A DNA stretch of 64,000 nt from Bacteroidota bacterium. GTDB taxonomy: Bacteria > Bacteroidota > Bacteroidia > Cytophagales > Cyclobacteriaceae. Every line of letters begins with the position of its first letter. Within the stretch, counting starts at the first letter, position 1. The notes beneath the pieces were generated by a model. That model searched no databases. It was not told where the DNA came from and was given only the letters and a program-made list of their open reading frames with translations. The stretch is from the NCBI GenBank assembly GCA_947470895.1, contig CANIVF010000012.1:1-64000 (forward strand). Direction: 5' to 3'. Below are positions 1-64,000 of the stretch, piece after piece. Made by a program: the position numbers and the translations under genes.

Positions 1-1447
1 CTAAAGATCCCTTTTCAATGAAAGAACTTCCATTCCATTCCAACACTTTGTCATTGGATAACAAAAACTTTCCTGAAGGTGAGAGTGTCTGCGGGCCTGC
101 ACTTGATTTAATTATCGTGAAGTCGCTCATTCTGATAAGTGAGTTGTTTGCCTGACCTAAAACACTTATCCAATGGTTGTCAGAAACAGTTATGCTGTAG
201 CCTGATATGTCGTAAGTGGCGAGTACCTCAAATGTATTAGGATCGATGCGTTTAGTGTTGGTGTAGGAAGTGACATAGAGGTACTCGCCATTCTCCGAAA
301 TGGAGAATCCTCCCGAACGACCAACAGGTATTTCAGCCTCCACATTAAATGTTGTTCCATCTATACGTATCAGTTTATAATCGTCTTGTTGTACGTATTG
401 AAGCGCGAAGTATTTGTTTAACACCTTGTTATAGATGATACTTTTTGAATAGAACGATGGAATAATCTTGCCAAAGGTTAATATCGTTTTGGATTTTGCT
501 GCATTGTCATCATCATAGGATTGGGAGTATACCTTTAAATCAGCTGCCCGAGTTGATCCAAATTTCATGTCGGGTTCAAAAGTAACTGTGGTATCATTTA
601 TTGTTTCCTTGTTAAACACGACATTAGTTAGTCCAAAGACTCCGAATTTATAGCCAGTGAAGTTTTCATAGAAAGGAGTTTTCTTCCATGTAAATTTTAC
701 CTGTTGTTTGTTGAGCCACTCAAATTGAAGTTCGGGATCATAGACAAACTCGTAGGCTTGTTGTGTTGCCTCACTGTTTTGAAACCCACCTTTCACCATG
801 ATTTCATATTTCACTTTTCCACCCATGTAGGTTACGTCATTAAATATGGTTGTATTTTGTTCATCTAATTCAATAGACCAGCACAGTTGATAGAAATCAA
901 AATTGGGAACATAACAGTACTTTCTAACCATATAAGATTGAAAGTTATATTGATTATACGGTAGCCATTTTAACTGCAACGTTCCATTGTTTGGGCTGAT
1001 GGATGTAATCGATACTGGCTTGGGCGTACTTCGATCAATGAAAGCTTTCCATTCTCTAGTCAGTTTAATTTGTTCACTTCCTAGAATATCCGCTAAACTG
1101 TTGGAACCTGTGCTCGTATAAATTTCAATTTTTAAAGAATAAATTCCATCCGGATAGTTTAGAGAGCTTAGGTAGAAACTTGCTTGTGCCGAATTGAATC
1201 TTGTTACTTCTTTACTGTCGAAGTAAACAATGACACTATGAATTTTTTTTTGGCCGGTTTCTGCCAGATAGCTAAGCTCGGTACTCTGAAAAACGTAAAC
1301 AGTGTCAGCTTTATTTAGATCGATTGCCACACCACTTAGTTCGGTAAGAGGAATATCTTTGAAAAACTCTTTATCCGGTTGATAATCGCATGAAAAACTA
1401 ATAGAGATGATCAAGTAGGTAAGCAACCGATTCTTTAACATAGACAT
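1..1447 (-). CDS. Putative lipoprotein with fibronectin-like and propeller-like regions (3' end beyond window)
   Basis: The reading frame is open from an ATG at 1447 (a second ATG lies at 1441) to the left window edge, about 482 codons, so the C-terminus is missing. The N-terminus is a short basic stretch, a hydrophobic segment and a cysteine in the context SFSC, which fits a lipoprotein signal. The middle contains beta-rich stretches with phrases such as KPVSITSISP, resembling Fn3-type modules. The distal part has repeated patterns such as GGFSISENGEYLYV and LSPSGKFLLSND, which look like blades of a YncE-type beta-propeller. Domain calls are by eye; the function is unknown. Confidence 0.6.
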   Translation of the reverse strand, partial: MSMLKNRLLTYLIISISFSCDYQPDKEFFKDIPLTELSGVAIDLNKADTVYVFQSTELSYLAETGQKKIHSVIVYFDSKEVTRFNSAQASFYLSSLNYPDGIYSLKIEIYTSTGSNSLADILGSEQIKLTREWKAFIDRSTPKPVSITSISPNNGTLQLKWLPYNQYNFQSYMVRKYCYVPNFDFYQLCWSIELDEQNTTIFNDVTYMGGKVKYEIMVKGGFQNSEATQQAYEFVYDPELQFEWLNKQQVKFTWKKTPFYENFTGYKFGVFGLTNVVFNKETINDTTVTFEPDMKFGSTRAADLKVYSQSYDDDNAAKSKTILTFGKIIPSFYSKSIIYNKVLNKYFALQYVQQDDYKLIRIDGTTFNVEAEIPVGRSGGFSISENGEYLYVTSYTNTKRIDPNTFEVLATYDISGYSITVSDNHWISVLGQANNSLIRMSDFTIIKSSAGPQTLSPSGKFLLSNDKVLEWNGSSFIEKGSL

Positions 1448-1609
1448 TAATCTTGTTATTTAATGAATTACTTTTTTTAAAGGGTATGATAAAATCAAGT
1501 GGAGATTAATAAAATTATCAAAAAGCAAATAGATAAGCAAGGATTATGACACACAATAGGATCGGGTCATTTGTAAACCTAACTCTTCATGCGCAAACCA
1601 AATTGATTT

Positions 1610-2197
1610 TCAATCCTTTGAAACTGGATCGATCATAATATGAGCGCGGTGTGTGCCCGGATTCATGATCCACGGCATGCCAGGTGCCTCAGGTTTTATC
1701 GGCAGTCCAGTGCTGGCTGCTGTTGCCCAAGGGATGTAAACCACATAGCGAAAACTTCCTTTCTTCACTTCACCCGTGGTGGCATTATAGTTTTCGTCAC
1801 TGGCAGAATAGACTTGTAGGTTTGATGCTTGCTTAGGCATTGCCAGCGTTCCTGACTTAGCCTCAACTTCGCGGATATCAAATATTTCCTGTGTAGTTTT
1901 TCCAGCGTCTTTTAACTCGCGCCCGCGTGCCATAAAAGGTTCCAGATCTTGATGGTAGCATGAAACGCTAAAACCTTTTTGATTTGGGTTGTCGGCAAGG
2001 CAGATGATTTCATTGGTTCCTTTTCTGAGTAAAACAAATTTACCTTTGGCATCATAACCATATACCATGGCGCCAGCGCGTTTGTCTTCAGATGCTGCGA
2101 GCACAGCAGTTTTAATTTGCATTTCAGTTGATGGTATCTGTGCAAACAAGGTGGTTACACTAGCCAATGTGATGATCAAAACGAATGTGTATTTCAT
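1610..2197 (-). CDS. Secreted protein of unknown function
   Basis: This 195-residue protein starts with a clear signal peptide (basic start, hydrophobic core, likely cleavage after the AQ at about residue 20). The mature part is globular with no membrane segment; it ends in a stretch with MPWIMNPGTHRAHIMI, suggesting a folded small domain. I do not recognise a family or catalytic motif. It is followed by the SdpI-like gene upstream on the same strand with about 23 bases between them, so the two may be cotranscribed. Confidence 0.7.
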   Translation of the reverse strand: MKYTFVLIITLASVTTLFAQIPSTEMQIKTAVLAASEDKRAGAMVYGYDAKGKFVLLRKGTNEIICLADNPNQKGFSVSCYHQDLEPFMARGRELKDAGKTTQEIFDIREVEAKSGTLAMPKQASNLQVYSASDENYNATTGEVKKGSFRYVVYIPWATAASTGLPIKPEAPGMPWIMNPGTHRAHIMIDPVSKD

Positions 2198-2220
2198 AAA
2201 GATGTTTTTTACTTTAATAA

Positions 2221-2577
2221 TTATCGTGTATTACCAAATCTATTGCTAATTGCTCTTTCTGTTTTTACAATCCATATAATCACCGTAGCAAGCATGAGTC
2301 CAAGACCAACGGCTGTACCTATGGCTTCGGTTGGATTGTAGAAGAGACTTAATGGAGAAGTTAATGCTAAAATAGCTCCCGATTTAATCATTTCTTTAGC
2401 CGAATAGCATTGTGCAAAATCCCATCTTTCTTGCGACTTCATTGAAGTGGAGGTACGGTATCCATAAATACTATTGATCGTTTTGGGAGGGAATTTGAGC
2501 ATGATTGTCCCTATGATCACAAAGGATGAACCTGCCAACACTGGAATAATAAAAAGAGGATTTTGAAAGTTCATCAT
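2221..2577 (-). CDS. SdpI/YfhL family membrane protein
   Basis: A 118-residue protein with three hydrophobic segments. Between the first and second lies the SdpI-family signature: KFPPK, then YGYRTSTSMKS and ERWDFAQ (about residues 29-58). In Bacillus subtilis SdpI gives immunity to the SdpC toxin, but most family members, including Bacteroidota ones, have no known toxin partner, and none is visible here. The start is one of two adjacent ATGs at 2577 and 2574. It probably forms a transcript with the secreted protein just downstream. Confidence 0.8.
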   Translation of the reverse strand: MMNFQNPLFIIPVLAGSSFVIIGTIMLKFPPKTINSIYGYRTSTSMKSQERWDFAQCYSAKEMIKSGAILALTSPLSLFYNPTEAIGTAVGLGLMLATVIIWIVKTERAISNRFGNTR

Positions 2578-2761
2578 TCAGATGATTAGTTATTCAATCT
2601 GGCCCAGTGTTAATTTGTGTACACTAAATTACTATTTTCATACGGTTTGTTCAGTATAACTGTTTTAGAATACTAGCTGAATTCCCATCTGACAATCGAC
2701 TAAAACAATGACTCATCAAGTTTAAGTTGATTCTTCCTTTTCTTTTTCTCTGTTTTGTAAA

Positions 2762-3418
2762 ATGAAACGACTACTTATTTATTTTCTTCTATTGATTACT
2801 CACGTAGGTTTTGCACAGACCATCATGGTAAAGGGGAATGTAAAAGATGCAATCAGAGGAAGACTTTTGAAATCAAAAATTACTTACCATAGTTATCCGA
2901 CAGGTGGAATATCGGGTTCATTTCATGATAGCACGTTCTCCTTTTCAATTTTTGGTTCGGCCAAATATCAGATCACAGCAGAGTCAGAGGGCTATATTCC
3001 GCACACCGTTATCGTAGATCCTAAAGAGTCTGTAGACAATGTGATCTCGCACGATATAGCATTAACATCAAAAGGTGAAACGATTATTCTTAATCATCTC
3101 ATCTTTGAACAAGGTAAGGCGGTGATTAATCCTAAATCATTTCAGGAATTGGATGAGATGGTTGCGATGATGAAAGATAGTCCTAAAGTTGAGATTCAGC
3201 TCGAGGGCCATACCGATAATGTGGGTAACCCTGCGGCAAACCTGAAGCTCTCTCAGTCTCGGGTAGATGCAGTGAAAAAATACATTACGACTAAGGGAAT
3301 CAGCAAGAACAGAGTGCAGACTAAAGCATTCGGGGGATCACAGCCTATTGCTAAAGAAAACAATGAAGAAGCAAGGGCAAAAAATAGGCGAGTGGAGATG
3401 AGAGTATTGAAAGATTAA
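2762..3418 (+). CDS. OmpA-family peptidoglycan-binding protein
   Basis: A 218-residue exported protein. Residues 1-18 form a signal peptide. Residues about 23-100 look like a carboxypeptidase-regulatory or transthyretin-like beta-sandwich (VKGNVKDAIRGRLL). Residues about 110-218 are an OmpA C-terminal domain: FEQGKAVINPKSF, the GHTDNVG motif with the peptidoglycan-contacting Asp, and the terminal NRRVEMRV. No beta-barrel is present, so it probably anchors the outer membrane or a periplasmic complex to the wall. A TTG followed 19 bases later by CTGTTTTG just before the ATG resembles a near leaderless Bacteroidota promoter. Confidence 0.85.
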   Translation: MKRLLIYFLLLITHVGFAQTIMVKGNVKDAIRGRLLKSKITYHSYPTGGISGSFHDSTFSFSIFGSAKYQITAESEGYIPHTVIVDPKESVDNVISHDIALTSKGETIILNHLIFEQGKAVINPKSFQELDEMVAMMKDSPKVEIQLEGHTDNVGNPAANLKLSQSRVDAVKKYITTKGISKNRVQTKAFGGSQPIAKENNEEARAKNRRVEMRVLKD

Positions 3419-3542
3419 AGTGAAGGTAAATTTTAGTTAAGTACTTTAATCATCACTTATAAGAATCAGTTGTTTATAGAAGCAAAAAATATCTTTTCTT
3501 TGAATAAGAAAATAAAAATTGGAACGAGGAATAGCAATAAAT

Positions 3543-4307
3543 TTAATTCATTTTTGATGATGCAATTTCTTTTCTTGTAATCGATGATTGTTCAATTTCC
3601 AATGCTTTCCAATATTTGGTAAGCTGTGATAAATCTTCTTCAATACAAGGATAATTAGGTACTTTTGGAATAACAGGCCATTGTCCTAAAGAAAGGTTGT
3701 AACTACTTAATCCACCGGTCCACTCAAAATGTCCAGGATCGTAAAGACTTCTCCATCTTCCTCCCCAGCGGAATCCAAGTTGTTCGCCAATAACACCAAT
3801 TTTGCGCCATAGCTTAGCGTTCTCCCATTGCGCCACAGAATTAATCATTGGAACAACATCTACAGCCAATCCATATTGATGCTTTGATTTTCCGCCCACT
3901 GATCGGGTATAGTTTTTACCCATTGCTTTATATTCATTTTGTTTGGAGTGAGTACGATAACTTTCCACCACGGCAAGTTCAATCCCTTTTGTTTTACACA
4001 CTGCAATCAGCATTGCTACTTGATCACGAAAGTAGGGGTGAAGCGCATCGAGGTCAGCAATCATTGGAAGATCACCGCGGTTTTTGCCGAAGGTGTAATT
4101 TTCAACCAGTAACCAATTTTTCCAAGCCGCATCTGGTTCATGTGTTTCCTCTTTTGGAGATTCAGCATTAAAACTTTTTGAAAGCGTTGAAATTAATTCT
4201 GCATAGAATGTACTATAAGGAGATAAGGGCAGCGAAACATTCTCATTTTGACCATGTAGGGCGAAAGAGCACAATAAAAGGCTCGTAAAAACAACTGATT
4301 TTAGCAT
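3543..4307 (-). CDS. M15-family D-Ala-D-Ala carboxypeptidase or L-Ala-D-Glu endopeptidase
   Basis: A 254-residue exported protein (signal peptide 1-19). The zinc-peptidase signature is complete: SKHQYGLAVD (His143, Asp150) and DPGHFEW (Glu195, His193), the pattern of the M15 VanY/endolysin-like group. It should cleave peptide stems of peptidoglycan in the periplasm. Which bond is cut cannot be told from sequence. It is monocistronic: the OmpA gene converges on it and the SDR gene upstream is about 57 bases away on the same strand. Confidence 0.85.
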   Translation of the reverse strand: MLKSVVFTSLLLCSFALHGQNENVSLPLSPYSTFYAELISTLSKSFNAESPKEETHEPDAAWKNWLLVENYTFGKNRGDLPMIADLDALHPYFRDQVAMLIAVCKTKGIELAVVESYRTHSKQNEYKAMGKNYTRSVGGKSKHQYGLAVDVVPMINSVAQWENAKLWRKIGVIGEQLGFRWGGRWRSLYDPGHFEWTGGLSSYNLSLGQWPVIPKVPNYPCIEEDLSQLTKYWKALEIEQSSITRKEIASSKMN

Positions 4308-4364
4308 TTCCGGTTTAATCCAATCTCAAAGGTATAAAAAATCGGAGAATGGCAGGTATTCGTT

Positions 4365-5060
4365 CTACACACGAATGGACGAAAGCCCACCATCGGCATG
4401 AATAATCTGGCCTGTTATCCAGGATGATTGTGATGATAACAAAAATGCAGCGAGCCTGGCAATATCTTCGGCCTTACCAATTCTTTTTAGCGGATGTCTT
4501 TCATCAGATGTTTTTTTCTTTTCATCAGATGAAAGAAGGCGAGCAGCCAACGGAGTATTCGTTAGCGATGGAGCAATGCCATTGACTCTGATTTTTGGAG
4601 CAAACTCGGCCGCAAGCGAACGGGTTAGGCCTTCCAATGCACCCTTTGCAGCGGCAATGGATGAATGAAACGGCATACCTTGTTGCACAGCGATGGTGCT
4701 GAAAAGAACAATTGATGATTGTTGTGAATTTTTCAAGAGTGGTAATACTTTTCGGATCACTTTAATGGCCCCAATTACATTCAGTGTAAATTCTTCTATA
4801 AATTCCTGATCTGTAATGCGATGAAATGGCTTGAGATTGATTGACCCAGGACAGTACACCAAACCGTCCAGAGAATCAGGCAGTAAACTCAAATTCAATT
4901 CATCTTTAGTCAGATCAAAAGGAATATGAGCATGGGAATCAGTCACGTCTCTTCGAGAAGCTGTGATTACCTGATGTTGGTCAGCGTTTAATATGTTTAA
5001 GACTGCTGATCCAACACCAGAACTTGCGCCAATGATCAAATATTTTTTTGAGTCAGTCAT
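4365..5060 (-). CDS. Short-chain dehydrogenase/reductase-like protein lacking the catalytic tyrosine
   Basis: From the ATG at 5060 this is a 231-residue Rossmann protein with the SDR cofactor motif GASSGVG (residues 11-17), an NVIGAIK helix and the C-terminal LLSSQSSWITGQ..DGG typical of the family. The YxxxK active-site motif reads IAAAK, so Ile135 stands where Tyr is expected; Lys139 and a Ser near 121 remain. It may act by another mechanism or have lost redox activity. A longer frame runs upstream to 5243 but would overlap trmH on the other strand, so the ATG at 5060, which places the Rossmann motif normally, is chosen. Confidence 0.85.
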   Translation of the reverse strand: MTDSKKYLIIGASSGVGSAVLNILNADQHQVITASRRDVTDSHAHIPFDLTKDELNLSLLPDSLDGLVYCPGSINLKPFHRITDQEFIEEFTLNVIGAIKVIRKVLPLLKNSQQSSIVLFSTIAVQQGMPFHSSIAAAKGALEGLTRSLAAEFAPKIRVNGIAPSLTNTPLAARLLSSDEKKKTSDERHPLKRIGKAEDIARLAAFLLSSQSSWITGQIIHADGGLSSIRV

Positions 5061-5105
5061 GTTTATGTACTTTACGGCTTTAACAGATTGTTTAAGCAAT
5101 TGTTC

Positions 5106-5792
5106 ATGAACGAAAAAGATAAAAACAAATTGCTGTGTAAGTACTTTTCGCGCTTTGTTAGCGATCATAAGAAAGAATTTGTAGAGAAAGTATTGGATCA
5201 GCGCACGCGGCATATCACCATGGTGCTGGAGGATATTTATCAATCACAAAATGCCAGTGCTGTTATTCGCACCTGCGAGTGCATGGGCATTCAGGATGTC
5301 CATATCATTGAAAATGACAGTAAGTACACCGTTAATCGGAGAGTGCTTAAGGGTTCTTATAAATGGGTTGATTTAATCAGGCATAGAGGAAAATCGAGAA
5401 ACAATACCGAGGCGTGTTTTGAACAGCTAAGAGCAGATGGCTATAGAATTGCAGCTACCGATCCTTCCCCAGAAGGTATTTCGATTCATGAACTTTCTGT
5501 AGACGAAAAGATTGCCATTGTGATGGGCAATGAATTGCATGGCACTTCATCGTATGCTCTTGATCATGCTGATATGAAGATTAATATTCCCATGTATGGC
5601 TTTACGGAAAGTCTGAATATTTCTGTTAGTGCTGCCATTTGTCTTAATTCGCTTGTACCTGGGTTGCACAATTCCGAAGTAAACTGGCATTTGTCTGAAG
5701 AAGAGAAGGATGATGTAAGACTCAGATGGCTTCGTAAGATGGTGAGGAATGCAGAAATAATGGAAAAGGAATTTATGAAGTCAATTGTGTAA
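5106..5792 (+). CDS. trmH: tRNA (guanosine-2'-O)-methyltransferase, TrmH/SpoU class
   Basis: A 228-residue SPOUT methyltransferase. The three family motifs are visible: NASAVIRTCE near the N-terminus, IVMGNELHG, and IPMYGFTESLNISVSAA at the C-terminal knot that binds S-adenosylmethionine. The N- and C-terminal extensions and length match TrmH, which methylates G18 of tRNAs. The ATG at 5106 is preferred to an in-frame TTG at 5088. It is divergent from the SDR gene with 45 bases between starts, so their promoters must overlap. Confidence 0.88.
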   Translation: MNEKDKNKLLCKYFSRFVSDHKKEFVEKVLDQRTRHITMVLEDIYQSQNASAVIRTCECMGIQDVHIIENDSKYTVNRRVLKGSYKWVDLIRHRGKSRNNTEACFEQLRADGYRIAATDPSPEGISIHELSVDEKIAIVMGNELHGTSSYALDHADMKINIPMYGFTESLNISVSAAICLNSLVPGLHNSEVNWHLSEEEKDDVRLRWLRKMVRNAEIMEKEFMKSIV

Positions 5793-5819
5793 ATTTACCA
5801 GTCTTTAATCTGGCTTTAA

Positions 5820-6467
5820 ATGAAGTTTTGGAAACACGTGTTGAGGGGTGCCGCGTTTGGTTTATTAATTCTGATCATTTTTGTCCTTGTTTCCAATCTG
5901 TGGGTTGTATTGAGCACACGAACAAAAGTATTAGACGATCAACAACAACTGCAAAAAGGAGGCGTAGCTTTGGTTTTAGGTACCAGCCACCGGATGATTA
6001 GCGGAGTGCCCAATCCTTTTTTTGAGAATCGTATAGCCACCGCTGCTGAGCTATTTAGCAATGGTAAGGTAACTCATTTCATATTGAGTGGAGACAATCG
6101 CACCCGCTATTACAATGAGCCTTTGGAGATGAAAAAGGCTCTAATGAAAAAAGGAGTACCCTCTTCGGCCATTACGCTTGATCATGCGGGGTTGCGCACA
6201 TTGGATTCGATTGTCAGATGTAAGGAAATTTTCGGGCAAAGCACGATCATCATCATCACTCAGCCCTTTCATAGTTATAGGGCCCTGTTTATTAGCAATT
6301 ACTATCATATGGATGCCGTTGCCTTAGTGGCGCAGGAGCCATCACAAGAGATTTCGGCACAGGTATATTTCCGGGAATACTTTGCGCGGACAAAGGCTAT
6401 CCTCGATCTTTATGTTTTAGGTACAGAACCCCTCCATTTAGGTGAAAAAGAACCACTTAGTCTTTGA
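5820..6467 (+). CDS. SanA/YdcF-like DUF218 membrane protein
   Basis: A 215-residue protein with one N-terminal membrane helix (about 11-33) followed by a DUF218 domain: ALVLGTSHR, FILSGDN, ITLDHAGLRTLDS and IIITQPFHSYRALFI. This is the SanA subgroup, which in enterobacteria affects vancomycin exclusion and envelope integrity; the biochemical activity is not settled. It starts 27 bases after trmH and is probably cotranscribed with it. The domain would face the periplasm. Confidence 0.85.
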   Translation: MKFWKHVLRGAAFGLLILIIFVLVSNLWVVLSTRTKVLDDQQQLQKGGVALVLGTSHRMISGVPNPFFENRIATAAELFSNGKVTHFILSGDNRTRYYNEPLEMKKALMKKGVPSSAITLDHAGLRTLDSIVRCKEIFGQSTIIIITQPFHSYRALFISNYYHMDAVALVAQEPSQEISAQVYFREYFARTKAILDLYVLGTEPLHLGEKEPLSL

Positions 6468-6524
6468 TTTGAAATAAAAAAATTCAGTCGGTCTACCTTT
6501 CTCTTTCTCGTCCATATAAATGCT

Positions 6525-6532
6525 TAATTTTG
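6525..6532 (+). promoter_or_regulatory. Predicted -7 box for the DUF5686 gene
   Basis: TAATTTTG matches the Bacteroidota primary-sigma -7 consensus TAnnTTTG exactly. It lies 16 bases before the GTG at 6548 and overlaps the TTG at 6530, which argues that translation begins at the GTG. No clear -33 TTG is visible. Confidence 0.4.
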
Positions 6533-6547
6533 TACTTGTTCCTTTCC

Positions 6548-9061
6548 GTGAAACTTACTAGACAGCTTTTTAATAAATCATTGATTAGATTTTTGTGCCT
6601 GTTACTCATTAGCAGTGGAGTATGGGCACAGGAAACCATCGTGCAAGGTAAGGTTACTGATGCGGCATCGGGTGATCCCCTTCCTTTTGTTAACGTTGTC
6701 TTTAAGGGAACTTCCATAGGCACCACCACCGATTTTGACGGCAACTTCCTTCTAAAGTCTTCAAACGCCACAGATTCATTGATTGCCACCTACGTTGGGT
6801 ACAAGCTTAAAAGCAAAGCGGTAAAACTTGGCATAAAACAAACGATCAATTTTCAGTTATTGGAAGAGTCAATTGGGTTGCAAGAGGTTATTGTATATGC
6901 AGGCGAGAATCCTGCCTTTGAGATTTTGAGAAATGTAGTGCGTAATAAGAACAACAACGATAAACGAAAGTTGATCGCCTATGAATATGATACATACACA
7001 AAAATTGAAGTAGATGTAGATAATATCTCAGAAAAATTCAGAGAAAAGAAAGTTGTAAAAAAAATTACACAGGTTCTCGATAGTATTGATCGCATTGCCG
7101 GGGAAGATGGGAAACCCATCCTGCCACTATTTATTACAGAGAGCACATCAAAAATTTATTATCGTGACAATCCTTCCCTGAAAAAGGAAAAAATTCTAAA
7201 AACAAAGGTGAGTGGATTAGGGGTGGAGGATGGGACTACGGTAACACAAATGGTGGGATCATCTTTTCAAGAATACAATTTCTATCAGAACTGGTTGAAT
7301 ATTTTAACTAAGGAGTTTGTTTCTCCTATCGCTGACGGATGGCGTATTTACTATGAATATGATCTAAGCGACAGTCTTTATCTGGGAGATGATTTTTGTT
7401 ATCGATTGGATTTCTTTCCCAAAAGTCCGCAGGATTTGGCTTTTACAGGCACAATGTGGATCACAAAAAAGGAGTATGCATTAAAACAGATTGATGCCTC
7501 AATGGGCGATCAGGCTAACCTTAACTTTATTGAGAAGATCAGGTTGCAACAAGAGTCGGCCAAGACTGAATTAGGCCCGTGGCTTCCAATAAAGAATCGG
7601 GTATTGATTGATGTAGGCGAGATTGGAAAAGATAATGCCGGTATGCTGGCGAAGTTTTATACCAGCAATAAGAACTTAATCACCAACAAACCCCATGAGC
7701 CAACTTTCTATGAACGAACTATTGAAATGGCTGAAGATTTTCGCATGTACGAAGATGAAAAATACTGGGATACGCTTCGCCACGAGCCATTAAGTGAAAC
7801 AGAGAAGAACGTGTATCGGATGATAGATACCTTAAAAAATATACCCATTGTAAAGACCTATACCGACATCATCAAAGTTTTAGTTGATGGATACTATACG
7901 GTTAATAAAATCGATGTCGGTCCTTACCTGAGCACACTTTCGTGGAACAATATTGAAGGCATTCGGTTGCAGGCTGGATTCAGAACCAATTATCAGTTCA
8001 GCAAGAAATGGGTGTATCATGTGCAGGGCGCGTATGGATTTGATGATGAAAAGTTTAAATACATGGTGGGGATTAAACACATCCTGTCACGACATCGATG
8101 GACTACACTTTCTTTCAGGGCTCGAAGAGATTTATCACGAATTGGTATCGATGATGAAACACTTGCCGACAATCCTCTTTTTGTCGCGGCTACCCGTTGG
8201 GGCTATTTTCGCAGAGGTTATTACTCAGACGAGTACAGGGTTTCAATTCAACGCGAATTGTTTAAGGGCTATTCACAACGCGTGGCTTTTAGAACCTGGA
8301 ATTTCGACCCGACATTTAATTTTGGATATATAAATCCATATAACCTGGGAGAGGTGTTAAGTACTTTTCAAACCTCTGAGGTGATCATTGAATCGCGCTA
8401 TGCAAGAGATGAAGTCTTTTTGATGGATGATAATGAGCGGGTAAGTTTAGGCACACAAAAATGGCCCGTTCTTACGTTGAAATATACCAAAGGTATTTCG
8501 GGTGTGTTTGGTAGTGATTTTAACTACGATAAGCTACGCTTTAGTTTAACAAAGCGAATTAAAACAGGGCCACTTGGTGTTGGGCATTTAACCTTTACGG
8601 GTGAGTATGTTTTCAATACATTGCCTTACCCATTGCTATCGCTACACTTGGGCAATGAATCGTTTGTTTACACCTCACTTACATACAATCTCATGAACTA
8701 TGGAGAATTTGTAAGTGATCATTTCGCTGCAATTCAATACCGTCAATACCTCGAGGGATTTCTTTTGAATCGGGTGCCGCTGCTGAATAAATTTAAGTGG
8801 CGACTTTTAGCAACCGCCAACCTGATTTCAGGAGGCATGAGAGAGTCCAATCGAAACCTGATTTCTCAATATACTCCAGAGGGTGGTGAAACGCTTACTG
8901 CTGGATATTTTAAGAATGGAAAGCCCTATGTCGAATTAGGTTATGGTGTGGAAAACATTTTTAAATTTTTACGAGTGGATTTTGTTCACAGGGTATCTTA
9001 TCTTGATAACCCGGGCGCACGTAAGTTTGGAGTCCTCTTTACAGCTCAATTCCAACTCTAA
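6548..9061 (+). CDS. DUF5686 outer-membrane protein with carboxypeptidase-regulatory domain
   Basis: An 837-residue protein from a GTG start; there is no ATG in a plausible place. A signal peptide ends after VWAQ. Residues about 25-110 are the CarboxypepD-regulatory-like domain seen at the N-terminus of SusC-type proteins (GKVTDAASGDPLPFVNVVFKG). The rest is DUF5686, a predicted large outer-membrane beta-barrel with aromatic-rich strands and a terminal VLFTAQFQL. Family members have no assigned transport substrate. It stands alone, between the SanA-like gene and thrS. Confidence 0.85.
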   Translation: MKLTRQLFNKSLIRFLCLLLISSGVWAQETIVQGKVTDAASGDPLPFVNVVFKGTSIGTTTDFDGNFLLKSSNATDSLIATYVGYKLKSKAVKLGIKQTINFQLLEESIGLQEVIVYAGENPAFEILRNVVRNKNNNDKRKLIAYEYDTYTKIEVDVDNISEKFREKKVVKKITQVLDSIDRIAGEDGKPILPLFITESTSKIYYRDNPSLKKEKILKTKVSGLGVEDGTTVTQMVGSSFQEYNFYQNWLNILTKEFVSPIADGWRIYYEYDLSDSLYLGDDFCYRLDFFPKSPQDLAFTGTMWITKKEYALKQIDASMGDQANLNFIEKIRLQQESAKTELGPWLPIKNRVLIDVGEIGKDNAGMLAKFYTSNKNLITNKPHEPTFYERTIEMAEDFRMYEDEKYWDTLRHEPLSETEKNVYRMIDTLKNIPIVKTYTDIIKVLVDGYYTVNKIDVGPYLSTLSWNNIEGIRLQAGFRTNYQFSKKWVYHVQGAYGFDDEKFKYMVGIKHILSRHRWTTLSFRARRDLSRIGIDDETLADNPLFVAATRWGYFRRGYYSDEYRVSIQRELFKGYSQRVAFRTWNFDPTFNFGYINPYNLGEVLSTFQTSEVIIESRYARDEVFLMDDNERVSLGTQKWPVLTLKYTKGISGVFGSDFNYDKLRFSLTKRIKTGPLGVGHLTFTGEYVFNTLPYPLLSLHLGNESFVYTSLTYNLMNYGEFVSDHFAAIQYRQYLEGFLLNRVPLLNKFKWRLLATANLISGGMRESNRNLISQYTPEGGETLTAGYFKNGKPYVELGYGVENIFKFLRVDFVHRVSYLDNPGARKFGVLFTAQFQL

Positions 9062-9108
9062 TTCACTCTATTTTTACTTTTTAATGCATTAAACAGCTAG
9101 GAAAACGC

Positions 9109-9116
9109 CATATTTG
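9109..9116 (+). promoter_or_regulatory. Possible -7 box for thrS
   Basis: CATATTTG differs by one base from TAnnTTTG and sits 19 bases before the thrS ATG. No strong -33 element is seen. Confidence 0.25.
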
Positions 9117-9135
9117 CAATCCAAAATTCTGAATC

Positions 9136-11073
9136 ATGAGTGTTGTTAAAATCACATTGCCGGATGGATCATCCAGAGAGTATCCGCTGGGCGTAAAAGG
9201 AATTGAAATAGCTCAAAGTATTAGTGAAGGACTGGCCCGGAATGCATTATCTATTGAAGTAAATGGAGAGATCTGGGACCTGAGCCGACCTATACATTCA
9301 GATTCGTCAATAAAAATATTTACGTGGAACGATAAGGGTGGTAAGTATGCGTTCTGGCACTCCTCGGCTCACTTGTTTGCCGAGGCTTTGGAGGCGCTGT
9401 ATCCCGGTGTCAAGTTTGGAATTGGTCCTCCAATCGATAATGGTTTCTATTATGATGTTGATTTGGCAGATATTCCTTTTGGTGATGAAGAATTGATTGC
9501 TGTTGAAAAGAAAATGTTAGAGCTGGCAAAAACCAATAGCCAGTTTGTGCGCAGAGATGTATCCAAAAGTGAAGCACTGGAATATTTTACAAAAAAAGGT
9601 GATCCATATAAGTTAGAGTTAATTGATGGCCTTGCAGATGGATCGATTACATTCTATCAGCAAGGAAATTTTGTTGATCTCTGCCGCGGACCACATATTT
9701 CCTCCACTGGCCCAATCAAAGCGATAAAACTTCTTAGTGTTGCCGGAGCATATTGGCGCGGTAATGAACAAAATAAGATGCTCAAGCGCATTTATGGCAT
9801 CACGTTCCCCAAGCAAAAAGAGTTGGAAGAGTATCTCCACATGCTGGAAGAAGCGAAGAAACGTGACCATAGAAAACTAGGTAAAGAATTGGAGCTATTT
9901 GCTTTCTCAGAAAAAGTAGGAATGGGTTTGCCTTTATGGTTACCTAAGGGAACCATCCTTCGTGAGCGTCTTGAGCAATTTATGCGAAGGGCACAGATCC
10001 GAGCAGGATATGAGCCCGTGGTAACACCTCATATTGGTAGCAAGCAATTGTATATTACATCAGGTCACTACGAGAAGTATGGTAAAGATTCTTTTCAACC
10101 GATAAAGACCCCGGATGAGAGCGAAGAGTTTTTGCTGAAGCCTATGAACTGCCCGCATCATTGTGAGATTTATAAAGTCAAGCCAAGGTCATATAAAGAT
10201 CTGCCTATCCGCTATGCAGAATTTGGTACCGTTTACCGCTATGAGCAAAGTGGTGAACTTCACGGACTAACCAGGGTGAGAGGCTTTACACAAGATGATG
10301 CTCATATTTTTTGCAGGCCAGATCAGGTGAAAGAAGAATTTATTAAGGTGATTGATCTCGTGCTGTTTGTGTTCAGGTCTTTAGGATTCGAAAACTATAC
10401 CGCACAGGTTTCACTTCGCGACCCGGAAAACAAAGCAAAGTATATCGGACAAGATGAATTGTGGGAACGTGCCGAGCGCGAAATTCAGGAAGCTGCGGAT
10501 GAACGTGGGTTGAAAACAGTAGCCGTAAAAGGTGAGGCTGCTTTCTACGGTCCTAAATTGGATTTCATGGTAAAAGATGCCCTCGGACGAAGCTGGCAGC
10601 TTGGAACCATTCAGGTTGACTATCAACTTCCTCAGCGATTTGAGCTAGAATACATTGGATCAGATAATCAAAAGCACACCCCGGTTATGATTCACCGGGC
10701 ACCTTTTGGTTCTTTGGAAAGATTTGTGGCGGTTTTGATTGAGCATTGCGCAGGAAATTTCCCCCTATGGCTTGCCCCTGAGCAGATCGCAGTGTTGCCA
10801 ATTTCTGAACGATTTAATGATTATGGTAAAAAAGTTCTTGACATCCTTAAGGAGAGAGATATTCGGGGCTTTTTAGATGAACGAAATGAGAAAATTGGCC
10901 GCAAAATCAGGGATGCTGAAGTAAATAAGGTTCCGTTTATGCTTTTGGTAGGCGAGAAGGAAGCCTTGGAAAATACAGTAGCTGTGAGGAAGCATGGAGA
11001 AGGAGATAAGGGTGTAATGGACCTTAACGACTTTATGGCCACCTTTTCTAAGGATTTCGCACTCCCATCCTGA
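9136..11073 (+). CDS. thrS: Threonyl-tRNA synthetase
   Basis: A 645-residue class II aminoacyl-tRNA synthetase that charges tRNA-Thr and edits Ser-tRNA-Thr. In order: the N-terminal TGS domain ([16 protein letters not shown]), the editing domain with [11 protein letters not shown], the catalytic core with NCPHH and the class II motif 2 region [21 protein letters not shown], motif 3 [12 protein letters not shown], and the C-terminal anticodon-binding domain ([14 protein letters not shown]). Length is normal. It begins the thrS-infC-rpmI-rplT cluster. Confidence 0.97.
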
Positions 11074-11104
11074 TTTCTTCATTTTGAAAAAAAGAAAAAA
11101 GAGC

Positions 11105-11134
11105 GATATTTGCAGCCCTGTCTGAGAACCAGAC
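11105..11134 (+). promoter_or_regulatory. infC leader: possible internal promoter and hairpin
   Basis: GATATTTG (11105-11112) is one base from the TAnnTTTG box. It is followed by a small stem GTCTG/CAGAC (11120-11134, loop AGAAC) in the 5' leader before infC. This suggests infC-rpmI-rplT can be transcribed separately from thrS, with a structured leader. Confidence 0.3.
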
Positions 11135-11172
11135 CGAAATTTTTAAAAATTTTAAGTATTTAAACCCAAAGA

Positions 11173-11745
11173 GTGGCAATATTTCAAGGTGGAAACCGCC
11201 CAAAACCTTTCGTAAGAGGTCCGCGGAGAGTAGTAGAAGAACCTTATCGTGTTAACGAACGCATTCTTGCTCCTCGAGTAAGGGTAGTTGGTGAAAATAT
11301 AAAGGTTGATGTTTATCCAACATCAGTTGCTATCAAGCTGGCTCAGGAGCAAGGTTTGGATTTGGTGGAAATTTCACCCAATGCAGATCCTCCGGTTTGC
11401 AAAGTGATTGATTACTCGAAGTTTAAGTACGAACAAAAGAAAAAACAGAAGGAGATCAAGGCCAACGCCCAAAAAACGATTTTGAAAGAAATCAGATTTG
11501 GACCGAATACTGATGACCATGATTTCAATTTCAAAGTGAAACATGGCGAAAACTTCCTTCAGGAAGGAGCTAAGGTAAAAGCCTATGTTCACTTCGCAGG
11601 TCGTTCTATTGTTTATAAAGAGAGGGGTGAAATTCTCTTGTTGAAATTTGCCCAGGCGCTGGAAGAATTTGGTAAGGTTGAGCAATTACCAAAGTTAGAA
11701 GGCAAGCGCATGTATATGATGATGGCGCCAAAAGGAAAGAAATAG
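11173..11745 (+). CDS. infC: Translation initiation factor IF-3
   Basis: A 190-residue IF-3 with the N-terminal domain ([37 protein letters not shown]), the basic helical linker [12 protein letters not shown] and the C-terminal ribosome-binding domain ([30 protein letters not shown]). It binds the 30S subunit and checks initiator tRNA pairing. The start is GTG at 11173; an in-frame TAA at 11161 leaves no room for an upstream ATG. Non-AUG starts are a known feature of infC in other bacteria, where they allow autoregulation. Confidence 0.96.
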
Positions 11746-11771
11746 AGTTAGTCGATTTAAATTTATAAGTA

Positions 11772-11972
11772 ATGCCTAAGTTAAAAACAAAGTCAGGAGC
11801 CAAAAAGCGTTTCAAGGTTACCGGAACCGGTAAGATTAAGCGAAAGAAGGCTTATAAAAGACACATCCTGACGAAGAAAGGTACTAAGCAGAAAAGAAGA
11901 CTAGGACATGCAACCACCGTTAAAAAAGCTGACGAGGGTAACGTGAAACTAATGCTTCCATTTCTTGCTTAA
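11772..11972 (+). CDS. rpmI: Ribosomal protein bL35
   Basis: A 66-residue, strongly basic protein with the bL35 signature [20 protein letters not shown] near the start and [11 protein letters not shown] in the middle. It is part of the 50S subunit. It lies 26 bases after infC, in the conserved order infC-rpmI-rplT. Confidence 0.97.
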
Positions 11973-11988
11973 TCCGTCAAGTCGGATT
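11971..11988 (+). other. Hairpin between rpmI and rplT
   Basis: AATCCG and CGGATT form a 6-bp stem around TCAAGT, beginning at the rpmI stop codon. In other bacteria L20 binds leader structures in this operon; here only a small stem is seen and no L20-site mimicry is claimed. Confidence 0.25.
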
Positions 11989-12095
11989 TTGGTTGCTTAT
12001 TGAAACAAAAGTTTTAATGAGCTTATGTTAAACCCGGTAATTGGCACAAAAGTGTTTTGAAACAAAAGACCGCCAACGCCAAAAATTAAAAAAAT

Positions 12096-12440
12096 ATGCC
12101 ACGTTCAGTAAACAGTGTTGCATCCCGTGCCAGACGCAAGCGCGTCATGGAGTTGGCCAAAGGATACTTTGGTCGCAGAAAAAACGTATGGACTGTAGCA
12201 AAAAATGCAGTTGAGAAAGGTTTGGTCTATGCATATCGCGATAGAAAAGCCAAGAAAAGAGATTTTCGCACCCTTTGGATCGCCCGTATAAACGCTGGAG
12301 CAAGACTTCATGGAATGTCCTACTCTGAATTTATGGGAAAAATGAAAAAGGCTGGTATTGATTTGAATCGTAAGGTTCTCGCTGATTTAGCAATGAATCA
12401 CCCCTTAGCTTTTGAGGCGGTAGCCAAGAAATTGAATTAA
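12096..12440 (+). CDS. rplT: Ribosomal protein bL20
   Basis: A 114-residue basic protein of the 50S subunit, with [16 protein letters not shown] at the start, [12 protein letters not shown], and the C-terminal [17 protein letters not shown] and [14 protein letters not shown]. In many bacteria it also represses its own operon. It closes the thrS cluster and is followed by a terminator hairpin. Confidence 0.97.
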
Positions 12441-12463
12441 TTGTTAAGAATCACTACGAAAAA

Positions 12464-12490
12464 TAAAAGGGGGTTCAATGCCCCCTTTTA
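12464..12490 (+). terminator. Terminator of the thrS-rplT cluster
   Basis: A perfect 10-bp stem (TAAAAGGGGG with CCCCCTTTTA) with a 7-base loop, rich in T on its 3' arm, 23 bases after rplT. It covers an in-frame ATG at 12478, which therefore is unlikely to be the start of the next small gene. Confidence 0.85.
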
Positions 12491-12501
12491 AATTTTACAC
12501 C

Positions 12502-12693
12502 ATGTCAAAATCAAAGAAAATATTTCTGTTTGTGGCAGCCATTTTCTTTTTGCTGTTGATCTATGCCAGCTACGACATTTCATCACGCACCACGTTTCCA
12601 GGATCAAAGCCACAACTTCAGGAACGCATCAAAGACCAGTTTTTGGCTCCAGATTCAACAAATAGGGATTCAGTGGTGTCCGTTACAAAGTGA
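12502..12693 (+). CDS. Small single-pass membrane protein, unknown
   Basis: A 63-residue protein from the ATG at 12502: basic N-terminus, one membrane helix (about residues 6-22), then a short hydrophilic tail with charged residues. An upstream in-frame ATG at 12478 lies inside the rplT terminator and is rejected. The gene is immediately followed by its own terminator, which supports it being expressed. I do not recognise a family. Confidence 0.6.
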   Translation: MSKSKKIFLFVAAIFFLLLIYASYDISSRTTFPGSKPQLQERIKDQFLAPDSTNRDSVVSVTK

Positions 12694-12695
12694 AT

Positions 12696-12721
12696 ACACC
12701 CCTTCAGGGTGTTTTTTTTTC
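12696..12721 (+). terminator. Rho-independent terminator after the small membrane protein gene
   Basis: ACACCC/GGGTGT stem with a 5-base loop CTTCA, followed by a run of ten T. It begins two bases after the stop codon. Confidence 0.85.
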
Positions 12722-12797
12722 GTAGCTGGGTTCTAAAATTTGATTATTTTTAAAAGGACTATTATCCTAGCTAAGGATTTAAGCCAACTATAGAAGA

Positions 12798-12838
12798 GAA
12801 AATCCCCTGAAGTCAATGGCTTCGGGGGATTTTCTTTT
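12798..12838 (+). terminator. Second strong terminator hairpin with no gene directly before it
   Basis: A 15-bp stem (GAAAATCCCCTGAAG with CTTCGGGGGATTTTC; one T-G position) closes a 9-base or shorter loop and is followed by TTTT. Only 76 bases separate it from the preceding terminator, so it may end a small non-coding transcript. Confidence 0.7.
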
Positions 12839-12956
12839 ATACCATTTACAAACCCGCTCATGCATTTAGGTAACTTCGTTCCACTGAAGGCAACCCTTTC
12901 TTTTTTTCTTTCGTCCTTTGTAAGTAATCTTTTAAACCTAAAATTCGAGTAACCTC

Positions 12957-13499
12957 ATGTACCTGCTCATACAGGGCTGCATGCGTAATGATCGTGATAG
13001 TCAGCGATTGCTGTATCAGCATTACTATGCCTATGCATTGAGCATCTGCATCCGTTACTCAAGAAATATCAACGAGGCAAAAGAAGTGGTGAATGACGGA
13101 TTTATGAAAGTGTTTGCAAAAATTGATCAATACAATCAGGATTCGCCTTTTAAAGGTTGGCTTCGAAAGATTATGATTAATGCATCCATTGATCAGTATC
13201 GAAGGGAACTAAAGCACCAGCAACAAGATCCGGTTGAATTTGCTCATTCAGCGTTCACACAACCCCAAGCCCTAACGGATTTGTCGCATGATGAATTGAT
13301 CGGGTTGGTGCAGAAGTTATCTCCTGGATATCGTGCTGTTTTCAATTTGCATGTGGTTGATGGATACACACACGAAGAGATCGGAAAAATACTGAACATA
13401 TCTGCAGGAACATCAAAATCAAATTTGCTCAAAGCTCGGGAAAATTTGCGCGACATGTTGGAAGGGCTGAATAGGATATCGTATGAAAAAGTTAACTGA
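12957..13499 (+). CDS. ECF-type RNA polymerase sigma-70 factor
   Basis: A 180-residue sigma factor. Region 2 occupies about residues 10-90 (YYAYALSICIRYSRN, EAKEVVNDGFMKVF, FKGWLRKIMINASIDQYRR). Region 4 with its helix-turn-helix occupies about 110-168 (LSPGYRAVFNLHVVDGYTHEEIGKIL split by the turn, then GTSKSNLLKAR). An in-frame TAA at 12939 fixes the start near the ATG. Its last 17 bases overlap the next gene, which carries a short cytoplasmic domain and a membrane helix and is the likely partner anti-sigma factor. Confidence 0.92.
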   Translation: MYLLIQGCMRNDRDSQRLLYQHYYAYALSICIRYSRNINEAKEVVNDGFMKVFAKIDQYNQDSPFKGWLRKIMINASIDQYRRELKHQQQDPVEFAHSAFTQPQALTDLSHDELIGLVQKLSPGYRAVFNLHVVDGYTHEEIGKILNISAGTSKSNLLKARENLRDMLEGLNRISYEKVN

Positions 13500-14685
13500 C
13501 CAGGAACTCGATTCGATATTTAAACATGCAGCTGAAGGCTTTGAACCTTCTTTTGATTCGGCTGCCTGGGATGCTATGAATGCGAAGTTGGATCAGCCAA
13601 AGCCAGCGATGTGGAACGGATGGATCACTTTTGTTCTTCTCGGGTTAGTTATTTTTTCCTCTGGTGTTTGGGTGGGAACTAGTATTACCGAAAAGCGACT
13701 CCTAACTAAGTCACTATTGCATGCTAATGCCAAAGAATCAATTCAGAAGAATAATTCAACAGAGGAGATAAATCAAAATCCAGTTCAAATAGTGCCTTAT
13801 CAAACTTCTGTACAAAAAGAGAGTCTCATTGAAAACCGACAGCAAAAAAAATCCATCGTTAAAGAATTAGATGGATCCTTCATAACTTCTGATGATATAG
13901 AAAAAACGCAAGCGCTGATAGTTACCGAAACTGGGGATTCTAAAAAGGAATCTAAACTAGTGATGCAAGAGAATAAGGATTCACAAGAATCGATAGTCAG
14001 CGTTTCTGATCATCGGGTAGATACGGTTTTGCAACAGATCATTGTGGATAGGATTACGATCGATACCACGCAAGTAATTTCTGATACAAGGATGGAGAGA
14101 AAGGAGTTTTCGGATAGGCACGCTATTTTTTTACGTGCACTGGCATCGCCTGATTTTTCATCAATCAATTATTCTTCATCATCACAAACGGGTAGCAATT
14201 TTTCTTTACTGGTGGAATATCAGGTAACCAATCGTTGGTCAATTACTACTGGTGGAATATGGTCGATGAAGAAATACTCAGAAGATAGTAAGGTGACCTA
14301 CGGAAAATTCACAGCCGACCGTATGGTAGGATCATGTCAGGTTTTAGACATACCGGTAAATATTTATTATCGGTTCCGACCTCAATTGAAAACTTCCTTT
14401 TATGCAGGTATTGGACTATCCTCCTATGTTATGCTAGAGGAAGATTATACCTATACGGTTGATTATTCTTCGGGTAGCCGCGACTACGCTTATTATATAG
14501 AGGGAAAAAATGATGAATGGTTTAAGATGCTTAATCTTTCAGTGGGTATGCAATACCAAATTGCGCCAAGGTTTCATATTCAAATCGAACCATTTTTTAA
14601 GGCCCCGTTGGTCGGTATTGGTGAATGGGATGTGCAACTATCAAGCGTAGGAATCTTTCTAGGCGTTAAATGTAAAATCAACTAA
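13483..14685 (+). CDS. Anti-sigma-like N-terminus, membrane helix and C-terminal beta-barrel-like domain
   Basis: A 400-residue protein with an unusual layout. Residues 1-43 are a short acidic cytoplasmic-looking segment (MKKLTDQELDSIFKHAAEGF, SAAWDAMNAKLD). Residues about 46-66 are one membrane helix. A Gln/Ser/Thr-rich linker runs to about 215. The rest resembles an outer-membrane-type 8-strand beta-barrel domain (SLLVEYQVTNRWSITTGGIW, YYRFRPQLKTSFYAGIGLSS, LNLSVGMQYQIAPRFHIQIE) ending in LGVKCKIN. Overlap with the sigma gene suggests sigma control. An inner-membrane helix ahead of a barrel is topologically puzzling. Confidence 0.8.
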   Translation: MKKLTDQELDSIFKHAAEGFEPSFDSAAWDAMNAKLDQPKPAMWNGWITFVLLGLVIFSSGVWVGTSITEKRLLTKSLLHANAKESIQKNNSTEEINQNPVQIVPYQTSVQKESLIENRQQKKSIVKELDGSFITSDDIEKTQALIVTETGDSKKESKLVMQENKDSQESIVSVSDHRVDTVLQQIIVDRITIDTTQVISDTRMERKEFSDRHAIFLRALASPDFSSINYSSSSQTGSNFSLLVEYQVTNRWSITTGGIWSMKKYSEDSKVTYGKFTADRMVGSCQVLDIPVNIYYRFRPQLKTSFYAGIGLSSYVMLEEDYTYTVDYSSGSRDYAYYIEGKNDEWFKMLNLSVGMQYQIAPRFHIQIEPFFKAPLVGIGEWDVQLSSVGIFLGVKCKIN

Positions 14686-14695
14686 TCATAGGGAT

Positions 14696-15505
14696 ATGCA
14701 ATTCAAAAACTTAACCGGTGTCATTCTTATCGTTTCCGTATCATTATCTTTTTTCATGAATTGTTCCAGCGGAGACGAACCTGGTCCGGTTGATTGTTCA
14801 ACATCAAACTTAACTTTAAATTTAACTTCATCAGATCCCAATTCATGTGGAACTAATGATGGTTCCATTATGGCCACTGCCAATGGAGGCGATTCCCCTT
14901 ATCAGTTTGCACTGGATGCCCAGGCGTTTGCTGCCAGTGCAAGTTTTACTGGATTGAGTGCAAGCACTTACCAGGTGAAGGTGAAGGATAAAAATGGATG
15001 TGAGAGAACAAGCAGCGTAACGCTAAAACCTTTTGGGTCTACACTGGCAGCTACTGTTTCAATAACAGACAGTGGATGCAAGACAACCAAAGGGGTGCTC
15101 ACTATTAGTGCAACAGGAGGAACAGGACCTTATTCTTATAAAATAAATGGTGGAACCTCTTCATCTAACAATGTATTCAATACTCTTGCAGCCGGTAGTT
15201 ATTCTGTCTTGATCACCGATAACACGGGTTGCTCCATCAAAAAGACTGAGAAAGTATTAAGTGGTGTTACATTTACCGGGGAAGTGAAAAGTATTATTGA
15301 TGCTAATTGTGCTGTTAGCGGGTGTCATGTTTCTGGCGGTGCTGCGCCCTCTTCTTTTACTGTGTTTAGTAATATACAATCCAGCGCAAATCAAATAAAG
15401 TCACTCACACAGAGTGGCGCCATGCCGAAGAATGGAACAAAATTGTCCCCAACTCAATTGGATGCTATTGCCTGCTGGGTTGATGACGGGGCATTAAATA
15501 ATTAA
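14696..15505 (+). CDS. Lipoprotein with two SprB repeats and a CX4CH haem-type domain (copy 1)
   Basis: A 269-residue protein with a lipoprotein signal ending at FMNC (Cys23). Two SprB-type repeats follow (CGTNDGSIMATANGG..SPYQF and CKTTKGVLTISATGG..GPYSY, each ending near TGC/NGC). The C-terminal 80 residues resemble small cytochrome c domains of Bacteroidota: NCAVSGCH gives a CX4CH haem-binding motif rather than CX2CH, followed by a distal Met in AMPKNGT and ending IACWVDDGA. Haem binding is inferred. It begins 10 bases after the barrel gene and so may belong to the sigma-factor operon. Confidence 0.8.
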   Translation: MQFKNLTGVILIVSVSLSFFMNCSSGDEPGPVDCSTSNLTLNLTSSDPNSCGTNDGSIMATANGGDSPYQFALDAQAFAASASFTGLSASTYQVKVKDKNGCERTSSVTLKPFGSTLAATVSITDSGCKTTKGVLTISATGGTGPYSYKINGGTSSSNNVFNTLAAGSYSVLITDNTGCSIKKTEKVLSGVTFTGEVKSIIDANCAVSGCHVSGGAAPSSFTVFSNIQSSANQIKSLTQSGAMPKNGTKLSPTQLDAIACWVDDGALNN

Positions 15506-15514
15506 TAACCGTGA

Positions 15515-15668
15515 ATTCTAAAAGCATACTTTTTCTATTGTCAATTTAAAGTAACTGATGAAAAGTAAATGATTTAACTGTTCTCTTTTTCACTTTTCAT
15601 TTTGCTCTTTTCGCTGAACCGAGTTGCTGTCATTTTTTATTATCGATGACCAGATCCTTACGGTAATC
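15515..15668 (+). repeat. Decayed duplicate of the region upstream of and including the start of the symporter gene
   Basis: This stretch lines up with 16874-17020: shared TAAAAGCAT, TTTCTATT, TCAATTTAA, TTCTCTTTTT, CATTTTG and GAACCGAGTTGCT/TAACCGAATTGCT in the same order. From 15624 it corresponds to the first codons of the sodium:solute symporter (LLSFFIIDDQILTV against LLFSIIVYLIITVV). It is what remains of a tandem duplication of the lipoprotein gene and its downstream neighbour's 5' end. Confidence 0.6.
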
Positions 15669-15884
15669 TTAGTCTACTGGTTTCCTAAACTTAAGGCTTA
15701 AAGTAATTTCTACTTCTTTGTTGAAGTCTTTCGCTCCAGGTTAGTATGGTTAGATAATCTGTGCGCTGCATTTCTGTCTGATAGGCGCGTTTCCTTCTTG
15801 TCCAGCATTTCCGGGGGCATTAGCCACAACGGCTTTCTTTCTGCGGTGGACGGAAAACAAAAAGCCATACCAATCTGTTTTTAA
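15669..15884 (-). pseudogene. Possible remnant of a gene, with two in-frame TAA codons
   Basis: On the minus strand one frame reads about 70 codons ending in VEITLSLKFRKPVD and a TAA at 15669-15671, interrupted only by two TAA codons (around PY). The preceding part reads DWYGFLFSVHRRKKAV then ANAPGNAGQEGNAPIRQ. This looks more like a worn gene end than random sequence, but I know no family for it. The rest of 15885-15995 holds nothing recognisable. Confidence 0.25.
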
Positions 15885-15995
15885 TTAGTTCTGTAAAATC
15901 CCTTAGAAGTGGTTGCGATTGTTGGAGCATTGTTTTCCCTGCAAGCATGGTTTACGGATTTTTTTAAGATTTATCAATTAAATGACCTAAGTAAT

Positions 15996-16805
15996 ATGTT
16001 CACTAAGAATCTGATAGGCGTTGTTGCCATAGTGTTAGATGTATCATTATACTTTGGAGGTTGTGCCAGCGAGATTGAACTAGTTCCTGTGGACTGCACA
16101 ACTTCAGTTCTTACGTTAAGTCTGGCATTTTCAGAGCCAACCTCCTGTGGTTCGACTGATGGTTCAATAACCGTTATAGCTAGTGGAGGTAAGGAGCCAT
16201 ATCAGTATTCTATTGATGCTCAATCGAAAGGTATTAAACAGGTTTTTTTAGGATTGGGAGCTGGCACGTATCAAATGAAGCTAACAGATGCAAATGGGTG
16301 TGAGCGTATGAGTAGCATTACGCTAAAGCCAGTAGGATCTTCATTGGCTTTTAGTGTTCAGACAAACAACAGCAATTGTAAGACCAATACAGGAGCAATC
16401 ACGATTAATGCAACAGGTGGTTCTGGCCCTTATTCTTATATGTTTAATAATGGGCCTGCTTCCTTCACCAATTCATTTAATGCACTGTCAGCAGGCAGCT
16501 ATCCAATACGTATAATGGATGAGACTGGTTGCGAAATAACTCAAACCATTAAAGTATTAACCAATATAAAATTCAGCACAGATATCAAAAGCATCATCAA
16601 TACTAATTGTGCCATTGCAGGATGTCATGTAGCAGGAGGTAGTGGTCCTGGTAATTTTGCTGTTTTTGCTAACATCCGAGAAAGTGCCTATGCCATACAT
16701 CGAGTGGTTCAAAGTGGCAATATGCCTAAGAATGCAGCCAAGTTACCACAAGCGCAACTGGACGCCATTGCTTGTTGGGTAGATGATGGAGCACTGGATA
16801 ATTAA
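15996..16805 (+). CDS. Lipoprotein with two SprB repeats and a CX4CH haem-type domain (copy 2)
   Basis: A tandem paralog of the gene at 14696, exactly the same length (269 residues) when started at the ATG at 15996, which places a lipoprotein signal ending at FGGC (Cys22). A GTG at 15909 in the same frame would add 29 residues with no counterpart in copy 1. The two SprB repeats (CGSTDGSITVIASGG, CKTNTGAITINATGG), the CX4CH motif NCAIAGCH, the distal Met in NMPKNAAK and the ending IACWVDDGALDN are all kept, so both copies look functional. Confidence 0.8.
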   Translation: MFTKNLIGVVAIVLDVSLYFGGCASEIELVPVDCTTSVLTLSLAFSEPTSCGSTDGSITVIASGGKEPYQYSIDAQSKGIKQVFLGLGAGTYQMKLTDANGCERMSSITLKPVGSSLAFSVQTNNSNCKTNTGAITINATGGSGPYSYMFNNGPASFTNSFNALSAGSYPIRIMDETGCEITQTIKVLTNIKFSTDIKSIINTNCAIAGCHVAGGSGPGNFAVFANIRESAYAIHRVVQSGNMPKNAAKLPQAQLDAIACWVDDGALDN

Positions 16806-16976
16806 CATCAACATATCGCCATCTGGTTGTTGGCATTAGGTTGATTTTCTAGGTGTAATAAATTATGGTTTATAAATTAAAAGCATTTTCTATTTCAATT
16901 TAACAGAGCCAGTAAAAAGTAATAGATTTACCCTTTCTCTTTTTTACTTTTAGGTTTACATTTTGACCTAACCGAA

Positions 16977-18359
16977 TTGCTCCTTTTTTCCATCATCGTT
17001 TACCTGATCATCACCGTTGTGATTGGTTATTGGGCCTCTCGCAGGGTGAAGACGTCTGGAGATTTTATGCTGGCAGGTCGGAGTCTTCCTCTCCTGTTAA
17101 GTTCTTCCGCTTTATTTGCTACGTGGTTTGGTTCTGAAACTGTTTTTGGTGCTTCCTCTGAATTTTTAAAAGGTGGACTTTTCGCAGTCATCGAAGATCC
17201 ATTTGGAGCGGCTCTGTGCCTGGTATTATTCGGATTATTTTTTGCCCGCAAACTATATTCCATGAACTTGCTTACGCTGGGCGATTTCTTTAAAGTTCGC
17301 TTTGGCAAGCGAACAGAATTAGTGGCAAGCGCGTTCATCGTTCCCTCATATGTGGGATACATCGCTGCCCAACTTCTTGCTATGGGCTTGATATTAAATG
17401 TTGTTACCGATATGGCCGTTTGGCAAGGCGTTGTTATTTCGGCCATGGTTGTCACGTTCTATACTTATATAGGGGGCATGTGGGCAATCTCCATTACCGA
17501 TTTTATTCAAAGTGTAATCATCATCGGAGGATTGTTAGTACTGGCTATTGTTCTTTCTGTTAAGGCTGGAGGAATTTCTGTCGTACTGAGTGAAACACAT
17601 CCAGAAACATTCCGCTTCCTTCCGGAAAGTAATTTTAAAGACATTGTAATTTATCTGGGGGCATGGTCGGTACTGGGTTTAGGTTCTATTCCATCACAAG
17701 ATGTATTTCAGCGGGTAATGTCATCGGGTAGTGTTAATACGGCTGTTCGTTCATGTTACATAGCAGCCTTTATGTATTTGACCATAGCGATGCTTCCTTT
17801 GTTTATTAGTTTATGCGCAAAACATTTATATCCTGAGTTTGCTATCGGTGATGCTCAACTGGCGCTACCCAGTATGGTGCTTAGCCATGCCGCCATGCCT
17901 GTACAAGTACTTTTTTTTGGTTCTCTGTTGTCTGCGATTATGAGTACAACCAGTTCTGCTATTTTAGCCCCAGCAGCAATTTTTTCAGAAAACTTAGTGA
18001 AGCCCCTTTCGAAGGGAAGACTTAGTGACAAACAGTTATTAAGGGTAACCCGAATCTCCGTGTTAGGATTTAGTATTTTAGCGACCATCATGGCCACGGT
18101 TCGTTCAAATATTTATGAATTAGTTGGTGAGTCTTCAATACTTAGTTTAGTTTCTTTATTTGCTCCTCTGGTCTTTGGATTATATTGGAAAAGGGCTACC
18201 GCAATTGGCGCGTTATTATCTATGGTATTAGGTACCTTTACATGGTTTATTTTTGAGAGAATGGAAACCGGCTGGCCCAGTCTTGTGCCAGGTTTACTGG
18301 TAAGTGTTTTGGCAATGGTTATTGGAAGTTTAGTTTGGAAGAAAAATAGTATGATATGA
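16977..18359 (+). CDS. Sodium:solute symporter family protein
   Basis: A 460-residue integral membrane protein of the SSF family with about 12-13 helices. Family features include RRVKTSGDFMLAGRSLPLLL, GSETVFGASSEFLKGG, YTYIGGMWAISITDFIQS and the region GSIPSQDVFQRVMSS. Substrate is not evident. No ATG or GTG is available: the frame opens after a TAG at 16923 and the first usable start is TTG at 16977. The upstream DNA belongs to a tandem duplication, which may have altered the original start. It overlaps the OsmC gene by 4 bases. Confidence 0.88.
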   Translation: MLLFSIIVYLIITVVIGYWASRRVKTSGDFMLAGRSLPLLLSSSALFATWFGSETVFGASSEFLKGGLFAVIEDPFGAALCLVLFGLFFARKLYSMNLLTLGDFFKVRFGKRTELVASAFIVPSYVGYIAAQLLAMGLILNVVTDMAVWQGVVISAMVVTFYTYIGGMWAISITDFIQSVIIIGGLLVLAIVLSVKAGGISVVLSETHPETFRFLPESNFKDIVIYLGAWSVLGLGSIPSQDVFQRVMSSGSVNTAVRSCYIAAFMYLTIAMLPLFISLCAKHLYPEFAIGDAQLALPSMVLSHAAMPVQVLFFGSLLSAIMSTTSSAILAPAAIFSENLVKPLSKGRLSDKQLLRVTRISVLGFSILATIMATVRSNIYELVGESSILSLVSLFAPLVFGLYWKRATAIGALLSMVLGTFTWFIFERMETGWPSLVPGLLVSVLAMVIGSLVWKKNSMI

Positions 18360-18778
18360 TAACAGTTGAAATCAATCGCATCGATCAGGATTTTCACATG
18401 GAGGCTGTGAATGAAGCTGGAAATAAAATCTATATGGATGCAGGACCTGCCAATGGCGGGCACGATTTGGCGTTCCGTCCTATGCAGTTATTGTTGGCAG
18501 CTTTTGGTGGATGTAGTGCCATCGATTTAATAGCGATCTTACGCAAGCAACGCGAACCTCTTCAGGATTTGAAAATTACAGTAACGGGCGAACGTGAAAA
18601 GGATGCAGTGCCAGCTCTCTATACCGAAGTGCATGCTCACTTTAGATTATTTGGTAACATTAATCAGGAAAAGGCAGAAAGAGCCGTTCAGCTTTCGGTT
18701 GATAAATATTGCTCTGTTGCAAAAACCATAGAGAAAACAGCCAAGGTTACTTATAGTTTTGAAATCATTAATCAGTAG
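18356..18778 (+). CDS. OsmC/YhfA family protein
   Basis: A 140-residue alpha/beta protein of the OsmC superfamily with both conserved cysteines: Cys53 in GGCSAIDLI and Cys119 in DKYCSVAKT. Family members reduce organic hydroperoxides or react with other thiol substrates; this short YhfA-like subgroup has less certain activity. ATGA overlap with the symporter and two bases to metZ indicate one transcript. The sulfur setting fits thiol chemistry. Confidence 0.88.
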   Translation: MITVEINRIDQDFHMEAVNEAGNKIYMDAGPANGGHDLAFRPMQLLLAAFGGCSAIDLIAILRKQREPLQDLKITVTGEREKDAVPALYTEVHAHFRLFGNINQEKAERAVQLSVDKYCSVAKTIEKTAKVTYSFEIINQ

Positions 18779-18780
18779 TT

Positions 18781-19959
18781 ATGGAAGAGAGAAATTTTGA
18801 AACTGATGCAATACGTGCGCAAAGCGAACGAACGCCCTATCGCGAACACTCCGTGCCACTTTATCTTACTTCCAGCTTTGTGTTTGACGATGCAGAGCAT
18901 GCGAGAGCTTTGTTTGCTGATGAAATGCCGGGGAATATTTACACACGTTTCTCCAATCCTAACAATACAGAATTAATTCAAAAGCTTTGCTTGCTAGAAG
19001 GAACGGAAGACGGAATTGCAACCGCTTCTGGCATGGCCGCGATGTACATCAGCATGGCTTCGCTGTTAAAATCAGGTGATCATGTATTAGCATCACGATC
19101 TGTTTTTGGATCAACACATCAGATCCTGAATATCATTTTTCCGAAAATCAATATCACGCACACCTATGCAGATCTGGCCGATCCTGGGTCTTGGGAAAGT
19201 AAGATTCAGCCAAACACTAAAATGATTTTTGTGGAAACCCCATCCAACCCTGGACTCGATATTGTTGACTTGGAATGGTTAGGCAAACTGGCAAACAAAC
19301 ACAACTTGATCTTGAATGTTGATAATTGTTTTGCTACTCCTTACTTACAAAATCCAGCCAAATGGGGTGCGCATTTAGTTACTCATTCGGCAACAAAATT
19401 TATTGATGGACAGGGGAGAGTGATTGGTGGTGCGGTGCTGGGAAAAAAAGAATTGATAAAAGAAGTTCGCTTCTTCGCTCGTCATACAGGTCCATCCATG
19501 TCGCCATTTAATGCGTGGGTGTTATCAAAGAGTTTAGAAACATTGGCTGTGCGCATGGATCGTCATTGCCAGAATGCAATGGAACTGGCTAATCATTTAG
19601 AATCACATAGCGAAGTATTGAAAGTGAAATACCCTTTCCTTCCATCTCACCCCCAATATGCACTTGCCAAAAAGCAAATGAAATCAGGAGGCGGCATTGT
19701 TACCTTTGAAATTAAAGGAGGCATTGATCGCGGGCGCAAGTTCTTAAATTCACTCAAGATGCTTTCTCATTCAGCCAACCTGGGTGATACACGCTCGATT
19801 GCAACACACCCGGCATCCACCACGCATTCAAAATTAACTGATACGGAGCGAATGGCAGTAGGTATTACACCCGGATTAATTAGGATTTCTGTTGGTCTTG
19901 AGAATATTCAAGATATCACTAACGACATTGACCAGGCAATAGCAACTAGTAGCTTATAG
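18781..19959 (+). CDS. metZ: O-succinylhomoserine sulfhydrylase (PLP-dependent trans-sulfuration family)
   Basis: A 392-residue Cys/Met-metabolism PLP enzyme. The cofactor lysine is Lys206 in HSATKFIDGQGR; other family blocks are YTRFSNPN, ATASGMAAM, VETPSNPGLDI and GLIRISVGLEN. The FIDGQGR sequence after the lysine is characteristic of the MetZ group, which makes homocysteine from activated homoserine and sulfide. It directly faces the sulfate-assimilation operon, which would supply the sulfide. O-acetylhomoserine as substrate cannot be excluded. Confidence 0.88.
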   Translation: MEERNFETDAIRAQSERTPYREHSVPLYLTSSFVFDDAEHARALFADEMPGNIYTRFSNPNNTELIQKLCLLEGTEDGIATASGMAAMYISMASLLKSGDHVLASRSVFGSTHQILNIIFPKINITHTYADLADPGSWESKIQPNTKMIFVETPSNPGLDIVDLEWLGKLANKHNLILNVDNCFATPYLQNPAKWGAHLVTHSATKFIDGQGRVIGGAVLGKKELIKEVRFFARHTGPSMSPFNAWVLSKSLETLAVRMDRHCQNAMELANHLESHSEVLKVKYPFLPSHPQYALAKKQMKSGGGIVTFEIKGGIDRGRKFLNSLKMLSHSANLGDTRSIATHPASTTHSKLTDTERMAVGITPGLIRISVGLENIQDITNDIDQAIATSSL

Positions 19960-19979
19960 AAATATTTTTTCAATCTGTT

Positions 19980-21488
19980 TTAAAATACTTTTATAAGTAT
20001 TCGAACACTCCAGAAAACGACTAGGATTCCGAGTAATAGATAAGATGTCTTTTTGGGTATTTTACCAGCCAACTTTGCCGCAATAGGAGCTGCTATTGTT
20101 CCCCCAATCATTAATGCAAAGATCACCTGCCAATGGCTTACACCAAGCATGGTGAAGAAGGTAAAGGCACTTGCTAATGTGATAAAAAATTCGGTAAGGC
20201 TTACGGAACCAATGACATATTTATGACTTCGGCCGTTGTTAATCAATGTGGAGGTAACGATAGGTCCCCAACCACCGCCACCAAAAGAATCAAAGAAACC
20301 GCCAACCGTAGCCAGCAAACTATAGTGCTTAAATTTTTGAACCACTTTGGTTTGTCTGAACGCATTAAGAATAAACTTGATTCCCAAAAACAATGTGTAA
20401 ACAGCAATTACCGGGCGCAGATGATTGCCATATTTATCACCAAGCAATACTAATAACAGCGCTCCGACAACGGCACCGATCACACCAGGGATAACGAGCG
20501 CTTTAAATAACTTTTTGTTTACGTTTCCAAATTTATAATGGCTATAGCCAGATACGCCTGCGGCAAATGTTTCAGCGGTGTGAATGCTTCCACTGATTGC
20601 AACCGGACTAATGCCTGTCGATAACAATACAGTTGCACTGGTAACTCCATAACCCATACCTAAGGCACCATCAACTAACTGTGCCAAAAATCCAGCCAAC
20701 ATCATCCAATGAAAATTATCATCTAACGTTTTATACCACGCTACAGAATCATCAACTATTTGTTGAAATGGAACATACGAAAAGATGAAATGTCCTATGA
20801 GCATCAATGCAAATGAGAGTATTGAGTAGGTGGCTATTTTTTGTATTCGTTTTTCACGCGCTACTTGTTCGCTTTCTACGAGCACCTTACTGATACGATT
20901 AAGTTTTTTAACTTTTTCAGCGAAGTTTCCATTCAGTTTGTTGCGAATGCTATGCATGTTATCCAAAACCTGATCGATCTCATCGGGTAAGGCTTGATTG
21001 AATGTTTCTTTTAAGCGTTTGGCTATTGTGGGCGATTTACCGTTGGTGCTGATGGCTATTTTTAGATTCCCCTTCTTCACTACACTGCTCAGATAGAAAT
21101 CGCAAAGCTCTGGTGTATCTGCCACATTACACAGTACGCCATTCCTACGGGCCAATTGTTTAATGTGTTTATGTAGTTCTTTATCATCGGTAGCTAGTAT
21201 GGCAATATCTTTCCCTTCTAAATCTTGATCTTCAAACTTGCGTTCAATCAGGGAGTATGCTGCATGGTGTTTAATAACTTCCTTTAATTCAGTCTTTATT
21301 TCAGGGGCAACGACTGTGACGTTGGCCTCTGGTGATGAAAAAAGTAATGCGTTTACTTTTTCTAGTCCAACGTTACCACCGCCAACCACCAATGCATTTA
21401 GCTCATCTAGCTTTAGGAAGATGGGGTATAGGTTGTTTTTCTTGGTAGGTGCTCCAGACTGATCTGATGAATTATTTTGGTTCGCCAT
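19980..21488 (-). CDS. Fusion of siroheme-forming precorrin-2 dehydrogenase (CysG N-terminal type) and TSUP/TauE membrane transporter
   Basis: A 502-residue two-part protein. Residues 21-205 match the CysG/Met8p dehydrogenase-ferrochelatase: NAD motif VVGGGNVGLEK (34-44), ILATDDKELH, Asp124 in CNVADTPELCDF and TNGKSPTIAKRLKE. A helix at about 219-238 leads into a TSUP permease (about 260-502) with AQLVDGALGMGYGV and the second half GGFFDSFGGGGWGPI. TSUP members move sulfite, sulfonates or sulfur anions. It ends the cys operon, so the fusion could couple siroheme synthesis with export or import of a sulfur anion. Confidence 0.88.
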   Translation of the reverse strand: MANQNNSSDQSGAPTKKNNLYPIFLKLDELNALVVGGGNVGLEKVNALLFSSPEANVTVVAPEIKTELKEVIKHHAAYSLIERKFEDQDLEGKDIAILATDDKELHKHIKQLARRNGVLCNVADTPELCDFYLSSVVKKGNLKIAISTNGKSPTIAKRLKETFNQALPDEIDQVLDNMHSIRNKLNGNFAEKVKKLNRISKVLVESEQVAREKRIQKIATYSILSFALMLIGHFIFSYVPFQQIVDDSVAWYKTLDDNFHWMMLAGFLAQLVDGALGMGYGVTSATVLLSTGISPVAISGSIHTAETFAAGVSGYSHYKFGNVNKKLFKALVIPGVIGAVVGALLLVLLGDKYGNHLRPVIAVYTLFLGIKFILNAFRQTKVVQKFKHYSLLATVGGFFDSFGGGGWGPIVTSTLINNGRSHKYVIGSVSLTEFFITLASAFTFFTMLGVSHWQVIFALMIGGTIAAPIAAKLAGKIPKKTSYLLLGILVVFWSVRILIKVF

Positions 21489-21526
21489 TTTGTTGATATC
21501 TCATTCCTGAATCTATAGCCAATCTC

Positions 21527-23206
21527 TTAATTTAAAGTCACCCACTTGTGGAATGAGAAATCGCCAAAGGTTTCATTTTCAATTTTCTCGTTTGCATAGA
21601 TAAAGAAAAGCTCATCCAGTGTTTGAAGTATTTGGTCTTCATTTAAGTTCTCCTTAAACTTTTTGTTTAACCGTAAGCCCAACCGATCGCCACCAATGTG
21701 AAGGTTGTACAAACCGTAGGCCGTGCCAACAAATCCAATTTCAGCGGCTGTACTTCTTCCACATCCATTGGGGCAGCCGGTCATTCGCAATACAATATCA
21801 TCTTGTGATAAGTTATGCTTAGCCAGCAGAGGTTCAATCTTGGTAATTAGTGAAGGAATGTAGCGTTGAGCTTCTGCCAATGCCAATGGACACGTATTAA
21901 ATGCCACACACGCCAAACTGCTAAGCCGAATGGGTGATGAAATTTGCGTGAATTGTGTAACGCCATTTTGACTCAATAAAGCATCGATAGTTTGTTTATC
22001 CTTTTCGCTTACGTCTGAGACAATCACATTTTGGTTACACGTAAACCTAAAGGAAGATTTATTCAACTCCGCAATTTCATAGAGCGCATTTTTTGTGTTT
22101 ACATTTTCTTCATCGGTTATTCGTCCACATTCTACAAACGCAGTGTAATGCCATAATCCATCTTTACTTTGACTCCAACCAAAATCATCTTTACGCTGTG
22201 CAAACGCAAATGGTTTTGATTCTTCAAGTTTGAATCCAATCCTACTCTCTAATTCATTTTTAAACACTTCAACACTCAGCCGGTCTACGGTGTATTTTAA
22301 CCGAGCCTGCTTTCGATCACTACGATTCCCAAAGTCTCTCTGCACAGTTAAAACCTCATAGACTGTTTTAAGAGTCTTTTCTTCTGTATCTGTAAAGCCA
22401 ATCATTGTGGCTAATCTTGGATAAGTAGCTTCGTTACCATGTGTAAACGATAGGCCCCCACCTATGGCAATATTGAATCCTTTCAAAATATCATTTTCTA
22501 TGATGGCGATAAGTCCTATATCATTGGTAAGCACATCCACATCGTTGTTTGGGGGAATAGCGATACCAATTTTAAATTTGCGTGGCAAATATCGGTCTTG
22601 GTATAAAGGATCTGTCTCATCCTTTTTTTCTTCCAGTAATTCTTCATCAAGCCAGATCTCATAATAGGCTCTTGTTTTAGGCATCAGAAGCGTACTGATC
22701 TTATCTGCGTAAGCGTGTACTTGTTGATGCAAAGACGAATGAGATGGCAAAGCATTTGAAGTTACGTTGCGATTGATATCACCACATGTAGCGATGCTGT
22801 CGAGCCGTGCAGCATTAAAAGATTGAATGGTGGGTTTGATGTGTGATTTCAGAATGCCATGCAATTGAATAGTTTGGCGTGTGGTAATCTTGATAACTCC
22901 GGTGGAATGTTCACCCGCAATATGATGTGTGGCCATCCATTGTTCTGCCGTAAGCACACCACCGGGCAGCCGTAGGCGGATCATGAAAGAATATAAGTTT
23001 TCTAATTTTTTTCGGGCTCTTTCTTCACGCACATCACGATTATCTTGCTGATACATGCCGTGAAATTTTACCACTTGCGTATCATCTTCCTGCACTTGTC
23101 CAGTGATAGCTTCAGATAAACTTTCATTGATGGTCCCCCTCAACCCATGGCTCTCACGTTTTATGCGTTCTACAGCTGACAATTGCGTTGACTCTTTTTT
23201 TGACAT
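21527..23206 (-). CDS. cysI: Assimilatory sulfite reductase, siroheme/4Fe-4S (beta) subunit
   Basis: A 559-residue hemoprotein that reduces sulfite to sulfide with six electrons from CysJ. The siroheme and cluster cysteines are present: CVAFNTC then MTGCPNGCGRS. Residues near the start (SAVERIKRESHGLRGT) match the family opening, which favours the ATG at 23206; an upstream in-frame ATG at 23254 would overlap cysJ by 11 bases and add 16 residues. Repeated ferredoxin-like halves (RLPGGVLTAEQW, ITTRQTIQLHGI) are visible. The gene sits between cysJ and the CysG-TSUP fusion. Confidence 0.93.
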   Translation of the reverse strand: MSKKESTQLSAVERIKRESHGLRGTINESLSEAITGQVQEDDTQVVKFHGMYQQDNRDVREERARKKLENLYSFMIRLRLPGGVLTAEQWMATHHIAGEHSTGVIKITTRQTIQLHGILKSHIKPTIQSFNAARLDSIATCGDINRNVTSNALPSHSSLHQQVHAYADKISTLLMPKTRAYYEIWLDEELLEEKKDETDPLYQDRYLPRKFKIGIAIPPNNDVDVLTNDIGLIAIIENDILKGFNIAIGGGLSFTHGNEATYPRLATMIGFTDTEEKTLKTVYEVLTVQRDFGNRSDRKQARLKYTVDRLSVEVFKNELESRIGFKLEESKPFAFAQRKDDFGWSQSKDGLWHYTAFVECGRITDEENVNTKNALYEIAELNKSSFRFTCNQNVIVSDVSEKDKQTIDALLSQNGVTQFTQISSPIRLSSLACVAFNTCPLALAEAQRYIPSLITKIEPLLAKHNLSQDDIVLRMTGCPNGCGRSTAAEIGFVGTAYGLYNLHIGGDRLGLRLNKKFKENLNEDQILQTLDELFFIYANEKIENETFGDFSFHKWVTLN

Positions 23207-23243
23207 GGTGTTCCGTTTAATATTTTCTTTGAATTTTGGATGA

Positions 23244-24944
23244 TTAATAGACATCTTTCACATAGCGACCCTGCTCATTCAGATTTTCTAAGAATTGCAT
23301 TGCTTTTTCATGAGAAATATTTCTTTGCTCTCTTAAAATTTCGATAAGGGTCTCATCCACTTCTATACTCATAGGGTCTTTGTTTCCGCAGATATATATA
23401 TGGGCCCCATCATCAATCCACTGCATGATTTCATTAGCTTCCTTTTTTAACTCATGCTGCACATAGTTTTTTTTATTATTGTCGCGGCTCCATGCGAGAT
23501 TTATCTTGGTAAGTACGCCATTGGCTTTATACTGCTGCCATTCTGTTTGATATAAAAAGTCAGTAGTGAAATTTCGATCACCAAAGAACAGCCAATTTCT
23601 TCCAGTGGCACCGGTAGCATCGCGCTCTTCAACAAAAGAACGGAATGGTGCTACCCCTGTTCCTGGGCCGATCATAATTATATCCTTGTTAGGTAATGGT
23701 AATTTAAAATGCTGATTCTTGTGTACGTAGAAATTAAGCGAATCACCCTCCTTGAGTTCGCACAGGAAATCGCTACACAATCCAATACGTTTTTCACCAT
23801 TCACTTCAAATGTATTTTTAGCTACCGTTAAGTGTACTTCATTCGAATGAGCGATGGGTGAAGAGGCAACACTATATATGCGTGGTGTATGTGGATTAAG
23901 TATCTTAATGACATCATCAATCTGAGATGTATTTTTTAAAGGGTAAATGCGTAGAAGTTCAACTAAATCGATACGGGTATCAGGAATTTGAACCCCAATT
24001 ATACATGCGTATTTCTGTACCGTAGCTACTGACAAATAGTTAATAGTTAAATGGTTTTTTAGAAGGGCTTGTACCGAATCGGTGAATTTAGTAGTAGATA
24101 CTTTCTTTGCAGGATCAACACCAGACAGCTCAATGATTTTATTGACTACTTCAGTTTTATTATAAGGATAAATTCCAATAGCATCGCCAGGTTGATAGGT
24201 GGGCTGATCATTGGTACTTATTTCAATATGGTATGTCTCTTTGCTGCTCCGATTATCATTGAGATTAATATGATGGGTAATTTTTCCTTCGTATTGTGTT
24301 TTATTCGATATTTTTTGTGCATTAGTTAATGGCTTCGTACTTGATTCTGCGGAATATTTACTCAGCGCTGTAAATACATCCTCCAGCCATGCGGCTGCTT
24401 CAGTTTCATAATCTACATCGCATTTTTGCAATACAATAATGGACTGTGCTCCTAGTTTGGTAAGCCTCACATCTACATCTTCTGCGGCTTTACAGAATAG
24501 TGGATAGGAAGTATCACCTAACCCCAGCACCGCGTACTTCAGGTTGTTTAGTGAAATACTTTCCTGATGAATATAGTCGTAGAATTCTTTTGCAGCTACC
24601 GGCGGTTCACCTTCTCCTTGGGTGCTTATTACAATAAAAAGATATTCCTCCATTGCTAAATCAGTCAAACGGTATTGATCTAATCCGTTCAATTTTACAC
24701 CGATGCCTTTCTTCTTCGCGGAAGCCGCAAAGATGTTCCCCAATTTTTTAGCGTTACCGGTTTCCGTTCCATATAGAATGGTCATTTTTTTTACAGTGAT
24801 GTCTGCATGATTCGATTCCGGCTTTATTTGGGAATGTCCATTCTGAAGCAATCCGCTCAAATAGCCATTTACCCACACTAGTTCTTCCTTAGAAAAAGTA
24901 CTGACGAATGCATGAAGTTGTTGAAGTCTTGCTTCTGCTAACAT
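23244..24944 (-). CDS. cysJ: Sulfite reductase flavoprotein (alpha) subunit
   Basis: A 566-residue diflavin reductase passing electrons from NADPH to CysI. After a short N-terminal helix region comes the flavodoxin FMN domain (ILYGTETGNAKKLG, VISTQGEGEPP, LGLGDTSYPLFCKAAEDVD), then the FAD domain (RIYSVASSP) and the NADPH domain (GPGTGVAPFRSFVEER, YICGNKDPM), ending in the usual RYVKDVY. The ATG at 24944 is chosen; the frame runs open to 25040 but that part overlaps cobA. The gap to cobA is 10 bases. Confidence 0.93.
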   Translation of the reverse strand: MLAEARLQQLHAFVSTFSKEELVWVNGYLSGLLQNGHSQIKPESNHADITVKKMTILYGTETGNAKKLGNIFAASAKKKGIGVKLNGLDQYRLTDLAMEEYLFIVISTQGEGEPPVAAKEFYDYIHQESISLNNLKYAVLGLGDTSYPLFCKAAEDVDVRLTKLGAQSIIVLQKCDVDYETEAAAWLEDVFTALSKYSAESSTKPLTNAQKISNKTQYEGKITHHINLNDNRSSKETYHIEISTNDQPTYQPGDAIGIYPYNKTEVVNKIIELSGVDPAKKVSTTKFTDSVQALLKNHLTINYLSVATVQKYACIIGVQIPDTRIDLVELLRIYPLKNTSQIDDVIKILNPHTPRIYSVASSPIAHSNEVHLTVAKNTFEVNGEKRIGLCSDFLCELKEGDSLNFYVHKNQHFKLPLPNKDIIMIGPGTGVAPFRSFVEERDATGATGRNWLFFGDRNFTTDFLYQTEWQQYKANGVLTKINLAWSRDNNKKNYVQHELKKEANEIMQWIDDGAHIYICGNKDPMSIEVDETLIEILREQRNISHEKAMQFLENLNEQGRYVKDVY

Positions 24945-24954
24945 CTTGATCGAT

Positions 24955-25767
24955 TTATATAAGTTGTTTAAATACAGTTCCTTCTTCCAAGCTGCCCAGC
25001 CAATTAAATGAAATATGCAGTTGTACCACCTTACCCACAATCATCAGTGAAGGTGAGCTAAACGATTTATTATTGAAATCAATTTTGCATTGCGACAACG
25101 TGGTCGTGTGCACTTGTTGATGAGATGTGGTTGCTTGCTCTATGACTGCTAAGGATGTGTCTACTTTGGCACCATAAGACATCAGCTTATCAGCTATGTC
25201 TATAGCATGGCTGGCCGACATATAAAAAACAAGAGTGTCCGTAGAGGTTGCCAATTGTTTCCATTTTTCGGGCATAAACTGATCTTCGATATAGTAAGTA
25301 AGAAACTGGACACCCTGTGCATAACCTCGGGCCGTTAAAGGGATGCCTGCATATGCAGACGCACCACTGGCCGCTGTAATACCAGGAATGATTTCAAAGG
25401 GAATTTTGTGTTTTATTAAATTTTGTAATTCATCTAAAACATTACTAAAGAACGCTACATCGCCACCTTTCAGACGCAACACGGTTTTTCCTTCAAAAGC
25501 ATACTTCCTTACCAGTATATTGATTTCTTTCATAGTGACTGATGCATCACTGTATCCTTGTTTTCCTGTAAGTATAATCTGAGCATGGTCGTTAGCAAAC
25601 GTTTTAAGGATCGCTGGATTCACTAAGCGATCTGTGATGATTACATCAGCACGTTGTAAGGCTTTACTTAGTCGGATGGTAATTAGTTCTGGATCACCAG
25701 GACCAGCGCCAGCCAATATTACTTTTCCTGATTTAGCTGTCGTGCTATTTGACTTATGCTTTATCAT
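24955..25767 (-). CDS. cobA: Uroporphyrinogen-III C-methyltransferase
   Basis: A 270-residue SAM-dependent tetrapyrrole methylase. Signatures are GAGPGDPELIT near residue 20, ITDRLVNPAIL, VLRLKGGD and PGITAASGASAYAGIPLTARG. It makes precorrin-2 for siroheme, the cofactor of CysI. The following dehydrogenation and iron insertion would be done by the fusion protein at the operon end, so the full siroheme route is encoded here. The segment after GGD reads VAFFSN rather than the usual PFIFGR. Confidence 0.92.
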   Translation of the reverse strand: MIKHKSNSTTAKSGKVILAGAGPGDPELITIRLSKALQRADVIITDRLVNPAILKTFANDHAQIILTGKQGYSDASVTMKEINILVRKYAFEGKTVLRLKGGDVAFFSNVLDELQNLIKHKIPFEIIPGITAASGASAYAGIPLTARGYAQGVQFLTYYIEDQFMPEKWKQLATSTDTLVFYMSASHAIDIADKLMSYGAKVDTSLAVIEQATTSHQQVHTTTLSQCKIDFNNKSFSSPSLMIVGKVVQLHISFNWLGSLEEGTVFKQLI

Positions 25768-25806
25768 TCTATCAAACTTTGTAATTCCAATTTTTCACAC
25801 TTGTAG

Positions 25807-27042
25807 TTATAGAATCATGCAAGCAGCTACAGTTGAGTTACTTGTTTCGTCAATTAATATTCCACCACCATTACCACTCATTCTGGAATAGGATTCGTAG
25901 GGTACCGGACTAGCTGCTTTCAAGGTTACTTTTACAATGTCATTTAACCTTAGTCCTATTGGATTGTATTCTTTCTCAAGCGTATTCACATCTAGTCTGT
26001 ATTCGATTTCCCGAACCACTATTCTTACCAAGCGACTATTGAGCTGTAAATAATATTTATTACCGGCTATTAAAGGTTTGTTGTCCATCCAGCACAGCAG
26101 CACTTGCAATTCGTTTGATACAGCAGGCTGGTTATCGGTTTTTGAGATCATATCACCTCTGCTGATATCGATATCGTCCTCCAGCGTCAACACGATACTT
26201 TGTGGGGCAAAGGCTTCTTCTATTTCAATGCCATCTTTTTCAATTGTTTTTATTTTGCTACGAATGCCAACCGGGAGAACCGTTATGGCATCACCTTTTT
26301 TATAAATACCACTTGTGATTTTTCCTGCATAGCCACGGTAGTCATGTAACTCTTCAGTTTGGGGTCGGATTACTAATTGTACTGGAAAGCGAGCATCATC
26401 CAGGTTAATATTATGATACACTTCAACCGTTTCTAGCCAATCCAACAAACATTCGCCTTCGTACCATGCTAGCTTACTGCTTCTGTCGACTATGTTATCT
26501 CCATTTAAAGCACTGATCGGAATGAATTTGATTTCCTTTAGTGCTAGTGATTTTGCTAGGGCAGAATATTCATTGACAATTTTGTTAAATACTTCTTGCG
26601 AATAATCAACCAAATCCATTTTGTTTACTGCCACAATGATTTGAGGTATTTTGAATAGTGATGCAATAATGGAATGACGCCTGGTTTGTTCAATCACGCC
26701 AAGGCGCGCATCAACCAATACAATCATCAGGTTTACATTGCTGGCACCGGTGATCATGTTGCGCGTGTATTGCACATGACCAGGCGCATCGGCAATGATG
26801 AATTTTCTTTTTGGAGTTGAGAAGTAGCGATAGGCTACATCAATCGTAATTCCTTGTTCACGTTCTGCACGCAGACCATCGGTAAGCAATGCCAAATCCA
26901 CTTCACCATTAGCATTGGTACTTTTTTCAATCGCTTCTAATTGATCAATTAATATATTTTTACTGTCGTAGAGTAAGCGACCAATCAATGTGCTCTTGCC
27001 ATCATCTACACTGCCTGCTGTAATAAAACGTAATATGTCCAT
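25807..27042 (-). CDS. cysN: Sulfate adenylyltransferase, GTPase subunit
   Basis: A 411-residue translation-factor-type GTPase that drives ATP sulfurylase. The GTP-binding motifs are GSVDDGKST (10-18), DAPGH, and NKMD; EREQGITIDVAYRYF marks the CysN/NodQ subfamily. The length covers CysN alone; no fused APS kinase (CysC) domain is present. It is 14 bases downstream of cysD. Confidence 0.95.
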   Translation of the reverse strand: MDILRFITAGSVDDGKSTLIGRLLYDSKNILIDQLEAIEKSTNANGEVDLALLTDGLRAEREQGITIDVAYRYFSTPKRKFIIADAPGHVQYTRNMITGASNVNLMIVLVDARLGVIEQTRRHSIIASLFKIPQIIVAVNKMDLVDYSQEVFNKIVNEYSALAKSLALKEIKFIPISALNGDNIVDRSSKLAWYEGECLLDWLETVEVYHNINLDDARFPVQLVIRPQTEELHDYRGYAGKITSGIYKKGDAITVLPVGIRSKIKTIEKDGIEIEEAFAPQSIVLTLEDDIDISRGDMISKTDNQPAVSNELQVLLCWMDNKPLIAGNKYYLQLNSRLVRIVVREIEYRLDVNTLEKEYNPIGLRLNDIVKVTLKAASPVPYESYSRMSGNGGGILIDETSNSTVAACMIL

Positions 27043-27056
27043 AGGAAGTATCGCAA

Positions 27057-27968
27057 TTAAAAATATCCATTCTTTTTTCTGTCCTCCATAGCGGCCTCGG
27101 TAACTTTGTCATCAATCCGGGTTTCACCACGTTCACTTATTTTGGTAGCAATAATCTCATTGACTACCTCATCTAAGCTGTTGGCTTCTGATTCAACAGC
27201 AGCCGTGCAGGTCATATCACCGACCGTTCTATATCGAACTCTTTTTGTCGTGATCACATCAGTTTGATCAATGCGAATAAAAGGCGATACCGCGATAAAT
27301 TGACCTTCATGTTCTATTACTTCACGTTCATGGGAGAAGTAGATTCTTGGTAGCGGAATATTTTCTTTGCGTATATAATTCCATACATCCAACTCTGTCC
27401 AGTTGCTGATTGGGAAAACTCTCACATTCTCGCCTTTATGAATGCGTCCGTTGTAGGTATTCCACAACTCTGGCCTTTGCAGTTTAGGATCCCATTGGCC
27501 AAACTCATCGCGTACGGAAAAAATCCTTTCTTTTGCTCTCGCTTTTTCTTCATCACGCCTGGCGCCCCCAATGCAAGCATCGAATTTGAATTCTTCAATG
27601 ACGTCTAAGAGGGTATAGGTTTGTAGCCAATTGCGACTGGCAAATTTTCCTTTTGGTTCGGTTAGACTTTTCTTTTGAATAGTATCTTCCACTTTTCGAA
27701 CGATTAGTGTAGCGCCCCATTCACGAGCCATCCCATCACGAAATTCCAATGCTTCAGGAAAATTGTGTCCAGTATCAATGTGTAGTAAGAGGAATGGTAC
27801 TTTTGCTGGTGCAAATGCTTTTACTGCTAAGTGCATTAGTGTAATGGAATCTTTGCCACCACTAAATAGTAATGCAGGTCTCTCGAACTGAGCAACACCC
27901 TCACGCATAATGTGAATGCTTTCAGATTCCAGCTGTTCCAGATAGTTCAATTTGTATTTGTTCGTCAT
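27057..27968 (-). CDS. cysD: Sulfate adenylyltransferase, catalytic subunit
   Basis: A 303-residue PP-loop enzyme that makes adenosine 5'-phosphosulfate from ATP and sulfate. The PP-loop is LFSGGKDS (about 34-41); LLHIDTGHNFPEALEFRD, GGARRDEEKARAKER and FPISNWTELDVW are typical. It starts at the ATG at 27968; a longer frame up to 28043 would begin at the predicted promoter. It is the first gene of the operon cysD-cysN-cobA-cysJ-cysI-fusion. Confidence 0.95.
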   Translation of the reverse strand: MTNKYKLNYLEQLESESIHIMREGVAQFERPALLFSGGKDSITLMHLAVKAFAPAKVPFLLLHIDTGHNFPEALEFRDGMAREWGATLIVRKVEDTIQKKSLTEPKGKFASRNWLQTYTLLDVIEEFKFDACIGGARRDEEKARAKERIFSVRDEFGQWDPKLQRPELWNTYNGRIHKGENVRVFPISNWTELDVWNYIRKENIPLPRIYFSHEREVIEHEGQFIAVSPFIRIDQTDVITTKRVRYRTVGDMTCTAAVESEANSLDEVVNEIIATKISERGETRIDDKVTEAAMEDRKKNGYF

Positions 27969-28040
27969 GTCCTCGCGATCAGTTCTGTATGCATTCACTA
28001 CTACATCTATTAAACCTATAATATCTATCAGATAAGTAGA

Positions 28041-28048
28041 CAAAAATA
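28041..28048 (-). promoter_or_regulatory. Predicted -7 box of the cys operon
   Basis: On the minus strand TATTTTTG fits TAnnTTTG exactly, about 73 bases before the cysD ATG, leaving a leader of roughly 65 bases. No riboswitch is recognised in this leader. Confidence 0.45.
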
Positions 28049-28134
28049 ACCATGGAATTCTATTTTTAAACCATTTAAGACATTTTTTATGATTTAGATC
28101 AAATTGCTAATCGTAAGGAAAGGCAAATTTGAGA

Positions 28135-29271
28135 CTAGTAGGTGGGCATGCTTGTATCGATATCTCTTGCCCATGCCAAAATACCTCCTTTTAAGTTATA
28201 GAGATTGGTGAATCCATGATTTTTCTCTAGCCACTGTACCATGTTGCCACTGCGTGCACCACTACGGCATTGAACGATTACCTTCTTGTTTTTTGAAACC
28301 TTGTCAACATGATTTGGAATTTCTCCCTGAGGAATAAGCTCACCGCCAAGGTTACAAATGTCATATTCATGCGGTTCACGAACATCAATCAGTTGAAAAT
28401 CTGCTCCCGAATCCATCAGAGCTTTCAATTCCTGTACAGTTACTTCTTTCATAGTTTCGATGGGGGTTAAACTTGATATACCACAAAACTCATCATAATT
28501 GATCAAACTTTTGATTTTTGCTCTGGAGTTTTGGTCAGGAATTTTTATCTGGGTGAATTCAAACGTGTGCGAATCAAATATGACCAATCGTCCTGCTACC
28601 GTTTCACCAAAGCCACCTGCAATTTTTATAGCCTCGTTGGCTTGCATACTTCCAATGATGCCTGCCAATACGCCTAATACGCCACCCTCCTCGCAATTGG
28701 GAACTGAATCAGGAGAAGGAGGCAATGGATAAAGATCGCGGTAGTTGGGTCCTTTCTTATAGTTGATTACGGCCACCTGACCTTCGTACCTGAAAATCGA
28801 TCCATAGACTAATGGTTTATCCAGCAGTACACAGGCATCATTTAATAGGTACCGTGTGGGAAAGTTATCAGTACAATCAATTACAATATCATAATTGCTA
28901 AGAACACGAAAAGCGTTGTTATTGGTGATTCTTTTTTCAATTGTGTGAATCGAAATGGAAGGGTTTAACTTCTTTAATCGATCCGCAGCAGCGATCGCCT
29001 TCGATTTAGTAATGTCTTCGGTAGTGTATAACACTTGCCGTTGCAGATTTGACAAACTCACCTGGTCATCATCAACAATAGCGATCGTGCCTACACCAGC
29101 AGCTGCCAGGTACAGTAGTACGGGGCAGCCCAAACCGCCAGCGCCAATCACGATAATCTTCGATGATTTTAATTTTAGTTGAGCATCAGAGCCAAACCCT
29201 GGCAAAACAAAATGACGACTGTATCGGATTTGCTCTTCTTTTGAGAAATTAGCATCAACCTTATGACTCAT
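28135..29271 (-). CDS. MoeB/ThiF-type adenylyltransferase with C-terminal rhodanese domain
   Basis: A 378-residue E1-like protein. Residues about 10-250 are the ThiF/MoeB fold with nucleotide motif VIGAGGLGCP (41-50), NLQRQVLY, DCTDNFPTRYLLND and GVLGVLAGIIGSMQANEAIK. Residues about 280-376 are a rhodanese domain with catalytic Cys335 in VQCRSGARSG. It would adenylate and thiolate the C-terminus of a small sulfur-carrier protein (MoaD or ThiS like), none of which is encoded nearby. The structural zinc CxxC of classical MoeB is absent (NYRDLYP at that place). It lies upstream of the cys operon. Confidence 0.9.
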   Translation of the reverse strand: MSHKVDANFSKEEQIRYSRHFVLPGFGSDAQLKLKSSKIIVIGAGGLGCPVLLYLAAAGVGTIAIVDDDQVSLSNLQRQVLYTTEDITKSKAIAAADRLKKLNPSISIHTIEKRITNNNAFRVLSNYDIVIDCTDNFPTRYLLNDACVLLDKPLVYGSIFRYEGQVAVINYKKGPNYRDLYPLPPSPDSVPNCEEGGVLGVLAGIIGSMQANEAIKIAGGFGETVAGRLVIFDSHTFEFTQIKIPDQNSRAKIKSLINYDEFCGISSLTPIETMKEVTVQELKALMDSGADFQLIDVREPHEYDICNLGGELIPQGEIPNHVDKVSKNKKVIVQCRSGARSGNMVQWLEKNHGFTNLYNLKGGILAWARDIDTSMPTY

Positions 29272-29309
29272 AATTCGTAATTTACGATACGAAAATGTAA
29301 TCTTAAATT

Positions 29310-29690
29310 ATGAGAACAAACTATTCCACCGGTGCTAAATGGGAAGATATTGTTGGTTATTGCCGAGCTGTACAAATTGGAAACTCGCTTGAAGTTTCAG
29401 GAACGGTTGCTACTGATGGCAGCAACGTGGTAGCCAAAGGAGATTTTTATGGTCAGACAAAATTCATCATTGAGAAAATTGAAACAGTATTAAAACAAGC
29501 AGGGTTCGAACTGAAAGATGTTATCCGTACACGTATTTTTGTTACCGATATTTCAAATTGGGAAGCTGTAGGAAAAGCACATGGCGAATTTTTTAAAGAC
29601 ATAAAGCCGGTCACTAGCATGGTGGAGGTAAGTGCACTGATTGATCCGGACTACCTGGTCGAGATTGAAGTATCAGCCATAAAAGAATAA
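29310..29690 (+). CDS. RidA/YjgF/UK114 family protein
   Basis: A 126-residue protein with family blocks GYCRAVQIGNSLEVSGTVAT, a QTKFIIEKIETVLKQAG helix, RTRIFVTDISNW and VEVSALIDPDYLVEIE. The final Arg in RTRIFV matches the substrate-carboxylate-binding Arg. RidA hydrolyses reactive enamine/imine intermediates of PLP enzymes, but this subgroup has a FKDIKP insertion and may differ. It is divergent from the MoeB-rhodanese gene with 38 bases between starts. Confidence 0.88.
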   Translation: MRTNYSTGAKWEDIVGYCRAVQIGNSLEVSGTVATDGSNVVAKGDFYGQTKFIIEKIETVLKQAGFELKDVIRTRIFVTDISNWEAVGKAHGEFFKDIKPVTSMVEVSALIDPDYLVEIEVSAIKE

Positions 29691-29701
29691 GGCTCTTTAT
29701 T

Positions 29702-30487
29702 ATGTTTCGTCTATTTAAATACAAGTTGCTTATTCTGGTTTGTCTATCGGTAACTCATGTTAAGGCACAAGTAGATCAGATTAAGAGTTCGTCTTCATCT
29801 AATTCGGCTAATAGCTCACGGTCAAGCGACCGTGGTTCAAATACATCATCTTCTGGATTCTTTGCTTATTTTTTTGTTGATCTGATTGGCAATGGCATTG
29901 TAGTATGGCAAGGGGAAAAGCTGAGTAAGAAAGAAAGAAATCCAAGAATTGTTTCTCTGGAGTTGCCTCTTCAGGCCGCGGCCCAGCCTTCTAATTATTA
30001 TTTACTTAATCCACGAATTCGAGGGAACTGAGGATTGTTCTCTACGGATTTCAGAGTTAATTACCTGATAGAGGAAGATATTGATGGCCCTAAAGATCTC
30101 ACCACATTTGATTGGCAAGTCATCCAATTAAATGTGGTAACAACAAAGAATGTGATTGGCCGAGTTGGCTTTGGCGTTATGAATGAAAACTTTGGCACCA
30201 AACAATCAATTTTTGAATCCACCTTTGGCTTATCCATATTATCGAACGATCATAAGCTGGGTGGTAGTTTAGAATATCGTGTGGCTAAAGATTTTGAAAC
30301 CGATGTAACACCTCGCAGAGAAATTAGTGGCTCTTTTGAAAAGCAGATATTTAGTACCGGATCATTTCATGGGTTTGCAACCTTGGGAGTTGTGTACCAA
30401 CGGTATTACAGTGATATAATCCTAGATTATGCATTAGAGTTTGTGGATAACTTCTTTCTCTATGAGAATCAATCAGTTAGTTTCTAA
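29702..30487 (+). pseudogene. Secreted beta-barrel-like protein gene interrupted by one in-frame TGA
   Basis: One reading frame of 261 codons is broken only at 30029-30031 by TGA; the codons on both sides read continuously (PRIRGN stop GLFSTDFRVNY), and TGG to TGA is the simplest cause. The N-terminus is a signal peptide ending near VKAQ, then a Ser-rich spacer. After the stop come alternating strands (GRVGFGVMNENFG, FGLSILSNDHKLGGSLEYRV, FHGFATLGVVYQRYY) and a final Phe, as in outer-membrane barrels. Family unknown. Without readthrough only a 109-residue fragment is made. Confidence 0.65.
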
Positions 30488-31027
30488 TGCATAGCATTAG
30501 GATGGTTTGGAATAATTCTTGCTCAAAGAGCCTGATTTTCATAGAGTTATATCGAATTCTATTTTTCTAATGCATGATCTCGGATAATTGTTTGAGGAAT
30601 TCAGGGAGGCATTACCTTCCGCATTCATAGTCCTGTTATGTTGCTTGAGGAAGAAGTCAACTAACGCTGATAAGTACTGACGTATCACGACCCATCACAT
30701 TCATTTTACCTCAATTCAAATTCAATCTAGTTCCTCTTTCGAGGTTTCCAGGCCTCGATCTTGACATTTCTACGATTAAATAATCCTTTTAATGTGTTTT
30801 TTAGTGTGCTTAGCGGAAAGTGGTGGGGCGTAATCGCAATTGGAGGTAAATTGAATCTCATTCAAACGCACCATAACACTTATGGGGGTTTCAAAATTTC
30901 ACTTATTCAGAGCACGTTTTTTGGTTGCGCTCATGGGTTTTTCTATGTTAGCTTACGGTACGCCTCGGTTGATTTCTGATCTATAATGATCGAGCCATAC
31001 AAGATATTAATCAATCAAAAATAGGTC
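30488..31027. other. 540-base stretch with no convincing gene
   Basis: It holds a perfect 7-bp hairpin (CTAATGC/GCATTAG, 30484-30500) over the stop of the broken gene, a second copy of TTTCTAATGCAT at 30564-30575, and a TCGAGG/CCTCGA stem at 30739-30758. A 34-codon frame at 30882-30986 encodes a signal-peptide-like sequence (FLVALMGFSMLAYG) and then stops, possibly a gene remnant. Confidence 0.4.
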
Positions 31028-32227
31028 TCAACTAAAACGCTTCATAGCAAGCGTTGACACAGCTTCTCCAATAGCTAATGATGACGTAGCAGCTGGAGAG
31101 GGAGCGTTGCATACGTTAATCACATGTTCTTTCTCGAGTATCATGAAGTCATCTACTAAACCACCTTGGCGATCGCAGGCTTGTGCGCGTACTCCCGCAC
31201 CACCTTCCACTAAATCTGATTCCTGAATTTCGGGAATTAATTTTTGTAGTGCTTTCGTAAAAGCTGCTTTTGAAAACGAACGATACATTTCACCAAATCC
31301 TGTGCGCCAATATTTTGATGCCACTTTTTGAAAGCCTGGCCATGCTAGTGTTTCCGCTAGCTCAGAAAGATTGATGTCTGATTTTTTATAACCTTCCCTT
31401 TTGAAGGCCAACACCGCATTAGGTCCCGCTTCTACAACACCTTTCGCCATGCGAGTAAAGTGAACACCAAGAAAAGGAAAGTTTGGATCTGGCACCGGAT
31501 AGATCAGATTTTTTACTAGATATTCTTTTTCCTTTCTCAGCTTGAAATATTCTCCTCGGAAAGGAATGATCTTCACATTCAAATCATCTACCGTCATACG
31601 GGCTACCTTGTCGGAATATAGCCCCGCACAGTTTATTACGAGCTTGGCCGAATAGCTTTGTTTCTGCGTAACCACTACTACTTTAGAAACATCTTTCTGA
31701 ATATCGATCACCTGTTCGCCTAAATTGATATCTGCTTCTTTTTGCTTAAGAAGCTCACCATATTTTTCTGATACTTTTTTGTAATCGACAATGCCAGTTT
31801 GTGGAACAAAGATTCCTTTAAGACCCGTTACATGGGGCTCATATTCTTTTAGTTCTTCTTTGGTGAGTTTCTTTAAATTTTGAAGACCGTTTTGCTGCCC
31901 GCGCTCATATAAGTTTTCTAACTGAGCTAATTCTTTTTCTTCGGTTGCCACCACAATTTTACCGCACAATTCGAAGGGAACATTATTCTCTTTACAGAAA
32001 TCAATGAGGAGATGGTAGCCATCTATACAGTTTTTTGCTTTAAGACTTCCTGGTTTATAGTAAAGCCCGGAGTGAATAACACCACTATTATTTCCGGTTT
32101 GATGTTTAGCTAACTCGGACTCTTTTTCCAGCAATACAACTTTAAGAAAAGGATTTGTTGTTTTTAGTTTTAATGCTGTTGCCAATCCTACAATGCCACC
32201 ACCGATCACAATTATATCGTAGTTCAC
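31028..32227 (-). CDS. lhgO: L-2-hydroxyglutarate oxidase/dehydrogenase
   Basis: A 399-residue FAD enzyme starting at GTG. The dinucleotide motif is VIGGGIVGLATAL (7-19); family blocks include KHQTGNNSGVIHSGLYY, GIVDYKKVSEKYGELL, NCAGLYSDKVA, LYPVP-like IYPVPDPNFPFLGVHFT, and GAGVRAQACDRQGGLVDDF. It oxidises L-2-hydroxyglutarate to 2-oxoglutarate, passing electrons to the membrane. It is 56 bases downstream of the amidotransferase gene. Confidence 0.92.
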   Translation of the reverse strand: MNYDIIVIGGGIVGLATALKLKTTNPFLKVVLLEKESELAKHQTGNNSGVIHSGLYYKPGSLKAKNCIDGYHLLIDFCKENNVPFELCGKIVVATEEKELAQLENLYERGQQNGLQNLKKLTKEELKEYEPHVTGLKGIFVPQTGIVDYKKVSEKYGELLKQKEADINLGEQVIDIQKDVSKVVVVTQKQSYSAKLVINCAGLYSDKVARMTVDDLNVKIIPFRGEYFKLRKEKEYLVKNLIYPVPDPNFPFLGVHFTRMAKGVVEAGPNAVLAFKREGYKKSDINLSELAETLAWPGFQKVASKYWRTGFGEMYRSFSKAAFTKALQKLIPEIQESDLVEGGAGVRAQACDRQGGLVDDFMILEKEHVINVCNAPSPAATSSLAIGEAVSTLAMKRFS

Positions 32228-32283
32228 GTTCTTTCAAGTTTACTGCGAAGCTAACGTATTCCGGAAGGGAAGTGAAGAATTAC

Positions 32284-33138
32284 TTAATCTTTAATGGGCT
32301 TTACTCTCACATTTAAAGATTGTTCGACAATGACGAAATGATTGGCTGGAATCATGGTCCAATCTTTATCGTCAGAAAGTTTTTCTGATACAATCAAAAC
32401 CGCCTGATTATTATCCTTGGGTGCTTCCAATCTGGTGACACCATCCTCCACTACATATCGGCTGCCTTCTGAATGATAGAGTGTCAATGGTTCTTCTTTG
32501 GCATCTGATGCATATCGGGTTCCTACCAGAAAATTACCATCCGTAAATACCATGTTTAAATATGCGGATTCACGGATGTCATATTTAGTCATCAGCTGCT
32601 TGAGGGTGTGAAATGTATGTTCAAAAGAGTCCACCACGGTTTCGGGTGTTATTGTATCATGATTTGATTTAAGATAGTTAAGCAGCGATGCAAAAATGTG
32701 TTCAGAATCAGTTTGTCCCTTGATCCAATTATAGAGTTCGTCACTCAGAGGTGATCTGAGATGTCGTTTGATTTTCCCAAATTCCTCTACACCTCCGTTG
32801 TGAGCCATTAAAATGTTTTTATACTGGAAAGGATGACAATTGGATTCTGATACTTCTCCAACACTCGCTGCCCTTACGTGCGCGATTAAGCATTCTGTCT
32901 TGATTTTCGGAGCCAGGTTTCTCAGGTTTCTATTGCTCCAGGCAGGGTTTACAGAAACGAAAGTTACAGGCTCATTGGCTACTTCGGGCACATACCACCC
33001 AATTCCAAATCCATCACCATTTAGTGGTTCTTCGATTTCTCGGGCATTGAAACTTTGATTGATTAATGAATTTTTAGGTTGATAGAGTAGACTATCGATG
33101 ATAATGGGGCTGCCCTTGTAGGCCATGAGTCTGCACAT
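32284..33138 (-). CDS. Class II glutamine amidotransferase (EgtC/YafJ-like)
   Basis: A 284-residue protein starting MCRLMAYKG, so Cys2 becomes the N-terminal nucleophile of an Ntn glutamine amidotransferase. NGDGFGIGWYVP, HVRAAS, CHPFQYKNILMAHNGGV and TDSEHIFA are the family blocks. It hydrolyses a gamma-glutamyl amide. The ergothioneine genes egtA, egtB and egtD are not nearby, so the substrate is unknown. Confidence 0.88.
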   Translation of the reverse strand: MCRLMAYKGSPIIIDSLLYQPKNSLINQSFNAREIEEPLNGDGFGIGWYVPEVANEPVTFVSVNPAWSNRNLRNLAPKIKTECLIAHVRAASVGEVSESNCHPFQYKNILMAHNGGVEEFGKIKRHLRSPLSDELYNWIKGQTDSEHIFASLLNYLKSNHDTITPETVVDSFEHTFHTLKQLMTKYDIRESAYLNMVFTDGNFLVGTRYASDAKEEPLTLYHSEGSRYVVEDGVTRLEAPKDNNQAVLIVSEKLSDDKDWTMIPANHFVIVEQSLNVRVKPIKD

Positions 33139-33220
33139 AGGGTTTCAATTTTCTACTAAAGTTACTAAATAAAAAGGCCTCTAGTCAGAGGTCTTCAAGA
33201 AACAGTTTGTTGATTATAAA

Positions 33221-33712
33221 TTACTTTTTAGCCTTCTTTTCAAATTTCATGGCAGCTGAATTCATGCAGTAACGAAGTCCGGTTGGTGCTGGTCCATCAT
33301 CAAAAACATGCCCCAGGTGTCCACCACAATTACTACAAACCACTTCGTCTCGCACCATGCCATAGCTGGTGTCCGTTCCAACGCCAACAGCGCCATCTTT
33401 AATGGGCTGATAAAAGCTTGGCCATCCACTGCCCGATTCAAATTTTGTTTCTGAACTGAATAATTCCTGCTGGCATCCTGCACAATAGTATACTCCTTTT
33501 TCGTGATTCTCCCAGAGGTCGCCTGTAAATGCTCTTTCTGTTCCTTTCTGTCTCAAAACTTCAAACTGCATAGGAGCTAGTATGCTTCTCCATTCGGCTT
33601 CCGTTTTGTTTACTGTATACTGATTTTTTATAGAAGACTTTTTTGAATTCTGCTGACCACAAGCAATTAATGAAATAGTAATGAACAACGTGGTGATATT
33701 GATGAGTTTCAT
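33221..33712 (-). CDS. msrB: Peptide-methionine (R)-S-oxide reductase, exported lipoprotein form
   Basis: A 163-residue MsrB. Residues 1-18 form a lipoprotein signal (SLIAC). Zinc cysteines are Cys77/Cys80 and Cys126/Cys129; [11 protein letters not shown] and [11 protein letters not shown] are conserved, and the catalytic Cys149 lies in [11 protein letters not shown]. It repairs the R epimer of methionine sulfoxide in exported proteins. It forms a pair with exported msrA just upstream. Confidence 0.95.
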
Positions 33713-33746
33713 GGTTGTTTAATGATTTTTTAGGATGACTATAAAA

Positions 33747-33781
33747 TACAAATAACCCCTCCGCCTGAGGGGTTATTTGTA
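33747..33781 (-). terminator. Perfect 15-bp hairpin between msrA and msrB
   Basis: TACAAATAACCCCTC pairs fully with GAGGGGTTATTTGTA around a 5-base loop. Read leftward it follows msrA by about 100 bases and runs into TATTTTATAG, so it can terminate msrA transcripts; it also lies just before msrB and could act as an attenuator. A weaker AGAGTC/GACTCT stem is at 33795-33811. Confidence 0.7.
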
Positions 33782-33883
33782 ACCTAAACCTATGAGAGTC
33801 TTTGCGACTCTGTGTAAACTAACGATGATTGAGGTAATAGGTTTCATATGGGGTGTCGGTTTTAATACTTTTCTAACGAGTGT

Positions 33884-34504
33884 TTATTTTTTCAATTTTG
33901 AAGCATACTGCTTATTAAATTTTTCAACTTTGGGGCGAATCACATACTGGCAATAGCCCTGATTGGGGTTAAGCGCGTAATAATTTTGATGGTAATCTTC
34001 TGCTTGGTAAAAAATTGTGAAAGGTGTTATTTCTGTAACAATTCTATTTTTGTATACACCTGATTTATCTAACTGACTTTTATATTGCTCAGCAACCTTT
34101 TTCTGCTCTTCGCTGTGATAGAAGACGGCAGAACGATACTGAGTTCCTTCATCAGCTCCTTGCTTGTTTAACGTGGTAGGGTCATGCGTATTCCAAAACA
34201 CTTCCAGAATTTCTTCATAGGAGATTATTTTCAGATTAAATTTTACCTGAATTACTTCTGCATGACCGGTTAATCCAGTGCATACTTCACGATAACTAGG
34301 GTTTTTAACTTTTCCTCCTGAGTAACCGGATACAACTGATTCAACGCCATTTAATTTTAAAAAGAAGGCTTCTGTGCACCAGAAACATCCTGATCCTAAG
34401 GTTGCAATCTGCAATTCGTCATTCATGTTTTTTGGTTTTTTGGTTTGGCCCCAATTCGTCATTGAAAGGACACAAAACAGAGCTATTAAAAAAGTTTTTT
34501 TCAT
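33884..34504 (-). CDS. msrA: Peptide-methionine (S)-S-oxide reductase, exported
   Basis: A 206-residue MsrA with a signal peptide (1-19). The catalytic motif GSGCFWCTEAFF has Cys40; GYSGGKVKNPSYREVCTGLTGHAE and HDPTTLNKQGADEGTQYRS are conserved, and a resolving Cys185 sits in GYCQYVIRPK. It repairs the S epimer, complementary to MsrB next to it. Both carry export signals, pointing to defence of the envelope against oxidants. Confidence 0.95.
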   Translation of the reverse strand: MKKTFLIALFCVLSMTNWGQTKKPKNMNDELQIATLGSGCFWCTEAFFLKLNGVESVVSGYSGGKVKNPSYREVCTGLTGHAEVIQVKFNLKIISYEEILEVFWNTHDPTTLNKQGADEGTQYRSAVFYHSEEQKKVAEQYKSQLDKSGVYKNRIVTEITPFTIFYQAEDYHQNYYALNPNQGYCQYVIRPKVEKFNKQYASKLKK

Positions 34505-34581
34505 ATGTCGTAATAACCAATAAGTGGACTAAATGGTTTTAGCAAAAACCATAATTGTCGTACAGCTTACAATAACGAAAC

Positions 34582-35691
34582 CTAGTATTGACCGTAGTAT
34601 CCGGATATGTAGTTAGTCAGCTTTTTATCCAGTTCCTGTTTAGTTTGATTGCGAAGAAAGTCGCGCGCCATAGAAGGTTCTCTCGTGCCGCACATTTTTT
34701 TGTTAGCCTCCGACATTGCTCTTAAATCACCTTCGCAGGTTGCCCACCGATCAGACCAGCGCTCTTCGCTAATGATTTCTGAGCTTTTCAGTTCTGCATT
34801 GCTATTTGCATCTCTTATATTAATAGTAATTGAGCCCCGCGATGGGATTGACTTTTCATACGTGGTCATGGTTGCAGTCACCTTTTCGTATACTGGTATT
34901 TTCTGATTGTTTACTGTTTTCTCACTGACTTTTACACTATCCTTAAAGGTGTCAACCCGTTTTGTTGTTGTTGGTCTTCCTTCGGTGTATCCATTTACAG
35001 TAACCTTTACAAATTGATCAACCTTGCTGAGATTTGCATCCTGAGCTTCGCGGGGAGTATAGAATTTTATAAACTGGCTGGGTCTTGATCCAAAAATGAG
35101 GGATTCAAAATTCCAATCGTTGTAGTTTTGAAAGGTAGGATCAACGATTACTTTGAGTGTCGCATTAAATTTTGATTGTTCGATCATCTCAATCGATTCA
35201 CGATATCCCGGATTAAAATTGTTTGCTTCAGAAAAAAGAAAATATGCTCGTTTGGCGTCTTCTCGGGTATTTTGAAGCATGTATTGAATACCTGCTTCAT
35301 AAGTTTCTTCGGCAGCTTTGTTTTTTACTTCGGTGAGTTCATTATACTTATTCACCGGATTGGGAATTACTTTGAGTGCTCCCGGTGAAGTACGTATCTG
35401 CTCGTATAAGTTATTGATGCTCTCATAGTTTTGAACAGCATTTTTCCATTTGAAATTGGCATTTGAGGCTATTTGATTTTTAGCGTCTGTCTCAAGATAT
35501 TCAATAGCCATTTTATAACTTGTGCTGAGTACTTCTTTTGATTTTTTATGATCGGGATTCTGCCTTAAACGAGCAACTGCTTGTGATACTGCGGAAAAAT
35601 AATCTCCATGTTTAAGAGCCGCTTTACCCGATGAGCAAGAGTCTAACACCAAAAGCGAAAGAAGAAACGAGGAAAGTAAAATAGCTTTCAT
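34582..35691 (-). CDS. TPR-like lipoprotein of unknown function
   Basis: A 369-residue protein starting at the ATG at 35691 with a lipoprotein signal ending at LDSC. The first 170 residues are helical with TPR-like spacing (HGDYFSAVSQAVARLRQNPD, AAEETYEAGIQYMLQNT, AKRAYFLFSEANNFNPGYRE). The rest is beta-rich with VDQFVKVTVNGYTEGRP and YEKSIPSRGSITINI. A cysteine pair occurs near the end (ATCEGDL, KKMCGTRE). I do not know a named function; similar lipoproteins occur in other Bacteroidota. Confidence 0.75.
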   Translation of the reverse strand: MKAILLSSFLLSLLVLDSCSSGKAALKHGDYFSAVSQAVARLRQNPDHKKSKEVLSTSYKMAIEYLETDAKNQIASNANFKWKNAVQNYESINNLYEQIRTSPGALKVIPNPVNKYNELTEVKNKAAEETYEAGIQYMLQNTREDAKRAYFLFSEANNFNPGYRESIEMIEQSKFNATLKVIVDPTFQNYNDWNFESLIFGSRPSQFIKFYTPREAQDANLSKVDQFVKVTVNGYTEGRPTTTKRVDTFKDSVKVSEKTVNNQKIPVYEKVTATMTTYEKSIPSRGSITINIRDANSNAELKSSEIISEERWSDRWATCEGDLRAMSEANKKMCGTREPSMARDFLRNQTKQELDKKLTNYISGYYGQY

Positions 35692-35751
35692 ATTCAAACG
35701 ATGTACAAATTGAGAGCCTCAATTTAAGTAAATTATAAGAGGCTTCTAAAA

Positions 35752-36960
35752 CTAATTGGAAGGTGGAAAAAGATCAATAAGAATATTATCGATGAGGCCT
35801 CGCCAGTTTCCCCACGAGTGGCCTTCCTTAACATCCCTGTATTGGTACACGCTGCTGTTTCCGTCCAGAAAATCTCTCATTTTTAGGCTTTCTGTGCTGG
35901 TATCATTAATTAAACCTGAAGGCCTGGAGATTTTCATTTTTGAAGCTGCTTGATTTGATCAGAGCGAATAGATCTGAGGCTTGGTGTAAAAAGCAGGTGA
36001 TTGAATTCCAGCCATTCCAAATACATCAGGCTTGCTAAAAGCAAAATACGTTGCTGTTAAGCCACCCATTGAATTGCCAAAAATCGCCCGATGTTGCTCA
36101 TCACTTACTATTAGATATACGGATTCAATTTGTGGTATAAGTTCTTGGGTGAAAAAATTCAGCTACTTTGCATTCATGGCAAGCTCTTGCATTCTGCGGT
36201 TGTTGGATCTATCAACGGGTGCACCATCGTCAATGAAAACTGCAATGACGGGTGATATTTCTTTGTCTTCAATCAGGTTATCCAGCACGGTGCTCATGTT
36301 GCCAAGTTTTGGGTGCAGGTATTCATAGCCGTCTGTAACATAAATGCACGGTAATTTTTCTGTTTTGGATTGTTGAAAAGGTAAATAAACCGAATACATG
36401 ACTTGCTAGCCAAGCACTTTGCTATCAAGTAACACATCGCTTATGAGTGTTCCCTAATGGTTATTTTGTCTCTCTAACTGAATTGGATCTTCTTTCCATT
36501 CAGGCATGCGTAATTCTGAGTTGGGGCTTCCACCACTCACACCTGACCACTGCTGAAATTTATTTTCAGGATCAAGAATCCAGTTGGTTCCATCAATCAG
36601 AATTTTATAATCGAGTCGGGCGTCTTTTGGAAAAGAAGCCTTTAAGATACAGATGTCTGTTCCCGGAATCTGGTTTCCTTTATTGGAAAAGTTTTTCTGA
36701 AAACCCCATCCGTTAAAGTCGCCCATCCATTCGACAGATTTGGTGTTGCTTTTTAGTAAAAAAATTACAGAATCATTGTAGGTAAATGTGATCTTTGATT
36801 TCTGAGATAGTGAATCGAACAATTTTTTAACATGGGTTTTTTCTGATGTTTCTAATCTTTTGCCAGTATTCGAGAACGTTGTATAATCAAAATTATTCTG
36901 TCCTTGCGATGAATAATTAATTGTAATTACTGCAATTAGAATTTGTAGGCGCCTTATCAT
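35752..36960 (-). pseudogene. Exported carbohydrate-type esterase (E-set plus esterase D fold) with four in-frame stop codons
   Basis: A single 403-codon frame from the ATG at 36960 is interrupted by TAG at 36454-36456, TAG at 36406-36408, TAG at 36163-36165 and TGA at 35959-35961, with no frameshift. In order it encodes a signal peptide, an early-set/CBM48-like domain (KSVEWMGDFNGWGFQKNFSN), and an esterase-D/IroE-like hydrolase: LPCIYVTDGYEYL, FIDDG, nucleophile motif GNSMGGLTATYFAF and the catalytic His in EGHSWGNWR. All catalytic motifs survive. It starts 8 bases after the MFS gene, as the last gene of the sugar cluster. Confidence 0.85.
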
Positions 36961-36968
36961 TTTTTGAT

Positions 36969-38489
36969 TCAATCTTTATCCTCAACTCTAAGAGATAGCA
37001 AACCAGCGATGATCATTAAAAATCCTCCAAGTACCAGTGTTAACATGGTGTTACCACCAAAAACATTTATCGTCAAGAATCCTAAAATCGTTGCAGCAAA
37101 TATTTGAGGTATAACGATGAAAAAATTAAACACCCCCATATAGTAACCCATTTTATTTGCTGGTAAGGCACCTGATAACATTGCATAAGGCATAGAAAGA
37201 ATACTTGCCCAAGCAATTCCTACAAGGCCCATAGAAATTGCGATAGCATTTGGATTGCTTATAAAATTCAAGGAGATAAGACCTAAACCTCCTATGATTA
37301 GGCAAATCATGTGAGTCTTTTTTCTACCAAATCGTATAGCAATGATTGGGATGATGAAAGCAAAGATAGCTGCAACACCGTTTCTAACTGATGAGCAAAC
37401 ACCTAACCAATCTGCTCCATCATTATATTCCTCTTGAACTTTCTTTAGCATGTTTTTTTCGGCTGTAACTAAGTCTTTCGATTTTAGCGAGTGGTTAGTC
37501 AAATTAATCGTTAAGACAATTTGAACTTTACCGGTTTGAAATTTATCTATTTCACTAATGTCTTTCATCAACGAATTAAATTCTTTCTCGCCTAAAGCAG
37601 TTTGAGCGTTTAAAATGCCACTCTTAAGTTTTAAATAAAGTTCGATAGGCACCTTCATATTATAGATATTGCTTGTTACTGCATTGGTCGAATAAATCCA
37701 CATCGAGAATAATGCAAACCACGTAAAGAATTGAACATATGCGAGCTGCTTCATTGCCTTTGGCATATTGAATACTCCCTGATACGATTCTTTTAAGCCA
37801 CCCAAGAAGGTTGTCTTTCTATTCTCTTCTTTTAGCTTTTCAATGCTTTCGGGAGGGAATTCCTTTGTTGTAAAAACGGTATACATCACTGCAGCAAGGA
37901 ACGCGAATGCACCTGTGTAGAATGACCACTTCACCGAATCTGGAATGGTTCCGCTTTCAGCAATATTGCTAACATCAAACCAATTATTAAAAATCCATGG
38001 TAATAGTGCAGCAATGACAGATCCTGTGCCTATAAAAAAACTCTGCATAGCGAAGCCAGATGTTCTTTGTGAAGGAGGCAATTTGTCCCCAACAAAAGCA
38101 CGGAAAGGTTCCATAGAAATATTTATTGACGCATCCAGAATCCAAAGCATACCTCCAGCCACCCAAAGTGATGGAGAGTTAGGCATGATGAATAATGCAC
38201 AGGTTGCTAAAATTGCTCCGATGAAAAAGAAAGGTCTTCGTCTTCCCCAATAAGGATGCCATGTTCTATCGCTTATGTAGCCAATTATTGGTTGAACCAA
38301 TAAACCTGTCAATGGTGCTGCTATCCAGAGAATGGGAATCTCGTCTTTATTAGCACCAAGTGTTTCAAAAATTCGACTCACGTTTGAATTCTGCAATTCA
38401 AATCCAAATTGAATTCCCAAAAAACCAAAACTCATATTCCATATTTGCCAGAAGCTGAGTTGAGGTTTGAATGTTTGTTGTTGGCTCAT
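36969..38489 (-). CDS. MFS transporter, SLC45/sugar-type
   Basis: A 506-residue protein with about 12 membrane helices and an internal hydrophilic insertion (about 275-365). NMSFGFLGIQFGFELQNSNVSRIF at the start (shown here in part as WNMSFGFLGIQFGFEL), QPIIGYISDRTW and GRRRPFFFIGA are the hallmarks of the SLC45-like group of sucrose/maltose carriers. Together with a GH31 glucosidase and LacI regulator this suggests uptake of a small glucoside. The substrate is inferred from context only. Confidence 0.85.
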   Translation of the reverse strand: MSQQQTFKPQLSFWQIWNMSFGFLGIQFGFELQNSNVSRIFETLGANKDEIPILWIAAPLTGLLVQPIIGYISDRTWHPYWGRRRPFFFIGAILATCALFIMPNSPSLWVAGGMLWILDASINISMEPFRAFVGDKLPPSQRTSGFAMQSFFIGTGSVIAALLPWIFNNWFDVSNIAESGTIPDSVKWSFYTGAFAFLAAVMYTVFTTKEFPPESIEKLKEENRKTTFLGGLKESYQGVFNMPKAMKQLAYVQFFTWFALFSMWIYSTNAVTSNIYNMKVPIELYLKLKSGILNAQTALGEKEFNSLMKDISEIDKFQTGKVQIVLTINLTNHSLKSKDLVTAEKNMLKKVQEEYNDGADWLGVCSSVRNGVAAIFAFIIPIIAIRFGRKKTHMICLIIGGLGLISLNFISNPNAIAISMGLVGIAWASILSMPYAMLSGALPANKMGYYMGVFNFFIVIPQIFAATILGFLTINVFGGNTMLTLVLGGFLMIIAGLLSLRVEDKD

Positions 38490-38571
38490 AGGTGGTAGTG
38501 TAATGAACTGTGTTGTATTTTATTTTGATTATCGGAAAGATCTATCTTCATTATTAAGCTTTTCATCTGGT

Positions 38572-38585
38572 GTAATCGCGGTTAC
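38572..38585. promoter_or_regulatory. Imperfect palindrome upstream of the MFS gene
   Basis: GTAATCGCGGTTAC has matching arms GTAA/TTAC and a CG centre. It lies about 83 bases before the MFS start and could be a regulator site; it does not share the TTGCG half-site of the LacI-type sites. Confidence 0.25.
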
Positions 38586-38604
38586 CGTGTTGCTCATAAA
38601 GATA

Positions 38605-41025
38605 TTATTTTTGTGCCAGCCTTGACCAGATTATTTCTATTTGCGATGATGAATAAGTAGTCGTAGACGCTTTAACACATTCTTCTCCCACCGAATCAGG
38701 ATCATTAATCGGATCGTACTTTTCAAGTGGAGCGAAGAAGGAATGCATTTGGTGCGTTAATTTTTGACTGTTGCCATTGAATGAAATTTCATCCGCCTGC
38801 GAGCCATGCAACACCACTTTTATTGTTTTAAAATCAGTTTGATAATCGCCTTCTTCAGCAGTAACTACCACTTTATTTTCGTGAGCGTGATATTGAATCA
38901 ATCGCTTCATTGATTTCCCTTTTTGATAATCGAATGTTTGACCATCATCGGTGTAATAAAGAAAATCACTTGACTCTTTTCCGCAGTAGATATGAAGAAT
39001 CCATTCCTCTTGTTTTATCCCAGTGTGGGGGGTAGCTTTTTGCATGGGCAACACACTTCCAGCTTTTATAAATACTGGTAATTTGTGAATGGGTGATTCA
39101 ACAATGATTTCCTGATTACCACCAAACACAATGCCGGAGTATAAGTCGAACCAATCGCCATCTGGCAAAAATACTTTTACGAGTTCTTTGTTACTTTCAA
39201 CAGGTGCTAATAAGATGCTTGGACCAAACAGGTATTGATTGTGATACAGTCCATTATACACCCGTGCATCATGTGTGTAGTCGATGGCGAGTGAACGTTG
39301 CACGGGCATTCCTGTTTTTGACGCTTCGTAGAACAGCGAGTAGATGTATGGTAATAGTTGATAACGGAATTTTATATAGTTTCTGCAAATCCCTTCTACT
39401 TCTTCCCCGTAAGACCAAGGCTCACTGTCGCGTGTGTTAATCATGCTATGTGCCCTGAAGAAAGGAGAGAAGGACGCAATGGAAATCCAACGTGCAAAGA
39501 GTTTGGTGTTCGCTTCACCTACAAATCCACCGGCATCATATCCTGCGAAGGCAACCCCAGTAAGACCCATGCTGTTAACGATACGCACACCAAGCAACAT
39601 ATGTTCGTCATAGGCAACATTATCACCCGTCCAAACTGCGGAGTAGCGTTGAATTCCTGAAAAGCTGGAACGGGTTAAGTTAAAAGGTCTTTTTCCATTC
39701 ATTAATTTCCTGGTGCCTTCATAGGTGCTTCGCGCCATTTGGAAACCAAATACATTTCTCCCTCTTCGCATGGTTGCTTTATTCCCTTCAAAATCAAATT
39801 CAAGATTTTCCGGTAAAGCATTTCCCCAGGTGGCAATTTCATTCATATCGTTCCAAAATCCTTCTACGCCTAATTCTACATAATCTTTAAACTTTGATGC
39901 CCACCATGCCCTTGCTGCTGGTTTTGTAAAATCAGGAAAGTGACACCACCCCGGCCAAACCTGACCTTGATAATTTTCTCCGTCAGGATATTTGATGAAA
40001 ACATCTTTTTGAAGTCCATCATCATATGCTTCATAACCAGGTTCTACTTTTATTCCTGGATCGCACATGATCACGACATGAAACCCTTGTTTCTTAATTG
40101 CTTCAAGGAGTCCCTTCGGATCTGAAAAATGCTTTTTGTCCCACGTAAATATTTTGTACTTGTCCATGTAGTGGATATCCAGTACAATGGCATCTGCTGG
40201 AATATCTTTTTCCCTGAAGGTTTGAGCTACGGCAAATACTTCCTTATCGGGGTAATAGCTATAACGACATTGTTGGTAGCCAATACTCCACAGAGGTGGC
40301 AGCTCCATTCTGCCTGTTAATTCGGTGTAGTTTTTGATCACCTCACCAACCGAATTTCCTAGCATAAAATAGTAATTCATTTCTCCGGCATCGGCAGAGA
40401 AACTTGCAAAGCGATTATTCGATGCAGCAAAATTGAAAAAGGATTTGTGTGTGTTATCTAAAAATATTCCATAGGTGAAGGGATGACGCACACCAATATA
40501 AAATGGCATGGAGGAATAAAGTGGGTCAGTCCCTTTATTGTAAGCATATGCATCGGTGTTCCAGTTTTGGTAGGCGGCTCCCTTGCGATCCAGCGGACCG
40601 GTCTTTTCACCTAATCCGATGAAGCGCTCTCCGGATTGTAGTCTTTTATAGGTTGTCACCTGATCTCCAATCCAAGAGGTACCGAATGAATCGTCCTCAT
40701 TGATAATCTGACCATGTAAATCCTGAAAGGAAAATCGAACTGGATTTTTGGAAATTGACAATACGACTTTCTTCGTGGTTATTTTAATGAGGTTATCCTG
40801 ATCTGATATTTCAAAATGAACCTCGTTAGGTTTTAAAATAACCGAATAGGAGAAGTCTTCAAAAGTTTCTTCGCAGGTGGCTGTAATTCGTATAATGGAA
40901 TCTGAATAAAGGCTGACTTTAAAATTCCCGTATGAAGTGGATCCCTCAACGCCACCCGCGTGTTTGGAATAGGAAATTAGATTACCCAGACTCTTGCTGG
41001 TTATAGATTGAAACGTAGAAGCCAT
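38605..41025 (-). CDS. Glycoside hydrolase family 31 alpha-glucosidase
   Basis: An 806-residue GH31 enzyme. An N-terminal beta-sandwich precedes the (beta/alpha)8 barrel: GYQQCRYSYYPDKEVFAVAQ, DIHYMDKYKIFTWD, the nucleophile Asp393 in GFWNDMNE, and the acid/base Asp468 in WTGDN. C-terminal beta domains follow (LFGPSILLAPV, YTDDGQTFDYQKG). It releases alpha-glucose from the non-reducing end of oligosaccharides. No signal peptide is seen, so it is probably cytoplasmic and acts on sugar imported by the MFS protein. Confidence 0.94.
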   Translation of the reverse strand: MASTFQSITSKSLGNLISYSKHAGGVEGSTSYGNFKVSLYSDSIIRITATCEETFEDFSYSVILKPNEVHFEISDQDNLIKITTKKVVLSISKNPVRFSFQDLHGQIINEDDSFGTSWIGDQVTTYKRLQSGERFIGLGEKTGPLDRKGAAYQNWNTDAYAYNKGTDPLYSSMPFYIGVRHPFTYGIFLDNTHKSFFNFAASNNRFASFSADAGEMNYYFMLGNSVGEVIKNYTELTGRMELPPLWSIGYQQCRYSYYPDKEVFAVAQTFREKDIPADAIVLDIHYMDKYKIFTWDKKHFSDPKGLLEAIKKQGFHVVIMCDPGIKVEPGYEAYDDGLQKDVFIKYPDGENYQGQVWPGWCHFPDFTKPAARAWWASKFKDYVELGVEGFWNDMNEIATWGNALPENLEFDFEGNKATMRRGRNVFGFQMARSTYEGTRKLMNGKRPFNLTRSSFSGIQRYSAVWTGDNVAYDEHMLLGVRIVNSMGLTGVAFAGYDAGGFVGEANTKLFARWISIASFSPFFRAHSMINTRDSEPWSYGEEVEGICRNYIKFRYQLLPYIYSLFYEASKTGMPVQRSLAIDYTHDARVYNGLYHNQYLFGPSILLAPVESNKELVKVFLPDGDWFDLYSGIVFGGNQEIIVESPIHKLPVFIKAGSVLPMQKATPHTGIKQEEWILHIYCGKESSDFLYYTDDGQTFDYQKGKSMKRLIQYHAHENKVVVTAEEGDYQTDFKTIKVVLHGSQADEISFNGNSQKLTHQMHSFFAPLEKYDPINDPDSVGEECVKASTTTYSSSQIEIIWSRLAQK

Positions 41026-41106
41026 TAACTTGATCTTTGAAAAGTTAAATGGCGAAAGTAAGCCTAAATCAGGTTACCTAACCTAAAAATCAGAGTTCAT
41101 AAAATC

Positions 41107-41120
41107 AGAAAACGATTGCG
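41107..41120. promoter_or_regulatory. Candidate LacI-type operator upstream of the GH31 gene
   Basis: AGAAAACGATTGCG shares AAACG-TTGCG with the site at 42202 and lies 82 bases before the GH31 start, immediately after the lacI stop codon. A minimal test of shared regulation. Confidence 0.4.
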
Positions 41121-42167
41121 CTATTTTTTCTTTCCCTTTTTTAAAGATGAGTCTCTAACAATAAGCCGGGTCTTAAGAATCTTGGTTTCAGGTTGGATTT
41201 CAAATTGATCTTTTTCGTTCATTTCAATTTGGCGAATCAGTAATCTGGCAGCTTCCTGGCCCATTTCGAAACCCGGCTGATCTACAGTGGTTAAGGATGG
41301 CTCCATTAATTCACCAAAAAACCAGTTGCTGAAACCTACAATGGCTATATCCTGAGGTATTTTAAGACCTTTTTCTTTGATTGCCATCATGGAACCCATT
41401 GCCATAGGGTCATTGTTGGCAAATATGGCATCTGGAGGGTTAGGGATCTCCAACAGTCTTTTCGTTGCCTTTTTGCCCTCTTCAAAAGTTCCGGATGGAC
41501 AGTTAATCACCAGACTATCAATCAAATTAATGTTATTTTCTTTCAAGGCTTCGGTATATCCGCGGAATCGGTCTACACTAATGATGAGGTTAGGAGCCCC
41601 ATTTAAGTGCGCGATTCTTTTGCAGCCCTGCTCGATGAGGTGATTTACAGCTTCTTTGGCGCCAGTGTAATCATCCACAATTACTTTACTGGATGTGGGG
41701 CTATTGTACATGCGGTCGTAAAATACAATTGGAACACCCTTGGAGATGATCGACTCAATATGATCAAAATTGGTCGTTTCTCTAGAAACGGAGAGCAGCA
41801 TGCCATCAACCCGACTATTGAATAAAGCCTTAATATCCGTCATTTCTCTCTGATAGGATTCGTTAGACTGCGCCAGAATCACATTATAACCGGCTGTATA
41901 GGCAACATCTTCAATACCACTAATCACTGTTGAAAAGAAGAAATGAACGATTTCGGGGATAATGACTCCAATGGTGTTGGTTTTTCTTTGCCTTAGATTA
42001 AGCGCAACGATATTAGGCTGATAGTTCAGCTTTTCAGCTAACTCATTAACAGCCTTCTTGGTTTGCACGCTAATGTCCGGATGATCTTTTAATGCACGCG
42101 ACACGGTGGAGGGTGAAATACCAAGTTCTCGGGCGATATCCTTGATGGTTATTTGGTTGAATTTCAT
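41121..42167 (-). CDS. LacI-family transcriptional regulator
   Basis: A 348-residue repressor/activator. The N-terminal helix-turn-helix reads ITIKDIARELGISPSTVSRA, followed by the hinge helix region LAEKLNYQPN. The periplasmic-binding-protein-like sensor domain runs from about 60 to 335 (NTIGVIIPEIVHFFF, GVPIVFYDRM, AIFANNDPMAMG, LTTVDQPGFEMG). It heads a leftward sugar cluster and is divergent from susC. The sensed ligand is probably an oligosaccharide. Confidence 0.94.
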   Translation of the reverse strand: MKFNQITIKDIARELGISPSTVSRALKDHPDISVQTKKAVNELAEKLNYQPNIVALNLRQRKTNTIGVIIPEIVHFFFSTVISGIEDVAYTAGYNVILAQSNESYQREMTDIKALFNSRVDGMLLSVSRETTNFDHIESIISKGVPIVFYDRMYNSPTSSKVIVDDYTGAKEAVNHLIEQGCKRIAHLNGAPNLIISVDRFRGYTEALKENNINLIDSLVINCPSGTFEEGKKATKRLLEIPNPPDAIFANNDPMAMGSMMAIKEKGLKIPQDIAIVGFSNWFFGELMEPSLTTVDQPGFEMGQEAARLLIRQIEMNEKDQFEIQPETKILKTRLIVRDSSLKKGKKK

Positions 42168-42201
42168 TTGTTTTTAAAGAAATTTAAAATACTCTCAAAA
42201 C

Positions 42202-42215
42202 CGCAAACGGTTGCG
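42202..42215. promoter_or_regulatory. Candidate LacI-type operator between lacI and susC
   Basis: CGCAAACGGTTGCG has arms CGCAA/TTGCG around a CG centre, the usual form of LacI-family operators. It is 35 bases before lacI and about 40 bases upstream of the susC -7 box. A second pair of arms, AAACGG/CCGTTT (42205-42224), overlaps it. Confidence 0.6.
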
Positions 42216-42255
42216 AATCCGTTTCCATAAATTTAAGGTGAATAATTTTATAAAC

Positions 42256-42263
42256 TAGGTTTG
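42256..42263 (+). promoter_or_regulatory. Predicted -7 box of susC
   Basis: TAGGTTTG fits TAnnTTTG exactly. It would give a leader of about 115 bases before the susC ATG at 42385. Confidence 0.4.
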
Positions 42264-42384
42264 CCAAATGGTTATTTACGGGTATTATTGAAGCCAAATT
42301 CTGATTCGTTACTTCATGCAATTAACAAATTAGAATTTGAAAGTAATCGTAAAAACAACAATTAAAACCCTAAAACAATTACGT

Positions 42385-45351
42385 ATGACCAAATTGTATC
42401 TGTTTGTTCGCAGGTATCTGACGGTGTTACTGGTTTTTGGAACTCTGGTGAGTTTCGCCCAGCAGACTGTATCAGGTAAAGTAACTTCGGCTGATGACGG
42501 CACAGGAATTCCAGGTGTTAACATCCTTGAAAAAGGAACTAGCAACGGAACCGTGTCAGATTCAGATGGAAATTTCCGCATTAGTGTTGGTAGTAATGCC
42601 ACGTTGGTTTTCTCCTTCGTAGGATACCAGGCACAGGAAGTTGCGGTAGGTTCTCAAAGCTCAGTAAATGTTTCTATGCAATCTGATGTTACGGCCTTGA
42701 GTGAGGTTGTGGTGGTTGGATATGGAACTCAGGAGAAAAAGGAAATTACCAGTGCTGTAACTAGTATTAAATCAGAAGATTTCAACAAGGGAACTGTGAA
42801 TGATCCAGTTCAACTTTTGCAAGGTAAAGTTGCTGGTTTGAACATTACACGCGCTGGAGGTGACCCTAACGGAGGCTTTAACGTTCGATTAAGAGGTGTT
42901 GGTACGATTGGTGCTAATGCTGAGCCTTTGGTGGTAATTGATGGTGTTATTGGTGGTTCTTTAAGCACTATTGACCCTAATGATATCAAGTCAATCGATG
43001 TATTGAAAGATGGATCTGCTGCCGCTATTTACGGTAGCCGTGGTGGTAGCGGTGTTATCCTTGTTACTACTAAATCTGGTAAAAAAGGATCTGTACAAGT
43101 AAGCTACAATGGTTCAATGGCTATTGAAAATGTTAATAACAGTATCAGTGTTATGTCAGCCGAAGAATATCGTAAGGTGCCAGGTCATATTGACCTTGGA
43201 TCTAGTACTGATTGGCTGGATGTAATCACGCGCCAGGGAAACGCTCAGGTTCATAACGTTGCTTTATCAGGTGGTACGGCATCAACAACCTACAGAGCGT
43301 CTATCAACGTTCGTCAACAGAATGGTGTTGGTCTAAAATCTGGATTTGATCAGATCAACGGTCGTCTGAATCTTACTCAAAAGGCACTTAAAGACAAGGC
43401 AACTTTCACCATTAATATGTCGTCAACGACAAAAGATGCCCAATTAGGTAATGCTGCTTCATTTAATTACGGTATTTTAGCTAACCCTACCATGCCAATT
43501 TATGATAACACAACAACAAGCCCAACTGCAGGTGGTCGTTATGGAGGTTATGCTGAACGCGACATCTTTGATTTTTTCAACCCACTTTCTATTGTTGAGC
43601 AAAATGAGCGTGACAAGAAGGAAACCAGGCAATTAGCTAGCATTCGTGCTGAGTATGATTTTAGTGACTTAGTAGAAGGTCTTAGATTTTCTATGTTCTA
43701 TTCTGCACAGCGTGAGTCTGATTTTTATGGCTCTTACAGTGCAAAGTCAGCGAAATTAGGAGGCAGAAATGGTTTAGGTTACGCATCCCGCTCTACTGAC
43801 CAACGTATCAACGAACTTTTCGAAACAACTGTTAATTACGACAAGAATTTTGGAGGTGCTGATCTGGCCTTATTAGCAGGATATTCTTATCAGGACTTCT
43901 CTAATGAAGGTTTTGGAATGGCAGGGGGTAACTTTGTTACTGATGCATTTAGCTATAATAACATGGGAACAGCATTGGACTTCAATAATGGACTTGGATC
44001 CGTTTACAGCTATGCCAACTCCAATAAACTCGTAGCTTTTTTTGGTAGAGCTAATCTTAATTTTGGTGGCAATTATTTCATTTCAGCTAGTGCCCGTCAG
44101 GAAGGTTCTTCACGCTTTGGAGAAAATAACAAATGGGGTTTATTCCCAGCTGTTAGTGCTGGTGTTACTTTAAGTAATCTGATTGACATCCCTTCTGTAA
44201 ATAGCTTGAAATTGAGAGCTAGTTATGGTGTTACTGGTAACCAGCCTGGTTCATCATATATATCTCTTCAGAAATTTACAAGAACAGGTAGTTTCTTTTA
44301 TAATGGTGTATTTGGCCCAAGTTATGGACCTCAGAGCAATGCAAATCCTAATTTAAAGTGGGAGACGAAGGCTGAAATTGACTTTGGCTTTGATTTCGCC
44401 ATGTTCAACAATAAGTTGACTGGTACATTTGATTACTATAATAGAACAACTACAGACATGATTTTGCCTGTAAATGTACCGGTTCCACCAAACCTCGTGG
44501 GTCAGACTCTGGTAAACATTGGTGAATTGAAAAACTCGGGATTTGAATTGTCACTTAATTATGCTGCAATTACAAAACCTGACTTTTCCTGGACTGTAGG
44601 TGGAAATATCGGAACCTATAATACCAAAGTAATTAGCTTGAAGAATGATGTATATAACTTCGCTGAAACTGGGGTATTATATCGTGCATCCATGGGATCA
44701 CCTGGCCAGAGCGCTGTACAGTTAGTAAGAGTGAAGGAAGGAGATGCACTTGGTCAACTTTGGGGCGCTAAATATGATGGCGTTAATGCTGATGGTACTT
44801 ACAAGTTTGTCGACATTAATGGTGATGGCAAAATTGATGCTACCAGTGATGACGATCGTACTGTAATTGGAAATGGACTTCCCTCTGCCACATTCGGTAT
44901 TAACAACAGCTTTACGTACAAGCACTTTGATATGAACATTTTCTTCAATGGTGCTCTTGGCCATGAGTTATTAAATAGCTACAGAGCATTCTATGAAAAT
45001 AACGAGACGACCACTATTAACAACTGGAATATCGTTAACACGAAGAACTATGATCCTAAAGTGACGAAAGCGAACGTAAATAGTATTCATGTTGAAAAAG
45101 CAGACTTCATACGTTTGAATAACATGTCAATTGGTTACAACGTGCCGATGAAGAGCGGCACAGCAGTAAGAAACCTACGACTTTATGTTGCAGGACAGAA
45201 CTTATTTACAATAACCAAATACACTGGAGTTGATCCTGAAGTTCGTTATAAGGATACTGATGGCGATGATGGTTTAGCTCCTGGTATTGAAAGAAGATCA
45301 ACATACTTCACTACTAGAACATTTACTCTTGGTGTGAATCTTGGATTTTAA
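42385..45351 (+). CDS. SusC/RagA-family TonB-linked outer-membrane transporter
   Basis: A 988-residue protein from the ATG at 42385 (an in-frame TTG at 42337 is less likely). After the signal peptide (ends near VSFAQ) comes a carboxypeptidase-regulatory domain (VSGKVTSADDGTGIPGVNIL), the SusC motif LSEVVVVGYG, the plug domain (LLQGKVAGLNITRAGGDPN, DVLKDGSAAAIYGSRG) and a 22-strand barrel ending FTLGVNLGF. It forms the transport half of a nutrient-uptake pair with the SusD gene 14 bases downstream. Divergent LacI control suggests a carbohydrate. Confidence 0.95.
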   Translation: MTKLYLFVRRYLTVLLVFGTLVSFAQQTVSGKVTSADDGTGIPGVNILEKGTSNGTVSDSDGNFRISVGSNATLVFSFVGYQAQEVAVGSQSSVNVSMQSDVTALSEVVVVGYGTQEKKEITSAVTSIKSEDFNKGTVNDPVQLLQGKVAGLNITRAGGDPNGGFNVRLRGVGTIGANAEPLVVIDGVIGGSLSTIDPNDIKSIDVLKDGSAAAIYGSRGGSGVILVTTKSGKKGSVQVSYNGSMAIENVNNSISVMSAEEYRKVPGHIDLGSSTDWLDVITRQGNAQVHNVALSGGTASTTYRASINVRQQNGVGLKSGFDQINGRLNLTQKALKDKATFTINMSSTTKDAQLGNAASFNYGILANPTMPIYDNTTTSPTAGGRYGGYAERDIFDFFNPLSIVEQNERDKKETRQLASIRAEYDFSDLVEGLRFSMFYSAQRESDFYGSYSAKSAKLGGRNGLGYASRSTDQRINELFETTVNYDKNFGGADLALLAGYSYQDFSNEGFGMAGGNFVTDAFSYNNMGTALDFNNGLGSVYSYANSNKLVAFFGRANLNFGGNYFISASARQEGSSRFGENNKWGLFPAVSAGVTLSNLIDIPSVNSLKLRASYGVTGNQPGSSYISLQKFTRTGSFFYNGVFGPSYGPQSNANPNLKWETKAEIDFGFDFAMFNNKLTGTFDYYNRTTTDMILPVNVPVPPNLVGQTLVNIGELKNSGFELSLNYAAITKPDFSWTVGGNIGTYNTKVISLKNDVYNFAETGVLYRASMGSPGQSAVQLVRVKEGDALGQLWGAKYDGVNADGTYKFVDINGDGKIDATSDDDRTVIGNGLPSATFGINNSFTYKHFDMNIFFNGALGHELLNSYRAFYENNETTTINNWNIVNTKNYDPKVTKANVNSIHVEKADFIRLNNMSIGYNVPMKSGTAVRNLRLYVAGQNLFTITKYTGVDPEVRYKDTDGDDGLAPGIERRSTYFTTRTFTLGVNLGF

Positions 45352-45365
45352 TAATAAAGATTAAT

Positions 45366-46994
45366 ATGAAAAGAACATTTAAAAAAATATGGATGCTTGG
45401 TTTGGGAACGGCATTTTTTACCTTCTCGTGTACCAATCTTGATGAGGAATTGTTTGATCAAGTTACAGCAGATAACTTTTTCAAAACCGATCAGGAATTG
45501 ATTGCTGGTTTGGGAGCTGCTTACTCTAGTTTTGGAGGATTGGGAAACCACTCTAACCTTTGGTCAACCAACGAATTGGTTTCTGATGAATTGATCATTA
45601 CAACCAAAGGCGGTGACTGGTTTGATGGTGGTGTTTTGCAACAATTGCACTTGCATACCTTTACGCCTGACAATGGTTTCTTTAACAATACCTGGGGATT
45701 CCTTTATGGTGGTGTTAACACCGCCAATCGTCTGATCTATCAATTTGAAGAGTTGAAGGCACAGGGAAATACCGCATCTGACGCCTATATAGCTGAGTTA
45801 CGTGCTATCAGGGCATTGTGGTATTATTGGATTATGGATGGTTTCGGAAGAGGCCCACTCGCGATTGATTTTACCGATGAGGAGGTTAAAGGTGCTTCAA
45901 CCCGTCAAGAGCTTTATAGCTTCATAGATTCTGAACTCACTGCTGTTATTGATGTACTTCCTACTGCAAAAGATGCAACAACTTATGGCAGGATGACTAA
46001 ATGGGCTGCATTAGCTGTACGTGCAAAGTTGTATTTGAACGCTGGAGTTTATACAGGTACGCCACAATGGGCTAAGGCAGCAGCAGATGCTAAATCTATT
46101 ATCGATGGTGGTAAGTTCAATTTGGAGGCAACCTACAAGGATAACTTTGCAGTAAATAATGCTGGATCGAGCGAGAATATCTTTGTTTATCCTTACGATA
46201 AGGTTTTCAACGGGGGATTCAATTGGCCAATGATGACTTTGCACTATGCAAGCCAGACTGTTTATAACTTCACTGATCAACCTTGGAATGGTTATTCAGT
46301 TGTAGAGGAGTTTTACAATTCATATTCTGATCCTGCTACCAATCCTGGCCCTCAGGGACCAGTTTGGAAAGGGTTAGCCGTAGATGCTAATGATGATAAG
46401 GTACCTGATACTCAAGGTACATTAGATTCACGCCTCTCTAACTTTATTGTTGGACCACAGTATAAGCCAAGTGGAGAAAAGGCAATTGATCCTGCCTTTG
46501 AAGGATCATCTTCAGCACAGCCTGATCCGGATGGAACAAACTTGAATTTTACACCTAAGTTGAATGAATTAGGACCAAACGCATGGCGCCAGGGCGGGGC
46601 TCGTATAGGAAAATATGCCTATGAGGTCGGTGGTACTGCCAACATGAGCAACGACTTTGTTGTATTCCGCTATGCTGATGTTCTACTGATCAGAGCAGAA
46701 GCACTATGGCAATTGAATAATGGTGATGCCGAGGCTTTAACTCTTGTTAATCAGATTCGTAGCAGAGCAAAAGTTGATCCTTTCGTATCTCTTACTGCTG
46801 ATAATCTATTAGCGGAGCGTGGTCGTGAGATGTTTGCAGAGATGACTCGCAGACAAGATTTGATCCGCTTTAATAAATTTGGACAAGCATGGGGCTTTAA
46901 GCCTGGCACGGATGCTTCCAAGTATTCTCTGTTCCCAATTCCTAAGCAACAACTTGATGCTAACAGCAAGTTGACTCAGAATCCTGGTTACTAG
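45366..46994 (+). CDS. SusD/RagB-family surface lipoprotein
   Basis: A 542-residue lipoprotein (signal ending at FTFSC). SusD features: the N-terminal helical region DQELIAGLGAAYSSFGGLG, TANRLIYQFEELKAQG, ELRAIRALWYYWIMDGFG, and the C-terminal FRYADVLLIRAEALWQLN, LVNQIRSRAKVDP and LAERGREMFAEMTRRQDLIRF. It caps SusC and binds the imported substrate on the cell surface. It is followed by a strong terminator. Confidence 0.95.
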   Translation: MKRTFKKIWMLGLGTAFFTFSCTNLDEELFDQVTADNFFKTDQELIAGLGAAYSSFGGLGNHSNLWSTNELVSDELIITTKGGDWFDGGVLQQLHLHTFTPDNGFFNNTWGFLYGGVNTANRLIYQFEELKAQGNTASDAYIAELRAIRALWYYWIMDGFGRGPLAIDFTDEEVKGASTRQELYSFIDSELTAVIDVLPTAKDATTYGRMTKWAALAVRAKLYLNAGVYTGTPQWAKAAADAKSIIDGGKFNLEATYKDNFAVNNAGSSENIFVYPYDKVFNGGFNWPMMTLHYASQTVYNFTDQPWNGYSVVEEFYNSYSDPATNPGPQGPVWKGLAVDANDDKVPDTQGTLDSRLSNFIVGPQYKPSGEKAIDPAFEGSSSAQPDPDGTNLNFTPKLNELGPNAWRQGGARIGKYAYEVGGTANMSNDFVVFRYADVLLIRAEALWQLNNGDAEALTLVNQIRSRAKVDPFVSLTADNLLAERGREMFAEMTRRQDLIRFNKFGQAWGFKPGTDASKYSLFPIPKQQLDANSKLTQNPGY

Positions 46995-47014
46995 TAGTTT
47001 AGTAATATGATTTT

Positions 47015-47047
47015 AAAGGCAAGCATTTTATGCTTGCCTTTTTTTTT
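47015..47047 (+). terminator. Terminator of the susC-susD transcript
   Basis: A perfect 12-bp stem AAAGGCAAGCAT/ATGCTTGCCTTT with a 3-base loop, followed by T residues, 20 bases after the SusD stop codon. Confidence 0.88.
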
Positions 47048-47109
47048 CTAACGTCACAGTCGATTTGATTATACTTGGCATTAGATTATTAAAAACTGGC
47101 TAACGGTCT

Positions 47110-47117
47110 TAATTTTG
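47110..47117 (+). promoter_or_regulatory. Predicted -7 box of the CRTAC lipoprotein operon
   Basis: TAATTTTG matches TAnnTTTG exactly and lies 30 bases before the GTG start, after the susD terminator. It indicates the downstream genes have their own promoter. Confidence 0.45.
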
Positions 47118-47146
47118 AGCTATAAAGTCTTTGCCAAAAGGAGAAA

Positions 47147-50100
47147 GTGAAAAGGATATTTAACATTCGTATTTTTTCATTTTTGATTCTCATTTATTTG
47201 ACCTCATGCAATTCAGATCAGGATCAATCCAAAGCGGATCAGCTATTTCTCTTACATCCATCATCAAAAACGAGTATTACCTTTAAAAATGAGCTTAGTT
47301 ACACCGAGGAATTGAATCCCTATACATTCCGCAGCTTTTACAATGGAGGAGGTGTTGGTCTTGGAGATTTTAACAACGATGGATGGCAGGATATTTTTTT
47401 TGCCGGTAACCTGGTCTCTAATAAATTATACCTGAATAAAGGGAATTTTGAATTTGTTGACATCACAGCCTCGGCCGGTCTTCAATCAGAAGGTGTATGG
47501 AGTACTGGAGTGAGCGTGGTTGATATTAATTCTGATGGTTATTTGGACATCTATGTTTGCAAGTCAGGCCCACCGGGTGACGTACGGAGAAAGAATGAGT
47601 TATTTATCAATCAACGAGACCTAACTTTTAAAGAGCAAGCTTCCGACTACGGTCTTGCCTTTGAAGGTTTATCTATTCATGCAGCATTTTTTGATTACGA
47701 TAAGGATGGTGACTTAGATTGTTACCTGTTGAATAATTCTTTGCGTTCAGTGGGAGGGTTTGATTTGAGAAAAGATCAACGAAATATTCCTGACCCTGAA
47801 GGAGGCAATCGCCTTCTGCGAAATGAAAATGGAAAATATGGGGATGTAAGCCAACGTGCAGGCATCTATAGTAGTAAAATCGGCTTTGGGTTAGGTGTTA
47901 CCGTTGGCGATATTAATAACGATGGATGGTCTGATATGTTTGTATCCAATGACTTTTTTGAGAAGGACTACCTCTATATTAATAATCAAGACGGAACCTT
48001 CACAGAGTCGTTGGAGAGTATGATACGCGAAATCAGTTTGGGATCTATGGGGGCTGATCTGGCTGATATTAATAATGATGGCCTACCCGAATTGTATGTA
48101 ACAGAAATGCTTCCTGAGCATGATGATCGACTAAAGACGACATCGCAGTTTGAAACCTGGGATAAGTATAAGATATCCAACGAAGAAGGTTACTATCGGC
48201 AGTTTAGTCGAAATGCCTTGCAACTGAATAATGGAGATGGCACCTTTTCTGAAATATCAAGATTGACCAAAACAGAGGCAACAGATTGGAGTTGGGGTGC
48301 CTTGATTTTTGATATGGATAATGATGGAATGAAAGATATTTTTGTTGGCAATGGTATATATAAAGATTTGATCAATCAGGATTATGTCAATTTTATTGCA
48401 AACGCCAATGCTGTGCGCGAAATACTTCGAAAGGAAAAGAAAGTGATCAAGCGGTTGGTTGATTCCATACCATCAAACCAATTACCTAATTATGCATTCC
48501 AAAATAATGGTAATCTCCACTTTACGAATAAAGCCTCCGAATGGGGACTTGAATTACCAACGCACACCAATGGATCAGCCTATGGTGATTTAGATAATGA
48601 CGGGGATCTTGACCTGGTGTTGAACAATGTAAATATGTCATCCTTTGTCTATGAAAATAGGTCAAAGCAAATCCACCCTAACAACAAAACAATTTCATTT
48701 TCATTGCATGGAGATGATTTAAATTTATTTGCATTAGGTGCAAAAGTATCTCTTTATGATAGTGGCGTACTTTTTTATCAGGAAGTATCGCCTATGCGTG
48801 GGTTTATGTCTACGGTTGATACTCGTTTGCATTTTGGAGTTGGCTCCATCAATGCTATTGATTCCGTACGAATTGAATGGCCTGATGGACGATTAACCAT
48901 GCTAAGGAACACCACAACAAATCAGATTATAGATGTCTTTCAGAAAGAGGCAACGCTTACTAAGCCAATACTCAAACGTGTTGTGACATCACCGACTTTC
49001 AGTAAGGTAACTAACCTTCCGGGCCTTCAATTTGAACACAAGGAAAACGAGTTTGTTGATTTTGATCGGGATCGGTTGTTATTCAATATGATTTCCAATG
49101 AAGGACCTTGTATTTGCTCGGGTGACATTAACCAGGATGGATTAGATGACTTTTATATTGGTGGGGCAAAGGACCAGGCAGGAGCTTTTTTTATTCAAAC
49201 CAAAGAAGGTTTCAAAAGTATTAGATCAGCGTTATTGGAGAGCGATAAGGACTCGGAAGACACAGATTGCATTTTTTTTGATGCCAATGGGGATGGTAAA
49301 GATGATTTATATGTGACCAGTGGAGGCAATGAATTTTCTTCAAGTTCATCGGCATTGCTCGATCGTTTATATCTAAACAAAGGGAATAACAATTTTGTAA
49401 AATCCGCACAACCTTTGCCTGTTTCCACAGCTTTCGAAAGTACATCAACAGTTTCATCTGCTGATTTCGATCAGGATGGTGATCTTGATCTATTTGTTGG
49501 CGTTCGGGTTATCCCTTTTCTTTATGGAATGCCAGGTAATGGGTATATCCTGATTAATGATGGTGGAGGTGTTTTTTCAGATGCCACAAACACGATAGCC
49601 CCACAATTGCAAAAGGTGGGAATGATTACTAAAGGTAGTTGGGTGGATTTAAATCAGGATAATCTTCTTGATTTGGTTATTGTGGGGGAGTGGATGCCAG
49701 TGATGGTTTTTATTCAGGAGCAAGGCAAGCTTATTGACAGGACCAGGGCGTTCGGTCTGGAAAGAACAACCGGATGGTATCACGCATTGGAGGTTGCAGA
49801 TTTTAATCAGGATGGGAAAATGGATTTAGCGGTAGGCAACCATGGTCTCAATTCTAGATTTAGGGCAACGAGTGAAGAACCGGTTACCATGCACTTAAAT
49901 GATTTTGATCGCAATGGAACCATGGAACAGATTATTTCAAGATTTGATAATGGTATTTCATATCCCCTTGTTCTTAGAAATGATTTAGTAGCCCAAATTC
50001 CCTCATTGAAGAAAAAGTACCTTCATTTTTCTGATTATCGAACAAAAACCATGGCTGATATTTTTACTCCTGAGCAGATTAATGAATCAATCGTTCTGAA

Positions 50101-50470
50101 TGCGTATTCCTTTGAAACGGCAGTTTTCCTTAATCATGGAAATGCTTTTGAGAAAATCACATTGCCTATCCAGGCTCAATTTGCCCCCGTTTACTCTATT
50201 CTGGCAAGGGACTTTAATAAGGATGGAAATCCGGACTTGCTCATGGGTGGAAATTTATACCGGGCGAAGCCCGAAACAGGTATTTATGACGGCAGCTATG
50301 GACTATTGCTCACGGGTGATGGAAGAGGTAAATTTGCTGCTTTATCGGCCAATCAATCTGGGCTTTCAATTAAAGGTGAGGTAAGAGCGATGAAACAGAT
50401 AAACTGTAAAAAGAAGACGCTGGTATTGGTGGGAAAGAATGATAGTCAATTAGAAATATTAAGTTATTAA
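47147..50470 (+). CDS. FG-GAP/VCBS-repeat lipoprotein with ASPIC/UnbV domain (CRTAC-like, copy 1)
   Basis: A 1107-residue lipoprotein (signal ending at LTSC) from a GTG start with AGGAG just upstream. Many calcium-type loops of the FG-GAP/VCBS class occur: GDFNNDGWQDIFFAGN, DINSDGYLDIYVC, DYDKDGDLDCYLL, DINNDGWSDMFVS, DQDGDLDLFVG, DFNQDGKMDLAVG. An ASPIC/UnbV domain lies around residues 525-595 (GAKVSLYDSG, VRIEWPDGRLT). Propeller-like calcium-binding structure at the cell surface is expected; the family's role is unknown. First gene of a packed operon. Confidence 0.9.
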   Translation: MKRIFNIRIFSFLILIYLTSCNSDQDQSKADQLFLLHPSSKTSITFKNELSYTEELNPYTFRSFYNGGGVGLGDFNNDGWQDIFFAGNLVSNKLYLNKGNFEFVDITASAGLQSEGVWSTGVSVVDINSDGYLDIYVCKSGPPGDVRRKNELFINQRDLTFKEQASDYGLAFEGLSIHAAFFDYDKDGDLDCYLLNNSLRSVGGFDLRKDQRNIPDPEGGNRLLRNENGKYGDVSQRAGIYSSKIGFGLGVTVGDINNDGWSDMFVSNDFFEKDYLYINNQDGTFTESLESMIREISLGSMGADLADINNDGLPELYVTEMLPEHDDRLKTTSQFETWDKYKISNEEGYYRQFSRNALQLNNGDGTFSEISRLTKTEATDWSWGALIFDMDNDGMKDIFVGNGIYKDLINQDYVNFIANANAVREILRKEKKVIKRLVDSIPSNQLPNYAFQNNGNLHFTNKASEWGLELPTHTNGSAYGDLDNDGDLDLVLNNVNMSSFVYENRSKQIHPNNKTISFSLHGDDLNLFALGAKVSLYDSGVLFYQEVSPMRGFMSTVDTRLHFGVGSINAIDSVRIEWPDGRLTMLRNTTTNQIIDVFQKEATLTKPILKRVVTSPTFSKVTNLPGLQFEHKENEFVDFDRDRLLFNMISNEGPCICSGDINQDGLDDFYIGGAKDQAGAFFIQTKEGFKSIRSALLESDKDSEDTDCIFFDANGDGKDDLYVTSGGNEFSSSSSALLDRLYLNKGNNNFVKSAQPLPVSTAFESTSTVSSADFDQDGDLDLFVGVRVIPFLYGMPGNGYILINDGGGVFSDATNTIAPQLQKVGMITKGSWVDLNQDNLLDLVIVGEWMPVMVFIQEQGKLIDRTRAFGLERTTGWYHALEVADFNQDGKMDLAVGNHGLNSRFRATSEEPVTMHLNDFDRNGTMEQIISRFDNGISYPLVLRNDLVAQIPSLKKKYLHFSDYRTKTMADIFTPEQINESIVLNAYSFETAVFLNHGNAFEKITLPIQAQFAPVYSILARDFNKDGNPDLLMGGNLYRAKPETGIYDGSYGLLLTGDGRGKFAALSANQSGLSIKGEVRAMKQINCKKKTLVLVGKNDSQLEILSY

Positions 50471-50471
50471 A

Positions 50472-51047
50472 ATGAAAAAGGTATTAAATGGCGCCATACT
50501 GGCAATTATTTTTGGAACGTTAGTTATTTCATGTACCAAAAGTCGTAGTGAGAGTAATACAAAATACGATAGTTTATTTTTAGGGATTTCATTAGGCATG
50601 GAATCAAAGGCATTTTATGATCATTGCTGGGAGTATAACAAGCGGAAGGTCTTTACTCATGGGCCAACTAATCAGAATGTAGAATATAAATTGGTAGAAG
50701 GAATCAATAGCCCGGTGAGCATGAGATTTTATCCAACTTTTTATAAGGATAAAATATTTGAGATGCCCGTTACCTTTACCTATGATGCCTGGGCTCCCTG
50801 GAACAGACAGTTTCGATCCGATACCCTGCTTGTGAATATGTTAAAAGTTTTCAAGAAGTGGTATGGTCCTGACTTCAAAGAATTGGATCACTACACAATG
50901 GGGAAAGTGTATTATAAAATGGACGGAAAACGGAGAATCAATTTATTTATCAAAGATGATCAGTTTGTTCAGGCCGTTTTCACTGATTTAAAAGTGGAGA
51001 AGGAGCTTAAGAAATTATCAGAAGAACAATCAAAAAAAACTAATTAA
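50472..51047 (+). CDS. Small lipoprotein of unknown function in the CRTAC operon
   Basis: A 191-residue lipoprotein (signal ending at LVISC). The mature protein carries GISLGMESKAFYDHCWEYNK, RFYPTFYKDKIFEMPV, WAPWNRQFRSDTLLVNMLKV and a Lys-rich tail. No known domain is recognised. It begins one base after copy 1 of the CRTAC-like gene and ends 13 bases before copy 2, so it is translated from the same message and probably works with these proteins. Confidence 0.75.
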   Translation: MKKVLNGAILAIIFGTLVISCTKSRSESNTKYDSLFLGISLGMESKAFYDHCWEYNKRKVFTHGPTNQNVEYKLVEGINSPVSMRFYPTFYKDKIFEMPVTFTYDAWAPWNRQFRSDTLLVNMLKVFKKWYGPDFKELDHYTMGKVYYKMDGKRRINLFIKDDQFVQAVFTDLKVEKELKKLSEEQSKKTN

Positions 51048-51060
51048 ATAATTAGTGCTA

Positions 51061-54000
51061 ATGATACGCATCATCTGGATTGTGTTGTTTGGGATTTTTC
51101 TATTTTCCTGTAGCTCAAAAAATCAGAAAGGAACTTTGTTCACCGAATTGAGTAGTGACCACACAGGAATCGATTTTGCGAATAATCTCGCCTTTGATCA
51201 AAAGTTTAATATTTACACGTATCGCAATTTTTATAATGGAGGAGGTGTAGCGCTTGGTGACATCAATAATGATGATCTTATTGATATTTATTTCACGGCC
51301 AACCAAGGACCTAATAAACTCTATCTGAATAAAGGAAACTTTACTTTCGAAGATGTTACTGAAAAGGCTGGTGTTTCTGGAACTAAAGCATGGTCGACCG
51401 GTGTAAGTATGGCTGATGTAAATGGTGATGGCTGGTTGGATGTCTACGTTTGTAATTCGGGTGATGTAAAAGGTGACAACAAAGAGAATGAACTCTTCAT
51501 TAACAATGGCGACTTAACATTTTCGGAAAAAGCAAAGGAATATGGTGTTGCCGACAGAGGTTTTACTACACACGCTGCATTCTTAGATTATGATAAGGAT
51601 AATGATCTCGATCTTTATATACTCAATAACTCCTATCAGGCTATAGGTAGTTTTAACCTGCGTAAAAACGAGCGCCCTAAGCGAGACTCTTTGGGTGGTG
51701 ATAAACTTTTTCGCAATGACAATGGACATTTCACTGATGTAAGTGAAGAGGCTGGAATTTATGGAAGTGTGATTGGTTTTGGTTTGGGTGTAACGGTCGG
51801 GGATATTAATAAAGATGGATGGTCAGACATTTATATTTCAAATGATTTCTTTGAAAGGGATTATCTATACATCAATAACAGAGATGGTACATTTAAGGAA
51901 ACACTGACGGAACGAATGAAATCCATTAGCGGAGCCTCCATGGGTGCCGATCTGGCAGATATCAATAATGATACCTATCCGGATATATTTGTGACAGAAA
52001 TGTTACCGGCCGATAATGCAAGGATTAAGACCGTGACCACCTTCGAGAATTGGGATCGGTATCAGTATAACCTCGGTAATGGATATTATCATCAGTTCAC
52101 ACGGAACATGCTTCAGCTGAACAACGGCAATAATACATTTAGCGAGATTGGAAGGCTATGCAACGTAGAGGCTACAGATTGGAGTTGGGGTGCACTTATG
52201 TTTGATATGGACAATGATGGCCTTAAAGATATTTTTGTTGCCAATGGAATTTATCAGGACCTCACAAATCAGGATTATCTTCAATATGTCTCTAATGAGG
52301 AAGTGGTTCGGTCCGTGGTTACGGATAAGAATGTAGATTACAAAAAATTGGTTGAATTAATACCTTCTAACCCAGTTTCAAATTTTGCTTTTCATAACCA
52401 AGGCAATCTTAATTTTAAAAATTCAGCAGCCGAATGGGGTTTAGATAAACCAGGATTTTCAAATGGATCGGCTTATGGGGATATTGACAATGATGGTGAT
52501 CTTGATTTGATTATCAATAACGTGAATGGTCTCGCTTCTGTTATCCGCAACGAGACGAACATACAGATACCATCCAATCGCTACTTAAAGTTTGAATTAG
52601 AAGGCTTGGGACATAATTCATTCGCTTGGGGTACTTCAATAACCATCACCAGTGGCGTTAGGACTTTTTATATTGAGCAAATGCCTAACCGAGGCTTTGA
52701 ATCTTCTATGGATCCAAGGCCTAATGTAGGATTAGGCAAGATTGACACCGTTGACATTGTCAGTGTTCGTTGGCCTGACGGAAAAGAGACTCGCTTAACC
52801 AATGTACTCACCAATCAGGTTTTAAGATTGAAACAGGAAGATGGGGCTGCGCCAACTGAGATCGAGACCGTTAAAGTTGTCCAGACTTTTGAAGCATCTG
52901 ATGCCTTGAATGTAAATTATACACATGTTGAAAGCGAGTTTGTTGATTTCGACCGAGATAAATTGATTTTTCACATGTTGAGTACAGAGGGTCCAAGAAT
53001 TTCTAAAGGTGATGTGAACGGAGATGGCAAAGAAGATATTTATATTGGTGGAGCAAAGGATGTTGCGGGTAAATTGTTCATTCAAGGCAGCAACGGCTCT
53101 TTTCAAGAGCGTGCTCAGAAAGCTTTTGTTGATGATAAAGCGTCAGAAGATATGCAGAGTGTTTTCTTTGATTCAGATGGTGATGGTGATCAAGACTTAT
53201 ATGTGTGTAGCGGCAGCAATGAATTTTCAACCAGTTCAATCGCACTTGCTGATCGCTTATACGTAAATGATGGTAAAGGGAACTTTACGAGATCACAACA
53301 GATTTTACCAACATTTAACTTCGAGAACACTTCTGTAGTTAAGCCCTTTGATTATGATAAGGATGGAGATCCTGATTTGTTTGTTGGTGTGCGCAGCCAT
53401 CCTTTTTTATATGGTATGCCGATGAACGGCTATTTACTATCCAATGATGGAAAGGGAATCTTTACAAATGTAACAGATACGGTGGCACCGGCATTGCTAA
53501 GTATTGGTATGATAACGGATGCAGTATGGGTTGATATACATGGTGATGGTGATGCTGATTTGATTATAGTAGGAGACTATATGCCTTTGAAAATACTTAT
53601 TCAGGAGTCAGGAAGATTTGTTGATCAAACTGAATCATTGAATCTTGGAAAAAGTAATGGTTGGTGGAGTGCTATCGAGGTTGCTGATCTTGATAAGGAT
53701 GGTGATATGGATTTTGTTTTAGGAAACCATGGATTGAATTCAAGATTTAAAGCTTCCGTTGAGAAACCCGTGAGTATGTATGTCAATGATTTTGATAAGA
53801 ATGGTGATGTTGAGCAGATCATTTGCACTTATTATGGTGACAAAAGCTATCCTCTTGTCCTTCGTCATGATCTGACAGCTCAAATACCATCTCTTAAGAA
53901 AAAATTTTTGAAGTACGACAACTTCAAGGATCAAACCATTACGGATATTTTCACTAAAGAGGAATTTGACAAATCGTTAAAGTTGGACGTGTATGAATTG

Positions 54001-54363
54001 GCGTCTTGCTTACTGATCAATAATGGTAAAGAAGGATTTGCCCTGAAGCGTCTTCCGGTTGAGGCTCAGCTCTCCGTAGTGTATGCTATTGCTGTTGATG
54101 ATTTTGATCAAGACGGCCATCTTGATATCGTCCTGGGCGGAAACTTATACAGCGTCAAACCGGAAATGGGACGTTATGATGCAAGTTATGGAACTTTCTT
54201 AAAAGGTGATGGTAAAGGTAATTTTGCTTCGGTACTGACCAGAGATTCTGGATTATTCCTGGATGGCGAAATCCGTGATATGACTACTGTGGAGGTTGCC
54301 GGTAAGAAGTATTTATTGGCCACCCGCAACAATGACTCAATGTTGACATTTAAGGTCAAATAA
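51061..54363 (+). CDS. FG-GAP/VCBS-repeat lipoprotein with ASPIC/UnbV domain (CRTAC-like, copy 2)
   Basis: A 1100-residue lipoprotein from the ATG at 51061 (a GTG six bases earlier is in frame); signal ends at LFSC. It aligns with copy 1 throughout: GDINNDDLIDIYFT, DVNGDGWLDVYVC, DYDKDNDLDLYIL, DINKDGWSDIYIS, DWSWGALMFDMDNDGLKDIFVANGIY, ASPIC/UnbV around residues 520-590 (WGTSITITSG, VRWPDGKETRLT) and DLDKDGDMDFVLGNHGLNS. The ligand is unknown. Confidence 0.9.
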   Translation: MIRIIWIVLFGIFLFSCSSKNQKGTLFTELSSDHTGIDFANNLAFDQKFNIYTYRNFYNGGGVALGDINNDDLIDIYFTANQGPNKLYLNKGNFTFEDVTEKAGVSGTKAWSTGVSMADVNGDGWLDVYVCNSGDVKGDNKENELFINNGDLTFSEKAKEYGVADRGFTTHAAFLDYDKDNDLDLYILNNSYQAIGSFNLRKNERPKRDSLGGDKLFRNDNGHFTDVSEEAGIYGSVIGFGLGVTVGDINKDGWSDIYISNDFFERDYLYINNRDGTFKETLTERMKSISGASMGADLADINNDTYPDIFVTEMLPADNARIKTVTTFENWDRYQYNLGNGYYHQFTRNMLQLNNGNNTFSEIGRLCNVEATDWSWGALMFDMDNDGLKDIFVANGIYQDLTNQDYLQYVSNEEVVRSVVTDKNVDYKKLVELIPSNPVSNFAFHNQGNLNFKNSAAEWGLDKPGFSNGSAYGDIDNDGDLDLIINNVNGLASVIRNETNIQIPSNRYLKFELEGLGHNSFAWGTSITITSGVRTFYIEQMPNRGFESSMDPRPNVGLGKIDTVDIVSVRWPDGKETRLTNVLTNQVLRLKQEDGAAPTEIETVKVVQTFEASDALNVNYTHVESEFVDFDRDKLIFHMLSTEGPRISKGDVNGDGKEDIYIGGAKDVAGKLFIQGSNGSFQERAQKAFVDDKASEDMQSVFFDSDGDGDQDLYVCSGSNEFSTSSIALADRLYVNDGKGNFTRSQQILPTFNFENTSVVKPFDYDKDGDPDLFVGVRSHPFLYGMPMNGYLLSNDGKGIFTNVTDTVAPALLSIGMITDAVWVDIHGDGDADLIIVGDYMPLKILIQESGRFVDQTESLNLGKSNGWWSAIEVADLDKDGDMDFVLGNHGLNSRFKASVEKPVSMYVNDFDKNGDVEQIICTYYGDKSYPLVLRHDLTAQIPSLKKKFLKYDNFKDQTITDIFTKEEFDKSLKLDVYELASCLLINNGKEGFALKRLPVEAQLSVVYAIAVDDFDQDGHLDIVLGGNLYSVKPEMGRYDASYGTFLKGDGKGNFASVLTRDSGLFLDGEIRDMTTVEVAGKKYLLATRNNDSMLTFKVK

Positions 54364-57300
54364 GTGGGCGTCACGAATACGCATCTGTATAGGATTTATG
54401 TTGGGCTGATCATAGTCACGTTAATCTCATGCAAACGCGAGAACACAACTATAAAATTATTTCAGAAGCTATCATCTCATCAGACCGGAATAGAATTTTC
54501 AAATAACATCGAAGAAACGGATCAGTTCAATATTATAGAATACTTGTATTTCTATAATGGCGCAGGTGTTGCTGCTGGTGATATCAATAACGATGGATTA
54601 CCGGATTTGTACTTTTCTTCCAATCAAGGTCCTAATAAACTTTTTCTCAACAAGGGTGATTTTAATTTTGAAGATATTTCTTCGCAGGCAGGAGTTGCGG
54701 GAATCGGAAACTGGAAGACCGGAGTCACTATGGCTGACGTAAATGGAGATGGATACCTGGATATTTTTAGTTGTGGAGTGGGCGACTACAAGAGTTTTAC
54801 GGGAAAGAATCAATTGCTGATTAACAATGGTGATCTTTCATTCACAGATAGGACTAAAGAATACGGTTTGGCTTTTCAGGGATTCTCAACACAATCCTCT
54901 TTCTTCGATTATGATAATGATGGTGATCTGGATATGTATCTGGTTAATCACTCTGTGCATTCGGTGCGATCTTATGGTGATATTCTGATGCGAAATCAAA
55001 GCGATTACAAAGCAGGCGACAAATTGTACAGGAACGAATTGATACCATCGGGTAAGCCTTCATTTTCTGAAGTGACTTCGCAAGCAGGAATTTTTAGCAG
55101 CCAAGTGGGGTATGGATTGGGTGCCGGGGTATCCGATTTGAATAATGATGGCTATTTGGATATTTATGTCTCTAATGATTTTCATGAAAATGATTATCTC
55201 TATATCAATCAAGGTGATGGAACTTTTAGACAGGAGTTGGAAAAAAGTATTCCTCACACCAGTCGATTTTCTATGGGCAATGATATCGCGGATATCAACA
55301 ATGATGGTTGGCAAGATATCATCACGCTGGATATGTTACCCAACGAGGAGACTGTATTAAAGACTTCCGGTGGAGAGGATCCCTATGAGATATTTCAATT
55401 CAAACTCCAGTTTGGATACCACTATCAAGTTTCTCGGAATGCACTACAATTAAATAGAGGTATCACACCGAATCAAACACTTGCCTTTAGCGACATTGCT
55501 GCATTAGCTGGTGTGGAAGCTACGGACTGGAGTTGGGGGCCGCTGCTTGCCGATTTTGATAATGATGGATTGCGTGATCTTTTCATCGCCAATGGTATTA
55601 TGAGAAGGCCTAATGATCTGGATTACATCAATTATATATCCAGTGATTCCGCACAACGATTTCTCTCCGATCAGGCCATGATTGATAAGATGCCATCAGG
55701 AAAAGTGCCCAACTTCTTTTTCAGGAACAATGGTGATTTAACATTTGATCATGTTTCTGAACGTTGGGCAACCATAAACCCATCATTATCTAATGGCTCG
55801 GCTTATGCCGATCTTGATAACGATGGTGATTTGGATTTGGTTATAAATAACATCAACGAGCCTGCTACTCTCTATATCAATTCAACTGATCTAACATCCA
55901 ACTATCTAAAAGTCAAGCTTCAAGGAGTTTTTCCTAATCCATTTGGGGTGGGAGCGAAGGTCAACGTTTATTCAGGAAAATTAACGATGACTCAGGAATT
56001 AATTCCCTCGCGTGGTTGGCTATCCAGCAGCGATTATGCACTTAATTTTGGCTTAGGAAAAACTAGCTTAATCGATTCATTAATTGTAATCTGGCCAGGT
56101 GGCAAGTTTCAAAAGATTAAATCCATAAGATCCAATCAAACAGTTCAGCTAAAGCAACTGGATTCTAAAAGTAACTGGTACTCCATTCAAGATTTGAGTA
56201 AACCTTTGTTGCATAATACAGATTCCATTGATTTCATTCATCGCGAGGATGAATTTACTGGTTTTGAAATCGAGCGATTAATTCCTCATACCCTTTCTAC
56301 GCAAGGCCCGAAGTTGGCTGTTGCCGATGTTAACGGTGATCAACTTGACGACTTCTTTATTGGTGGTGGTAAAGGTCAGGCTGGTGTACTGTTTATTCAG
56401 GATAGTATGGGAAATTTCAAAAAATCGGAAGAAAATGTATTTGAATCTGATTCTTTAGCGGAGGATACCCATGCAGTATTTTTTGATGCCAATGGTGATG
56501 GAAAACAAGATTTAATGGTAGTAAATGGCGGGCAGGAAAAAGAGGGGAGATTAGATGAATTACTACCCCGACTTTATTTAAATGATGCTAAAGGGAATTT
56601 TAGAAAAGTACTTAATGCAATACCTGAACTTTATCTCAATGCTTCTTGTGTAAAACCGGAAGACTTTGACAATGATGGTGACCTTGACTTATTTATTGGT
56701 GGTCGAGTTATCGCTGGTAACTATGGACTTGCCCCACATAGTTTTTTGTTAAAGAACAATGGCAAAGGAATTTTTTCTGATGCGACTTCATTGTTGCCGA
56801 TTGCGTCTTTAGGTATGATTTCCGATGCCTCCTGGCTCGATTTGAATAATGATGGAAAGAGGGATTTGATTTTGGTGGGTGAGTGGATGCCAATAACTTT
56901 TATGATCCAAGATCAGAATGGAAGTTTTGTTGATCGCACCAAGGAATATGGATTTGATAAATCTTCTGGTTGGTGGAATACAATCTGCCAGGCAGATCTT
57001 GATGATGATGGCGATTTCGATTTTGTTGTTGGCAACACTGGTCTTAACTCACGTTTGCGAGTTAGTGAAAAAGAGCCATTAGAATTATGGGTAGGGGATA
57101 TTGACGCTAACGGAAGTAAAGACCCTATTATGACGTACTACAACGATCATCAACGATATCCATTTGTTTCAAGAGATCAACTAGTAAAGCAGGTGCCTCC
57201 TCTTAAGCGGAAGTTCTTAAAGTTTGAAGATTATAAAAATGTGAAGTTGGAGAATATCATTCCACCTGAAAAGATGAGTGAATTCGTGCATAGAAAGGCG

Positions 57301-57675
57301 GAGATATTCTCCTCCGTATGGATTGAAAATAAAGAAAATCAAAGTTATCGGATTCATCAGCTTCCCAAGGCGATCCAAATGTTCCCGGTATTTTCTTTTC
57401 TCGTTCATGATGTAAATGGTGATGGCCATGCTGATATTTTGGCAGTCGGTAATTGGCAAGGAGTGCAGCCGGATTTGGGTAGACAGGATGCAGGTTATGG
57501 ATTAATTTTATTGGGCGATGGGAAAAATGGGTTCACCCCACAACGCATCGGTGATTCAGGATTTTGGGTGCCCGGTGAGGGACGCGATATTAAAATAGTG
57601 ACAGGCAGCAATGGAAAAAAGCGAATACTAGTAAGCAGGAATAATGATTCTGTTTTAATCTTTAAGTTTCCCTGA
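54364..57675 (+). CDS. FG-GAP/VCBS-repeat lipoprotein with ASPIC/UnbV domain (CRTAC-like, copy 3)
   Basis: A 1103-residue lipoprotein (signal ending at LISC) starting at a GTG immediately after the stop codon of copy 2. Same layout as its neighbours: GDINNDGLPDLYFS, DVNGDGYLDIFSC, DNDGDLDMYLVNHSVHS, GAGVSDLNNDGYLDIYVS, DWSWGPLLADFDNDGLRDLF, ASPIC/UnbV around 525-590 (GVGAKVNVYSG, VIWPGGKFQKI), and DLDDDGDFDFVVGNTGLNS. Its sequence is less similar to the other two than they are to each other, by eye. Confidence 0.9.
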   Translation: MGVTNTHLYRIYVGLIIVTLISCKRENTTIKLFQKLSSHQTGIEFSNNIEETDQFNIIEYLYFYNGAGVAAGDINNDGLPDLYFSSNQGPNKLFLNKGDFNFEDISSQAGVAGIGNWKTGVTMADVNGDGYLDIFSCGVGDYKSFTGKNQLLINNGDLSFTDRTKEYGLAFQGFSTQSSFFDYDNDGDLDMYLVNHSVHSVRSYGDILMRNQSDYKAGDKLYRNELIPSGKPSFSEVTSQAGIFSSQVGYGLGAGVSDLNNDGYLDIYVSNDFHENDYLYINQGDGTFRQELEKSIPHTSRFSMGNDIADINNDGWQDIITLDMLPNEETVLKTSGGEDPYEIFQFKLQFGYHYQVSRNALQLNRGITPNQTLAFSDIAALAGVEATDWSWGPLLADFDNDGLRDLFIANGIMRRPNDLDYINYISSDSAQRFLSDQAMIDKMPSGKVPNFFFRNNGDLTFDHVSERWATINPSLSNGSAYADLDNDGDLDLVINNINEPATLYINSTDLTSNYLKVKLQGVFPNPFGVGAKVNVYSGKLTMTQELIPSRGWLSSSDYALNFGLGKTSLIDSLIVIWPGGKFQKIKSIRSNQTVQLKQLDSKSNWYSIQDLSKPLLHNTDSIDFIHREDEFTGFEIERLIPHTLSTQGPKLAVADVNGDQLDDFFIGGGKGQAGVLFIQDSMGNFKKSEENVFESDSLAEDTHAVFFDANGDGKQDLMVVNGGQEKEGRLDELLPRLYLNDAKGNFRKVLNAIPELYLNASCVKPEDFDNDGDLDLFIGGRVIAGNYGLAPHSFLLKNNGKGIFSDATSLLPIASLGMISDASWLDLNNDGKRDLILVGEWMPITFMIQDQNGSFVDRTKEYGFDKSSGWWNTICQADLDDDGDFDFVVGNTGLNSRLRVSEKEPLELWVGDIDANGSKDPIMTYYNDHQRYPFVSRDQLVKQVPPLKRKFLKFEDYKNVKLENIIPPEKMSEFVHRKAEIFSSVWIENKENQSYRIHQLPKAIQMFPVFSFLVHDVNGDGHADILAVGNWQGVQPDLGRQDAGYGLILLGDGKNGFTPQRIGDSGFWVPGEGRDIKIVTGSNGKKRILVSRNNDSVLIFKFP

Positions 57676-57792
57676 TATTTGGCTGATCTGAAAACCAGCT
57701 ACTTTGGGGCATTGGTTTTTTTAAGAATTTGGGACAATGTTCGGAAATTATCTAGAGATGATTGAAATCATACTTTTTATTTAGAGAAAGCT

Positions 57793-57800
57793 TATTTTTG
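57793..57800 (+). promoter_or_regulatory. Predicted -7 box of the haloperoxidase-type gene
   Basis: TATTTTTG fits TAnnTTTG exactly, 19 bases before the ATG at 57819. It would allow separate expression from the CRTAC genes, 144 bases upstream. Confidence 0.45.
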
Positions 57801-57818
57801 CGGGTTGAAAATCGAATT

Positions 57819-59159
57819 ATGAAAAATATTTTAAAACTGGCCATCGTGACGTTGATCATTTCATCGTGTGCAAGCGATAATGGTGAATGGAGGTCAAAGG
57901 CTCAGAATCCTGATTATCTGCATCGCTCGATTAAGCAGATTACAGATGTAATCGTTTATGATATTTTTTCCCCTCCGGTAGCATCTCGCATTTATGCCTA
58001 TAGTAGCATTGCAGCTTACGAAGTAGCCATCCATCAAGATTCAATATATCGTAGCTTGGCTGGTCAGTTGACGGGCTTCGAAGCTGTGCCACAACCGGAA
58101 GAAGGTAAGGAGTATTGCTATTCGTTAGCTTCCGTTCAGGCAGCTCTTAAAGTAGGACGCACGTTGGTTTTTTCCGAGGATAAGATGGATGTTTTCTATA
58201 GTGAAATCATGCAGGAGTTCCATGATGCTGGTGTGCCAGATGAAGTGTTTGAACGTTCCATAACCTACGGAACACAGGTTGCTGATCATGTTATAGCCTG
58301 GTCAACAAAAGATAATTATAAACAGTCAAGATCATTTCCTAAATATTCCATTCAGGAAGATCCTTCAACCTGGAAACCTACACCGCCTGCCTACATGGAT
58401 GCTGTAGAACCACATTGGAATAAGATCAGACCGTTTGCTATTGACTCCGCTCAGCAATTTAAGCCAGTACCTCCTACACCATTTTCTATTGATAAAAAAA
58501 GTCAGTTTTATAAAGAAGCAGTGGAAGTGCTTGAAATGGGAAATAATCTCACTACGGAGCAACGTGAAATTGCTTTCTTCTGGGATTGCAATCCTTTTAT
58601 GATGAATGTGAAGGGCCATGTGATGTTTGCCACCAAAAAAATTTCCCCCGGAGGGCATTGGATGAACATCACCAACGTGGCTTGCAAAAAAGCCAAGGCC
58701 GACTTTACCCAAAGTAGTGAGGCATATGCGCGCGTTTCTATTGCCCTCGTGGATGCTTTTATGTCTTGCTGGGATGAAAAATATAGAAGCAAGTTGATCC
58801 GCCCTGAAACCTACATCAATCAGTATATAAACGAAGATTGGGTGCCCGTACTTCAAACACCTCCTTTCCCGGAATACACCAGTGGTCATAGTGTGATCTC
58901 CGCTGCGTCTGCGGTTACCCTCACAGAATTGTTTGGTGACAATTTCGCATTTACAGATTCAACAGAAGTAGAGTTCGGTCTTACAGCAAGAAGCTTTAAA
59001 TCATTTATTCAGGCTTCCGAAGAGGCTGCCATCAGTCGTATGTATGGAGGAATTCATTATCGACCAGCAGTTGAAGTGGGAATGACAGAAGGCAGAGCGT
59101 TAGGAACGTACATTCTTCATAAGATAAGAACACGTAAGGAAGACGCAGCGCTGAATTAA
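57819..59159 (+). CDS. Vanadium-dependent haloperoxidase/PAP2-superfamily lipoprotein
   Basis: A 446-residue lipoprotein from the ATG at 57819 (signal ending at ISSC). The vanadate/phosphate pocket is complete: KYRSKLIRP (K-x6-RP, about residue 321), YTSGHS (about 351) and SRMYGGIHYRP (about 405-413). Family members oxidise halides with peroxide when vanadate is bound, or act as acid phosphatases; sequence alone does not decide. It ends the CRTAC module and converges on a DUF4249 gene 14 bases away. Confidence 0.88.
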   Translation: MKNILKLAIVTLIISSCASDNGEWRSKAQNPDYLHRSIKQITDVIVYDIFSPPVASRIYAYSSIAAYEVAIHQDSIYRSLAGQLTGFEAVPQPEEGKEYCYSLASVQAALKVGRTLVFSEDKMDVFYSEIMQEFHDAGVPDEVFERSITYGTQVADHVIAWSTKDNYKQSRSFPKYSIQEDPSTWKPTPPAYMDAVEPHWNKIRPFAIDSAQQFKPVPPTPFSIDKKSQFYKEAVEVLEMGNNLTTEQREIAFFWDCNPFMMNVKGHVMFATKKISPGGHWMNITNVACKKAKADFTQSSEAYARVSIALVDAFMSCWDEKYRSKLIRPETYINQYINEDWVPVLQTPPFPEYTSGHSVISAASAVTLTELFGDNFAFTDSTEVEFGLTARSFKSFIQASEEAAISRMYGGIHYRPAVEVGMTEGRALGTYILHKIRTRKEDAALN

Positions 59160-59173
59160 TTTTGGACTGCCGG

Positions 59174-60247
59174 TTAGAACCAATCAGGTCTTTTATAACT
59201 ACTATTCCTGAGTGATAAACAATCCAGGCAGTAGCTCGGGTAGTCTGAATAGTATTTATCTCCATAAAAGGTGCAATCCACGTCTGGGAAGAAAACACGA
59301 TAGGGAAAATCACTGGGAAGCAATGAGAATCTTTGAGAGGTTTCATGGGTGGCTTGAAAACAGCCCAACACCTTTTCGGTTGGATTATTTACATTGAATA
59401 CATTTCCTTTGATTTGCGCTGGAGGTGTATCGAAGATGGAACCGGTCTGGTTAGCCAAAATATTTACCTTATTCCAATAGGCATGCGCTTCTTCAGTGAT
59501 GGACGATTGATAGGTATTGAAGTAGTGCTTTTCCAGAAAAGTTCGATCAACAGCCCTTGAGCAGATCAATTCTTTTTGGATTTCTGTTGAATTGAATTGA
59601 CGTCCATCAAATAACGCTATTCGATTTGGCTCTGCTTTTTGAGTTACAAAACAAGGAGGAGGAATATTGCCAAGCACGTCAGGGAAATCCGTTGGAGATA
59701 GAAGATAAACTTCTTCGACTGTCCAATGGAGAAAACGTTGTTTCCATTCCGGTGGCAAAGAAGTTGCCGCATAGATTTTTATTACACGTCTGGGTACATT
59801 GGCTCCTTCGGAATCAGTATAAATCTCCTCAACAAAATCATGCGAAACGGTTAGTGTACCAGTATATTCCGGCATTTTTTCAGGAACCGATTCATAGACT
59901 TCCCCGGTAGGGAGAATTACTTTTATGTGGTACGTTGAGCCTGGTTTTCCTGTAAAGCCGGATAACGCATAAACACCTTCTGCACGCTCATCATAATTTG
60001 TGCTGTTTCCCATTTGATCATTCAGTTGAATGATTGCACCACTGATTGGATAAGGCAGCCTGCCTTCAGCCGTTATTCCTAACTGGATTTCACTTCGCTC
60101 AACCATAGAACTCACCTGACCGGTAATCACGACCTGTCCGCCTTGGTTTTTTGCACTAAAATCAAAAGGGCTTATACAACTGTATAATAGAATGATTGGT
60201 AGCTGACGAAAAATAAAATTTAGAATAAAGGATTTTGCGTATTTCAT
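59174..60247 (-). CDS. DUF4249 lipoprotein (copy 3)
   Basis: A 357-residue lipoprotein from the ATG at 60247, signal ending at LYSC. DUF4249 features: SPFDFSAKNQGGQVVITGQVS, the GAIIQLNDQMGN block, GSTYHIKVILPTGEVYES, VEEVYLLSPTDFPD with NIPPPCFV, the SITEEAHAYWNKVNILANQTG segment, and the ending CLDCLSLRNSSYKRPDW. These proteins usually accompany a TonB-dependent receptor and are thought to be surface partners. It is the most divergent of the three copies. Confidence 0.88.
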   Translation of the reverse strand: MKYAKSFILNFIFRQLPIILLYSCISPFDFSAKNQGGQVVITGQVSSMVERSEIQLGITAEGRLPYPISGAIIQLNDQMGNSTNYDERAEGVYALSGFTGKPGSTYHIKVILPTGEVYESVPEKMPEYTGTLTVSHDFVEEIYTDSEGANVPRRVIKIYAATSLPPEWKQRFLHWTVEEVYLLSPTDFPDVLGNIPPPCFVTQKAEPNRIALFDGRQFNSTEIQKELICSRAVDRTFLEKHYFNTYQSSITEEAHAYWNKVNILANQTGSIFDTPPAQIKGNVFNVNNPTEKVLGCFQATHETSQRFSLLPSDFPYRVFFPDVDCTFYGDKYYSDYPSYCLDCLSLRNSSYKRPDWF

Positions 60248-60331
60248 TTCATTAGAGCGAAGGTACTCGTACAAGCGGATTTTACTTGGTTTAGGATAAT
60301 GGGTTATATCAAGACTTATCTTTATTATCGG

Positions 60332-61405
60332 TTAAAACCAATCTGGCCGGGTATAACTACTATTACGCACGGTGGTACAATCGATGCATCGCGCAGGATA
60401 TTCTAATGAATTAAAGCTTCCCGTAAAAGCACAGGTCGTTACGGTTAGCGGAAAAGGAAGATCGGATGGGAAAACAAAGAATCGATTATACGTTTGATTG
60501 GTAGCCTGAAAATATCCCAGCGTTTTTTCTTTTGGATTTTCTTTACTTATTAGGTTACCCGTGATCGTAGCCGGAGGGGTGTCAAAGATAGTACCCACCT
60601 GGTTTGCTACAATGTTTACTTTACGCCAGTAATCATAGGCTTCTTTAGTAATGGATGATTGATAAATAGTAAAGTAATGTCGTTCCAGGAAAGACCAATC
60701 AATTAATCTTGATCCAACCAGGAGGTTATTGATAGAAGTACTTGTTACTTCCGATCCATTGAACAATACAATTCTTTGCGGGTCGGCATTTTGAATAACA
60801 AAGCAAGGCGGTGGGATGTTCCCAAAAGGATCGGGGAAGTCGGTAGGTGAAAGAAGGAAAACTTCTTCAACACCCCACTTCAAATAGATCGGTTCATTCG
60901 AAGGTAATAATTCACTATTCGAGTAGAGGTCAAAATAATCTTGCATCACTACGGCACCTTCTTTGTCTGTGAATTCTTTCTTAACAATAGTATAGGATAC
61001 AGATTCCTGAAGTGTAGGTTCCGGTAGTTTTTCTGGAAGTGACTTATAAGATCCACCATCTATAAGATCAATTTGAATATAATAAGTCCGCCCTGCTATT
61101 CCGACTTCATTTTTTAAATAGTACATGCCTAAATTTTGAACGTCCTCCTCGTATAAATAAACATTTCCAACGTCATCAAACAATTGAATAGTTGCGCCAC
61201 TGACAGGAAATGGAAGCTGCGCTATTTTGGCTGTTGTACCCAACTGAACAAAGTTCTGATCGCTAAGGTTACTGATTTGCCCGGATACTACCAGTGTACC
61301 TCCTTTAATTTCAACTGGAAAATCTATGGGTGTAAGGCAACTTGAAAGCACTAAGAATACCAGAAACTTAGAAGGGAACCTTAACGGAAAATAAATTTGT
61401 TTCAT
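60332..61405 (-). CDS. DUF4249 lipoprotein (copy 2)
   Basis: A 357-residue lipoprotein (signal ending at LSSC) very close to copy 1, also at the DNA level. Shared blocks: TPIDFPVEIKGGTLVVSGQ, GATIQLFDDVGNVYLYEED, WGVEEVFLLSPTDFPDPFG, ADPQRIVLFNGSEV, WSFLERHYFTIYQSSI and the end CIDCTTVRNSSYTRPDW. It lies 71 bases downstream of copy 1, on the same strand. Confidence 0.88.
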   Translation of the reverse strand: MKQIYFPLRFPSKFLVFLVLSSCLTPIDFPVEIKGGTLVVSGQISNLSDQNFVQLGTTAKIAQLPFPVSGATIQLFDDVGNVYLYEEDVQNLGMYYLKNEVGIAGRTYYIQIDLIDGGSYKSLPEKLPEPTLQESVSYTIVKKEFTDKEGAVVMQDYFDLYSNSELLPSNEPIYLKWGVEEVFLLSPTDFPDPFGNIPPPCFVIQNADPQRIVLFNGSEVTSTSINNLLVGSRLIDWSFLERHYFTIYQSSITKEAYDYWRKVNIVANQVGTIFDTPPATITGNLISKENPKEKTLGYFQATNQTYNRFFVFPSDLPFPLTVTTCAFTGSFNSLEYPARCIDCTTVRNSSYTRPDWF

Positions 61406-61476
61406 CCTTAGACTAAATCTGAAAAGTGGTCTCGTCTGTACATGTATAATTCATAAATTAATTTTTGTATGGCTTT

Positions 61477-62565
61477 CTAAAACCAATCAGGTCTGGTATA
61501 GCTACTATTGCGCACGGTGGTACATTCGATGCATCTCGCTGGGTAGTCCGATGGATCAGATATTCCAAATTCTGCAAGGCTTCCATCATAGGTACAGGAT
61601 CGTACCGTTAGCGGAAAGGGAAGGTCTGCAGGTAAAACAAAGAATCGACTATAGGTTTGATTGATCGCTTGAAAATATCCTAGGGCTTTTTCCTCTGGAT
61701 TTTCTTCACGCACAATATTGCCTTTGATAGTAGCCGGAGGGGTGTCAAAGACAGTACCCACCTGGTTTGCTACAATGTTTACGTTGCGCCAGTAGTCATA
61801 GGCTTGTTTAGTAATTGAAGATTGATAAATAGTAAAATAATGTCGTTCCAGGAAAGACCAATCAATTAATCTTGAGGCAACCAGAATATTTTTTATCGAT
61901 GTGGCTGATACTTCTGATCCGTTAAATAATACAATTCTTTGAGGGTCGGCATTCTGTACCACATAACAGGGAGGTGGAATAATACCAAAGGGATCAGGAA
62001 AGTCAGTAGGAGAGAGAAGAAAAGCTTCTTCAACACCCCACTTCAAGTACGTGGGGTTATTCGTTGACAAGAAGGTACTATTCGAGAATAATTCTATATA
62101 ATCCTCAACCACAACCGCTCCTTCTTCATCTGTTGATTTCTTCTTAACGATATTGTATGAGATGGATTCCTGAATAGCAGGGTCAGGTAATTTTTCCTTA
62201 AGTGATTGGTAATGAATTCCGTCAGGAAGTTCTATGGTGATATAATAAGTCCGACCAGCAACTCCGGCTAAATTCTTTAAATAGTACCTACCTATATTTT
62301 GAAAATCCTCTTCGTAAAAAAAAACATTACCAACATCATCATATAATTGAATAGTAGCGCCACTGATCGGTAAAGGAAGTTGCTCAATAGTAGCTGTTCT
62401 ACCTATTTGAATGATGTTCTGGTCGCTGATCGTGCTGATTTGTCCGGTTACTACCAGTGTACCTCCTTTAATTTCAACTGGAAAATCAATGGGTGTGAGG
62501 CAGCTTGAAAGCAACAGGAAAAACAAAAACTTAATAGGATTCTTTTTGAAGCAATCACTCCACAT
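61477..62565 (-). CDS. DUF4249 lipoprotein (copy 1)
   Basis: A 362-residue lipoprotein from the ATG at 62565; this start gives a signal of the same length as copy 2 (Cys22 in LLSSC). An ATG at 62595 in the same frame is possible and would nearly abut the receptor stop. Blocks match copy 2 (TPIDFPVEIKGGTLVVTGQ, GATIQLYDDVGN, FLLSPTDFPDPFG, WSFLERHYFTIYQSSI) with a short insertion near the C-terminus (LAEFGISDPSDYPA). It directly follows the TonB-dependent receptor. Confidence 0.88.
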   Translation of the reverse strand: MWSDCFKKNPIKFLFFLLLSSCLTPIDFPVEIKGGTLVVTGQISTISDQNIIQIGRTATIEQLPLPISGATIQLYDDVGNVFFYEEDFQNIGRYYLKNLAGVAGRTYYITIELPDGIHYQSLKEKLPDPAIQESISYNIVKKKSTDEEGAVVVEDYIELFSNSTFLSTNNPTYLKWGVEEAFLLSPTDFPDPFGIIPPPCYVVQNADPQRIVLFNGSEVSATSIKNILVASRLIDWSFLERHYFTIYQSSITKQAYDYWRNVNIVANQVGTVFDTPPATIKGNIVREENPEEKALGYFQAINQTYSRFFVLPADLPFPLTVRSCTYDGSLAEFGISDPSDYPARCIECTTVRNSSYTRPDWF

Positions 62566-62597
62566 CGTATTACGTAATAAACGTTGCGAATCCATTT

Positions 62598-64000
62598 TCA
62601 AAATTTGAAATTATAAGTTAAGGAAGGCAAAGCAGAACCGAGTATGGAAAGCTGATACGTTTTTGGAATGAAATAGGTTGACGCTGGACGTTGATAGAAT
62701 ACCGAATAGGCATTATCACGACCGAATAAATTGTAAATCGAGAACACCAACGAATCATCAATTTTACGAATCACGTTTCCGATGGTAAAGGATACATCCA
62801 CGCGTAGATAATTTGGAATCTGATATTTATTGCGATTTGAAAAAACTGGCACCACGGTTCCAGAAGAGATATAACTGGACTCAACGGCAGTGAAAGGTCT
62901 ACCTGAATTATAGGATATAAGGAATGAAAAGGCTCCACCTTTTCTGTAGTGTCTATTCAGGACTAGATTAAAAATATGAGGCTTATTATAATTTGAAGGA
63001 TACCATTCTCCATCGTTAATCGTTTCTGCTTCAAAGGGTGAATCAACTTTTACTTCCGTTTGTGAATAGGTATATGAGACCCAACCGGTCCAGCGGCCTT
63101 TCAGTCTTCTCATATATAATTCGGCACCATAGGCTCTTCCCAAACCGGAGAGAAGTTCTGTTTCTATGTGCCGATTTACATACAACTCCGGGAAGTTTTT
63201 GTACTCAACCAGATTTTGCATCCTTTTATAAAATCCCTCCACCGATGTTTCCCACTCATTGTCATTGAGGTTCCAGAAATAGCCGGCTGAGTAATGATCT
63301 GCAATTTGTGGAGGTAGGTAGCCTGTGCTCACCTGCCAGATATCAACCGGAGTAGCCGATGCAGTATTGCTGATCTGATGAATGTATTGGCGCATACGCC
63401 CATAACTTAATTTGACCGATTGATTTTTGAATGTGTTTATCCGCAGCGCTAATCGAGGCTCGAGTCCTCCAAACGATTTTATTTTTTCAAATGAACGGTA
63501 ATACACAGAATCCATTATGGTTGATGCCGACTTTGGAATTCCTTCCGCGTATTGGAATATGGTATCTTGGCCAAGATGCATATATCCGGATAATCGAAGG
63601 CCTGCTGAAATCGATATGCGTTCATTGAGTTGAAATTCATCGTTCACAAAAAGCGCAGCCTCCCAGCCGTTATCCTTATTGACCTGCTTTGGAATGAAGG
63701 CACTTCCTTGATAGGCTTCCTGATGTTCATCTTTGGGTATGTATAAAATTGATTCGGCACCTGCCGTAATGCTGTGCTTGTCGTTGGGTATATAACTGAC
63801 ATAGGGCTTCATTTGCAGATAACCCATCGCATTCTTGAGTTGAGAAGCATTTTGTCCTACCGGATCGATTAATGTAGTATTAAATTGACCGTATGAAAAT
63901 GAAACGGATGGTGACGCCTCGCGATTAGCGAGCCCTGTCCATTTGCCCTGGGTAAGGAAGTTATTCCACTCATATCCGAACCGATCAGAAAATTGAAATC
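62598..64000 (-). CDS. TonB-dependent receptor, C-terminal part (5' end beyond window)
   Basis: The frame is open from the right window edge to a TGA at 62598, giving 467 codons of the barrel. Strands alternate with aromatic girdles (RISISAGLRLSGYMHLG, FKNQSVKLSYGRMRQYIHQ, SAGYFWNLNDNEWETSVEGF, YGAELYMRRLKGRWTGWVSYTYS, GGAFSFLISYNSGRPF) and the protein ends SLTYNFKF, a typical outer-membrane terminal Phe. The three DUF4249 genes downstream form its partner set. The plug domain lies outside the window. Confidence 0.9.
   Translation of the reverse strand, partial: FQFSDRFGYEWNNFLTQGKWTGLANREASPSVSFSYGQFNTTLIDPVGQNASQLKNAMGYLQMKPYVSYIPNDKHSITAGAESILYIPKDEHQEAYQGSAFIPKQVNKDNGWEAALFVNDEFQLNERISISAGLRLSGYMHLGQDTIFQYAEGIPKSASTIMDSVYYRSFEKIKSFGGLEPRLALRINTFKNQSVKLSYGRMRQYIHQISNTASATPVDIWQVSTGYLPPQIADHYSAGYFWNLNDNEWETSVEGFYKRMQNLVEYKNFPELYVNRHIETELLSGLGRAYGAELYMRRLKGRWTGWVSYTYSQTEVKVDSPFEAETINDGEWYPSNYNKPHIFNLVLNRHYRKGGAFSFLISYNSGRPFTAVESSYISSGTVVPVFSNRNKYQIPNYLRVDVSFTIGNVIRKIDDSLVFSIYNLFGRDNAYSVFYQRPASTYFIPKTYQLSILGSALPSLTYNFKF

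Follow-up and report, generated by a model that had tools for sequence, protein, structure and literature searches.

A SusCD locus encoding three CRTAC/ASPIC lipoproteins, a small lipoprotein of an unnamed family and a vanadium-dependent haloperoxidase homologue in Bacteroidota

Introduction

The dextran locus FjDexUL of Flavobacterium johnsoniae, as listed in its description (PMC10316084), combines SusCD and a GH31 enzyme with SusR, a SusE/F homologue, GH66, GH97 and the GH65 kojibiose hydrolase FjGH65A (PDB 7fe4). The locus described here has the same SusCD pair and a GH31 gene, and many of its relatives add a GH65 gene. Unlike FjDexUL as listed there, it has a LacI-family regulator, three CRTAC/ASPIC proteins (CRT1, CRT2 and CRT3), a small lipoprotein (SLP) and a haloperoxidase homologue (VHPO), and its own genome lacks a GH65 of the relatives' type.

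CRTAC1 (PDB 9etn) and UnbV/ASPIC proteins combine an FG-GAP propeller with an ASPIC domain, as do CRT1-3. However, CRT1-3 are about twice the length of CRTAC1, carry more FG-GAP repeats after the ASPIC domain, have a lipobox and form an ordered trio beside SusCD. VHPO is homologous over its full length to PDB 4cit, which we take to be a ZgVIPO1-type vanadium iodoperoxidase of Zobellia, with identical active-site residues in the alignment; here it has a lipobox and belongs to a SusCD-CRT locus, whereas the Zobellia enzyme was compared as a protein only. To our knowledge, the roles of CRTAC/ASPIC proteins and of bacterial VHPOs are not clear, common as both are. A search by title and start of abstract found no published description of such a locus among its best-ranked matches, with subscription journals mostly beyond its reach.

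Results

The window, the whole 64,000-nucleotide stretch of DNA analysed here, holds a larger locus than the preliminary description had, with a regulator and a glycosidase divergent from susC. These minus-strand genes encode a GH31 α-glucosidase-type enzyme (38605..41025; Pfam GH31 domains), whose closest solved chains are α-glucosidases, and a LacI-family regulator (41121..42167; Pfam LacI and Peripla_BP). All genes from susC to VHPO are on the plus strand. The SusC-type TonB-dependent transporter (42337..45351; TIGR04056, 745 bits) is listed with a TTG start, and an ATG 48 bases further in is the likelier one. The SusD-type lipoprotein (45366..46994; PF07980/PF14322) has the starch SusD 3ck7 as its closest solved chain (E 6.4e-29). 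As in a polysaccharide utilisation locus (PUL), susC adjoins susD and a glycoside hydrolase is in the locus (GH31 here, GH65 in relatives). Pfam recognised no surface glycan-binding protein, of the SusE/F type or otherwise, among the seven genes from susC to VHPO, and CRT or SLP might fill that role.

We reproduced the five previously described open reading frames, at 47147-50470 (CRT1, 1107 aa), 50472-51047 (SLP, 191 aa), 51055-54363 (CRT2, 1102 aa), 54364-57675 (CRT3, 1103 aa) and 57762-59159 (VHPO). The gaps are 1 base between CRT1 and SLP, 7 between SLP and CRT2 (13 if CRT2 starts at ATG 51061) and 0 between CRT2 and CRT3. VHPO is not abutted: it most likely starts at ATG 57819 (57819..59159), upstream of its lipobox and 143 bases past CRT3. 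Lipoboxes were recognised by eye in CRT1, SLP, CRT2, CRT3 and VHPO. The reading frames and Pfam domains thus agree with the earlier picture of three paralogs of one architecture with near-zero gaps and a 191-residue lipoprotein between copies 1 and 2, and the lipoprotein signals it reported for all five proteins are visible in each.

The order SusC, SusD, three CRT, SLP and VHPO recurs across families of Bacteroidota, so the arrangement is not due to chance. We examined the neighbours of SLP in relatives in 52 rows (51 genes, one of them split over two rows), looking up to 9 kb upstream and up to 9.5 kb downstream, limits under which the second SLP of L046 is scored without SusC and some distant VHPOs as absent. 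SusC was upstream in 43/52, SusD upstream in 45/52, CRT upstream in 48/52 and CRT downstream in 45/52, and VHPO was present in 25/52. SLP lies at most 1 kb from SusC, SusD or CRT in all 79 named loci, and on the SusC tree its presence falls to one side of a single branch (82 vs 7 rows). As to the CRT and SusCD partners, SLP occurs without CRT in L048 and L070 and without either in L047; in L224 and L227 it accompanies CRT, with no SusCD within the stretch covered. Several genomes appear under two locus numbers (e.g. L127/L037); distinct sequences were used for trees and gap counts, and locus listings include repeats. The neighbourhood in relatives bears out the proposal of a single system, conserved next to SusCD, and SLP occurs mainly beside SusCD/CRT rather than mainly elsewhere.

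SLP has no family over cut-off in Pfam or NCBIfam, as the preliminary description had supposed. Its 63 homologues gave only scattered weak Pfam matches, with at most two members per family (best E 0.00095). The AlphaFold model of SLP has a mean pLDDT of 89.0, and a Foldseek search of the PDB returned nothing at E<=0.001 (best E 0.015). The best VIA structural match was 6xtd_B (Z 7.4, rmsd 3.6, 121 aligned). Neither search gave a convincing known fold for SLP. We rejected a strictly exclusive family, as remote matches in L228-L230 (E 6e-8 to 2e-7) sit elsewhere, without the module. One of these lies beside an ORF that, by eye, resembles a phage tail tape protein.

The CRT paralogues are double-propeller lipoproteins. 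By Pfam, they carry 10-12 FG-GAP_3 matches apiece and a single UnbV_ASPIC domain, which lies within residues 524-595, the combination that defines the CRTAC1/ASPIC family. The predicted model of CRT2 (pLDDT 89.1) has murine CRTAC1 9etn as its best PDB match (E 1.9e-25). In the 39 loci with one full trio, the copies never swap positions. Position labels on the CRT tree, where CRT1 falls in the "up" position, require 3 changes, the minimum possible, and 0/200 shuffles were as low (34 and 39 loci). With the first 34 of the 39 loci each position forms one clade; with all 39, dn1 and dn2 are single clades (100 and 96) and "up" alone needs 2 changes. The orthology of CRT genes by position is old. 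A recent tandem duplication was rejected because the copies group by position rather than by genome.

Pfam places VHPO in the PAP2 superfamily, and its closest solved chain is PDB 4cit, "vanadium-dependent haloperoxidase" (E 1.8e-161). All four solved chains matched by its sequence are vanadium haloperoxidases or NapH3. Residues K340, R347, S374, G375, H376 and R426, which align with 4cit, are invariant in 67/67 VHPO sequences (its own included), and H432 is present in 66/67, with one gap. We take these K, R, S-G-H, R and H to be the vanadate-binding and catalytic residues. The pocket noted earlier at the end of the module is therefore intact, and VHPO is probably a halide peroxidase, judging by its sequence. 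It stands behind CRT genes in 47/62 judged loci and free of CRT in 15/62, the loci being drawn from the top of the match list and not at random; 4/66 were dropped (little upstream sequence, no CRT). With 10 ASPIC genes per 4.9 Mb, such a position would be expected in ~0.4%. The linkage changes 11 times on the tree, VHPO joins CRT loci of more than one subtype, whether or not they have SLP, and it is in 6/79 named loci within the stretch covered. VHPO is an optional part of the module.

In 20 loci, an ORF of ~675 aa lies between CRT and VHPO, and it is a GH65 in 4/4 of those tested. Among 58 genomes we found 20 GH65 genes, of which 15 adjoin VHPO on the same strand, with gaps of 7-192 bases (15 genomes; 14 in the order GH65-VHPO), and 5 lie apart. 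The GH65 of the relatives has 7fe3 as its nearest match and shares a sequence group with 7fe4. In L183 and L199, CRT2 is followed by a GH13 gene, that of L183 being nearest to oligo-1,6-glucosidases. Homologues of GH31, GH65 or GH13 are in only 10/79 named loci within the stretch covered. Other neighbours are a GH32 (L160), a 3-keto-disaccharide hydrolase (L202) and an esterase with PEPCK (L143); therefore, a single ligand class is not proved.

LacI homologues (48-87%) lie beside the module in L127, L135, L137, L170, L176, L194 and L204, and GH31 homologues, cut off by the end of the stretch, lie beside LacI-SusC in L127, L135 and L137. The palindrome CGCAAACGGTTGCG (42202..42215) is a candidate LacI operator. 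No other exact copy occurs in the 4.9 Mb genome, and with one mismatch its genome frequency is no higher than that of the reversed control. The site recurs unchanged in L127/L037, L137/L044 and L170 have close variants, and there are loose ones, by a loose pattern with no background estimate, in L135/L043 and L138. No operator-like site was found upstream in L204, L176, L194, L222 or L132. We suggest that LacI acts on this operon.

A terminator-like hairpin (47015..47041, plus strand; 12-pair stem and T run) lies in the susD-CRT1 gap. It ranks first among terminator candidates, whose total is 12 vs 13.1 in shuffles. Such hairpins occur in 65/81 distinct susD-CRT gaps vs 12/810 shuffles preserving base composition only, so the hairpin stands out by its conservation and not by the candidate total. 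The terminator that the preliminary description placed after susD is thus upheld as a terminator-like hairpin, and the promoter it assigned to the module is not supported. Promoter-like sites in 43-61 kb number 46 vs 51.8 in shuffles, the susD-CRT1 gap holds no TTTG/TTG-N18-23-TAnnTTTG site, and several relatives have little room for a promoter, as their gaps are only 55-70 bases. These observations lend no support to a promoter belonging to the CRT half alone, and a common transcript from susC to VHPO appears likely.

Acidic residues after the lipid cysteine are the SusD-type export signal. At least two such residues at +2..+7 were found in 0.90 of distinct N-termini for SusD, 0.28-0.37 for CRT, 0.20 for SLP and 0.26 for VHPO. 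When a single acidic residue anywhere in +2..+6 was enough, a looser measure, the fractions were 1.00 for SusD vs 0.55-0.81 for CRT, SLP and VHPO. Lipoboxes were called by a simple pattern in full-length rows (SusD 81/123, CRT1 40/62, CRT2 120/147, CRT3 84/108, SLP 103/146, VHPO 58/70), and the others were left out. It is doubtful, on these N-termini, that CRT1-3, SLP and VHPO are all surface-exposed, and the mostly missing signal counts against a joint surface complex. Of the five-protein surface system proposed earlier, the conserved unit stands; VHPO is an optional member and exposure of all five is in doubt.

Discussion

The reading we favour, with slightly more confidence than doubt, is a LacI-controlled, PUL-like SusCD operon for α-glucoside uptake, in which CRT and SLP would be accessory lipoproteins and VHPO would be a peroxidase attached to the system. 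It builds on the gene order, the CRT orthology, the conserved hairpin and active site, the glycosidase neighbours and the operator-like palindrome. The ligand imported by SusC and SusD would be an oligosaccharide or glycoside that contains α-glucose. The CRT proteins and SLP would be accessories dedicated to this SusCD lineage, in place of classical SusE/F-type glycan-binding proteins, with fixed, non-interchangeable roles for the three CRT β-propeller lipoproteins. GH31 would cleave the α-glucoside, together with the GH65 kojibiose-hydrolase-like enzyme in many relatives. VHPO, the putative halide peroxidase encoded behind them, may consume H2O2 at the envelope, most likely in order to oxidise or halogenate a released (e.g. 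phenolic) aglycone, or to remove H2O2. It may do so while the cell feeds on exudate from algae or plants. The susD-CRT1 hairpin probably keeps expression of the CRT-VHPO half below that of SusCD.

VHPO could instead be a passenger, serving defence, antibiosis or H2O2 scavenging and sharing the locus for expression only, while SusCD-CRT-SLP imports a sugar. Its occurrence away from CRT in 15/62 loci fits this, as does the rise of the Zobellia iodoperoxidase vIPO3 on fresh Ascophyllum, as reported in PMC9296495. However, the tight GH65-VHPO adjacency in 15 genomes suggests a common pathway, and we regard a passenger as rather unlikely. Less likely again is an operon that imports a halogenated, phenolic or oxidisable compound, with VHPO central and modifying the ligand at the envelope, and CRT binding the product. 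The intact pocket and the joining of VHPO to CRT loci of differing subtypes (47/62 linked) would agree with that role, but 27/52 SLP rows are without VHPO within 9.5 kb (several at contig ends, some with VHPO farther off), the named loci with VHPO are few (6/79), and the tested neighbours of clear function are mostly glycosidases.

The preliminary description also allowed for dephosphorylation of a ligand, and the PAP2 superfamily match would suit a phosphatase acting on a sugar phosphate before import. This is the least probable of the readings, as the sequence is nearest to haloperoxidases and NapH3 and keeps the 4cit pocket residues; vanadate and phosphate pockets are alike, so the pocket evidence is not decisive. 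Returning to the α-glucoside operon, a bolder form of it is speculative, if a little more plausible than a passenger VHPO: CRT1-SLP-CRT2-CRT3 would join SusCD in the outer membrane as a stable complex of fixed stoichiometry, a novel type of SusCD accessory assembly that has SLP as its marker and has spread through Bacteroidota, and some branches would couple sugar import to VHPO halide chemistry on the glycoside.

SLP defines a lipoprotein family unnamed in Pfam and NCBIfam and is a marker of one SusCD lineage. Furthermore, the fixed multi-family operon places CRTAC/ASPIC proteins, as well as bacterial VHPOs, in one context with a SusCD importer and α-glucosidases, and this link offers a concrete handle for testing the roles of both.

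Gene content and architecture of the module

We were able to find all five genes of the preliminary description as ORFs at the places it had given: three ~1,100-aa FG-GAP/ASPIC (CRTAC-type) lipoproteins (CRT1, CRT2, and CRT3), a 191-aa small lipoprotein (SLP), and a vanadium-dependent haloperoxidase homolog (VHPO). Upstream of them, also on the (+) strand, lie susC (42337-45351) and susD (45366-46994). The three CRT proteins have a common domain order, in which an ASPIC domain (within residues 524-595) stands between two sets of FG-GAP repeats. For CRT2, the best PDB match of an AlphaFold model (mean pLDDT 89.1, pTM 0.89) is murine CRTAC1 (9etn; E 1.9e-25, TM 0.70 by target length), a relation also recovered by sequence (E 5.2e-17). 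The genome holds 10 ASPIC genes spread over 6 contigs, and the seven outside the module form one separate group in the CRT tree. Other CRT clusters of this genome likewise have SusC-type neighbors, together with a LacI-like protein, judged by eye from its first residues, in L033 or with Gfo/Idh/MocA and LamG proteins in L035.

Distribution and neighborhood of SLP

SLP has one match in its own genome and occurs in 47 of the 146 genomes searched, own counted, or 18 of 70 genera. Our neighborhood survey covered all 51 other SLP genes in 52 rows, L086 being two halves of one broken gene. SusC lies upstream in 43/52 rows, SusD upstream in 45/52, a CRT gene downstream in 45/52, and VHPO downstream in 25/52. 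Fifteen rows lack one of SusC, SusD, or CRT on either side, and nine of these are contig ends. The true exceptions are L047 (SLP alone), L048 and L070 (SusCD without CRT), and L050/L051 (no downstream CRT). Furthermore, a scan of a species-genome collection with SLP-derived patterns alone gave 176 relatives, and we kept 79 loci. The SusCD and CRT neighborhood of SLP is retained in other genomes, with CRT upstream in 48/52 survey rows and SusC, SusD, or a CRT gene within 1 kb on the same strand in 79/79 scan loci. A CRT gene meets this distance in 75 of the 79, SusD is upstream in 64, and VHPO appears anywhere in the stretch in 6, these loci often being cut short downstream. The scan loci come from Cyclobacteriaceae, Chryseolinea, Algoriphagus, Aquiflexum, Imperialibacter, Roseivirga, Saprospiraceae, Bacteroidales MAGs, and Mucilaginibacter; a few MAGs labeled Thalassobius, Thalassovita, and Neomarinimicrobiota are perhaps misbinned.

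SLP was also present in 13 of 395 genomes drawn from the class. All nine strong matches, the window's own left out, adjoin CRT genes, with SusCD in six and VHPO in five; L219 is a short contig, and L224 and L227 have CRT and no SusCD in view. Three weak matches had no CRT, SusCD, or VHPO neighbors. In the SusC tree, a single branch separates SLP-bearing loci (82 rows) from the 7 rows with CRT and without SLP, the second group being small and the program giving a long-branch warning. SLP is a genuine family bound to the module. Remote SLP-like lipoproteins (L228, L229, and L230) share an "FGM" motif and lack CRT neighbors, and SLP may be part of a wider, unnamed superfamily.

Age and order of the CRT trio

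We built FastTree trees of CRT genes from the 34 CRT-SLP-CRT-CRT loci, then from all 39. With 34 loci, the genes of each position group in a single clade (support 99, 98, and 94). With 39, the two positions downstream of SLP are still single clades (support 100 and 96), and the upstream position is no longer confined to one side of a branch. The full position labeling takes 3 changes, the minimum, and 0 of 200 shuffles were equally low. The trio are therefore old paralogs holding fixed places and did not arise by recent copying. In Algoriphagus-type loci (L136, L141, L146, and L154), SusC-SusD-SLP-CRT is accompanied by two more CRT genes that run divergently from it, so that the module is split, yet its members stay together. 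L046/L163 carries a tandem repeat of SLP-CRT2 in which both SLP copies are identical, so this pair was duplicated recently.

Transcription and regulation

A terminator-like hairpin is present in 65 of 81 distinct susD-CRT gaps, with and without SLP, vs 12 of 810 shuffled gaps. Its probable role is to set how much SusCD is made relative to the proteins encoded after it. The CRT half had been credited with its own promoter, and we found no Bacteroidota-type promoter signal in the window's susD-CRT1 gap. LacI and GH31 genes lie upstream of susC in divergent orientation. The genome contains the palindrome CGCAAACGGTTGCG exactly once, at 42202; with one mismatch, genome-wide matches were no commoner than control. 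It is exact in L127/L037, with close forms in L137/L044 and L170 and loose forms in L135/L043 and L138, and it was not found in the upstream regions of L204, L176, L194, L222, and L132.

VHPO, glycosidases, and the predicted ligand

VHPO is a relative of 4cit over its full length. W337, K340, R347, F369, S374, G375, H376, and R426 are invariant in 67/67 sequences, own counted, and H432 is kept in 66, with one gap. VHPO occurs in 91 of 146 genomes, own counted (E ≤ 1e-10). Among the 66 distinct genes at the top of the match list, 47 have a same-strand CRT gene no more than 4 kb upstream, 15 have none, and 4 were unjudgeable, leaving 62. Given these 47 genes and a CRT linkage that switches 11 times on the tree, VHPO is tied to CRT loci whether or not they carry SLP.

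A ~675-aa ORF lies between CRT and VHPO in 20 loci (in L092 alongside other genes), and 4/4 tested were GH65. The nearest match of one is 7fe3 (E 1.3e-233), from the same sequence group as 7fe4, identified in PMC10316084 as FjGH65A, a kojibiose hydrolase. A search of 58 genomes gave 20 genes of this type; 15 stand next to a VHPO gene of the same strand with gaps of 7-192 bases (14 in the order GH65-VHPO, one reversed), and five do not (G006, G016, G090, G099, and G109). The type is absent from the window's genome, and the single GH65-family gene there belongs to a different type. GH65 and VHPO belong to the operon type in some lineages only.

The window GH31 has α-glucosidases as its closest relatives, and the best match of its SusD is starch SusD, with an E value of only 6.4e-29. 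Other loci encode a GH13 related to oligo-1,6-glucosidase and sucrose-isomerase (L183), a GH32 (L160), a 3-keto-disaccharide hydrolase (L202), or a weak rhamnosidase/MGH1/trehalase-like match (L171). We infer that the ligand is an α-glucoside or related small oligosaccharide, and it may differ from branch to branch. On the window's own contig, ~10-19 kb past the module, L036:4994-14609 encodes canonical GH65 phosphorylase-type and GH13 α-amylase-type enzymes, a glycerol-3-phosphate-oxidase-like protein, and DUF3179; these genes may form an α-glucoside operon. Convergent with the module at 59174-63827 (-) are genes for three DUF4249 proteins in tandem and for a TonB-dependent receptor. Of 53 loci with sufficient sequence, 9 have a DUF4249 gene converging within 2 kb of the module end, and in L129/L039 a receptor-DUF4249 pair sits within the module, between susD and CRT1. 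The family has 15 matches in the window's genome, so its convergence on the module may be coincidence.

Protein location and the operon type

Work on other Bacteroidota associates an acidic stretch after the lipid cysteine with surface lipoproteins. At least two D/E at +2 to +7 were found in 0.90 of 40 distinct SusD N-termini, vs 0.37 of 35 for CRT1, 0.28 of 111 for CRT2, 0.36 of 74 for CRT3, 0.20 of 83 for SLP, and 0.26 of 53 for VHPO. Counting any acid at +2 to +6 instead gives 1.00 for SusD and 0.55-0.81 for CRT, SLP, and VHPO. The mostly missing signal hints that these accessory proteins may face the periplasm, and the contrast between SusD (0.90) and the others (0.20-0.37) speaks, not decisively, against the "surface system" suggested earlier.

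What looked like a set of "unknown" lipoproteins is thus part of a conserved type of operon, made up of SusCD, an ordered CRTAC trio, and a new lipoprotein. Two marks of PUL membership, the susC/susD pair and a glycosidase, are present, and the module is predicted to work like a PUL-type import system, importing sugar.
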